Source of the DNA: a virus
Direction: 5' to 3' (one strand)
Length of the DNA: 41,496 nucleotides
Virus record (IMG/VR): IMGVR_UViG_3300037847_005438
Span: 1-41,496 of that record
The notes under the pieces were generated by a model. It was given only the letters and a program-made list of their open reading frames with translations, had not been told where the DNA came from and did not search any database. Both the position numbers and the translations under genes were made by a program. How positions within the stretch are numbered: position 1 is the stretch's first letter; the number at the start of each line of letters is the position of its first letter. This document shows, in pieces, positions 1 through 41,496 of this stretch.

Positions 1-1373
1 CTGAAGGTCCTGAGTTTATGCCTCAAACTGGTAAGCAAGAAAACACAATACAGTTTAATTACTTTATGGGTGATCAGCTTATTAATGTTAAGTACCGTGA
101 CGGTAGAAAAAACTTTAAGCTTTATAAAGGCGCTGAAAAAGTATTTTATAATATTAATAGTATTGTAGGGTATGATACTTGCGTGATAACTGAAGGTGAA
201 ATGGACGTATTAGCGTTACACGAAGCTGGTATACCAAATGCTATTTCAGTACCAAATGGAGCTACGTTAAATAATAACAACTTAGATTACTTAGATAATT
301 GTATTGATTATTTTGATGACAAGACTAGAATTATATTAGCAGTTGATGCTGATGAACCTGGTCAAATGTTACAACGAGAACTTGTTAGACGTCTTGGAGC
401 AGAAGTGTGTTACCTTATAGATTTTAACGGTAATAAAGATGCTAACGACTTTTTGTTAGAACACGGTGCTGATGCGCTGCGTAATGCTATACACAACGCG
501 CGACCTGTACCACTGGAAAATGTATCAACCTTAAAAGACGTAGAAGATGAACTCAGAGACTTTGTTAAAAACGGTTTTAAACCCGGTTATCAAATTGGAC
601 TTAAAAACTTCGATCAAATATTTTCAACTTACACTGGTCAGTTCATTACTGTTACTGGTATTCCTAGTAGTGGTAAGTCTGACTTTGTTGATCAAATGGT
701 TGTTGGTTATAACAATTTATACGGTTGGAAAACTGCGTATGCTAGCCCTGAAAATCAACCGGTCTACTTACATGCGCACAAGTTAATGCGTAAACATTGG
801 CAGGATATGCCAAGGACAGATGATATTGGTAATGACAAATGGCAACAAGTAACTAATCATGTAAATGATAATTATTTCTTTATCGATATGGATAAATATA
901 GTTTAGAGTCTGTGTTGCGTAAAGGTGCTGAGCTAGTTAAACGTAAAGGTATTAAATGTTTAGTACTTGATCCGTTTAATAAAATTAGAGATATAGATGC
1001 TAAATCAGATGATGTAAACCGTTACACAATGGATTATCTAGCTAAGATCGAAGCTTTTTGTAAAAAGTATGATGTGCTCACATTTATTGTTGCGCACCCA
1101 ACTAAAATGTATAAAACAAATGATGGAAAAATTGAAGAACCTACTATGTACAATATTAAAGGCGGTGGTGAATGGTATGATGCTAGTTATCATGGTTTAT
1201 TGGTACACCGTGATTACGATGCTAAAACCACCAAGGTTAAAGTGCTCAAAGTTAAATTCCAAAACCTCGGTGAAAACGGGGCTGAAAGTCATTTTACTTG
1301 GGAGCCTCGTTCTGGTAGTTTTGTGCCTCATGTAACTGATGAAGCAGCTGCTGAACCAATGCCTTGGGAATAA
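1..1373 (+). CDS. DNA primase-helicase (T7 gp4/DnaB type), 5' partial
   Basis: Bifunctional replication protein that primes and unwinds DNA at the phage fork. The frame is open to the left edge (codons from position 3), so the Met at 18 is probably internal and the zinc-binding part is outside the window. Numbered from that Met, a TOPRIM domain spans about 50-160, with the E-G-E motif at 59-61 and D-x-D at 110/112. The helicase follows: Walker A GIPSSGKS at 214-221, a Walker B-like strand ending in D318, a conserved H360, and an arginine-containing strand near 398. This order matches the T7 gp4 and mitochondrial Twinkle family. The stop codon overlaps the next start (TAATG), so the two are translationally linked. 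Domain calls are from visible motifs and function is well established for the family. Confidence 0.9.
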   Translation, partial: EGPEFMPQTGKQENTIQFNYFMGDQLINVKYRDGRKNFKLYKGAEKVFYNINSIVGYDTCVITEGEMDVLALHEAGIPNAISVPNGATLNNNNLDYLDNCIDYFDDKTRIILAVDADEPGQMLQRELVRRLGAEVCYLIDFNGNKDANDFLLEHGADALRNAIHNARPVPLENVSTLKDVEDELRDFVKNGFKPGYQIGLKNFDQIFSTYTGQFITVTGIPSSGKSDFVDQMVVGYNNLYGWKTAYASPENQPVYLHAHKLMRKHWQDMPRTDDIGNDKWQQVTNHVNDNYFFIDMDKYSLESVLRKGAELVKRKGIKCLVLDPFNKIRDIDAKSDDVNRYTMDYLAKIEAFCKKYDVLTFIVAHPTKMYKTNDGKIEEPTMYNIKGGGEWYDASYHGLLVHRDYDAKTTKVKVLKVKFQNLGENGAESHFTWEPRSGSFVPHVTDEAAAEPMPWE

Positions 1374-1642
1374 TGGCTTTTAAACGATGGCAAAAATCAC
1401 CTAGTAGAAAAGCTCCTGAGCGAAATTGGGAACAACAAGAAATGAAAATAATTGGTTGGTGTTTAACTAGAAATATAGGTGTTGGTATAAGTCCAGATTG
1501 GAAAGATGATTTAAATAGATGGAAAATAACTATAGATATTAACGGTAAATATTATGACGATCCAAACTTATATGATAATGAAGAAGTGTATAACAAAGTT
1601 ATAGAATATTACAAATACTATTATGATAAATACAATAAATAA
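1373..1642 (+). CDS. Small hypothetical protein
   Basis: An 89-residue protein that I do not recognise. I chose the ATG at 1373, which overlaps the upstream stop as TAATG, over the upstream TTG at 1364. The N-terminus is basic (about residues 1-18) and the C-terminus is very rich in Tyr, Asp, Asn and Lys, ending in a run of Tyr/Lys. No signal peptide or membrane segment is visible. It sits between the primase-helicase and the thymidylate-synthase-fold gene, overlaps the latter by 20 bases, and so belongs to the same early operon. Its role is unknown. Confidence 0.65.
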   Translation: MAFKRWQKSPSRKAPERNWEQQEMKIIGWCLTRNIGVGISPDWKDDLNRWKITIDINGKYYDDPNLYDNEEVYNKVIEYYKYYYDKYNK

Positions 1643-2279
1643 TAAAGTCTTTAGAAACGCAAACGAAGCCTATGAATATGTACATGATCAAATACTACAA
1701 TATGGTATAGATTTCGCTAATACTAAAGCATTGTTTAACGTAGGTTTTTATATAACAGATCCTATGGACAACAAAATAATAAATAAAGAACGTAATTGGA
1801 AACCTGATTATGCCGAGGCTGAATGGCAGTGGTATTTAAAAGGTGTTCCATATGTTTTTGAACTTGGTAATATATACGGTAAAATACCTGAAATATGGAA
1901 ACGTATGGCTGATGACTCTGGTAGAGTTAATTCTAACTACGGTTATCAATGGAACCGTAACGGACAGCTAGATAGAATAATACAAATGTTACAAGACAAC
2001 CCTGATAATAGGCAGTGCGCAATATCTATATACGACGGTAAAGAAATTGACGATTACAGTCACGACACGCCTTGTACTTACGCTGTACAGTTTACAATAT
2101 TACATGGTAGATTAGATATGTGTGTTACAATGCGTAGCAATGATCTTTGGTATGGTTTTTGTAATGATCAATATTGTTTCTCTAAGCTGCAAAAGATGGT
2201 CTCTGATAAATTAAATATTGAACCGGGTGTATATTATCATTTTGCACATAATATGCATTTATATAATGATAAAATATAA
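1623..2279 (+). CDS. Thymidylate synthase-fold enzyme, probable dCMP hydroxymethylase
   Basis: Folate-dependent enzyme that adds a one-carbon group to C5 of a pyrimidine nucleotide. Visible family motifs: E66 in an EWQWYLKG segment, NSNYGY at 103-108, the catalytic Cys151 in DTPCTYAVQF, the phosphate-binding RSND at 171-174, and a terminal H-x-x-HLY at 209-214. The segment after RSND reads GFCND. Asp182 falls where thymidylate synthases have the dUMP-reading Asn, and T4 gp42 (dCMP hydroxymethylase) has the same GF-x-ND arrangement. I therefore infer dCMP as substrate. Only one Arg (129) of the usual Arg pair is present (NRQ). At 218 residues it stops soon after HLY, about 30 residues shorter than T4 gp42. 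Alternatives: an ordinary thymidylate synthase or a dCMP methyltransferase. It overlaps the previous gene by 20 bases and shares its last base with the next start. Confidence 0.78.
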   Translation: MINTINNKVFRNANEAYEYVHDQILQYGIDFANTKALFNVGFYITDPMDNKIINKERNWKPDYAEAEWQWYLKGVPYVFELGNIYGKIPEIWKRMADDSGRVNSNYGYQWNRNGQLDRIIQMLQDNPDNRQCAISIYDGKEIDDYSHDTPCTYAVQFTILHGRLDMCVTMRSNDLWYGFCNDQYCFSKLQKMVSDKLNIEPGVYYHFAHNMHLYNDKI

Positions 2280-3070
2280 TGTATTATTTATATCATATAC
2301 CAGGCAAAAAGATTGGTGTAACAACTAATCTTGAAGAACGTGTTCACAAGCAACAAGGATATTATCCTGGTGAATACGAAATAATAGAAACATCTGATGA
2401 TATAGATTTTATATCTTTAGGTGAACAAATAATGCAAAAGTGCTACGGCTACAAAGTAGACGAAGTACCTTATAATAAACTTAAATTTAATAATATGAAA
2501 ATAAACGTAACAGAGCAAACAACAACATTTCCATATCCAGTAAATAAACTAAAAGGTCATTTAGTTGATAATTTAGGTATGGAGTGGGATACAGAGTTTG
2601 GAAAAGTATTTTTAACTCACCAATCAATTAGTTGGATTATGAAAAATATTAAAACATCTATGTATAATGATAATAGATCTTATGTGTATAATAAAGCATT
2701 TGCTAGATGGTTTGATAATAACAACGCTTATCCAAGAACAGGTGGTATAATGTCAGATCATAAAAAAACATGCGAAACAATGTGTAGATTTGATAAGATT
2801 AGATTATGGGCAGAAGATAGAGGTTTATATCACAAAGGCGATCCTAAAACTCAAACATTAAAGTTAATGGAAGAAGCTGGTGAAATATGTAGAGCTGTAC
2901 TTAAAAAAGATGAAGAACAAATTATAGATGGTATTGGTGATTGTGTAGTTGTATTAACTAACTTAGCACATCTTGCAGGTACTAGTATTGAAGAGTGTAT
3001 TGATTCTGCATATAACGAAATAAAAGATAGAACAGGTAAAATGAGTAACGGAACATTTAAAAAAGATTAA
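2279..3070 (+). CDS. GIY-YIG domain fused to MazG-type NTP pyrophosphohydrolase
   Basis: Two-domain protein of 263 residues. Residues 1-60 look like a GIY-YIG nuclease core: YLYHI then KIGVTTNLEER, giving the catalytic-type Arg21, with a candidate metal-binding Glu49. Residues 60-165 are unassigned and rich in Asn and Lys. Residues 168-263 are a MazG-like all-alpha pyrophosphohydrolase: LMEEAGE (E198, E199, E202) and DGIGD (D217, D221), followed by a hydrophobic helix. MazG enzymes hydrolyse (d)NTPs to (d)NMPs with metal. Beside a dNMP-modifying enzyme and an RNR this suits nucleotide pool control, while the GIY-YIG half could nick DNA. The start overlaps the upstream stop (TAATG). The MazG half is clear; the GIY-YIG half is shorter and less certain. 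Confidence 0.75.
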   Translation: MYYLYHIPGKKIGVTTNLEERVHKQQGYYPGEYEIIETSDDIDFISLGEQIMQKCYGYKVDEVPYNKLKFNNMKINVTEQTTTFPYPVNKLKGHLVDNLGMEWDTEFGKVFLTHQSISWIMKNIKTSMYNDNRSYVYNKAFARWFDNNNAYPRTGGIMSDHKKTCETMCRFDKIRLWAEDRGLYHKGDPKTQTLKLMEEAGEICRAVLKKDEEQIIDGIGDCVVVLTNLAHLAGTSIEECIDSAYNEIKDRTGKMSNGTFKKD

Positions 3071-3072
3071 TT

Positions 3073-3384
3073 ATGTCAGATAGAGAAATTATGGATTCAA
3101 AAAACGGTATAAGCTCACGTAAAGAATATGCTTTTAGAGATCCAGTTGTTAGAAACGTTTGTGATAAGTTTGTGTCGCGATCAGATATTGGTTATGAAAA
3201 GTATGGATCAACATTAGACGATGAGCGTAGATTTAAAATGAAAGGTCTTCAAAAATATCTTAACGATATACAAGAAGAACTAATGGATGCTGTGCTATAC
3301 ATACAAGCTGCGCGTGAAGAGCTTCAAGACTTATCTGAAGAGGCTTTAATAGATAAGTATAGGTATGATGAAGAAGAAATATAA
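3073..3384 (+). CDS. MazG-like / all-alpha NTP pyrophosphohydrolase family protein
   Basis: A 103-residue, largely helical protein. The segment from about 38 to 82 (SDIGYEKYGSTL, then YLNDIQEELMDAVLYIQAA) resembles small phage nucleotide pyrophosphohydrolases, whose EEL-x-DA-x-xY helix supplies metal-binding acids. No second ExxD helix is obvious, so the enzyme may need a partner or be inactive. It lies two bases after the fusion protein's stop and overlaps the nuclease gene by 20 bases, so it belongs to the same operon. A role in converting dNTPs to dNMPs is inferred from family resemblance and from the neighbouring HMase-like and RNR genes. Confidence 0.6.
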   Translation: MSDREIMDSKNGISSRKEYAFRDPVVRNVCDKFVSRSDIGYEKYGSTLDDERRFKMKGLQKYLNDIQEELMDAVLYIQAAREELQDLSEEALIDKYRYDEEEI

Positions 3385-3817
3385 AAGAAAAAAACGTGGT
3401 CCCGTTAGAGCTAAAAAAGTCACATTTGACGGGATCATGTTTGCTTCTGGTTTAGAAAAATATATGTATCAAGCTTTAAAAAAAGCTAAAATACATTCTG
3501 TATATGAAGGTGCAACATTTACTTTACAAGAAGGATTTAAATTAAAAAACGAAAGCTACGAAAGGCAAAGTAATGGTAAGGGTGAAATGGTAAATAGAGG
3601 TTGTAAAAAAATATTACCAATAAAATACACACCTGATTTTGTAAGTAGTTCATTTATAATTGAATGTAAAGGTAGAGCAAATGAAAGTTTTCCAATGCGT
3701 TGGAAAATGTTTAAAAAATATGTAAATGATTGTTTACCTCATGTAACTTTATATAAGCCACAAAACCAGAAGGAATGTGATAAAGTTGTAGAATTAATAT
3801 TAAACAAAAGTAAATGA
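3365..3817 (+). CDS. PD-(D/E)XK endonuclease (T7 endonuclease I / DUF1064-like)
   Basis: A 150-residue nuclease with a strongly basic N-terminus (residues 3-18). It has the order expected of small phage PD-(D/E)XK enzymes: Glu31 in SGLEKYMY, Asp91 in KYTPDF, and Glu100/Lys102 in IIECKGR. In T7 the analogous enzyme resolves branched DNA and helps degrade the host chromosome, and a similar role here is inferred. Two ATGs at 3365 and 3368 are possible starts. The gene overlaps its upstream neighbour by 20 bases, and its stop overlaps the RNR start as ATGA, so expression is probably coupled. Confidence 0.8.
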   Translation: MMKKKYKRKKRGPVRAKKVTFDGIMFASGLEKYMYQALKKAKIHSVYEGATFTLQEGFKLKNESYERQSNGKGEMVNRGCKKILPIKYTPDFVSSSFIIECKGRANESFPMRWKMFKKYVNDCLPHVTLYKPQNQKECDKVVELILNKSK

Positions 3818-5685
3818 TAGATATAAATAATAAAATTCTTTCTGATATTACAGTGCATATGAAATATGCTAAATATATACCAGAATTAAATAGAAGAGAA
3901 ACATGGGAAGAACTGGTAACCCGTAATAAAGAAATGCACCAAAAAAGATACCCAGAATTATATAATCAAATTGAAGAAACATACAGATATGTCTATAAGA
4001 AAAAAGTTTTACCAAGTATGCGATCGTTACAGTTCAGCGGCAAACCTATCGAAATTAGTCCAAACCGTCTTTACAACTGTAGCTACTTACCTATCGACCA
4101 TGTTGATAGTTTTAGTGAGTGTATGTTCCTTTTGTTATCTGGCTGCGGTGTTGGTTATTCTGTTCAGCAGCATCATGTAAAACAATTACCTCACATAACA
4201 AAACCTTTTAAAGGTAGAACAAGAAGATTTGTTATAGGTGATTCAATAGAAGGTTGGTCAGATAGTATTAAGGTTTTAATTAAGTCTTATTTGGGCTCTA
4301 AGAGATCATCTAAGATAAAATTTGATTATTCGGATATTAGGCCAAAGGGTGCACGTTTGGTTACGTCTGGTGGAAAAGCACCAGGACCTCAACCACTAAA
4401 AGAGTGTTTAGTAAAAATTAAAGGTATATTAGAAAATCAAAACGATGGAGAACAATTATCAACACTTGATGTACATGATATTATTTGTCATATTGCTGAT
4501 GCTGTGCTTGCTGGTGGTATTCGCAGAGCGGCTCTTATAAGTTTATTTTCAGCTTATGACGAAGAAATGATTTCGTGTAAGTCAGGAAGTTGGTGGGAAC
4601 AAAACCCACAAAGAGGTAGAGCTAATAACTCTGCTGTACTAATAAGACACAAAATAACAAAAGAATTTTTCTTAGATTTGTGGAAACGTATTGAATTATC
4701 CGGATCTGGTGAGCCTGGTATATATTTTAATCACGATAAAGATTGGGGAACTAATCCTTGCTGTGAAATAGCTTTGAGGCCTTATCAGTTCTGTAACCTG
4801 TGTGAAGTTAATGTAAGTGACGTCACAAACCAGGAAGAATTTAACTCAAGAGTTAAAGCCGCAGCTTTCATCGGTACGCTTCAAGCAGGTTATACGGAAT
4901 TCCACTATCTAAGAGAAATATGGCAAGAAACAACAGAGAAAGACGCACTTATAGGTGTGTCAATGACAGGAATCGCGAGTGCCGCTGTGCTCCCGCTGGA
5001 TATGAAGGCAGCTGCAAGCATAGTAAAAAGAGAAAACACAAGAGTAGCAAAATTAATAGGAATAAATAAAGCCGCTAGAACAACATGTGTTAAACCAGCT
5101 GGTACTACATCTTTAGTATTAGGCACTAGTTCAGGTATTCACGCTTGGCACAACGATTATTATATTAGAAGACTTCGTGTAGGAAAAAACGAAGCAATAT
5201 ATAATTATTTAAAACAAAATCATCAAGATTTAATAAAAGATGAATATTTTAGACCACATGACACTGCTGTGATAGAAATACCACAGTCAGCTCCAAAAGG
5301 TTCAATATTAAGAACTGAGTCTGCTTTTGACTTACTTAAAAGAGTTAAAAAAGTTGCTACCGAATGGGTTAAACCTGGTCACAGAAATGGATCAAATACT
5401 CACAATGTGTCTGCAACAATAAGTTTAAAAGAAGATGAATGGGATAAAGCTGGTAAGTGGATGTGGGATAATAGAGATTGTTATAATGGTCTCTCCGTGC
5501 TGCCTTACGACGGTGGTACATATACTCAAGCTCCTTTTGAAGATATAAATAAAAAAGAGTTTGAAAAGTTAGTTAAACACTTACATGATATAAATTTAGA
5601 AAATGTAAAGGAAGAAACTGACGAAACAGATCTATCTGGTGAATTAGCTTGTACCGGTGGATCTTGTGAAATAACAAGCTTATAA
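3814..5685 (+). CDS. nrdJ: Class II (adenosylcobalamin-dependent) ribonucleotide reductase, RTPR type
   Basis: Reduces ribonucleotides to deoxyribonucleotides using a cobalamin-generated thiyl radical. At 623 residues it is the size of monomeric class II enzymes, and no small radical subunit gene is nearby. Visible active-site residues: Cys89, which would pair with Cys327 (11 residues after the radical Cys, the same spacing as in the Lactobacillus enzyme), and NPCCE at 314-318 giving Asn314, thiyl Cys316 and Glu318. The barrel strand IGVSMTG is at 380-386 and the phosphate-binding CVKPAGTTS at 425-433. A flexible tail ends in ACTGGSC, so Cys613 and Cys618 can re-reduce the active site via thioredoxin. 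The last residues TSL follow that pair. The enzyme needs B12, so the host must make or import it. The start overlaps the nuclease stop as ATGA. Confidence 0.93.
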   Translation: MIDINNKILSDITVHMKYAKYIPELNRRETWEELVTRNKEMHQKRYPELYNQIEETYRYVYKKKVLPSMRSLQFSGKPIEISPNRLYNCSYLPIDHVDSFSECMFLLLSGCGVGYSVQQHHVKQLPHITKPFKGRTRRFVIGDSIEGWSDSIKVLIKSYLGSKRSSKIKFDYSDIRPKGARLVTSGGKAPGPQPLKECLVKIKGILENQNDGEQLSTLDVHDIICHIADAVLAGGIRRAALISLFSAYDEEMISCKSGSWWEQNPQRGRANNSAVLIRHKITKEFFLDLWKRIELSGSGEPGIYFNHDKDWGTNPCCEIALRPYQFCNLCEVNVSDVTNQEEFNSRVKAAAFIGTLQAGYTEFHYLREIWQETTEKDALIGVSMTGIASAAVLPLDMKAAASIVKRENTRVAKLIGINKAARTTCVKPAGTTSLVLGTSSGIHAWHNDYYIRRLRVGKNEAIYNYLKQNHQDLIKDEYFRPHDTAVIEIPQSAPKGSILRTESAFDLLKRVKKVATEWVKPGHRNGSNTHNVSATISLKEDEWDKAGKWMWDNRDCYNGLSVLPYDGGTYTQAPFEDINKKEFEKLVKHLHDINLENVKEETDETDLSGELACTGGSCEITSL

Positions 5686-5699
5686 CTAAAACAATTATT

Positions 5700-6098
5700 A
5701 TGAAAAAAATGTTTTTAATGGCAAGTCTTATTCTTGCTGCTAATTTATGCTCTGCGCAGTTTATGGCTGTAACAACTATAAACATGCCAGAAGATGATGC
5801 GGAGTGGGAAATGTCAAATATCACTGATAACATAGGTATAGGTTATATTATAAAAGAAAATATAACTGTAGGTCTTGTTAAGAACAGTGAAGAGTACGAT
5901 ATGTGGGGTAGATATTATTTTAATGACTGCTACGCTGTTGTGCAAGCTCCAACTGAAGAAATGATGGACAACATGATGTTTGGTGTTGGTTATTCTTTTA
6001 AACTTTGGAAAGAACTTTATGTTGATCCAAACTATATGATGTCTACAAAAGAAGACTCAGAAGGAGAATTTAAATTAGGAATATCTTATAAATTTTAA
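5700..6098 (+). CDS. Exported small beta-rich protein, possibly outer-membrane
   Basis: A 132-residue protein with a classic signal peptide (MKK, a hydrophobic stretch to about 16, then CSAQ with likely cleavage after residue 19 or 20). The rest alternates polar and hydrophobic residues, with short GVGY and GISYKF strands, ending in Phe. This is the look of small Bacteroidetes outer-membrane barrel or surface proteins. I do not recognise a family. It follows the RNR by 14 bases and precedes the Hc1-like gene, so it seems to be expressed early. An envelope protein among replication genes is unusual; superinfection exclusion or membrane change is a guess. It may be acquired from a host. Confidence 0.65.
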   Translation: MKKMFLMASLILAANLCSAQFMAVTTINMPEDDAEWEMSNITDNIGIGYIIKENITVGLVKNSEEYDMWGRYYFNDCYAVVQAPTEEMMDNMMFGVGYSFKLWKELYVDPNYMMSTKEDSEGEFKLGISYKF

Positions 6099-6124
6099 CA
6101 TTAATATTTAAATTAAATTAAATT

Positions 6125-6319
6125 ATGGCTTTTAATAAATTAAATACTTTATTTGACGAATTACAAGACGCTGTTAACGATTGTCAAACAGATGTTACGA
6201 AATTTGTTGATGGAAATAATTCCGCAGGAACGCGGGTTAGAAAAGCTATGCAGGCTATAAAGTCTCTAGCTCAAGAAGTTAGAGTTGAAGTTCAAGATCA
6301 AAAGAACAAACAATTCTAA
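6125..6319 (+). CDS. Hc1-type histone H1-like DNA-binding protein
   Basis: A 64-residue helical protein. The segment NSAGTRVRKAMQAIKSLAQ (about residues 31-49), followed by EVRVEVQDQKN, matches the pattern I know from Bacteroidetes Hc1-like histone H1 homologues: a G-N-K-A-A-G-T-R-x-R-K core, then a helix K-x-L-A-Q-E-x-R. Bacterial Hc1-type proteins bind and compact DNA. Unlike the chlamydial protein it has no long Lys-rich tail, which is also true of the short Bacteroidetes members. It is the last gene before the terminator. It could compact host DNA, protect replicating phage DNA or act as a transcription modulator; these are inferences. Confidence 0.72.
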   Translation: MAFNKLNTLFDELQDAVNDCQTDVTKFVDGNNSAGTRVRKAMQAIKSLAQEVRVEVQDQKNKQF

Positions 6320-6325
6320 AATATT

Positions 6326-6353
6326 AAAGGGAGCTTTTTAGCTCCCTTTTTTT
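6326..6353. terminator. Intrinsic terminator between convergent modules
   Basis: Perfect 10-bp inverted repeat AAAGGGAGCT / AGCTCCCTTT (6326-6335 and 6340-6349) around a TTTT loop, followed by more T on the + strand to 6353. It starts 7 bases after the Hc1-like stop and reaches the stop codon of the opposing gene, so it can end the rightward early operon. Read on the - strand the stem ends in TTT only, so termination of the leftward operon is possible but weaker. Confidence 0.88.
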
Positions 6354-6816
6354 AATCTAAATCTATATATTCTATAGTAACACTTTCACCTTTTTCTATA
6401 GCTTCAGCTATTGGCGGATATATCCGTTTATAAGCTTGTGTTGATTTACCTATAAAACCATTTTTAATTAATAAATTGTTTTCCTGTGAATCACCAACTA
6501 TTAAACATCCAGCTGTATGCTCATCAGTATTACCAGTGTGTATTAATATCCATTTAAAGTTAGGTACATCTTGCAACCATAACATACCTTTGTGCATACT
6601 ACCGTATTTCTTTGTGTATCTAGCGTGATGTCCACCTTCTTTACGAAGTATTATGTTATACACACCAGCTGGAATACGAGTTTCAGCCATTACTTTTTCC
6701 TCTCTTCTTTCATCTTCTAACGTGTAACAAAGAAACTTTGTACCGTTTGTTACGTCAAATAATAATCCACTTGTTGAATCTTCTTGACTACTAAATCTAA
6801 TTACTTTTAATTTCAT
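6352..6816 (-). CDS. DUF5675 family protein, candidate lysis-associated
   Basis: A 154-residue protein matching my memory of DUF5675: RIPAGVYNI at 47-55, HKGMLWLQDVPNF at 75-87, then ILIHTGNT at 90-97 and TAGCLIVG at 101-108. The His93/Cys104 spacing and H-x-G-N...T-x-GC layout recall L,D-transpeptidase-like (YkuD) active sites, but the family's activity is not something I can state as established. It is the last gene of the long leftward module, next to the tail fibre, and ends at the convergent terminator. No signal peptide is seen. With no classical endolysin visible in the window, it is a candidate cell-wall enzyme. Confidence is high for the family and low for the function. Confidence 0.75.
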   Translation of the reverse strand: MKLKVIRFSSQEDSTSGLLFDVTNGTKFLCYTLEDERREEKVMAETRIPAGVYNIILRKEGGHHARYTKKYGSMHKGMLWLQDVPNFKWILIHTGNTDEHTAGCLIVGDSQENNLLIKNGFIGKSTQAYKRIYPPIAEAIEKGESVTIEYIDLD

Positions 6817-6817
6817 T

Positions 6818-8617
6818 TTATGTTGTTAATGGTATTTTTAATATTATTGTCATTGTTACAAATATTTCATCTGAACTGTTTGCGCTACTACCCATTATTG
6901 CTGGTAGCAAAGCATCACCTGCTGTTACTGCTAAATTTGCTGTATTAGAAACTAATTTACAGGGACCTTTAAAACTGTGATTACTAGTTCCGTCAGCACC
7001 TCCTGAAGACTCTGCTTCATCAGCCGTAGCAACGCATCTTAAAGTAAATTCGTTTACAGCGGCTGTATTACCATAATCTATACCAGTTGTATTAGTACCA
7101 CTTGTAGTAGATCCATCAGCGTGAAATAATCCAGCCTTAAAAGTGTTATCGTTGTTAGCGTTTCTACCATGCGCATGAAAACCTACTAAAATTCCAGTAT
7201 GAGGTATTACAAGAGAGTTAACAGCATGTAACCTTGAAAGTGTGTATGTGGTGGTACCAGTTGAAGTAGCTGTTATACCACTATCATTGTTCCAGTCTTC
7301 TTCATATATACCTTTAGTAGTATTAGGTAACATCCACTCTGGATTATTACTACCATCTCTAGTTGGTACAGCGCTAGCACTCCAAACCATATAAGCGTAG
7401 CTATATCTTAAATCAACATGTGATTTTAAACCAGCTGGTGTTACAGCTCTAGCTGTATCAGTACCTGTATCAGCCTCACCTGTAGTTGCTAACTCTACAA
7501 TACCCGCATTTGAATCTGTTGCTGTTTCCCCAGCTATAGTAACAGTTGTACCACTAACGCTTGTATCTACGCCAGCACCACCAGCTATAGTAAAATCAGC
7601 ACTACCAGAACTAACTGTAGCAGTGTTAGTATCATCTGCCGTAAGTCTAACACCTGTTATATCACCACTACCAGCTAACGATTGTATTCTATCATTTATA
7701 GCGGCAGATGTCATTAATGAAGTATCGTTATCAGCAAATGATTCAGAAGAAGTTTGAATAGCCTCAACACTCACACTATCTAAACCTAAAGTTGTTATAC
7801 CAGTAACACTACCACCATCTACGGTAACTGTACCATCTAAAAGTATATTATTACCAGCAAGTGGTTCTAGTTTTATTTGACCGCTAGCATCAAGCGTTAT
7901 ATCACCATCAGCTGCTATTTCAAAATTAGCAATTTTATCATCACCAGAATTTACACTATCGACTGTTGTTAATAATGTTGCTCCACTTTCACCAACCGTT
8001 ATAGAACAAAAATCAGTTGTTCTGTTAGAATTAAGAAGTTTTAAATGGTTTCCTGGAGTGTTTATTTCAATTCCAGAAGTATTCGCAATGTCCGCTACAC
8101 CATCGGCTGCTACATTTAATACTAATCCTTTTTTTGTTATTGTACCTTGATTACTAGCAGAGTCTATATCTATTTGACTACCAATCATTGTAACAACACC
8201 GCTAGCATGGTTGTTTGCTGCATCAGCCATGTTTATACTTAAACCAGTGGTGGCACTAGTTTGTCCTGATGCTGTTATACCTGCTTTATCATAGTCTATA
8301 TCTAATAGTGTTTTTGTTGCTGTAGTAGTAAGAGCATCATCAACATCTAATCTTAAAGCTTTACCACTAGTCAAAGAGTCACAATTAATATAAACAGCTG
8401 CTGCCGTTGTTAAGCTCTGTGCTTTAACTCTTATAGCGTTAGCGGTAGTATTTGCAGCATCTATATCTAAAGCTACTTGATCAACATCATTATTATCTAT
8501 TAACAAAGCAGATGCACCAGAATCTGTAGCTGTAGTTATATCTACTACATCTGTAAAGAAAGACTTATTTCTAAACCTAGAAACTAAGTCATATATGTGT
8601 TGACCTATAAATTTCAT
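6818..8617 (-). CDS. Tail fibre / receptor-binding structural protein
   Basis: A 599-residue protein very rich in Thr, Ala, Ser, Gly and Asp with short repeated beta-strand units, typical of trimeric phage fibres. The N-terminus (MKFIGQHIYDLVSRFRN) is a form I associate with fibre proteins of uncultured marine phages and probably anchors it to the virion. Residues around 375-400 carry the fibre-type motif TGEADTGTDTARAVTPAGL. After that the composition changes to a more complex C-terminal domain (about 405-599) rich in aromatic and His residues, the likely receptor-binding tip. It sits between a small structural protein and the DUF5675 gene with gaps of one or two bases. Confidence 0.78.
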   Translation of the reverse strand: MKFIGQHIYDLVSRFRNKSFFTDVVDITTATDSGASALLIDNNDVDQVALDIDAANTTANAIRVKAQSLTTAAAVYINCDSLTSGKALRLDVDDALTTTATKTLLDIDYDKAGITASGQTSATTGLSINMADAANNHASGVVTMIGSQIDIDSASNQGTITKKGLVLNVAADGVADIANTSGIEINTPGNHLKLLNSNRTTDFCSITVGESGATLLTTVDSVNSGDDKIANFEIAADGDITLDASGQIKLEPLAGNNILLDGTVTVDGGSVTGITTLGLDSVSVEAIQTSSESFADNDTSLMTSAAINDRIQSLAGSGDITGVRLTADDTNTATVSSGSADFTIAGGAGVDTSVSGTTVTIAGETATDSNAGIVELATTGEADTGTDTARAVTPAGLKSHVDLRYSYAYMVWSASAVPTRDGSNNPEWMLPNTTKGIYEEDWNNDSGITATSTGTTTYTLSRLHAVNSLVIPHTGILVGFHAHGRNANNDNTFKAGLFHADGSTTSGTNTTGIDYGNTAAVNEFTLRCVATADEAESSGGADGTSNHSFKGPCKLVSNTANLAVTAGDALLPAIMGSSANSSDEIFVTMTIILKIPLTT

Positions 8618-8619
8618 TT

Positions 8620-8943
8620 TTACGAATTAATTAGAATATCTAAAGTATCAGAACTACCAACTATTGTATATAAACCGTATTTTTTAAAATTAACACTTAG
8701 TAGACTAGTATTGTCTAAAAGTAAAGATGTTTTTGCAGGTATAGCTATATTTTTTATTATATTAAATTTACCAGCAGTTGCACCCTCCGGTTCATCTTCA
8801 ATAAATAACGTTACAGTAGCATCGGCACTAGCGTGTGTATTTGTTATCATTATAGAACGTACAGTAGAATTATAAGTTCCAGGTTCTATTAACTCAACAG
8901 TTGTACCAGTTGATCCAGTAATATTATAATATTTACTCGCCAT
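8620..8943 (-). CDS. Small beta-rich virion protein
   Basis: A 107-residue, strand-rich protein with no signal peptide. The middle portion (SIMITNTHASADATVTLFI at about 30-48, then IKNIAIPAKTSLLLD) is the jelly-roll-like pattern common in small structural proteins of marine phages. It lies directly before the tail fibre in the transcript and after three paralogous small structural genes, so a decoration, fibre-base or tail accessory role is likely. It may be a distant relative of those paralogues, but the similarity is too weak to claim. Confidence 0.6.
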   Translation of the reverse strand: MASKYYNITGSTGTTVELIEPGTYNSTVRSIMITNTHASADATVTLFIEDEPEGATAGKFNIIKNIAIPAKTSLLLDNTSLLSVNFKKYGLYTIVGSSDTLDILINS

Positions 8944-8944
8944 T

Positions 8945-9415
8945 TTATTCGTAAAACACCATGTATTCTATAACCATACTGGTAGCTACACTAGGTTTTA
9001 CAAAAATATCATTTTCATCACTAGCTGCAGCCCATGGAATAATCATAAAATCACCAGCGTATAACCTACCAATCTCTACAGATCTTTCAGAAGAGTCAGC
9101 TACACTAAAATCTTCTTTTGAAGAACCAGTGCTTGCTTTACCTAAACCTATAGTAAAATACTCTGTAGAATCAGTATTTATGTTTTTTATGTATAATTTA
9201 GCTGCTTTATCAGCAGTTACATCTGCTACTGGAGCCGCTCCTACAGTTAATAGATCAACTTCATTTGTAGATGTTAATGTTTTTCTAGTAAGACCAGTTG
9301 CTTTATCTAGCCCAGTAGTAGAACCAGCTTTTGTCATTGTCATGGAGTTACTTACTGTCATGCCGTAACTACCAATATCACTATTAATATTTAATGTTGC
9401 GTTTATTGTTGCCAT
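8945..9415 (-). CDS. Small structural protein, paralogue 3 of 3
   Basis: A 156-residue beta-rich protein starting MATINATLNI. It shares with its two upstream neighbours an N-terminal pattern (short polar strand, a T-K-A-G-x-T-x-GL segment at about 29-36, then TGL), a central LYIKN strand, and a late IGRLYAGDF segment (about 116-124) before a final hydrophobic strand. The IGRLYAGDF segment is identical in the middle paralogue. A role as a virion decoration or tail component is inferred from position beside the tail fibre. Confidence 0.62.
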   Translation of the reverse strand: MATINATLNINSDIGSYGMTVSNSMTMTKAGSTTGLDKATGLTRKTLTSTNEVDLLTVGAAPVADVTADKAAKLYIKNINTDSTEYFTIGLGKASTGSSKEDFSVADSSERSVEIGRLYAGDFMIIPWAAASDENDIFVKPSVATSMVIEYMVFYE

Positions 9416-9443
9416 ATTTGTTTATTTATATTGTTAATTACTA

Positions 9444-9893
9444 TTATGAATCAGCAGATGTTGGTAAAGTTAAACCCTCGTGAAGACAAGTGTATTCTAC
9501 GTTTATACCAGCTGCCGCTGCTTCTGTTGATGGTGCTATTTCTATGTCAGCGTGTTGAGCTATTTGACTCCAAGGCATGAATAAAAAATCACCCGCATAT
9601 AACCTACCTATTTCTGTTGCTGCTATGGTCACGGTAATATAATGAGTTTCATCAGTAGCTTTATTACAAATATAAACCCATGATTGTTTGTTTTGTCCTG
9701 CTGGTGAAGCTGGTAGTACTGGAAATATATCTAACGAAGTTGTAGCTGTTAAATATATATAAGCCATACCTGTTGTTTCTTCTAAACCAACTGTTGTACC
9801 TGCTTTGTACAGTTCTTTTGTTGTTGATAACGACAAAGCGTCACCAACTAAGTCACTACTTTCTATAGAAAGTGAAGCTGTTGTTGTTGCCAT
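9444..9893 (-). CDS. Small structural protein, paralogue 2 of 3
   Basis: A 149-residue protein starting MATTTASLSIESSDLVGDAL, close to the start of the next gene upstream (MATTTATITLSSTDLLSD). It shares IGRLYAGDF (about 93-101) with paralogue 3 and has VYICNK where the others have LYIKN. C-terminal residues after the last strand (LTLPTSADS) are extra. The AT-only leader before its start (AATTAATAATT then ATG) is nearly the same as that of the neighbouring copy. Tandem duplication and divergence is the simplest explanation. Confidence 0.62.
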   Translation of the reverse strand: MATTTASLSIESSDLVGDALSLSTTKELYKAGTTVGLEETTGMAYIYLTATTSLDIFPVLPASPAGQNKQSWVYICNKATDETHYITVTIAATEIGRLYAGDFLFMPWSQIAQHADIEIAPSTEAAAAGINVEYTCLHEGLTLPTSADS

Positions 9894-9924
9894 AATTATT
9901 AATTTATTTAGTTATTGTTTATTT

Positions 9925-10344
9925 TTATTGATCTTGCCCTAAAACCATAAACTCTATAGTAGTAGGATTTGTTGTAGCGTAAGCTTTATAAGTCTTATCT
10001 CCATGCATAGGTATAAAACCCCAGTCACCTGCGTCTAACTGAAATTGTAAAGGATCTCCTGTGCTAGTATCGTCATATACAAATATTCTATTACCAGCTG
10101 TAGTGTCTAAATTTTTAATATACAAGTAAGGAATAGCAGCAAAATCATCCGCTGTATATAATGTTACTTGTCCACTAGCTGTACCTTTTGCCGTTGATAT
10201 TACTTTTTTTCTAGATAAACCTGTTGTATCTTCTATACCAGTTGCTGTTGTTGTTTTTGTTAGAGTTGCAGTAGACGTAAGAGCTAACTCATCTGATAAT
10301 AAATCAGTGCTACTTAACGTTATTGTTGCTGTTGTTGTCGCCAT
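9925..10344 (-). CDS. Small structural protein, paralogue 1 of 3
   Basis: A 139-residue beta-rich protein and the first of three tandem relatives in transcription order. It shows the shared N-terminus, the T-x-TGIEDTTGLSRKK segment (about 33-47), a YLYIKNLDT strand (about 88-96), an AGDWGFIP turn (about 119-126) in the place of AGDF in the others, and a final hydrophobic strand ending IEFMVLG. No signal peptide. It lies seven bases after the T9SS-type gene's stop. Likely a virion surface or tail-associated protein. Confidence 0.62.
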   Translation of the reverse strand: MATTTATITLSSTDLLSDELALTSTATLTKTTTATGIEDTTGLSRKKVISTAKGTASGQVTLYTADDFAAIPYLYIKNLDTTAGNRIFVYDDTSTGDPLQFQLDAGDWGFIPMHGDKTYKAYATTNPTTIEFMVLGQDQ

Positions 10345-10350
10345 AATTAT

Positions 10351-12936
10351 TTATTTTATTATTTTTCTTTGTACTGTTCCATCGTTATATATATAAAACA
10401 GAACTTGATTTTTAATTTCTTTTGTAGGTCTTCCTAATAAATCTGTTATTGTTACTAATTTTTTAACCTCTCTTTTTAACAATGGTCCAGACCAACCATC
10501 ATAACAATGATTGTACGTAGCTTGACATATTGTATCCCACTCATTTTCGCAGCAATAATCATCTACTGATAATACCCAGGCATAACAAGGATCGTTTAAC
10601 CAGTAAGGTATACCCGGCCCAGTTATACACTCAGCATCATATAAACAAGATAAACTATCGTTTACGTTTGCTGTTTCGTCATAGTTATATGCGTTAACAT
10701 CCATACATCCTTCAACCACAGATATACACGAACCATTGTCAGTATTAGCCATTGGATCATAGTTAAAAGCAGTACTATCCATACAACCGTAAATATAAGC
10801 AATACAACTAAAATCTTCCGTATTTGCTTGTGGATTATAATTAAGCATGCTAGGATCAGTACAGCCATAAATAAACGGTATACAAGAGTTGTTGTCAGCA
10901 TTAGCAAGAGGATTAAAATTAAACATAGTTGAGTCTGTACAACCAAAAACATAAGGTTCACAACTACCATCATCAGCGTTAGCTAGTGGATTGTAATTAA
11001 ACATTGTAGGATCAGTACAACCATACAAATATGCTATACACGTATCTGGTGTATTAGCATTAGGATTATAATTGAAAGCTAAAGGTTGCATACATCCATA
11101 AATAACAGGTATACATCCACTATTATCTACATTAGCAGTTGAATCATAATTAAACGCTGTAGAGTCCATACAGCCAAATACAGCTATATCTATACATGAG
11201 CCATCATCAACACCAGCTATATAACCTTGTGTGTAATATTGTAAATATCCTGGATTAGTACAACCAGGATTATAATAACAAGTATCATTAGTATTTGCTA
11301 AAGCGTTATAGTTATAAGCTAAAGTGTCCATACAACCTAAAACTACAGGCACACACTCAACACCACAAAAAGGATAAGCTTCATATATGTCTAATTCACT
11401 TCTATAATGTCTTAATTTATTTTCATTTGGACCAGGCCAAGGGTTATTACCTTCATATATTATAGTCCCATAACTATTTTCTACTTTAAATGAATTTTGT
11501 ATTGTTTGTATATCTAATTGTTGTGCGTTTTGTTGAGGTGTAGGTATTTCAAAGTAGTAAAAATAAACTTCATCATTAGAATTAAGATTTAAAGCAAATG
11601 TATCAGAATATATACCGTTTTGATTTATTCTAAACTGCCACAATGAATCACCTTGTTCAACACCTAACCAACAAGCACCCCATGAATCACCACCATCATC
11701 ATATAGTATTAAATCATAAGTACAAGGTGAAGTTCTTAACATGCGATCTGCATTAGGATCGTAATTAAAAGCAGCTGGATCTGTACAGCCATAAGTAGCT
11801 AATGTAACACAACTACCATCATCAACAGTAGCTAGCGAATCATATTCTAAGTAACTAGGTGTTGTGCAACCATATATTATAGTGTCATTATTACATTGAT
11901 CGGATATATAAGGGTTAGAAGAATCTGTATAACCAAAATTAGGTGGATTTAAATAAAATATTGTATCTTCACAATCTATATTTGTAACTAAGCAACTTCC
12001 AACTACTGAACCACCACCTATACCATCTCCATAGGTATCATTAATAGTAAAAACTATTGTGTCACCTACAGGTATACAAACTTGTGTGTGTATTGTTTGG
12101 CCCGTTTGTGTGTAATTGTAAGTTCCAGATGGTACAGAATATATTATATTTCCATTAGCAGTAACATCCCAAGATGTTTCACTTGGCCAATTATCTAATT
12201 TTATAGCTACATCAATCAAAGACTCAGTAGAATCACAATTAATATCTTGTATACAGCTACTGTCATCTACGTTAGCCCAAGGATTATAATTTGTAGCCGC
12301 AGGATCTGTACAACCAAAATAATAAATACAACTACCATTATCATGGGTAGCTAATGGGTCATAGTTAGAGGACACTGTATCTGTACAACCGTATACAACT
12401 GTATATGGATTACTAATCATTATATCATCTATACATATATCGCTAGTATAACTAGATCCTGTTATAGCTTTAAATTTTATTTTAAAAGGTGTTATTGGCG
12501 TTATTGGATAATAAGCTAATTTCCATTGATCTCCTTGATTTCCAGATATAGTGTCTAAAGCGGTGTAACCACTAGAATCTACTATGCCAACCTCTAAATC
12601 ACCCATAGCAGCACCATACATATGATACCAAAACGATAAAACTTTACCAGGTGTTTGTGATATATCAAACATTGGTGTATATATCGTAAAAACTTTACCA
12701 CCATAGTTTTGACCAGAAGATTCTACATAAAAATAAATACCACTACCTGTTGTGTGATCTCCAGATGGTCCAGTGTTAAAAGAACTTGTTGGTCCCTGCA
12801 TTAACCACCAATCACCAAAATCATTAGCATCTTGCTCCAAAGCAATACCATTTTCAAAATCATAAATCCAAGGAAACTGATTTATTTGTGAAAAGCTAAA
12901 TATAGGTAATAATAATAGTAGTAATAATTTTTTCAT
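10351..12936 (-). CDS. T9SS-secreted, repeat-rich adhesin-like protein with MAM-like domain
   Basis: An 861-residue exported protein with these parts: signal peptide 1-17 (MKK, Leu-rich, ending FSQ); a MAM/jelly-roll-like domain about 24-175 ending DDIMISN; thirteen Cys-containing repeats of about 23 residues, with a GC-T/M-D-P-x-A-x-NYNP half and an AN-x-DDGSC half, in groups at 182-229, 355-405 and 533-765; two inserted domains of the kind found in secreted Bacteroidetes proteins (about 234-325 with DTYGDGIGG, and 405-520); a Cys-rich block 784-811 (C-x(10)-CC...C...C); and a C-terminal 824-861 T9SS type A sorting domain (TDLLGRPTK...FYIYNDGTVQRK). Acidic D/N-rich turns in the repeats may bind calcium. 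Such proteins are normally carried through the host T9SS to the cell surface. This is a host-type gene in the middle of phage late genes and probably acquired. Adhesion or surface modification is inferred. Confidence 0.88.
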   Translation of the reverse strand: MKKLLLLLLLPIFSFSQINQFPWIYDFENGIALEQDANDFGDWWLMQGPTSSFNTGPSGDHTTGSGIYFYVESSGQNYGGKVFTIYTPMFDISQTPGKVLSFWYHMYGAAMGDLEVGIVDSSGYTALDTISGNQGDQWKLAYYPITPITPFKIKFKAITGSSYTSDICIDDIMISNPYTVVYGCTDTVSSNYDPLATHDNGSCIYYFGCTDPAATNYNPWANVDDSSCIQDINCDSTESLIDVAIKLDNWPSETSWDVTANGNIIYSVPSGTYNYTQTGQTIHTQVCIPVGDTIVFTINDTYGDGIGGGSVVGSCLVTNIDCEDTIFYLNPPNFGYTDSSNPYISDQCNNDTIIYGCTTPSYLEYDSLATVDDGSCVTLATYGCTDPAAFNYDPNADRMLRTSPCTYDLILYDDGGDSWGACWLGVEQGDSLWQFRINQNGIYSDTFALNLNSNDEVYFYYFEIPTPQQNAQQLDIQTIQNSFKVENSYGTIIYEGNNPWPGPNENKLRHYRSELDIYEAYPFCGVECVPVVLGCMDTLAYNYNALANTNDTCYYNPGCTNPGYLQYYTQGYIAGVDDGSCIDIAVFGCMDSTAFNYDSTANVDNSGCIPVIYGCMQPLAFNYNPNANTPDTCIAYLYGCTDPTMFNYNPLANADDGSCEPYVFGCTDSTMFNFNPLANADNNSCIPFIYGCTDPSMLNYNPQANTEDFSCIAYIYGCMDSTAFNYDPMANTDNGSCISVVEGCMDVNAYNYDETANVNDSLSCLYDAECITGPGIPYWLNDPCYAWVLSVDDYCCENEWDTICQATYNHCYDGWSGPLLKREVKKLVTITDLLGRPTKEIKNQVLFYIYNDGTVQRKIIK

Positions 12937-12944
12937 TTTATTTT

Positions 12945-13031
12945 TTATTTACAACAGTTTTTAGCACATAAATTAAAACATAATTTACCAAAAGTAATTT
13001 TACATATAAGTTTACAAATTTTTTCTTTCAT
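12945..13031 (-). CDS. Cys-rich 28-residue micro-ORF
   Basis: Short open frame that exactly fills the only roughly 100-base gap in this part of the operon. ATG at 13029-13031, TAA at 12945-12947, 28 residues. It has six Cys (6, 10, 18, 22, 26, 27) and eight Lys, starting MKEKICKLICK. The leader AAATAAAATTATT before ATG is the same style as those of neighbouring genes, and the stop lies 8 bases before the next start. No family is recognised. It might be a metal-binding or disulfide-linked peptide, or a chance ORF. The Cys content in so short a frame argues mildly for selection. Confidence 0.42.
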   Translation of the reverse strand: MKEKICKLICKITFGKLCFNLCAKNCCK

Positions 13032-13038
13032 AATAATT

Positions 13039-13410
13039 TTATTTTTCTCCACATTTTTTTGAAGGGTTATTTACTTGTCTCCAGTCTTCTTTTTGAAACC
13101 AATCGCGCAACGTAGCGCCTTTTTTACGAGCACCTTTTACGTTTGTTTTTGAAGAGCGTCTATACTTACCAGCTTTACCAGCTTTTTGTTTAGCGTTAAC
13201 AAGTCTTTGTCTTTCAGATTTACTCATCGCGTCTATTTTTGCTTTTGGTAAGCATGTTTTACGAGTACCACCACCTTTTTGTTTTTTAGCTATAGGAGAT
13301 GATTTACGACAACTACCTTTAGCTCCTTTTTTAGTACCAGGTACACGCTCATATCCTTCCCAACAAGGCAATGGACTATTCTTAACAAACTTAGACTTAA
13401 TGTCGTACAC
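13039..13410 (-). CDS. Basic Lys-rich small protein (DUF5872-like)
   Basis: A 123-residue, strongly basic protein. N-terminal motif PCWEGYERVPGTKKGAKGSC (about 15-34) is one I associate with small proteins of large DNA viruses and marine phages. The C-terminal half (SKTNVKGARKKGATLRDWF then DWRQVNNP) resembles DUF5872-type segments. Four Cys are present (16, 34, 53, 120). The start is a GTG overlapping the previous stop as TAGTG; no earlier ATG in frame preserves the motif. Function unknown; DNA binding or packaging inside the virion is plausible from charge alone. Confidence 0.65.
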   Translation of the reverse strand: MYDIKSKFVKNSPLPCWEGYERVPGTKKGAKGSCRKSSPIAKKQKGGGTRKTCLPKAKIDAMSKSERQRLVNAKQKAGKAGKYRRSSKTNVKGARKKGATLRDWFQKEDWRQVNNPSKKCGEK

Positions 13411-13703
13411 TACTTCTTTTTCATTTTCATACCAGCAACTTTTTTCATCATTACCGCTGCTTTTTTCATCATCATACCTGATTTTTTAAGTTTCATTGCT
13501 GATTCTTTTTTAAGCTTCATAGCAGCTTTTTTCATAGTCATAGCTGAATCTTTCATTTTTTTCATTGTAGCTGGAGATGCTAATATTTTTTTCTTTAATT
13601 CTTCTGGTAAATTTTTTTGTTTACCAACTAAAGGTTTTTTTACTGGTGATTTTTTAGCCATTTTCATAGCTGTTTTTTTCATTTTTGCAGGTGCTTTTTT
13701 CAT
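13410..13703 (-). CDS. Lys/Met/Ala-rich histone-like low-complexity protein
   Basis: A 97-residue protein made almost entirely of Lys, Met and Ala in short imperfect repeats (MKKAAM, MKLKK, MMMKKAA), with one ordinary segment around 26-45 (GKQKNLPEELKKKILASP). This composition resembles Lys/Ala-rich tails of histone H1-like proteins and would bind nucleic acid without sequence preference. The repeats could form Met-lined amphipathic helices. It overlaps the next gene's GTG start. It could condense DNA in the capsid or host nucleoid; no enzyme motif is present. Such low-complexity sequence can also arise by slippage. Confidence 0.6.
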   Translation of the reverse strand: MKKAPAKMKKTAMKMAKKSPVKKPLVGKQKNLPEELKKKILASPATMKKMKDSAMTMKKAAMKLKKESAMKLKKSGMMMKKAAVMMKKVAGMKMKKK

Positions 13704-13705
13704 TT

Positions 13706-14236
13706 TTAAATACTGTTTTTTATATGTTTATACATTGAGTTACCTAATTCTTCGCCCATCTTACTGTCTGACTTATAGTGAGCGCGGGCAACTCTACGAC
13801 TATAAGAAATGTTTTTTGCTGTAGCCATAAATCCTTTTCTTGATCTAGGATATTTATCGCTTAAATAATTACCTATTAAAAAACCTTGAACAGAATGTCC
13901 TGATGGATAAGAAGGTGTTTTCATAGATTTCATAACAAAAGCTGATAGCTTTTTATCAAGTTCATAAGGTCTTTTTCTATTATGATGTTTCTTTAACTCT
14001 AATATCACAGGTGCTGACTCTTTTATAAGTTTTGCAGCAATGTTTTTATCATAATCTTTTATACCTTGTTCTTCAGCTGTTTTTTTAAATGCAGCTTCTA
14101 TATTATCATAATCTTTTACAAACTTTTTATTTAAAGGTATTTTTTTAAGCTCATTTATTTCTGTACGAGTAGTGTAACCACTGTCAACTGGTGGTTTCTT
14201 TTTTTTAAACGGCTTTGTGTCAAAGTCTTTAAACAT
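13706..14236 (-). CDS. PAP2-family acid phosphatase
   Basis: A 176-residue protein with the three signature motifs of the PAP2/class A phosphatase superfamily in order: K82-x6-R89-P90, P111-S-G-H114, and S146-R147-x5-H153-x3-D157. All catalytic residues are present, so it should be active. Members remove phosphate from lipids, phosphomonoesters or lipid-linked carriers. No signal peptide and no clear membrane helix is seen, and the N-terminus is rich in Lys, so a soluble enzyme is likely. It starts on the last base of the previous stop (TAATG). Targets cannot be read from the sequence: lipid A or undecaprenyl carriers, or phosphate scavenging in P-poor sea water, are possible. Confidence 0.85.
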   Translation of the reverse strand: MFKDFDTKPFKKKKPPVDSGYTTRTEINELKKIPLNKKFVKDYDNIEAAFKKTAEEQGIKDYDKNIAAKLIKESAPVILELKKHHNRKRPYELDKKLSAFVMKSMKTPSYPSGHSVQGFLIGNYLSDKYPRSRKGFMATAKNISYSRRVARAHYKSDSKMGEELGNSMYKHIKNSI

Positions 14237-14496
14237 TATTTTTTCTTTTTACCGCCACCAAATTTACCTGGACCACCAGCTCTAGTACATCTTACACCCC
14301 AACCAGAAGCATAAGCACTAGGCCATACTTTAAACTTACGTTTAGCAGCAGCTTTGCACGCTGCAGATATTTTTTTTAAAGCAGAACTTTTTGTCATTTT
14401 AAAACTAGTAATTTTCATTTTGTTTGGATTACCTTTACCACCGTCTGCCTTACTAGCATGTACAGCTTTTCTTTGTGCGTCACTTACGTATCCCAT
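14236..14496 (-). CDS. Basic small protein, conserved viral type (WPSAYASGWG motif)
   Basis: An 86-residue protein when begun at the ATG at 14494-14496. I prefer this start to the longer one at 14550 because it has the AT-rich leader shared by neighbours and avoids overlapping the previous gene. It begins MGYVSDAQRKAVHASKADGG and later has KRKFKVWPSAYASGWGVRC (about 53-71), ending in Gly/Lys-rich residues. Both patterns recur in small proteins of marine phages and large DNA viruses (DUF5872-like). No catalytic motif is evident. The two Cys and high charge fit a nucleic-acid-associated protein, but function is unknown. Confidence 0.68.
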   Translation of the reverse strand: MGYVSDAQRKAVHASKADGGKGNPNKMKITSFKMTKSSALKKISAACKAAAKRKFKVWPSAYASGWGVRCTRAGGPGKFGGGKKKK

Positions 14497-14509
14497 AATT
14501 ATTATTTTT

Positions 14510-14926
14510 TTAACATTTCCATCTACGTCTAGCGGCTCTACCTCTTTCACCGGTCCAACCTTTTGATCTAGCGCAGAACGACTTTCTTCTTTTTGCGGCT
14601 TTACTACCTGGTTTAACTTTTCCTGTTACAGCTGTTTTAAGCTTACTTCCAGGGTTTTTACGCCTATATTCTTTAACTCCTTTAGCGGTCATCCCAGCGC
14701 CTTCCTTGACTGTTCTAAAGTTACGACCTTTACCTTTTGTAGTTTTTCTAGGTTCGTTACTCTTTTTTCTTTTTCTTTTTCTTTTCTCTAATGGCGAATC
14801 CATTTCAAAAATAGGATCTCCATCATTTCTACGCCTACCACAACTAGTTACAGCAAAAGGATTGTTCTTTTGAACATAACCTTCTGTTTTTTTAAACATA
14901 CTATTTTGTTTTTCTGATCCTGGCAT
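14510..14926 (-). CDS. Basic protein with DUF6321-like domain
   Basis: A 138-residue Arg/Lys-rich protein. The C-terminal half (about 79-138: MTAKGVKEYRRKNPGSKLK, AVTGK, then AAKRRKSFCARSKGW and RAARRRWKC) matches a small domain that I recall as DUF6321 from viruses and phages. The first half holds a highly basic stretch at about 48-70. The conserved Cys in SFCAR and at the C-terminus are notable. It lies between the thioredoxin-fold gene and another basic protein. A structural or nucleic-acid-binding role is inferred, nothing more. Confidence 0.68.
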   Translation of the reverse strand: MPGSEKQNSMFKKTEGYVQKNNPFAVTSCGRRRNDGDPIFEMDSPLEKRKRKRKKSNEPRKTTKGKGRNFRTVKEGAGMTAKGVKEYRRKNPGSKLKTAVTGKVKPGSKAAKRRKSFCARSKGWTGERGRAARRRWKC

Positions 14927-14928
14927 AA

Positions 14929-15291
14929 TTAAAAGTCACTCATTAATATATTATCTATTTCATCTTGTACTTCTTCTCTTGTTGCCACCATTTTAAAGCT
15001 TAAGTCAGCTTGAAATCTAGCAACTTCTTCTCCATCTTTAAATATAATTATAGTAGGTACAACAGCTATTTTATGTTTTGTTGCTTCGTCTGGATTTTTA
15101 GCTATATCTGTATAGCCTTTAGTATTACAATCGTTTAACTCCATTACCCAAGGAACATCATTAGCACTATTCCACTCAGCATTAAATTGTTTAACTTCTA
15201 TTTGCCCGAATGCTGTACTAAAGATAAAAACAAAAAACATAATAAGCATATACACAGTAAAAAGTTTCCAATTGACATTTTCTTTTTCCAT
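14929..15291 (-). CDS. Membrane-anchored thioredoxin-fold protein lacking the CxxC motif
   Basis: A 120-residue protein with an N-terminal membrane segment or uncleaved signal (about 10-28) followed by a thioredoxin fold: the QFNAEW strand at 35-40, a cis-Pro79 in VVPTIIIF, and the IIFKDGEEVARF hairpin. Where thioredoxins have W-C-x-x-C this reads W40-N-S-A-N, so it cannot do dithiol exchange; the only Cys is 55. Facing the periplasm, it may act as a binder or chaperone, or inhibit host factors. It sits two bases from the basic-protein gene and five from the holin-like gene, in the membrane part of the late operon. Confidence 0.72.
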   Translation of the reverse strand: MEKENVNWKLFTVYMLIMFFVFIFSTAFGQIEVKQFNAEWNSANDVPWVMELNDCNTKGYTDIAKNPDEATKHKIAVVPTIIIFKDGEEVARFQADLSFKMVATREEVQDEIDNILMSDF

Positions 15292-15296
15292 TTAAT

Positions 15297-15578
15297 TTAT
15301 CTATTGTATAATTTATCTTCTATTTTTTCTATTGAAGCTTTTATCTCTTGCACGTCTTTTTGAGTATCCATAATTGTGTTACGTATCATTTGATCTTTCA
15401 TGTTAAATTCCATACGTGTAACTTCATCAGGTGGAATAATCGGTAATTCTTTTGCTTCTGCTATATCAGCTTGTAACATAAACCACATACTTATTAGCGT
15501 AGCCATACCAAAACCTATAGCTATTAAGGTTTTTATACTTAACACAAAACCTGTATCTTCATTTAATTCTTTTGCCAT
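15297..15578 (-). CDS. Small single-span membrane protein, holin candidate
   Basis: A 93-residue protein with a short N-terminus, one hydrophobic segment at about 12-36 and a C-terminal, highly charged coiled-coil-like helix (about 52-92, KDVQEIKASIEKIEDKLY). Small size, single span and charged tail fit some holins or spanin-like proteins, and it sits among envelope-directed late genes. A short segment ELPIIPPDEV between the span and the helix is likely outside the membrane. No family motif proves a lysis role, and a tail-assembly membrane factor is an alternative. Confidence 0.6.
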   Translation of the reverse strand: MAKELNEDTGFVLSIKTLIAIGFGMATLISMWFMLQADIAEAKELPIIPPDEVTRMEFNMKDQMIRNTIMDTQKDVQEIKASIEKIEDKLYNR

Positions 15579-15579
15579 T

Positions 15580-16659
15580 TTAAAAAATTGTGTAATTTAA
15601 TCCTATTTTAAAATCGTACCACTCACGATTCCAATATTTATTATATTTACCTTCTACAAAATATCCTAAATTTTTATTTTGTTTGATACCATATATCAAT
15701 CCACCTGAGTAATCATACCACTGATCTTCTGTTATAAAGTTATGATAGCTAAACTCACTACCATCGTTGTAATGATAAGGCATAATATTACCCCAAACAT
15801 GTAACCAATTTTTCTTAGTATATTTGTAATAATCAAAACCAAAAACAATTGAATGTTGTATGATTTTATCTAGTTGATCTCTTTTTTTAGCAACGTAATT
15901 TGATAACACCTCTGGTATTACAACCGCTTCCCATACCTCAGGACTAGTAGCAACTAAAACTCCGTTAGGATCAAAGTATTCACTGTTCTGAACGTCTATA
16001 GTGTATCCTTCTTGTATCGCTAAATATGTGTAGTGTAAATTACCATTATCTAACATCCACTCTGCTAAAGGATCATAACCATATGGTTCTGCTAATCTAT
16101 GTACAGCTCCAACATTAAAAGATAAATCTCTAGTTTTTTTATACCTAAACCTTTCAGATGCTTCAAAGTATTTTATATCAGCAAAACCATCTTCAAGATA
16201 TTCTAGCTTTAAAGCAAAAAAGTTTACACATAATGGATCTTCACAATCATCATCAGAACTAAACCTAATAAAATGATGTTGATCCATATAATCTACACCT
16301 TCTTGTCTTTTATAATCTACCTCAAATAAATATTCAACTCCTCTAACTTTACCAACAGTAGCCGCATCACTGTAGTTTGATTCAGTTCCATCGTAAAATG
16401 TTTGTGCTTTATTCTCATATCCAAACCTCGCTATTTTACGTAAACCAATAGTAAAATTATAGTCATAAGGAGTTGAAACAGTTTGTGTTGACAAACCGTT
16501 ATCAACAGAAAAAACTTTAACGTCAGACAATGAAGTACCACCGTTAACCGCGGCGTAAAACGTGGAAAACTTTAAAAGCTTTTTAATATCTATATCATAT
16601 GTCTGAGCTACTGTTATATTAGATATAAATAGTAGCAGTAATATTAGTCTTTTCACCAT
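15580..16659 (-). CDS. Outer-membrane beta-barrel-like exported protein
   Basis: A 359-residue protein with a signal peptide (MVKRLILLLLFISNITVAQ, cleavage after about 18). The mature part is rich in aromatic residues and alternating strands (for example FTIGLRKIARFGYEN, HSIVFGFDYYKYT, YFVEGKYNKYWN) and ends YDFKIGLNYTIF, with the C-terminal Phe typical of outer-membrane barrels. I do not recognise a specific family. It follows the giant 2292-residue virion protein by about 20 bases and precedes the holin-like gene. A gene product inserted in the host outer membrane late in infection is odd: it might be a virion component with a barrel-like fold, a superinfection-exclusion factor, or a captured host gene. 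Confidence 0.65.
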   Translation of the reverse strand: MVKRLILLLLFISNITVAQTYDIDIKKLLKFSTFYAAVNGGTSLSDVKVFSVDNGLSTQTVSTPYDYNFTIGLRKIARFGYENKAQTFYDGTESNYSDAATVGKVRGVEYLFEVDYKRQEGVDYMDQHHFIRFSSDDDCEDPLCVNFFALKLEYLEDGFADIKYFEASERFRYKKTRDLSFNVGAVHRLAEPYGYDPLAEWMLDNGNLHYTYLAIQEGYTIDVQNSEYFDPNGVLVATSPEVWEAVVIPEVLSNYVAKKRDQLDKIIQHSIVFGFDYYKYTKKNWLHVWGNIMPYHYNDGSEFSYHNFITEDQWYDYSGGLIYGIKQNKNLGYFVEGKYNKYWNREWYDFKIGLNYTIF

Positions 16660-16693
16660 TGTTATATAGTCACTTATTTTTTTAAATGTTTAA

Positions 16694-19600
16694 TTATCTA
16701 GTTCTAGTTCTTGTTCTTGTTCTAGTTCTAGTTCTTGTCCTTCTAGATTTAGTTTCTTTATTAACCTGTTTATTTGTTTTCTTTATTCTTTCTTTTACTT
16801 CTTTTATTTCTTTATCTTCAATACCAAGCTCCCATTTACTCCAACCTAAAGCAAGAGCAAGTCTTTGCCACCAAGCGTTTTCACTGTCTAAAGCTGTTCT
16901 TACATTTTCAACTTTTCTAAGTAATCTAGCTACAGGTACATTAGTTGCACCTTCTACTAAATTACCATAAGCATCCCATATAGGATTATCAATATCAAAA
17001 GTATTCATTTCAGGTATTACTTTTTTATTATATTCCATAGTTTTTTCAAAACTATCTAGCTTTCTAATTTTAATACCAACTGGTGGTGATAACTGTAATA
17101 ACTCATCACTTATAACTCCTAATTGTTTACCCCAACCTTTTTCGTTTTGTTCACCGTATTTTATAACTGCATTTTTTATAACAGATAAAACAGCACCACC
17201 AACACCACTACCTCTTAATATACTGTCTATACTACCGTTTAACAATCTTTGTTTTTTGTTCTTAAAAAATTTATCATCTTGCTCATCATCTTCAAAAGCC
17301 ATAGCAAATAAAGCGCTTTGTAAACTGTAGAATATAATGTTTTGTATAGCCCCGTAATATATTATTTTAGATATATTAGACATGTCGCTTTGCACTTGTG
17401 TTGTGTATGGTGGTGATTTTCTTCTATTAATTAAGTCTGAGCCAGCTTTTTTAATTAATCTAACATACTGCGATGTTACATTTTGAAAAGCTAATATCAT
17501 ACGACCAAGTACTGAAGCTTGTTGTTGTGAGATCATATCTGGTCTAGCAGACTGCTGTGTACTTTCTGCTGTAGCTTGAAAATCTTCAAAAGCTTTTATC
17601 TCAGCTTCTTTTTGTGATAAACCTTGTTTTATATACGTATTAATTCTATTTCTATAAAAAGTAGAACCACCAATTGCTATAGCGAAACTATCAGCCATTT
17701 GAGTAGGTAAAAAACCTTTATTTAATATAAAAGCTATAGCAGCTTTAACAGGATTTTTTGCCTTTTTAACAGCGCTAGCTATTTCAGCTCCATTAACATC
17801 AAAACCAACACCAGCTCTTCTTTGTTTTAAAAAGTCTGAATTAAATAATTTAGCAAAATCAGACCAAAACTGTGCTTGATTAGCAAAAGCTTTAGCGGCT
17901 TTAAATATGTTATTGTCGGCAAAGTTTATAAAATTAACAGCTGATAAAGTCTGTAAAACAGCAGATCTAGCATTAAAAAACATTGTAGCACCAATAGAAC
18001 CATTTAAGTAATCTAAAAATGCGTTTACCTGTCTATTACCACCTTGTTTTCTGTTGGTACCAGTTTTTATTCTTGATAGCATGTCTTGCAACGCTTCAAC
18101 AAAGTTATCACCAAAAGCAGCTCTAATTTTGTTTATATTTTCATTACTAAATATTATATCAGCGTTTTCAATAAACTCTGCAAAAAATTTAGCTCTACCA
18201 ACTCTACCTGTAGCGTCTGCTAAATCTTGTCTTATATTACCACTTATCCAATGCTCACCCGGCTCTACATAACCTTCTTCTATTTTAGATATTTGACCTA
18301 CCTTATCTGCAAATGCTTTTAACTTGTTATCTGAATTAACTAACTCTACAAGCTTGTTAGTGTCTGTTTCACTAAGACCAGGTATATCAAAACTAGCTTT
18401 TTTCCATAAATATACTCTAACAGCATCATCATACGTAAAATCACCATCAGGTGTGCTTTTGGTAAGCTTTTTACGTATATCTGGCATTTGTTTAGTTAAA
18501 TTTCTATAATCGTTAGCTATAGCTTGTTTAGCCATGTTAAGCTCTCTATACGCTCTGTTAAGTGGTTTTATAAGTGCTTTTTCAAAAAAGTCTCTATGTT
18601 TGTTACCCTGCTCACCTTTACCTATAAAGTTATATAATAAACCTATAAAATCTTCATGTGATGGTGGTACAAAAAATCTAAACCTACCTTTACCTTCGCC
18701 ACGTTTTCTAGCTTTAGCATCAGAAAAACGTTTTTGTGATTCAATACCAGCTACATCTTCTAATATATCATTAAATCTATCGTTCATTGAAGCGCTAAAT
18801 TTTGTTTTAGCTTGTACAACTTTTGATTTAATATCTAGTTGCTCTAAAACACTTTTTACAGCTTTAACATTTGGTAAAGCATCATCAACAAAATACATGT
18901 CATTATATCCTTCTGCAAACTTTTCCAACATCCAAACAGCTTTTGCTTCACCAGTACTATTACCTAAACCGGTTATATTTTCTAAAGGTATATTTATACC
19001 TTTTGATTTTAACCAAGCGTGTATTGCTTCTGCGCTTTGTGGTGGTCTAGCTGTTAACACAAAAACATTACTAGGTCCAAACTTTTTAATTTGATTACGC
19101 ATTTTTTGCAATAATGGCCCTTCAACACCACCTCTTACATTTATAAAATCAGTAAAATCAAACTCATAACCTTGTTCAGCAAGAGCAGATCCCAATATAG
19201 GCCAATCACTACTACTTATTTTAATAGTTTCTTTACCTTTTTTAGCTATTATAAAGTTTTCACCTTTGTCAATTAGTGTTTCATCAAAATCAAAAGTAGA
19301 CATACCTCTTGATGATTTGCTATACACATTTGACCTTGCTTTTTGCGTAGCTTTGCTAGATGCCTTACCAGCAGACTGCTCATTGTTACCATAAACTTTA
19401 CTCTTGTCTTTAAAATCAACTTTATCTACTGCTTTTTTAACTTTTGGATTATGCATTCTATCTACACCAGTTGATTTAAGTTTTTGTTCATTTAATATTT
19501 TATCTATAGTTTTTGGTATTAAATTAACTTTAGAGTTATTAAATATACTTTTTAAATCACTTACGCTAATTTTATTATCTATAGCGGCAATAGTTTTTTG

Positions 19601-22600
19601 ATATAAATCGTTTATAGTAACCTCATGGTCTAACGTTGTTTTTTTAGTTGGTAAACCCTCTACGTACATACCAGCTTTTGATATTTTTCTAAAAGACCCA
19701 ACTTGATCTGTGGTTAAAAGTTTTATTATAGCCTTTTTTTCAAGAGCACTTAAGTTTTTGTCCTCTACTATATCTATAATATAATCTATTGCTTGTTTTG
19801 ATTCTTCGTTTATAATTTCAATAAAATCAGAAAATTTTCTTTTTATATCAGTTACCTTTGCATAAGTATTTATTTCAATACCATTATAAGCTATTTTTGT
19901 ATAAGGTATTTTTTCACCGTCTTTTGTAAAAGTTCTAGTTTTTGTACCATCTTTGGTTTTAAGTTTTACAACACTAAAACCTTCAACACCTAAATTTTTT
20001 ATAATTTTGTCATAAACTTGACTATTTCTAGTTATACCATCCGCTTTTGAAGTTCTAATAGATTTGCTTTCGTTCTTCAAAAAATCTATTATTATTCTTG
20101 CTTTATCATTTTTATTTGCTTTTTCAAGTCTATCTTTTAATCTATTTACAGTTGCGTTATAACCATATTGTTTTATTTCTTTTACAGTAACTGTTTCTAT
20201 TTGTTTTAAAACGTTTTTTATATAAGTATTATCAACAACACCTTCTTTGATAATTTTAGCTAAATAAGCTTTGTCAGCAATATTTATATTTTGCTCATTT
20301 AACCTTGCAAAAGCTATTTGTAATGCTTGTTCAGGACCTTTATTAAAATTACGCAAAGCTGTTTCTAAAAATAAAAATTGTGATTGAAAAGAAAGACCTT
20401 CTTTATTTAGGTTTAATACTTCAATATCTAAAGAATTTTTAAACTTTTGTTTGCTAACAGAAAACTTTGTACTCATAGGCCTGTTAATCACGTCAGACAG
20501 TACTTGCAAGTCATCTGATGGTATTTCTTGACCTCTTAAATCAGCTATATCTTGTCTTTTTTGTATAACATCAGCCTCCTGAGCAACTTGCATAGTGGCA
20601 TCGTAAGCTAAAGCGCCAGACATGTATTTTGCTAATTGATCTTTTCTAGTACCTTTTAAACCAGATCTTTTACCTGTTTCAGGATTTATAGCTGGTTGGT
20701 CAAAAAACGATATAAATTGTTTTTCTGTAGGCATTACTTTTTTATAAAGACTTACAGCTTGACCTTTATCTATAGTGTTTAACGCTGATGGTGGTAATAA
20801 CTTTCTATTAACAGCATCTTGAACTTCTTTTTTACTTGTTAGTAATTTTTCAAATTTAACAAATACTTTTTGATCGTCAGCAACCTCTCTTTCCATTTGT
20901 ACTAAATCAGCTGTAAACATGGTTTCAACAATAGATTCTCTAAACTTTTTTAAGTTAGATATATATTGTTTTGTACCTAAAAAGTTTTTTATAGTTTTAA
21001 ATAAATAAGTATTAGCTTCGTCTCTTAAAGCTCTTTGTATGTTTCTGGCTGGTTTACCAGATTCATAAGCTCTTATTAACGCTTTACGTGCGGCATCTAA
21101 AACTCTATTATATAATTCACTTCCAGTTTCAATACCTAATTTTCTTCTAAACTTAGAATATTCAGGTTTTTTATCTTGTTTTTGTTTTCTTTTTTTAATT
21201 TCAGCAGCTATAGATATGTCTTGTTCTTCAAGTTCTTTCATAGCCACATCTTTTTCTGCTGCTACTTGTACTTTTACTTCACCTTCTTTAGTTGTTTGTC
21301 CTATATCTACAGTTGGCGCTGTTACTTGGCCTTTTGTAATACTATTATAAGCTTGTTTTGCTCTATTAGCTATTTGAGAATTAATATGTCCAAATAAACC
21401 ACTAGGATTTTTTCTTTCAGGTTGATATTTTTTAAACCAAGAAAAAAGTTCTGCATAAGTTGTGTCTAAAAACGTTTTATCATTAACGCCCTCGTGTGGT
21501 TGTTTTAAAATAAGATTGTCTAATAAACCTTGTTCTTGTATTTTTTTATATATATTTTCAGATTCAACTTCAAAATAAGTATTACCAATACCCTTTTCTT
21601 CTAAATTTGTAACAGTACCATCTTCATCTACAATTTGTTTTCCAAGATCATTTATTTCTTTCGTTGTTTGTACCGGTGTTAAATCTCTTCTTGGTGATAC
21701 AGATCTTGGCGCTGTAGTTTCAAAGAAAGCAGTTCCTTTTGTAGCTTTTGTTAAACCGCTACTCATAGCGCCTTTATGTATGCTTTTATTGTAATCTTTT
21801 AAAAACTTATAAGTACTTTTAGCATCAGTAAAATCAACATTAGCAAGACCAATACCAGCAAACATTCTTCTTATTATATCACCAATTTTAGTAAATAAAT
21901 TATCATTAAATTTTATTTCTCCATTTGCAATAGCATCAGAATAAATTGTAAAATATTCGTCTCTATTTTCTGATAAATATTCTTCTGTATAAGTTTCTTT
22001 ATTTTCTTCTATTCTTCTGTCTATAGCATCTCTACCTTCTTGACCTATTATTTCTAAAAAACTATCAATAGTTGATTGTTCTATTTTAGCGCCACTAGCT
22101 TTTATAATACCATGTAATAATTCATGATTACCAACATTATCACCATAAACCCTTGTTTTGGCTAAATCTTTGTTTATTATTATTTCATCACCTACTATAC
22201 CACCTAAAGCTTCAGCTAATCCAATATTTTCTGGATCATTTTTAAACCTTTCCTTTATTTCTTTTTCAGTTAATTCTGTAAATTTTAAACCATAAAGTTT
22301 ACTATGTTTTTTAGCAAAAGCCATATTAGCTTGAAAATTAGCCTCTGCAACATTAGCGGCTTTACCAGCTTTAACCTCAGCTATAGTAGCTTCATCACCA
22401 GATAATTCAACCATTTTTTCAGCAGCCTCTTGTTTTGCCTTTGCTTTTTTACCAATACCAGTAAAATCATTTTCCATTCTAATATCAGCTTTGGCAATAT
22501 CAATATCGTCAGCAGTATCAACAAAACTTTTCATTTGCTCATATGTAATGTCTTCACCATTTAAAGTGTATGTAGGTTTTTTAGCAGTTAATAAAGCTGC

Positions 22601-23572
22601 AGAAACATTAACAGGCGCGGTTACTGTACCTGTTATAGCTTCAAATCCAATTTCAGCGGGATCCATTTCTTGACCAGCTACTGCTCTACCTGCTATTTCA
22701 CCAGTAGCACCACCAACAGCTTCAACAGCTGTACCAGCAGCACCAGCCGCTAACACGCCTCTTTTAGCGCCTTTTACAGCTCTTTTAGTGGCAACAGCTG
22801 CTTTACCAGCTACACCGCCAGATAAACCTTCTATTGTACCTATAGCTAATCCCCTACCAATAGCTTTATTTCTTATAGATGTACCTTCTGTTTCTAATAA
22901 TTTTTTAACATTTTCATCAGTAAACTCTAGACCTTTTTCTTTTAATCTAGTTTCTATTAATTCACCAAAAGTTAATGCTGCTTCCATTGAAGTTGCTAAA
23001 CCACCCATAGCCCCAGCTAAAGCACCAGGTATACCACCTATCGCTCCTACACCAGCTCCAGCACCAATCGCAGCAATCGAAGCCCCAGGTGAATCTATTG
23101 CTGTACCTATTTGTGTGCCTAATGATTGTACAAATAATTCTGGTAATAAACCAGGTTGTTCTCTTACACCTCTAAAAAACGCAGTCCAAGTTTTACCTTC
23201 TTTTTGATATTGTTCTTGAAACTTTTTCATACGTTCAGACTCTTGATATTCTTTAGCCTCACCTTCTTTAGCTCTAATAAAGTCCTGTATAACGTCCATG
23301 TTAATATTAGAAAAATTTTCAGACATCAAATCTGTAGCTTCACCTGTAGTACTAGCTGCTTTAATACCTCGACCAAACCAAGTTTGATCAAACCAGCTGA
23401 TAGGCTCTGAAGCAACTTGTTTTTCAACTTGTTTTTGCTGTTCTGGTTTTTCAGAAACTTTTTCAAAACCATATTTTTTTGTATACTCTTCTACGCTCAA
23501 ACCTAGTTTTGATGCTGAGTTAAAAACTCGTTGTTCGCTAATTATATTTCCGTTATATAAATAATCTGGCAT
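16694..23572 (-). CDS. Giant polyvalent virion protein with zincin and HAD domains
   Basis: A 2292-residue protein, probably injected with the genome like the large internal virion proteins of podoviruses. Regions: an N-terminal part with Gly/Ala-rich membrane-like segments (about 150-200 and 240-300); HELLH at 483-487 with a possible third ligand Glu539, a zinc metallopeptidase signature; a long helical, Lys-rich middle; a HAD phosphatase domain about 1424-1575 with DFDET (D1428, D1430), VLTARPP (T1507) and FVDD (D1563, D1564); a region of the type FSAS...VPPSHEDFIGLLYN common in polyvalent proteins of marine phages; and a hydrophobic, helical C-terminal third. It ends in seven Arg-Thr pairs encoded by a hexanucleotide repeat. 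Likely roles: delivering enzymes into the host and forming a DNA channel. Domain calls rest on motifs; the overall role is by analogy. Confidence 0.85.
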   Translation of the reverse strand: MPDYLYNGNIISEQRVFNSASKLGLSVEEYTKKYGFEKVSEKPEQQKQVEKQVASEPISWFDQTWFGRGIKAASTTGEATDLMSENFSNINMDVIQDFIRAKEGEAKEYQESERMKKFQEQYQKEGKTWTAFFRGVREQPGLLPELFVQSLGTQIGTAIDSPGASIAAIGAGAGVGAIGGIPGALAGAMGGLATSMEAALTFGELIETRLKEKGLEFTDENVKKLLETEGTSIRNKAIGRGLAIGTIEGLSGGVAGKAAVATKRAVKGAKRGVLAAGAAGTAVEAVGGATGEIAGRAVAGQEMDPAEIGFEAITGTVTAPVNVSAALLTAKKPTYTLNGEDITYEQMKSFVDTADDIDIAKADIRMENDFTGIGKKAKAKQEAAEKMVELSGDEATIAEVKAGKAANVAEANFQANMAFAKKHSKLYGLKFTELTEKEIKERFKNDPENIGLAEALGGIVGDEIIINKDLAKTRVYGDNVGNHELLHGIIKASGAKIEQSTIDSFLEIIGQEGRDAIDRRIEENKETYTEEYLSENRDEYFTIYSDAIANGEIKFNDNLFTKIGDIIRRMFAGIGLANVDFTDAKSTYKFLKDYNKSIHKGAMSSGLTKATKGTAFFETTAPRSVSPRRDLTPVQTTKEINDLGKQIVDEDGTVTNLEEKGIGNTYFEVESENIYKKIQEQGLLDNLILKQPHEGVNDKTFLDTTYAELFSWFKKYQPERKNPSGLFGHINSQIANRAKQAYNSITKGQVTAPTVDIGQTTKEGEVKVQVAAEKDVAMKELEEQDISIAAEIKKRKQKQDKKPEYSKFRRKLGIETGSELYNRVLDAARKALIRAYESGKPARNIQRALRDEANTYLFKTIKNFLGTKQYISNLKKFRESIVETMFTADLVQMEREVADDQKVFVKFEKLLTSKKEVQDAVNRKLLPPSALNTIDKGQAVSLYKKVMPTEKQFISFFDQPAINPETGKRSGLKGTRKDQLAKYMSGALAYDATMQVAQEADVIQKRQDIADLRGQEIPSDDLQVLSDVINRPMSTKFSVSKQKFKNSLDIEVLNLNKEGLSFQSQFLFLETALRNFNKGPEQALQIAFARLNEQNINIADKAYLAKIIKEGVVDNTYIKNVLKQIETVTVKEIKQYGYNATVNRLKDRLEKANKNDKARIIIDFLKNESKSIRTSKADGITRNSQVYDKIIKNLGVEGFSVVKLKTKDGTKTRTFTKDGEKIPYTKIAYNGIEINTYAKVTDIKRKFSDFIEIINEESKQAIDYIIDIVEDKNLSALEKKAIIKLLTTDQVGSFRKISKAGMYVEGLPTKKTTLDHEVTINDLYQKTIAAIDNKISVSDLKSIFNNSKVNLIPKTIDKILNEQKLKSTGVDRMHNPKVKKAVDKVDFKDKSKVYGNNEQSAGKASSKATQKARSNVYSKSSRGMSTFDFDETLIDKGENFIIAKKGKETIKISSSDWPILGSALAEQGYEFDFTDFINVRGGVEGPLLQKMRNQIKKFGPSNVFVLTARPPQSAEAIHAWLKSKGINIPLENITGLGNSTGEAKAVWMLEKFAEGYNDMYFVDDALPNVKAVKSVLEQLDIKSKVVQAKTKFSASMNDRFNDILEDVAGIESQKRFSDAKARKRGEGKGRFRFFVPPSHEDFIGLLYNFIGKGEQGNKHRDFFEKALIKPLNRAYRELNMAKQAIANDYRNLTKQMPDIRKKLTKSTPDGDFTYDDAVRVYLWKKASFDIPGLSETDTNKLVELVNSDNKLKAFADKVGQISKIEEGYVEPGEHWISGNIRQDLADATGRVGRAKFFAEFIENADIIFSNENINKIRAAFGDNFVEALQDMLSRIKTGTNRKQGGNRQVNAFLDYLNGSIGATMFFNARSAVLQTLSAVNFINFADNNIFKAAKAFANQAQFWSDFAKLFNSDFLKQRRAGVGFDVNGAEIASAVKKAKNPVKAAIAFILNKGFLPTQMADSFAIAIGGSTFYRNRINTYIKQGLSQKEAEIKAFEDFQATAESTQQSARPDMISQQQASVLGRMILAFQNVTSQYVRLIKKAGSDLINRRKSPPYTTQVQSDMSNISKIIYYGAIQNIIFYSLQSALFAMAFEDDEQDDKFFKNKKQRLLNGSIDSILRGSGVGGAVLSVIKNAVIKYGEQNEKGWGKQLGVISDELLQLSPPVGIKIRKLDSFEKTMEYNKKVIPEMNTFDIDNPIWDAYGNLVEGATNVPVARLLRKVENVRTALDSENAWWQRLALALGWSKWELGIEDKEIKEVKERIKKTNKQVNKETKSRRTRTRTRTRTRTRTR
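16697..16738 (-). repeat. Hexanucleotide repeat TCT(A/T)GT, 7 units
   Basis: Seven consecutive units of TCTAGT or TCTTGT on the + strand, read on the - strand as Arg-Thr codons at the very C-terminus of the giant virion protein. The units are multiples of three, so gain or loss changes tail length and not frame. Confidence 0.9.
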
Positions 23573-23578
23573 ATTTTA

Positions 23579-25486
23579 TTATATTTCTTCTCCTGGAATT
23601 AAACTTAAAAAATCTTCACTAAAAAACTTATTCATATCCTCTGCTCCTTTAACAGTAGCAGCGTCTCCTGCTTGAAAAGTATAAACTACTGTATTAGTTT
23701 CTTTATCAACAACCTGTATAGTATTGTTAGTTATTACCGTAGAACCAAATAATCCGCCAAATCTAGGTTCTTTTCTATCCATACCCCCGACTAAATAGTA
23801 TTTCTTTAAAAAGTTTTCTCCATAAGCTTTTGTTAACTCTTGTTCTATGTTTTCCTTATTACTTAACATATTTTTACTAACACCAAGTCCAGTGCCTCCT
23901 TCATCTTTTTTTGTTTTAGTATCTTTTGCTATTTTTTGGTCAAATACAGAATAACCTTTATCAGTTAATTTTTTTAATCCTTCTATTTTAGCAATATCTT
24001 TCATACTAATTCCATCTTTAATATCTAAACCTAGACCCTCTATACTTTCAACTTTTACACCACCATCATAAGCGAACCAGTTTTTACCGTCCCATCTATA
24101 TTCAAAATATTCTCCCAAAACTTGTTCTTCAAAATTTAAAAGATCGTTTCTTCTTTTTTCTAAAGTACTATAATCAACTTTTTTACCCCCTTGCCCTATA
24201 CCACCAGTAGAAGGATATTCAACTCCCCAACCTAATGATCTAGCGGAAACACTAGTGTCACTATCATCGTTACCAGCATTTTTTGCTAACGCTTTTTGTC
24301 TAGCACCAAATTCAAAGTTTAATTTAAATTTTTTATCTGCATAATCTATAATAGCTTGTTTTGAAAAATCACTTTCACCACTTAACAATGAACCAGTAAA
24401 AGCCATCCACTGGTTGTTTATTTCTTCTTGACTAATACCACCGCTATTATCAGTATCTTTAATGTTTGCTAAAAGCTTACCTCTTTGACCTGTTGCAACA
24501 GCAAGTTCGCCTTTTACTTCGCCAGCAGCTAAATCTTTCATCATTAAAGTCCATAAACCAGCTGTTTCTACGTTTTCCTCTCCCTCAGTTATATGTTCAT
24601 AAAAAGACTTATTATCAATACCAAAAGCGGTTCTCATTAATCTTCTTCTATCATTAGCTGTATTTGTCATATTGTTTAAAGCTCCCCTCATTTTACCAGA
24701 GTGATATTTACCGTATTCACCACCGTAAGTAGCACCTAAGTTTTCAGCTGAAGTTGAAAGCTCATTCATTGCGTTACCATAAACGTTTTCTTTGTCTGCA
24801 ACGTTTTCTGTTAATAATGATTGAAAATCACGTAAACTTATAGTTCTAGTTGTACCGTCAGAATATGTAGCTTCACTACCATCTTCATTGTATATTGTAT
24901 ATGACAAACCACCATTATCATCTTTGGTAATTCTAGCGTAATGACCAGCTACAGTAATTTTATTATTAGTATTACTAGCTATAATAGCATTAAGTGTCTC
25001 TTGCTTTTCAAGACCCATTAGATTGTAATCAAGATTATTACTTTCTACAGCTACAGCAGCATTATCTAAAGCTTCTCCCCATTTGTCTATTTCAGAAAAT
25101 AATTTATTTTTTCTAGTAAGTATTTCCATACGTTTTTTCCTAGTATCTCTATTACCAAAAACACCACTTAAAGGACCTAGTTCTCTTAACTCATCTTTTA
25201 AAGCGTAAATTTCATTAACAACATTTTCTGTACCTCCAGCATCATAAACTTTTTGCACAGCACTATTCCAGTCTATAGAGTTTTTTATTAACTCACCTCC
25301 AATAAGTGCTGAAGCTTTAGCTATTTCACCCCACATTTCACCGCTAGCCTTAACCGTTTCACCATAAACTCTTGATACATCTTCAAAAGTACCACTATAA
25401 TCAGGTGGAGCCGCGGCTAAACCGGCTCTAGTTGCTGCTGCTACTATTGTAGCATCTGCACCTGTTGTTATTTTAGTATTTGCCAT
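23579..25486 (-). CDS. Internal/structural virion protein with EF-hand
   Basis: A 635-residue protein of a type I associate with structural proteins of marine podovirus-like phages (N-terminus MANTKITTGADATIVAAATR, then APPDYSGTFEDVSRVYGET). It is mainly helical, with Ala-rich segments near the start. A textbook EF-hand calcium loop lies at 344-355 (D-T-D-N-S-G-G-I-S-Q-E-E, with Asp1, Asp3, Ser5, Gly6, Ile8 and Glu12). It sits between the Hint-bearing protein, which it overlaps by 19 bases, and the giant polyvalent protein. By position it resembles T7 internal core proteins. The exact role is not shown by the sequence. Confidence 0.75.
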   Translation of the reverse strand: MANTKITTGADATIVAAATRAGLAAAPPDYSGTFEDVSRVYGETVKASGEMWGEIAKASALIGGELIKNSIDWNSAVQKVYDAGGTENVVNEIYALKDELRELGPLSGVFGNRDTRKKRMEILTRKNKLFSEIDKWGEALDNAAVAVESNNLDYNLMGLEKQETLNAIIASNTNNKITVAGHYARITKDDNGGLSYTIYNEDGSEATYSDGTTRTISLRDFQSLLTENVADKENVYGNAMNELSTSAENLGATYGGEYGKYHSGKMRGALNNMTNTANDRRRLMRTAFGIDNKSFYEHITEGEENVETAGLWTLMMKDLAAGEVKGELAVATGQRGKLLANIKDTDNSGGISQEEINNQWMAFTGSLLSGESDFSKQAIIDYADKKFKLNFEFGARQKALAKNAGNDDSDTSVSARSLGWGVEYPSTGGIGQGGKKVDYSTLEKRRNDLLNFEEQVLGEYFEYRWDGKNWFAYDGGVKVESIEGLGLDIKDGISMKDIAKIEGLKKLTDKGYSVFDQKIAKDTKTKKDEGGTGLGVSKNMLSNKENIEQELTKAYGENFLKKYYLVGGMDRKEPRFGGLFGSTVITNNTIQVVDKETNTVVYTFQAGDAATVKGAEDMNKFFSEDFLSLIPGEEI

Positions 25487-26700
25487 GTTTGTTCTTTTTT
25501 ATATTTTATAGCGTAATCTAACCATTCATCAATCATACTGTTTACTGGAATACAATTAATTCTATAACCTAAATCTTCTGTTAATAAATCATAACTAAAC
25601 TCAACACCGTCATAAAGTTCTTTACTTTCAACGTTTTCTGTTATGTGCATAGCGCGCTCACCTTTTATTCTATGCATGTCACAAAGATTAACAACCGCGC
25701 CGTTTTTGAATTTAATTTTATAAAATCTTTTCTTAGTAGGATCTTCTAAGTATTCATGTTTTTGTAATACTTTTACAGGCACACCACTATAACCAATTAT
25801 AGTATCACCTGGTTTAATATTTTCAATAAATACTTTGCCTTCAACAGTGTCTATTTTAGTACCTTTAGGTATACATGCTGTACCAGCTTTAATTTTAGCA
25901 GCACCTAAAGTAGCACCAGCACCGATTAAATCACCTAAAAAACCCATTTTTGAACCAGCTCTTTGACCAGCGGCGTTAGCTTGCATACCCATAGCAGACA
26001 TTTGATTTGCCATAGCTTGAGATAAAGCCGCGTTAGCGCCAGCCATTAATCCAAATTCAACACCTAGCAATGTAGATTCTCTACCAAACTCAGCTTGTTG
26101 TATAGCCGCTTCACCTTGTCTTCTCATTGTATCTGCTTGAAAACCACCTTGAGCAACTAGCTGTTCTCTTGATATACCTAACGCTCTAGCTCTTTCAGCA
26201 CCTTGTAATTCCATTTGCCTAATAGACATTTCTCCTTGAGCAGCTAACCTTCTATTAGCAGATTCTTGTTGAGCTATGTTAGCAGATATTTGTTCTGCTT
26301 GAGCTGCGCCTTGATTTGCTAATGATTGGGCTAATGATGCTACACCACTAGCACCAGCTGCACCTCTTAAAGTCTGTAATATGTTTGCTCTTTGTAAAGC
26401 ACCTTGTTCTGCTTGAAACTCAGCAGCACGCATGTTAACAGTTAGATCTTCGTATGGATTTTCCATACCTTCATAAAGATTTTCAAATTCTGTTTTTAAA
26501 TCAGCGTAAGGATTTTTTACATCAGCAAAAGGATTTTCAAACTTAAAACTTTCAAATTGTTTTCTTTGTTGTTCTAAAAGTTCTTTTTGTTCAGCTCTTT
26601 CGCCTTCAAAAAACTCAAGTTGCTCACCGGCCATATCGACCATTTGTTGCATTATGTTTTTTTGTTGATTCCTGTCTTTACCTCCAAATACATTTGACAT
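25468..26700 (-). CDS. Internal virion (ejection) protein with C-terminal Hint domain
   Basis: A 410-residue protein. Residues 1-100 hold charged helices and repeated NP-F/Y-A/E-D segments (ENPFADVKNPYADLK, then ENPYEDL). Residues 100-270 are an Ala/Gln-rich helical stretch (LRGAAGASGVASLAQSLANQ and following) ending in a Gly/Ala hydrophobic segment, like small phage core/ejection proteins. From Cys276 a Hint domain begins: ACIPKGTKIDT, then IENIKPGDTIIGY at 292-304, then NLCDMHRIKG with His343, and finally SYDLLTEDLGYRI and PVNSMI at 369-390. Hint domains self-cleave at their N-terminal Cys. There is no intein-like His-Asn and no C-extein, so protein splicing is unlikely; autocleavage or ester formation before Cys276 is possible. 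It overlaps the next gene by 19 bases. Confidence 0.8.
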   Translation of the reverse strand: MSNVFGGKDRNQQKNIMQQMVDMAGEQLEFFEGERAEQKELLEQQRKQFESFKFENPFADVKNPYADLKTEFENLYEGMENPYEDLTVNMRAAEFQAEQGALQRANILQTLRGAAGASGVASLAQSLANQGAAQAEQISANIAQQESANRRLAAQGEMSIRQMELQGAERARALGISREQLVAQGGFQADTMRRQGEAAIQQAEFGRESTLLGVEFGLMAGANAALSQAMANQMSAMGMQANAAGQRAGSKMGFLGDLIGAGATLGAAKIKAGTACIPKGTKIDTVEGKVFIENIKPGDTIIGYSGVPVKVLQKHEYLEDPTKKRFYKIKFKNGAVVNLCDMHRIKGERAMHITENVESKELYDGVEFSYDLLTEDLGYRINCIPVNSMIDEWLDYAIKYKKEQTWQILK

Positions 26701-26710
26701 ACTTATATTT

Positions 26711-27163
26711 TTAATTATTTTTATTATCTAAATAAACTACATGATGTTTTTCTTCTGATATATCAACGTCTATATTTTTAAAATATAAATTATTATATTT
26801 TTTTTCACTTTGTTTTTTAATAGAATTAATTATACTTCTAACTTTTGATAAAGTCCAAACTCTTTCACAACCACTTTTTATTGCTGTTTCAAAACAAGCT
26901 TCTATTAAATGATAATACCAAAAAGCTTTGTTTTTAAAGTTTGGGTTTGATACCATATCGCTTAAATAACCCATTTTAGAGTTAGTAAGATATATATAAC
27001 AAGCGGCTATCATTGTGTCTTTATTTTCTATTATAAGACCGCCTAAACCATTTTGTGGTAACAAACTTCTTTCTGTAACGCCTAAACCTCTTTCAATCCA
27101 CCAACTGTTTATAATTTCTATATCTTCTTCTTTTATATACCGTATATTATATTCTTTGTTCAT
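26711..27163 (-). CDS. GNAT-like acetyltransferase
   Basis: A 150-residue protein with the order of a GNAT acyltransferase: an N-terminal strand-helix (NIRYIKEEDIEIINSWW), hydrophobic strands at about 41-46 (GGLIIE) and 51-57 (MIAACYIYL), the YLSDMVSNPNF strand (about 65-75), then a helix beginning near KAFWYYHLIEACFETAIKSG. The usual Q/R-x-x-G-x-G/A acetyl-CoA loop is not clear, so activity is uncertain. GNAT-type genes occur beside virion genes in many marine phages; the substrate is unknown. It lies between the structural cluster and the ejection protein gene, and its leader is AT-only. Confidence 0.62.
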   Translation of the reverse strand: MNKEYNIRYIKEEDIEIINSWWIERGLGVTERSLLPQNGLGGLIIENKDTMIAACYIYLTNSKMGYLSDMVSNPNFKNKAFWYYHLIEACFETAIKSGCERVWTLSKVRSIINSIKKQSEKKYNNLYFKNIDVDISEEKHHVVYLDNKNN

Positions 27164-27205
27164 TTAATTTAATTTAAGTACTTATATAATCACACTTTTT
27201 ACGCG

Positions 27206-27628
27206 TTATTTACTACTAGGCGTAACTTCAGTACTTAAAGCAAACAATTCAGCTTTTTGATTAGAATTATTTACCATTGTAACTTCTAAATAATGACCAG
27301 TCATTGTAGCATTATTTACTTTTGCATCTTTTTCAAAAAAAACAAAATTACCAGCACCTGTACCAACACCATTATCATTTACCGTTACACTATTAAGGCC
27401 TATATCTGTTACTGTACCTATATTAAATGGTGGAGCCATTTGAGTACCAGAGTACATAAAGGCCGAAAGCTGCCCTTGAGTTACTCCATCAGGGTTGTGA
27501 GTTGATTTGTCCCCTACAAAGCTTCCAGTTGTATTTTGAAGACTTATAGGTGCGGACCAAAGCTTATCACCAATTTGCAATGAACTATTTTGTATATTTG
27601 TTGTAAATGTGTAGCGAGTATATGACAT
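27206..27628 (-). CDS. Beta-rich structural protein
   Basis: A 140-residue protein with no signal peptide, dominated by short strands and Asn/Gly/Thr-rich turns (for example NIGTVTDIGLNSVTVND at about 69-85, then GAGNFVFFEKDAKV). The composition resembles phage tail and decoration proteins. It follows the 424-residue structural gene by 14 bases in the transcript and precedes the GNAT-like gene by about 42. No family is recognised, and assignment as virion protein rests on composition and location. Confidence 0.58.
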   Translation of the reverse strand: MSYTRYTFTTNIQNSSLQIGDKLWSAPISLQNTTGSFVGDKSTHNPDGVTQGQLSAFMYSGTQMAPPFNIGTVTDIGLNSVTVNDNGVGTGAGNFVFFEKDAKVNNATMTGHYLEVTMVNNSNQKAELFALSTEVTPSSK

Positions 27629-27642
27629 ATATATATATTTTT

Positions 27643-28917
27643 TTAAGAAGCTGTCCCTACTGTTATTATTTTATCTAAATCTAAATTTATTGTTGTATTT
27701 GTTGTTGGTGTTTGTGTTGTCGTTATTTTTCCTTTAATTTGAACTTTTCTACTACAACCAGTGAAATATATTACAGTATTATTTTCTAATGTTTGGCTTA
27801 AACCAACAACCATAGAACCAGCGCTTGATGATGCAGATACAGATGCAATAAGATTTGTACCACTATTATTAACACCAACTCCTGCTATTTTAACATGATC
27901 ACCACCAGATATACCGTATGTTCCATTTAAATCTACAGTAGTACTACCACTAATGTCACCTCTAACAGTTTTAGAAAGCCTTTCTGGCTCTGTAGCTGAA
28001 AAGCTGCTAAACTCAACACCAACGCTAGTAGAATCAAATATTGTTGATGAACCATATGCTCTAAAAGTCAACGTTATACCGTCAGCAAAACTTTGAGCAG
28101 AGTTTAGTGTTAAAGTTTTTGTACTAGTATTTATAGCTGTAATTTTTGGTGTTCCAGATAAACTACCGCTACTAACAGCTGTGATTATCATACCTACGGC
28201 TATATTAGTTAAATCATCCAAAACTACTTCAGTAGCACTTGATATTGCACCATCTACAGTATCTGTTGTTTCAAAATAAAAATAATCTTCAAATTGTGAT
28301 AAATTAGCAAAAGCGTCTGTTAATCTTAAACCAAAACCATGTGAATCGTTTTCTACATTTTCTACAGTCCAATCAATATTAGTTGTAAAGTTTTGTGCTG
28401 TAGTTGAAGACTCTGTAAGTGTTGAGGTTGCAAAAGTTTTATAATTACTACTGTTAACTGTTCCTGGTGAAAAAGTTAATACCGCATTGCCAATTTGATT
28501 AAAAGATTTTTTAACAACATATTTATGACCGCTTATAGATCTACTAAATTGTGTGTTTTTATCTGGGGTTGTAAATAAAAATACAGTATAAGTATCACCA
28601 CCGCTATTAGCTGGAAAATTAATATTAGTAATAAAATTAGTGCCAGATATTTCTACTTCTAAATTTTTATAAAAACTAAAACCAGAACTGAAAGAGTTAG
28701 CGTTAAAATCATAAAATTGACCACTGCTGTTAAACACTTGAATATTAAATGCACAACCATCTGTTCCGTTTATAGATATTTGTCTTGAAAAACTAGAAGC
28801 CCCAGAAGAACTTAAATCTAAATCTATAGAGCTTATTATTCTTTCACCTGACTCTGAAACATCAAAAGATGCTTGTTCTTGAGCTTCTGCACTATTATGA
28901 TATTGACTGTGTGCCAT
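27643..28917 (-). CDS. Beta-rich tail or fibre structural protein
   Basis: A 424-residue protein rich in Ser, Thr, Asn and Gly with no signal peptide. It seems built from beta modules: an N-terminal sandwich (about 20-165, with repeated FSFYK and GGDTYTVFLF strands), a middle domain with TDTVDGAISSATEVVLDD and ITAINTSTKTLTLNSAQ (about 215-285), and a third with a similar plan (SGSTTVDLNGTYGI, then IASVSASSSAGSM, at about 325-375). The second and third look like related repeats, common in phage tail proteins. It sits directly after the 3166-residue tail protein, so a fibre or tail-attached role is likely. Confidence 0.6.
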   Translation of the reverse strand: MAHSQYHNSAEAQEQASFDVSESGERIISSIDLDLSSSGASSFSRQISINGTDGCAFNIQVFNSSGQFYDFNANSFSSGFSFYKNLEVEISGTNFITNINFPANSGGDTYTVFLFTTPDKNTQFSRSISGHKYVVKKSFNQIGNAVLTFSPGTVNSSNYKTFATSTLTESSTTAQNFTTNIDWTVENVENDSHGFGLRLTDAFANLSQFEDYFYFETTDTVDGAISSATEVVLDDLTNIAVGMIITAVSSGSLSGTPKITAINTSTKTLTLNSAQSFADGITLTFRAYGSSTIFDSTSVGVEFSSFSATEPERLSKTVRGDISGSTTVDLNGTYGISGGDHVKIAGVGVNNSGTNLIASVSASSSAGSMVVGLSQTLENNTVIYFTGCSRKVQIKGKITTTQTPTTNTTINLDLDKIITVGTAS

Positions 28918-28937
28918 TTATTTTTATTTTTTAATTT

Positions 28938-31900
28938 TTAATAAGGACTACTACCTGAACCACTACCACTACCACTACCACTACTACTAGTACTACTAGC
29001 ACTACTACTACTACCACTACCACCACCACTACCACTAATAAAATTAGATTGTTTTGATAAAACTACACCTAAACCTTGAACACTAAAATCTTCTAAATTA
29101 ATCATGTAAGGAAATGACGCTTGTGGAACTGTAGCGTAAATTCCAGCGGTCGCACTTACAACACCAGTTATATTACTAAACCATTTACCTTCTTTACTTT
29201 TAAACTCTAATATCTGAGCAGCTTGACCTTCGTTTTCTTTAAAATGACTTTTTGATCCACTGTTGTTTCTTATAATATCTGCATACCAACCATTAACACC
29301 AATAGAAGTTCCGTCTTCCCAGTCATTAGTAATAATATGTGTTGCGCCATCTATGACTTCCTCTGAATTTTCGTAATACCTTCTTGATAAACTTCCCTCA
29401 TAATTTAACGTGTGAAAAGTTTTTACTATAGAAGGTTCATCGTTAAAAATAGTTGTAACATGAGATGGTGTAAATTCGTTATAAAAAGTATTATAACCGT
29501 TATTTAGGCTTGCTGTATAATGTTCATATAATTTACCATCTAGTATTGTAAAGTATTTATTAGAAACACTAATACCGTTTTCAGGTATAAATGATTTAAA
29601 ACTTACCCAACCTTTGTTTTCTTCATTAAAACTTATTGTTTTTTCATCATACGGAACCATTTGGCTTACCGTCTGGAGATAAGTTGGAGAGTTTACGTCT
29701 GTGTCAAAGTAGGATTCAGTAGTGTATAAAGCCTTTTGCATGAAAAAGTTGTCTACTTCACCTTCAACTGGTCCTTCTAATATTTGTACAACAAAAGTAT
29801 TTAGTAATTCTCCTCCAAAGTGATCTATAGCTGTACCAGTTGTACCGTTTTCAGATTGCCAATTTAAAGCTCCACTATCATTAATTTCAGTTCCATTTTC
29901 ACCAACGCGGTGTATTTTATCATAAACACCAGTAGGGTTTGTGTCATCAAAACTAATAACGTCTGTTCTAAAGCCTTTGTTAGAACTACCTTCTGACGTA
30001 AAGTAATATATTCTAATTCTTCCAGACGTTAAGCTGTAATTAAATCTTATTCTATAATAACTAGATGGTTTTATTCTTTTATTTATAACTTGTCTTATTT
30101 CTGTAAAATCTGGAGCATCATTAAGTTTTATTTGATTATTTTCAAAGAATATATATTGTGCTGCCTGCAAGTCAAAACCTATAAACTCCCAGTAATCAAC
30201 AGATCCACCTGTTATAAAATTTGATCTATCAATTAATCTTAGGTCAGACAAATCGCAAGTCATCAAAACTGGAGGGGTAGATGATGCATTACTTGTATAC
30301 AAGTTGTCATTTCTAAAACTTATACTATTTTTATTAGGAGCCGCATCTTGATGTGTTTCATTTAACCAATTAGTACTAGGTGTATACGGTTGTTCATTTT
30401 TAGTTATAGAATTTATAGTACCATCAAAATTAAAATCTGTTTTATAAATACCATCTTCGTCAATATACATAGTTAATTTATAACCACTATCAACACTACC
30501 ACCAGGATTGCTTGCAAAATAAAGATCACTTCTAAGCTGTATTTTTAATGTGTCACCTGAGTGATTGTCTACTCTAATTCTAAACTCATAACCATCTACA
30601 GATGGCTTGACACTAATAGGTGTTGATAATGATGAAAAATCTTGTAAAAATATTTGCCCAGGCGCGGTAGCATCTACAAATCTTACTTTATCTCCTTCTA
30701 AAAACAATCTTCTTTGCGAAAAAGCGTGTGGCGTCATAGCGTCATCACCACCACCATAATCTGGTAATTTCCAAGTGGTAGGTGTAGGTGAGGTTGACCA
30801 AACTACATTTTGACCACTGTTATAATCCATACTAAAACTATCAACACTACCACCAGTTTCTCTTTCTGAAATATCCCTAACATTTATTATATCAATTTTA
30901 CCACTAAAATTATAAAATTGTAATCTTAATCTACCATCATTGTTTTGTACGTTATAACTGTCAGGATGTATTTTTACAACAGCTCTATACAACACAGAGT
31001 TGGCAGGCGCAGCTCCATTTGCATAATAACCATTAGATTCTATAGGTATTAAATTATAACCATGTAATTCATTCCAATTTGAATAATCTATTGGACTTAA
31101 TAATATAAAACCTCTGTCATCACCAGGGCTAGTATTATTGTTAGTAGGATTGTTTATAGAACCAAAAGTACCATAAGGTATATTGCTATCATAAAAATTT
31201 TGTGTATCAAAATGACCAGAACCACTAACGTTAACACCTGGTTCAATTAAGCCTCTTGCTAATATACCTGTATTTGAAGGAGGGCTGTGAAGAACAGGAT
31301 CAATAACAACAACATCTATCATAACCCATTTATCAGCAGTTCTTAATAAAGGTATATCAGCAGTATGCGTTATATAAACACTACCAGTAGTTGTTCTTGA
31401 ATCTATTTCTATTTTATCAGATCCATTGTTAATAACACCGTCAGCTTGATCACCTGGAACTATAACTCCATTTGGATTTGGATCATCCCAAGTGTGAACC
31501 GTACCGTTATCATCTGTCATAGAAGTTTGATTTATTACAGGGTTTTCTTGACCAAATTGATTTATTGCTTCTATGTGTTTAGTTGCAAATTGATCGCCAG
31601 ACTGAAAGGTAAGATTCCAAGAAGACGAAGTAAAATCGTGAGAAACTTCAGTCCAAGCAGGTACAGTAGCTGGTGGAATATCACCAAATGTTGGTATTGC
31701 AGGTTGGCCAGTATAATAAATACTATTAAAAGAAAGTATTTTTTCAACTTTTGCACTTGCTAATCTCATTGGTTTTTGAAAACTTTCACCAGGTTTATTT
31801 GTGTTTTTTACTCTGAACTTTAAGTCTTGAACAGCAATACCTTGATGTACATTTAAATTAGCCGCTAAACTACTCGCTGATCTTCTAAATTTAACGTAAA

Positions 31901-34900
31901 AAGTTAATCTCGCAACACCAAGCGAAGCATTAATACTATCTAAGGCAAGTGCTTGCTGAGAATGGTTACTACCACTACCATTCCAAGTTACAGTGTTACC
32001 ACTAACAAAACCTAAATGAAATTGAGTGTTAGTTTGGACCGTGCCAGGGTATCCTGGATTAAAATTATGACCTTCTATTTGGTTTTGCGCTAAAGAATAT
32101 TTATTAACAAAAGGAGTTGTTCCTGAAGACGCTGTCCCAAATGCTTTTCCGCCTTGTCTAAATATTTTATCACTATCAACAGGAGTATTACCATCACAAA
32201 TTATAATTTGAGGTACACAATAATTTGATGTTGAAGTACCACCGGCTTCTACTTCTATTGTAACTTTAAATTCTTCACCATAAAAAGCTGTTAAGTTGTT
32301 TGCGCTATCATAAGCACCTATTGTTTCACCATTTGTAAAACCTGGATTCCAACTAGATTGTATGTTCCAAGCTGGATTATTAGAATTCCAAGAAGATACA
32401 GTTGATTCTACAAGATTAGTTGGCATTGTACCTGAAGTATGTGTAAATGGAAATAAAGCATACTTAGTCTCACTACCAGATACAAGATTGCTACCTGCTG
32501 CAAAAACTAAACCAGCATAAGCATCAGACCCACCAAAAAAACCGTCTTGATCATCAAATATACTACCAATAAGATTACTATTTAAAAGTGGCATTTCGAA
32601 CCAAGTGGTGTTAACACCAATAGTTTCGTGATAGGATTTGTTATCATTATATACTTGAGCTGTTTGATTAGCAACTGATCTAGCCCAAACATAACCGTCA
32701 CCAAAAAAATCAACAGTTGGATCATTATGAAAAGGACCACTAGTACCGTAATTAACAGCTGTTGTTTGCCCAGTGCTAACGCCAGAAGGTGCAGACGTAA
32801 AATTATGATCAAATATTGTTTTTGTAGTAGTGTCAAAACCTACAAAAGATTCAGCTACAAATGGTTGTCCAGTTTGAGCTTGTTGGTACTGCCCTTGAGG
32901 TATAGCCGCGTAGTTAGTTACAGTTGTTTGACTATCTAAATGTCTAAGCGTAACTTCAGGAATATTGTTATAAGAAGAACTATTTACACTATTTACACGT
33001 ATTTCGGTTTGATTAATTTGAGTTCCAGAAGCAAAACTACCATTTTCAATAACATTACTAGCGCTAGGCGTTAAATTAATTAACTCTTCACCAGCTGTTA
33101 TAAATGAGTTTCTTAATAAATTTTGTGTAAAGTTATTTGTAAAAGTAATATTATATTCTTTTTTATACTCATCATATGTACCAACTAATTCATTTGGAAT
33201 TTTTAAATTATCTCTAAACCAATCACGCATACCAATATTTGATATAGGTGTTAATCCATCCATAGACAATCTAAGAACCGCGCCTCTTTGTTTATCTGTG
33301 AAATAAGCTCTATAAGATTCTGAGGCAAAACTTTCTGGGTTTTTTGATATACCGTAATCACCAACAAAAGGTGTTGCTGTACCTAAAACCTTATTAGACG
33401 CGATTAATTGTGGATTACCATCCGCATTAAATAGTGTATCTTTACCAGCTACTATATCTACTATTCTATCTTCACAAAAAGCAACCAATCCAACTCTTCT
33501 TTGAAATAACTTTTGTATACTACCGTAAGTTGGGTTTAAGTCTTTTGTTATTTTTTCAGCCATTATAAACTGATTAAGATCGTTTACACTAACGTCAGCA
33601 TTGTATATACCAGAATAAATTAAACCATTTGTCCTTGTTTCTTCTTGATAATTAGATTCTAAAGTAGAAGATACTATTGGTCCTTTTGATATAGTCATTT
33701 CGTTAAAACCATCTCTTATTCTATTTGATTCAATACCATTACCAAAAGAAAAACAATTATACCAACTCAATCCAACTTCTAAATCTCTACCTATATTTGA
33801 ATCTATATAAAACCTTGTTCTTAACGTACTAGTGCTAGTAAGTGGTGATCCACTACTAAGTGTTCCTGCTCCTAAAGTGTTACTAGGATCTGATGGTTGT
33901 GCTGATAGTAAAGCTGTAGTGTAGCTACCATCTTTCCTATAAAACCTAACTTTAGTATTAGAATAATCAATTTCATCGTTAGCATTGTCTAAAAATTGCC
34001 AACCTGGTTTTATTTCAAACTCATTTTTACTTATCCATCTAGTAATAACGCTACCAGTATAATTATAATTTAAGTTTTCAACTCTACAACCTACAGGAGC
34101 AAATATTTCACAAGTATTATCGTTAAGCTTAATAGGTATAACATCGCTAGCTTCGTGATATATATCTAAATCAATACTTTCTTTTGGCTCTGTTTCCCAA
34201 ATTATAGGTTGCTCAGAATTTACCTCTATAAAACTAGTTGCTTGTTCTATAAATTGAATAGCAGAACTAGTATCAAGATCTATATTAGTACCGTCTACAG
34301 GATTGTATGTTGAGCTTTTTGGATTTTTATCTACTTCTATTATATAACAAAGTCTTCTATTGTTAGCTCTACCAAAATCTCTAATAGTATCTTTAGCATG
34401 AGCAAGCTTGTCATCGTTACCACCACTTGAACCATCAGGTACATGGTTTCCATCAGAATCTACAGTGTCAGCCCAATCCATTACAGCTTTTTCGACAGAA
34501 TCAGAACCTTGATCGTATAACCAAGGTGTGGATCCACCCCAATATAATTGTTTTTTCCAACCGGTGTGGTTGTATAGTTTTTTTATTGAAACTTTTTTTA
34601 TAGTATAAATTTCTTCATTTGAATCAGCTTCAAATTTAAATTGTTTACCAATTTTTAAATTATCTATAAAACTTTGTATTTCTTTAGCATTTTCATTACT
34701 TTTTTTCCAAGTTGGATTCCATTGGTTTTCGTGTCTTTCTTTATATCTTTCATCATAACCAAAAGAATTTTTTACACCTGGACCTGGTGCTTCGTTTGTT
34801 GATTCATCAAACTTAACCGCTTCACCGTTAAAAGCCATTTCAACTGTATCTCCAATACCGTCCTCATAATCTGTTTTACCTTCCATAGGGACTACTATTT

Positions 34901-37900
34901 GATCATCGTTTGCACCAAATACAGCTCCATCATCTTTAGTAAAAACACCACCACCCCAAATACCTTGTAAGCCATTAGCAATAGAATTATTACCAGGAGA
35001 TATAGAATCACCCATGCCAGATGTTGAGTCAACTAAATCTTCACCTGGAGCTAAAATTGACAAGTGTATAAAAAACCTACCAGTTTCTTTTTCTTCACCA
35101 TAAGTATTATCAGGATTTAAATGAGCTTTGTACATGCCCACACCAGGTGCATATTCTTTTTTCCATCTTCTAATACCTATACCGTTACCATAACCAGCTT
35201 GATCATTATAAAAAAGATCTTTATAAGGTTTATCTGTATGAGTAAGATCACTTGTTATAACACCTTCTAAACCGTTAACGGCGTAGCTACTATCATTTGT
35301 ATTATCATTGTACCATTGACCACTAGCGTGTTTTGGGAATTTCCATCCAAATTTATAACCCCACTGAGAGCCTAATCTATTAGCAGCTGCTACAACAACA
35401 CTAGAAAAACCTTCTCCAGCTTTTGCTATTAAACTTGTTCTTCTACCATCCCATATTGGATTTTCTGGATATTCTACATGTATGCCTTGCCAAATTTGAC
35501 CAGAATTTTTAGCATAGTTATCACCACATATTTGTCCAGCTTGCATATACATCGCATCAATAAAAAAGTTACTGTCTCCAATTTCACTTTTTACTTGGCT
35601 CCAGTATGATGGTCGATCTGTTAACTGGTGCCCGTGAAGTTCTTCTGGTGAGTCAGTACCACCAGTTGGTACACTTGTGTTTGTAGAGTTAACAAGACCT
35701 TCATTCATATTAGAACCAGAGTATACTTTATCCGCAGCATAAAAACAAGGTCTTCTAGCTGATATAACGTAATCACTAAGAATATCCGTGTTTGAATCTA
35801 ATATACTACTTTTTAATATTGGATCGCTAAAAACTTTAACAAAAAACTTACCACTAAAGTTTTCATTATTTTTTTCTCTTCTTTGTTCTATTTGAAAAGA
35901 AACATTTGCATTTAAACTAGTAGTGCTACCAGCAGTACCTGTAGATATAAAATGATCTTCTCTACTAATAGGTTTTTCAATTTTTAATCTTACAACATCA
36001 CTAACAACATTTGCATCTATTATTTTGTATTTATTAGAATATGCAATACCATTATCAATCTCTCTATTCCAAGACATATACATATTGCCTTTTAAATAAT
36101 CTTTATCACCACTCCACTCACCGCTACCACCCCCAGCTAAAACAGCGCCGTCACAATTTGCACCTGTCCATGCTAATGTATCAATTTCAATAACAGTTTT
36201 TCCTCTAGTTGGTCTAGCGTCTGCGTTAGTAAATATACTACCTAAAACACCTACCACTTCCCTATTGTTAGCAACACCCATTGAAAAATATTCAAATTTA
36301 ACAAAGTCTGGGGCTTCGTTTTGTATATCTATAACTTTAAATCTATTTTTATCTAAGACCTGTGTTTGGCCGCTACCTATTTTCTTTTTTAGTATTATGT
36401 AATCATCTTCTTTTATTTTATTTCTTTCTGCTGAAGGAAAAGACAACCATAAAGTGTGTTGCATTTCATTTAGTGTCATATCATGAGGAAGATATGCTTT
36501 TTCCATTATTAAATTATAATATTCACCAGAAGTTTCTTTTACAAAATATTTTATATATTCAGCAAAACTAGGTGGATCTTTTTCTAATTTAGCTTCTATT
36601 TGATTTGTTTGATTCGCTGATATAACACCTGAAAAACTTTTCCAAGGAACACGAACCGCACTTTTACTAGATGTAAATACTGGTGTTTCTCTACCATACT
36701 TATCACCAAAAACTACACCTACTTGATAATTTCTTTGAGACTTTATAGATGGTAATCCACCATCTTCAAAATTACTATGCGGTAATAAATAGCTACCTCT
36801 ATTTTTATAAGTGGCTATTAAATTTGGTATTGATGTTTCAGGATTATAACCTTGAGTATAATTACCATAAACAACTCTATTACTAGTTATTTCTTGAGAT
36901 AATGCTTTTCTAGGTAAATTATCCCAAGGTCTTAATGTTTGGTTTTCTGGCAAAGCAGCTCTTATATTTTCTGAATCAACTATATATCTACCTTTATGGC
37001 CGTCACCTAAGTGGTTAGTTACAACGCCACCAGCGTTACTCCCACTAGACCATTTTCTACGCGCCAAAGGTATATCACCTTGAAAAGTTCCAGCAGCATG
37101 GAACTCGTCGTCTGTATACTTTATATTTGCAATAACGTAAACAACGTTAGAATTTTCTTGTTTATACAATATATCAACTTGCACAACATCAGAAAGCGTA
37201 TCTGGTAAAATAAAATTAGAAAGCTCTATAGATTTTATTTTATTTACCATAGAAGTATTTGTTGCTTCTTGCGCATTGTATACAAAACCTAAACTATTTT
37301 TTTCGTTTTGTGGATTAAAAATAACATCTGTATATGGCGCAATTGCTGAATATTGATTGTCAATATATTTGTATCTATAAGAAAATCTAGGAAATATTTT
37401 TTCAAATATAGGATCGTCAGACTTGTTTGATGTAGTATTTATTTTTACATCTAACTTTTTACTTGGTTTTTTTCTTATAGCAATTATATGTTCTTCTGTT
37501 ATATCTTCAGTTACATTGTCACCAAAAAAAACATCACCAACAGCAACTTCATCATAATTAGGACCGGGTGCAGCTCTTCGCATTGTCGGTCCCATTTTCC
37601 AACCGGTACTGTTATGTTGCCCATGGAAAATTGCAAATCTTCCTCTATATATTTCTTCTCCGTTTCTATATTGTATAGCGTCAACATCATAATTGTTTGG
37701 GCTAAAAAGACCTTGTGGATTTGCAAAGCTTATATTAAAAGTTTTTTCAATATCTTTTAAATGAAACTTACCGTATCTACCAACTTGACCTTTTAATGTA
37801 AATTCATCACCAGTTATAAGTTCACCTGTAATAGGGTGAGTATCACCACCAGAACTTGCGTCGTTTGGACGATTAAAAACAGATGTTATTGTAGTTCCAT

Positions 37901-38438
37901 GAAAACTTCCTTTTTCAAAACTTAGTTGAGTATGACTACCGTTTACTAATGCATCTATAGGTGTACCATCAATACATCTTTGTATATCTATTCTTCTAGG
38001 CTCATTAACACCATCTGTCCAAAGTAATAAGTTATTTATTATATTTATACCTGTTATTATTTTATTTGGAAACTTTAAAACAGCTTCAGGTGTACCTACT
38101 TTAGTATCAACTAAAACAGGTATAATACCATATTCAATAGAGTACTCTAATATAGCTTCAAAATTAGTATGGTTAGCATTAAACTCTCTTTTTACAAACC
38201 AATATAATTTATCATTTTTTTCGTCAGCAATAGCACCAATACATTTACAATCACTAGGAACTAAATTACCAGATACTAAAGAATTACCTAGTATATTTTG
38301 AACAGTACCAACATCAGAACCTTCGGATGTAGTTACTTGAATATTCATAGCGTCTCTATATTCACCCTTAGGAATAAGTCTCTCGTCCAGATCCTTATTC
38401 ATTCTAGCTTTTAAAAAAGTATTCTTAATCTCCGGCAT
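28938..38438 (-). CDS. Giant tail protein, T7 gp12-like N-terminus and long fibre-like body
   Basis: A 3166-residue protein, about one quarter of the window. The N-terminal block (EIKNTFLKARMNKDLDERLI, then PKGEYRDAMNI and GSDVGTVQNILGN) is the start seen in tail-tube/stabilisation proteins of marine podoviruses and recalls T7 gp12; strands such as IADEKNDKLYWFVK and NLLLWTDGVNEPRR fit its beta-propeller. Beyond roughly residue 600 come very long beta-rich regions with many Trp, Asn, Gly and Asp, repeated carbohydrate-binding-like modules (for example sections near residues 1900-2700) and a Gly/Ser/Ala tail. T7 gp12 is only about 800 residues, so most of this protein is an addition, probably fused fibre or receptor-binding domains. 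It follows the tail gene at 38442 by three bases. Confidence 0.82.
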   Translation of the reverse strand: MPEIKNTFLKARMNKDLDERLIPKGEYRDAMNIQVTTSEGSDVGTVQNILGNSLVSGNLVPSDCKCIGAIADEKNDKLYWFVKREFNANHTNFEAILEYSIEYGIIPVLVDTKVGTPEAVLKFPNKIITGINIINNLLLWTDGVNEPRRIDIQRCIDGTPIDALVNGSHTQLSFEKGSFHGTTITSVFNRPNDASSGGDTHPITGELITGDEFTLKGQVGRYGKFHLKDIEKTFNISFANPQGLFSPNNYDVDAIQYRNGEEIYRGRFAIFHGQHNSTGWKMGPTMRRAAPGPNYDEVAVGDVFFGDNVTEDITEEHIIAIRKKPSKKLDVKINTTSNKSDDPIFEKIFPRFSYRYKYIDNQYSAIAPYTDVIFNPQNEKNSLGFVYNAQEATNTSMVNKIKSIELSNFILPDTLSDVVQVDILYKQENSNVVYVIANIKYTDDEFHAAGTFQGDIPLARRKWSSGSNAGGVVTNHLGDGHKGRYIVDSENIRAALPENQTLRPWDNLPRKALSQEITSNRVVYGNYTQGYNPETSIPNLIATYKNRGSYLLPHSNFEDGGLPSIKSQRNYQVGVVFGDKYGRETPVFTSSKSAVRVPWKSFSGVISANQTNQIEAKLEKDPPSFAEYIKYFVKETSGEYYNLIMEKAYLPHDMTLNEMQHTLWLSFPSAERNKIKEDDYIILKKKIGSGQTQVLDKNRFKVIDIQNEAPDFVKFEYFSMGVANNREVVGVLGSIFTNADARPTRGKTVIEIDTLAWTGANCDGAVLAGGGSGEWSGDKDYLKGNMYMSWNREIDNGIAYSNKYKIIDANVVSDVVRLKIEKPISREDHFISTGTAGSTTSLNANVSFQIEQRREKNNENFSGKFFVKVFSDPILKSSILDSNTDILSDYVISARRPCFYAADKVYSGSNMNEGLVNSTNTSVPTGGTDSPEELHGHQLTDRPSYWSQVKSEIGDSNFFIDAMYMQAGQICGDNYAKNSGQIWQGIHVEYPENPIWDGRRTSLIAKAGEGFSSVVVAAANRLGSQWGYKFGWKFPKHASGQWYNDNTNDSSYAVNGLEGVITSDLTHTDKPYKDLFYNDQAGYGNGIGIRRWKKEYAPGVGMYKAHLNPDNTYGEEKETGRFFIHLSILAPGEDLVDSTSGMGDSISPGNNSIANGLQGIWGGGVFTKDDGAVFGANDDQIVVPMEGKTDYEDGIGDTVEMAFNGEAVKFDESTNEAPGPGVKNSFGYDERYKERHENQWNPTWKKSNENAKEIQSFIDNLKIGKQFKFEADSNEEIYTIKKVSIKKLYNHTGWKKQLYWGGSTPWLYDQGSDSVEKAVMDWADTVDSDGNHVPDGSSGGNDDKLAHAKDTIRDFGRANNRRLCYIIEVDKNPKSSTYNPVDGTNIDLDTSSAIQFIEQATSFIEVNSEQPIIWETEPKESIDLDIYHEASDVIPIKLNDNTCEIFAPVGCRVENLNYNYTGSVITRWISKNEFEIKPGWQFLDNANDEIDYSNTKVRFYRKDGSYTTALLSAQPSDPSNTLGAGTLSSGSPLTSTSTLRTRFYIDSNIGRDLEVGLSWYNCFSFGNGIESNRIRDGFNEMTISKGPIVSSTLESNYQEETRTNGLIYSGIYNADVSVNDLNQFIMAEKITKDLNPTYGSIQKLFQRRVGLVAFCEDRIVDIVAGKDTLFNADGNPQLIASNKVLGTATPFVGDYGISKNPESFASESYRAYFTDKQRGAVLRLSMDGLTPISNIGMRDWFRDNLKIPNELVGTYDEYKKEYNITFTNNFTQNLLRNSFITAGEELINLTPSASNVIENGSFASGTQINQTEIRVNSVNSSSYNNIPEVTLRHLDSQTTVTNYAAIPQGQYQQAQTGQPFVAESFVGFDTTTKTIFDHNFTSAPSGVSTGQTTAVNYGTSGPFHNDPTVDFFGDGYVWARSVANQTAQVYNDNKSYHETIGVNTTWFEMPLLNSNLIGSIFDDQDGFFGGSDAYAGLVFAAGSNLVSGSETKYALFPFTHTSGTMPTNLVESTVSSWNSNNPAWNIQSSWNPGFTNGETIGAYDSANNLTAFYGEEFKVTIEVEAGGTSTSNYCVPQIIICDGNTPVDSDKIFRQGGKAFGTASSGTTPFVNKYSLAQNQIEGHNFNPGYPGTVQTNTQFHLGFVSGNTVTWNGSGSNHSQQALALDSINASLGVARLTFYVKFRRSASSLAANLNVHQGIAVQDLKFRVKNTNKPGESFQKPMRLASAKVEKILSFNSIYYTGQPAIPTFGDIPPATVPAWTEVSHDFTSSSWNLTFQSGDQFATKHIEAINQFGQENPVINQTSMTDDNGTVHTWDDPNPNGVIVPGDQADGVINNGSDKIEIDSRTTTGSVYITHTADIPLLRTADKWVMIDVVVIDPVLHSPPSNTGILARGLIEPGVNVSGSGHFDTQNFYDSNIPYGTFGSINNPTNNNTSPGDDRGFILLSPIDYSNWNELHGYNLIPIESNGYYANGAAPANSVLYRAVVKIHPDSYNVQNNDGRLRLQFYNFSGKIDIINVRDISERETGGSVDSFSMDYNSGQNVVWSTSPTPTTWKLPDYGGGDDAMTPHAFSQRRLFLEGDKVRFVDATAPGQIFLQDFSSLSTPISVKPSVDGYEFRIRVDNHSGDTLKIQLRSDLYFASNPGGSVDSGYKLTMYIDEDGIYKTDFNFDGTINSITKNEQPYTPSTNWLNETHQDAAPNKNSISFRNDNLYTSNASSTPPVLMTCDLSDLRLIDRSNFITGGSVDYWEFIGFDLQAAQYIFFENNQIKLNDAPDFTEIRQVINKRIKPSSYYRIRFNYSLTSGRIRIYYFTSEGSSNKGFRTDVISFDDTNPTGVYDKIHRVGENGTEINDSGALNWQSENGTTGTAIDHFGGELLNTFVVQILEGPVEGEVDNFFMQKALYTTESYFDTDVNSPTYLQTVSQMVPYDEKTISFNEENKGWVSFKSFIPENGISVSNKYFTILDGKLYEHYTASLNNGYNTFYNEFTPSHVTTIFNDEPSIVKTFHTLNYEGSLSRRYYENSEEVIDGATHIITNDWEDGTSIGVNGWYADIIRNNSGSKSHFKENEGQAAQILEFKSKEGKWFSNITGVVSATAGIYATVPQASFPYMINLEDFSVQGLGVVLSKQSNFISGSGGGSGSSSSASSTSSSGSGSGSGSGSSPY
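28947..29037 (-). repeat. Imprecise ACT/ACC triplet repeat (Ser/Gly-rich C-terminus)
   Basis: Run of ACT and ACC triplets (Ser and Gly on the - strand) encoding the last roughly 30 residues of the giant tail protein before Pro-Tyr. Units are imperfect with occasional AGC, AGT and TGA-type variants on the + strand. It is in frame, so length changes leave the protein intact. Confidence 0.85.
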
Positions 38439-38441
38439 TTA

Positions 38442-39929
38442 TTAATGTTTTATGTGTTTTGATTTACCTCTTAAAACTTGAGTTATATCTTCTAATTTTA
38501 TATTAGAAAGTCTTAGTTTTGCATTTCTAATAGCAGCAAATTTTTCTCTTTTAAGTCTTGGTACTATTTGTTGCGTTATTATTTGTGAAGAAGCAATAGC
38601 GTGTAGTATATATCTATACATAGCTTCTTCAGCAAATTTATGAACTTGCATTTCAGATTCAGTACCCAAACCGTCGCTTATATAATCTAATACAACAGTT
38701 TTTCCAGAAAGATTTGAGCTAAAATGTATTTTACCTAAAGTATTGTCTATATAAAAAGACCCGTTAGTTTGAGCATGTGAAGGCTCTAAACCATATCGTT
38801 CACCTTCATAAGGCCAATAAACATCATCTTCATAATTATCGTTTTCTACTTCACTTGGCGTTGTTGATTTATAATTAGTCCAAGTTGTTGAATTACCATT
38901 TGAATTACCAGCTGTCAAAGCTTGCATTTCTGTTAAATTAGATATTACTATATCATCAACGCTATTTTCACCAAATATAGCTGCATCATAAGTACCAAAA
39001 GCCATATCAAACTCTATAACGCTTGTTATTACAACCCAAACAGTACTATAAGTAGAAACATCTATAAATTCATCTTCAGCCAACTCTTTAGTAACACCAC
39101 TTTCTCCAAAAGTCCACTCTAAAACAGAATCGTTACCGTCACTAGTTTGTAACCAAGGCATGTTTAAGTCTGGAGAAACATTATTACCAGTTGTATAAGC
39201 TTTTGTGTAACCACCTGGATTATGAATATTAGGGTCTATACCTATTATACCTAATTTTAAATCACCACCAAATAATTTTGTTCCTGCTCCTTGAGTTGTT
39301 CCTTTAGCAGATATAGATATTTGATTAATATCAGCAACATCAATAGGTTGATAACATTTATATATTTTACTAAGATTACGACCAAAACTATTATGTGCAA
39401 ATTGTTTAAAATTTAAAAATCCATTAGGTGCGTCTATAATATCACCAAGAGATTGTTGAGATGGTGTTATACCTGACTTATTCCAAGGATTTATTAAACC
39501 ATCTGTAAAGTCCATGTTTACACCTATTTCAAATTCACCTGGAAAAGTATAATTACCATCATCATCTTGAGTTATGCTAAAAGGATTTGAAGTATGTCTT
39601 GTAAAATATATAGGATGTTTTATACCAGCGCTATCAACAGAAGATATTTTAGTATAATTTACATAATCATGTGGCAATATCATTTGTAACGTGGGTGGTA
39701 CTACAATTTCTTGAGCTTTTAAAGATTTGAAAGTATCAAAAGATAATTCAGCTAAAGCTCTTTGAGCGTGGAAAGCAACATCAACTCTAGTACAACTAGG
39801 TATAATTTTTTGTTTACCAACGTAAACAACCATAAATTGATTTATTATATCATCTAATGAAACAAATTGATAATTACCAAAACTATTGCCTTGATAATAA
39901 CCTTGTTGTGTTTGATCTAGTAATGCCAT
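38442..39929 (-). CDS. Tail/connector structural protein
   Basis: A 495-residue protein recognisable by resemblance to marine podovirus proteins: the N-terminal half (FVSLDDIINQFMVVYVGK at about 23-40, VDVAFHAQRALAELSFDTF at about 49-67, and a PHDYVNYTKISSV segment) is a pattern shared by head-to-tail connector or tail-tube proteins of this group. The middle (about 190-345) is an Asn/Gly/Thr-rich insert, and the C-terminus returns to helices (EMQVHKFAEEAMYRYILHAI, then LKREKFAAIRNAKLRL). It is three bases ahead of the giant tail gene and six after the 230-residue gene, so they are probably co-translated partners at the tail base. Confidence 0.7.
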   Translation of the reverse strand: MALLDQTQQGYYQGNSFGNYQFVSLDDIINQFMVVYVGKQKIIPSCTRVDVAFHAQRALAELSFDTFKSLKAQEIVVPPTLQMILPHDYVNYTKISSVDSAGIKHPIYFTRHTSNPFSITQDDDGNYTFPGEFEIGVNMDFTDGLINPWNKSGITPSQQSLGDIIDAPNGFLNFKQFAHNSFGRNLSKIYKCYQPIDVADINQISISAKGTTQGAGTKLFGGDLKLGIIGIDPNIHNPGGYTKAYTTGNNVSPDLNMPWLQTSDGNDSVLEWTFGESGVTKELAEDEFIDVSTYSTVWVVITSVIEFDMAFGTYDAAIFGENSVDDIVISNLTEMQALTAGNSNGNSTTWTNYKSTTPSEVENDNYEDDVYWPYEGERYGLEPSHAQTNGSFYIDNTLGKIHFSSNLSGKTVVLDYISDGLGTESEMQVHKFAEEAMYRYILHAIASSQIITQQIVPRLKREKFAAIRNAKLRLSNIKLEDITQVLRGKSKHIKH

Positions 39930-39935
39930 TTATTA

Positions 39936-40628
39936 TTAGTTTTCTTGTTGTAATTTACTTATTTCTTCTTGTCCAGCTGCTTGAGCTAAATTATAATCTT
40001 TTAAATTAATACCAGCCATTTTTGATATTTTTAAAACTAACTCTACTTCTTCAGATTGGTGTAATTCAAAAGATTGATGATCTGCAGCGCTTGGATTATA
40101 TAAAGCTTTGTTAGATACAACTATATAAGTCCAATTAACTCTTTTAGGTTTTCTTAAATAGTACATCCTATAATTACCAGTATCGTCAGTTGAAGCTGGA
40201 TAAAAATACATTGTATTATCTTGTATAGTGTATATTGGTCTAGAGTGCGTCGCTCTTGTGAGTGGTGAGTTTTGTGATTGAATTAAATCATTTTGATTTA
40301 TTTCTTCTACTTCTACAGATCTATTGAAAGGATTTTCTGCACCGTTGTTAAAATCAGATTGTAACTTAAACACGTTCCCTATTCTATAAAAATCTGAAAT
40401 ACCACTTAAATCAGTACCGTTAGGAGTTTCTTGTGTTTTTTTAAAAGGATATAATTTTTCTTCTACTAAATTACCTTTATTATTATCTAAATCATAAAAG
40501 TATTGCTCAAAAATATCCATTTGAGCCTGGTTGGCAAATAAGTTAAACTCTTGTGGTGTTATATAACCCCTCTGTTCTTTATTAGCTAAAGCTAATACTC
40601 GTTGATATACTTTGTCTATATTTACCAT
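39936..40628 (-). CDS. Head-tail connector / tail structural protein
   Basis: A 230-residue protein whose start (MVNIDKVYQRVLALANKEQRGYITPQEFNLFANQAQMDIF) is a well-conserved form in uncultured marine phages, where it flanks tail genes. Helical N-terminus, then a strand-rich centre (MYFYPASTDDTGNYRMYYLR at about 142-161) and a helical end. It lies upstream of the 495-residue tail gene and just after a GC-rich hairpin. By analogy with T7 the adjacent genes are gp11/gp12-type tail tubular components, but this assignment is inference. Confidence 0.68.
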   Translation of the reverse strand: MVNIDKVYQRVLALANKEQRGYITPQEFNLFANQAQMDIFEQYFYDLDNNKGNLVEEKLYPFKKTQETPNGTDLSGISDFYRIGNVFKLQSDFNNGAENPFNRSVEVEEINQNDLIQSQNSPLTRATHSRPIYTIQDNTMYFYPASTDDTGNYRMYYLRKPKRVNWTYIVVSNKALYNPSAADHQSFELHQSEEVELVLKISKMAGINLKDYNLAQAAGQEEISKLQQEN

Positions 40629-40648
40629 AATATTTTTTTATTGTAGTT

Positions 40649-40672
40649 GTAATCGCCCCGTAGGGCGACTAC
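40649..40672 (-). promoter_or_regulatory. GC-rich stem-loop with UACG tetraloop in the virion operon
   Basis: On the - strand transcript: GTAGTCGCCC, loop TACG, GGGCGATTAC. Ten pairs (one G-U) closed as C(UACG)G, an unusually stable tetraloop type. It lies 13 bases after the upstream stop and about 20 before the next start, and is GC-rich in an AT-rich genome. No T-run follows, so a plain terminator is unlikely; an mRNA processing or stability element, or a transcription pause, fits better. Confidence 0.7.
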
Positions 40673-40685
40673 CTCTACAGTTTGA

Positions 40686-41496
40686 TTAATTGTTTAATCT
40701 TTTTTCTATACTTGTGTATATTTCCATACCTTCATCAGTTTTAAACCAATGCGCTAAAGCAGTGTATGGATGCTCGTCAAAAGGTACTGTCATTAATTTT
40801 CTATCATTAGAAGCCCATAAAAAATTACGATTATCTTGAGATAATTTTAATATACCAAGCTCAACAGCTTTAATACCAAAGTTTCTAAGTTGAACATTAT
40901 CATCAGAAGCTAATTCTAAAAACAAAGCAGGATTTTTCTTAGCAAATAATAATAAATCTCTTTTAATCTCTTTAGAACTCATCTTAGATACACTAGAACC
41001 CATTTCTACACGCATAATAGCTTCTGCAGTATCAATATCTACTGTTTTAGCTATATTTAAAGCTTCTAATTCTAATTCTAATATTTCAAGTTCATCAGCA
41101 GCTTCTACTTCTGGTTTCCACTCTTCAAAAAGTATATTTTTTTGTGGATGATATAAAGATAATAATTTTTGTAAAGTTTGTTTATTTCTAGGAACATGAA
41201 GAGCTCCATTTCTAAAAATAATATGTGCTAATCTTTGATCACCAATCATCTCGTCAACAAAAGGTGTTTTTTGATTTTCACAATATTTTAACTCTCTTTC
41301 ATAACCTTTTTCTTCATCAAAAAAGTATATACCCGCAGATTTAACCATATAAGATAGTGGTCTACGTTTTCTTGTTAAATAATAAACTCTATCTTTTATT
41401 TCCCAAGTTGGTTTTTTAGGTTCAACTTTTTTAGGTTTTGGTGTTTCAACAACTGGTGTTTCAACAACAGGTACCTCTACCTTTTGTTTTGTTTCT
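40686..41496 (-). CDS. Conserved virion-associated protein of marine phages, 5' partial
   Basis: The frame stays open past the apparent ATG at 41348 to the right edge, so the true start is outside. The extra upstream part (positions 41349-41496) reads as an acidic/Pro-rich linker with VVETP and PKPKKVEPKKP segments, then KDRVYYLTRKRRPLSYMVKS. The visible part continues AGIYFFDEEKGYERELKYCENQ, then TPFVDEMIGDQRLAHIIF and LQKLLSLYHP, a pattern I know from uncultured marine phages near the portal and capsid genes. The C-terminal part is helical (about 100-220 from the Met). Scaffold, prohead or capsid-linked function is a guess from location. Confidence 0.6.
   Translation of the reverse strand, partial: ETKQKVEVPVVETPVVETPKPKKVEPKKPTWEIKDRVYYLTRKRRPLSYMVKSAGIYFFDEEKGYERELKYCENQKTPFVDEMIGDQRLAHIIFRNGALHVPRNKQTLQKLLSLYHPQKNILFEEWKPEVEAADELEILELELEALNIAKTVDIDTAEAIMRVEMGSSVSKMSSKEIKRDLLLFAKKNPALFLELASDDNVQLRNFGIKAVELGILKLSQDNRNFLWASNDRKLMTVPFDEHPYTALAHWFKTDEGMEIYTSIEKRLNN

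Follow-up and report, generated by a model that had tools for sequence, protein, structure and literature searches.

The open reading frame at positions 1623-2279 of the window, by which we mean the whole stretch of 41,496 nucleotides analysed, very likely encodes a phage dCMP 5-hydroxymethylase that would act like gp42 of phage T4, the chemistry being assigned by analogy with the T4 enzyme. This identification rests on a full residue set, namely Asp148, the Ser104/Tyr106 pair, Glu67 and a missing C-terminal tail, and not on the pyrimidine-reading Asp182 alone. The window represents bases 1-41496 of a 66,932-base IMG/VR record, the last approximately 130-131 bases of which repeat the first, the last base excepted, so that the genome looks complete. 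The gene and its diagnostic codon are located as follows.

1623..2279, plus strand: predicted dCMP 5-hydroxymethylase of the thymidylate synthase fold, ATG start, 218 aa, containing VTMRSNDLWYGFCNDQYCFSKL; key residues E67, W92, S104, Y106, R130, D148, C151, T152, M170, R171, S172, D174, G178, D182, H212 and Y214
2166..2168, plus strand: GAT codon of Asp182, the pyrimidine-reading residue, equivalent to Asp179 of T4 gp42 and Asn177 of E. coli ThyA

Numbered from Met1, Arg171, Ser172, Asn173, Asp174 and Asp182 belong to the motif M170-R-S-N-D-L-W-Y-G-F-C-N-D182. The first-pass annotation had proposed that in the GFCND motif following RSND an Asp replaces the Asn with which thymidylate synthases read dUMP and that T4 gp42 has the same replacement, and both proposals are borne out by a multiple alignment which places Asp182 in one column with ThyA Asn177 and T4 Asp179. 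The family alignment, consisting of the window and 80 IMG/VR contigs (62-82% identical) drawn from 522 candidate sites, shows Asp in this column in 81/81 members; as the equivalent residue is also found in six additional relatives on MAG contigs (54-64% identical), it is kept in all 87 sequences, which excludes a sequencing error or chance. Likewise invariant in 81/81 members are, with the T4 counterpart in brackets, E67 (E60), W92, S104 (S94), Y106 (Y96), R130 (R123), D148 (D145), C151 (C148) and T152 (T149), as well as M170, S172, D174, G178, H212 and Y214, while the phosphate-binding Arg171 is a Ser in a single one of the 81. The changes from ThyA His147 to Thr and from ThyA Gln165 to Met are common to the window and T4, and the equivalents of the catalytic Cys, Glu60, the phosphate Arg, Asp171, His216 and Tyr218 (T4 numbering) are all present in the window protein.

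In the ternary complex of the T4 enzyme (dCH), Asp145, three residues before Cys148 and equivalent to a Leu in ThyA, constitutes together with Ser94/Tyr96 the signature of hydroxymethylation, and the C-terminal tail with which ThyA seals its active site is absent (PMC6400193). In the family under study, Asp148 is located three residues ahead of the catalytic Cys151 and the Ser/Thr-x-Tyr element reads S104-N-Y106, each in 81/81 members; the ThyA-type tail is missing, the window protein and 60/81 members stopping four residues past H-x-Y as compared to 55-59 residues in ThyAs. For Ser94 of T4, sequence alignment gives Pro92 as the ThyA partner, while Val93 is its partner in space (PMC6400193). 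The residues Ser172 and Arg130 of the window are, upon alignment with MilA, those of the MilA double mutant A176S/K133R, which carries deoxy-type residues (PMC6400193). Furthermore, of the thymidylate synthase positions 177 and 147, which best separate cytosine-modified from unmodified virome contigs (MetaGPA, 2021; PMC8670742), position 177 is of the modified type in the window and position 147 is the Thr of T4 and not His.

Searches against known structures point in the same direction. With phmmer, no PDB chain matches the 218-aa protein better than T4 dCMP hydroxymethylase (E 1.6e-17); second comes MilA, a CMP hydroxymethylase, with ThyAs ranking lower, and the stretch from Met170 to Asp182 is paired with 'mrsndvvfgfrnd' of T4 gp42. 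The AlphaFold2 model, built with 26 family sequences (pLDDT 90.8, pTM 0.89), places Asp182 in the helix 175-196 right after the MRSND strand, and, judging by the alignment and the common fold, the residue would lie close to the base. With this model, Foldseek ranks MilA first with T4 dCH and ThyAs close behind, and VIA-align gives Z scores of 25.0/24.7 for AfhB (9iqc/9iqu) and 24.9 for MilA, a tie with AfhB, followed by the T4 dCH ternary complex (22.4) and E. coli ThyA (21.4; ThyAs about 21).

The invariant residues named above, the fold, the missing tail and the operon were read directly for the 218-aa enzyme, and the proposed chemistry is taken over from T4. By this analogy, Cys151 would attack C6 of dCMP, probably supplied from dCTP by the adjoining MazG domain, Asp182 would read and protonate cytosine N3, and the one-carbon unit would come from methylene-tetrahydrofolate activated through Glu67. 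A water molecule held by Asp148/Ser104/Tyr106 would then attack the exocyclic methylene to give 5-hydroxymethyl-dCMP; no methyl group would arise by hydride transfer, as the protein lacks the tail with which ThyA closes its pocket.

The structural search raised a different reading, a flavin-dependent dCMP 5-hydroxylase (5-hydroxy-dCMP synthase) of the RB69/AfhB type, in which no one-carbon unit would take part and the hydroxyl group would be attached to C5 itself. In Mosigvirus phages, 5-hydroxy-dCMP is the product of a member of the thymidylate synthase superfamily, 5-hodCMP synthase (PMC13390438), and PDB titles call AfhB a riboflavin-dependent monooxygenase, the dCMP hydroxylase of phage HY126. 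The AfhB structures are the top or tied-top matches and similarly compact, and RB69 ORF048, which is nearly identical to 9iqc, likewise carries the cytosine-reading Asp. By sequence, however, AfhB is more distant (profile score 53.8 bits compared with 80.7 for T4 gp42, 90.2 for MilA and approximately 69 for many ThyAs), and RB69/AfhB differs from T4 gp42 by E60F, W82V, S94T, D145E, D171N, G175V and Y218F, at all seven of which positions the residue of the folate enzyme is retained in the window and in its family. Five of these changes, at E60, W82, D171, G175 and Y218, were taken as the hallmark of the flavin type, as deduced from the RB69/AfhB sequence alone, and the window has none of them. 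As none of the seven T4 residues lost or changed in RB69 is altered in the window, a folate-dependent hydroxymethylase is the better reading, and the flavin hydroxylase, very improbable on these residues, was rejected on the alignment with RB69 ORF048.

Very improbable is also a dCMP methylase, the product of which, 5-methyl-dCMP, would lead to 5-methylcytosine DNA as with the ThyA N177D/N229D mutants. According to literature cited in PMC8670742, Asp alone suffices to turn ThyA into a dCMP methylase, and a natural enzyme of this make-up seems to exist in Vibrio phage VAP7; the window protein, however, lacks the tail that closes the pocket for hydride transfer, and in Asp148/Ser104 it possesses a water-activating pair; work on T4 ties this pair and the missing tail to hydroxymethylation. 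The VAP7 protein itself (MK795384, L104:153-1055), of the thymidylate synthase fold, combines the cytosine-reading Asp with a full ThyA tail, has no Asp145 and possesses an Arg at T4 position 94; judged by its sequence, it looks like a natural dCMP methylase rather than a hydroxymethylase. Thus, Asp by itself does not define the product.

An ordinary, possibly degenerate, thymidylate synthase is scarcely credible. The models of Pfam (Thymidylat_synt, E 4e-24), PHROG (four families) and NCBIfam all give the 218-aa protein this name, but the NCBIfam ThyA models score it far under every equivalog cut-off (77.6 vs 327 bits for the best), and the protein departs from ThyA in Asp182, Thr152, Met170, Asp148, Ser104 and the lack of a tail, the residues being invariant in 81/81 members. 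The earlier claim of a hydroxymethylase of the dCMP type and not a thymidylate synthase is therefore supported by Asp182, by Asp148 with Ser-x-Tyr, by the absence of the ThyA tail and by the kept folate residues. Its companion, that a thymidylate synthase label would hide the function, is correct for the Pfam, PHROG and NCBIfam names; the closest GenBank records, by contrast, bear the label deoxycytidylate 5-hydroxymethyltransferase already.

The hydroxymethylase gene is embedded in an operon with the following further members.

18..1373, plus strand: primase/helicase (Toprim and DnaB-like) that opens the operon on its upstream side, with an ORF running on across the record ends
1364..1642, plus strand: small ORF of 92 aa, TTG start, conserved in 56/81 loci
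2279..3070, plus strand: fusion of a GIY-YIG-like N-terminal domain with a MazG-type nucleotide pyrophosphohydrolase, candidate dCTPase, neighbour in 79/81 loci
3073..3384, plus strand: ORF of 103 aa, conserved in 70/81 loci
3365..3817, plus strand: DUF1064/Holliday-junction-resolvase-like nuclease, conserved in 70/81 loci
3814..5685, plus strand: class II (B12-dependent, RTPR-like) ribonucleotide reductase, with class I NrdA/NrdB instead in other group members

The order primase/helicase, small ORF, hydroxymethylase, MazG, 103-aa ORF, DUF1064 nuclease and ribonucleotide reductase recurs in most loci, with a primase near the hydroxymethylase in 70/81 and a ribonucleotide reductase at the same operon position that is of class II in 45 loci and of class I in about 25. 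In the window, the start of the MazG gene overlaps the hydroxymethylase stop by one base (TAATG, 2277-2281). In three loci (L044, L046 and L047) the pair is kept amid otherwise different neighbours with a dCMP deaminase in between, an association with dCMP deaminase having been reported for modified contigs (MetaGPA; PMC8670742). The MazG proteins of these same three loci consist of the MazG part alone, while 76 of the 79 orthologues are, by length, GIY-YIG-MazG fusions. The GIY-YIG-like domain displays invariant K11/G13/R21/E49 and matches Pfam T5orf172/MUG113 weakly, above the cut-off only in L062. With a model of the MazG protein, Foldseek matches are weak (best E 6e-3) and VIA-align shows MazG, PRA-PH and dCTPase structures tied, the matches listed being filled by the MazG domain with no GIY-YIG structure among them. 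As the MazG domain resembles all three kinds of structure to a similar degree, the substrate is not readable from structure; the MazG domain is possibly a dCTPase that supplies dCMP. A MazG/PRA-PH-type gene is also carried by the related Elemovirus elemoA, with no hydroxymethylase in the annotated 34 kb examined of its 61.7 kb, so that the MazG partner is not specific to the pathway.

In all of 34 records the thymidylate synthase fold is represented by a single gene, and ThyX as a second source of dTMP is found in 0/45 records. In MW202828, the nearest annotated genome by terminase (64% identity), ThyX is present (L091:27459-28133) and no gene of the thymidylate synthase fold is annotated. Profiles for enzymes beyond hm-dCMP gave no match to a T4-type dNMP kinase (PF21448) or a T4-type beta-glucosyltransferase (PF09198), each in 0/34 phage records with T4 positive for both, or to a carbamoyltransferase (PF02543, 0/45 records), and neither a DNA polymerase nor a glycosyltransferase is among the 25 commonest families listed for each of the Pfam and PHROG scans of the ORFs of the record. 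The pathway beyond hm-dCMP is consequently incomplete on paper; if hydroxymethylcytosine (hmC) is formed, its phosphorylation and incorporation must fall to the host, a host kinase being assumed for the step from hm-dCMP to hm-dCTP, and any further decoration would need an enzyme not recognised among the searched families. Since the enzyme bears all the sequence marks of the T4 hydroxymethylase, the DNA of this phage group is probably modified. T4 splits two of the jobs concerned, as its dCTPase removes dCTP and its GIY-YIG endonuclease II cuts cytosine DNA. It is conceivable, though unlikely, that a large uncultured podovirus-like group of Bacteroidota phages makes hmC genomes by a stripped-down cassette, in which the hydroxymethylase is joined by a GIY-YIG/MazG fusion that would both remove dCTP and cut cytosine DNA, without a kinase, a polymerase or a known sugar transferase of the phage and with hmC left bare or bearing an unknown group.

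As regards the host, 87 phage records match the large terminase; apart from one uncultured spring-water podovirus, these are phages of Flavobacterium, Cellulophaga, Tenacibaculum or Maribacter, and the tail-type protein of 3166 aa (window 28938-38438) ends in a C-terminal domain of the crAss-type muzzle, in agreement with the initial guess of a Bacteroidetes phage, which would be an uncultured one of marine type. Contigs with relatives of the enzyme have been binned with Flavobacteriaceae, Saprospiraceae and Sphingobacteriaceae and also, perhaps in error, with Aliivibrio and Halieaceae. Among other genes, a protein of 861 aa (window 10351-12936) has a MAM domain and many YGCTDPxAxNYxPxAN...DGSC repeats and an end that resembles a type IX secretion signal, and a probable virion protein (window 25468-26700) has a C-terminal Hint/intein-like segment (CIPKGTKIDTVEGKVFIENIKPGDTI), an obvious C-extein being absent from the ORF. 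GroEL is phage-encoded in L082/L083 (record 53456-55018, minus strand) with a GroES-like ORF adjoining, as in Elemovirus phages.

The closest cultured relatives are Bacteroides fragilis phages (44%), the enzyme of which is annotated as deoxycytidylate 5-hydroxymethyltransferase already, and a narrow combined-term literature query on hmC phages of Bacteroidetes gave no match. New is the widespread uncultured branch of the enzyme family, while the kind of enzyme and the residue logic have been published. Related sites in IMG/VR number at least 522 and would routinely be labelled 'thymidylate synthase'; if they are dCMP hydroxymethylases, modified cytosine is predicted in a common aquatic phage group, with consequences for library preparation, for restriction and CRISPR assays and for the range of defences to be expected of Bacteroidota hosts.

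Compared with T4 gp42, the window enzyme shares the fold, the equivalents of Asp179, Cys148, Asp145, Ser94, Tyr96 and Glu60, the MRSND motif and the short C-terminus, and its genome likewise encodes a dCTPase-like partner. Unlike T4, the protein has 218 and not 246 aa, is only 24-25% identical in structural alignments and has a Cys in place of Arg177, which in T4 binds the folate glutamate tail, and the genome is without a recognised T4-type glucosyltransferase or dNMP kinase. Protein 00032 of the Bacteroides phage BF486P2 is 44% identical over 95%, with the GFCND motif and all key residues, and differs by a slightly longer tail, at 17 aa still short, and by a genome with a different gene order and an extra divergent thymidylate synthase paralogue. 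This very divergent second paralogue (L084:17159-17920) retains the Asp that reads cytosine; in place of the catalytic Glu60 it has Leu, where RB69/AfhB has Phe, so that it may perform other chemistry.

MilA has the same fold (Z 24.9, rmsd 1.7 A), a base-reading Asp and an Asp three residues before the Cys, but possesses the ribo-type Ala176 and Lys133 at the positions of Ser172 and Arg130 of the window enzyme, and its product is, unlike that of the phage enzyme, an antibiotic precursor (mildiomycin). AfhB and RB69 ORF048 (9iqc, 9iqu) share the compact fold, the cytosine-reading Asp, the catalytic Cys and the phage origin, but have lost Glu60, Trp82, Asp171, Gly175 and Tyr218 and changed Ser94 and Asp145, all of which the window keeps. 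The thymidylate synthases of Kuttervirus SH19 and Pseudomonas Ab19, which we take to be dUMP hydroxymethylase-like, also have an Asp three residues before the Cys and differ by Asn at 177/179, Gly94, Asn149, Asn167 and a long C-terminal extension; the 'pyrimidine hmase' of a spring-water phage has Asn179, Gly94 and Asn149 like these two. In a maximum-likelihood tree, the Asp-type enzymes, with RB69, stand apart both from the Asn179/Gly94 group and from ThyA with VAP7 (support 92/82). As this support is modest and several of the branches are long, we do not claim that the Asp type arose only once. A residue table of the T4 type, AfhB type, dUMP type, ThyA type and possible dCMP methylase provides a simple sorting scheme for genes of this fold. 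E. coli ThyA, finally, shares with the window enzyme the fold, the catalytic Cys, the phosphate-binding Arg, Glu58, Asp169, His207 and Tyr209, but has Asn177, His147 and Gln165, lacks an Asp ahead of the Cys and possesses a 55-residue tail, in line with the ThyA controls, which in T4 numbering show Asn179, His149 (Met in the divergent phage ThyA JSF12), no Asp145 and tails of 55-59 residues.
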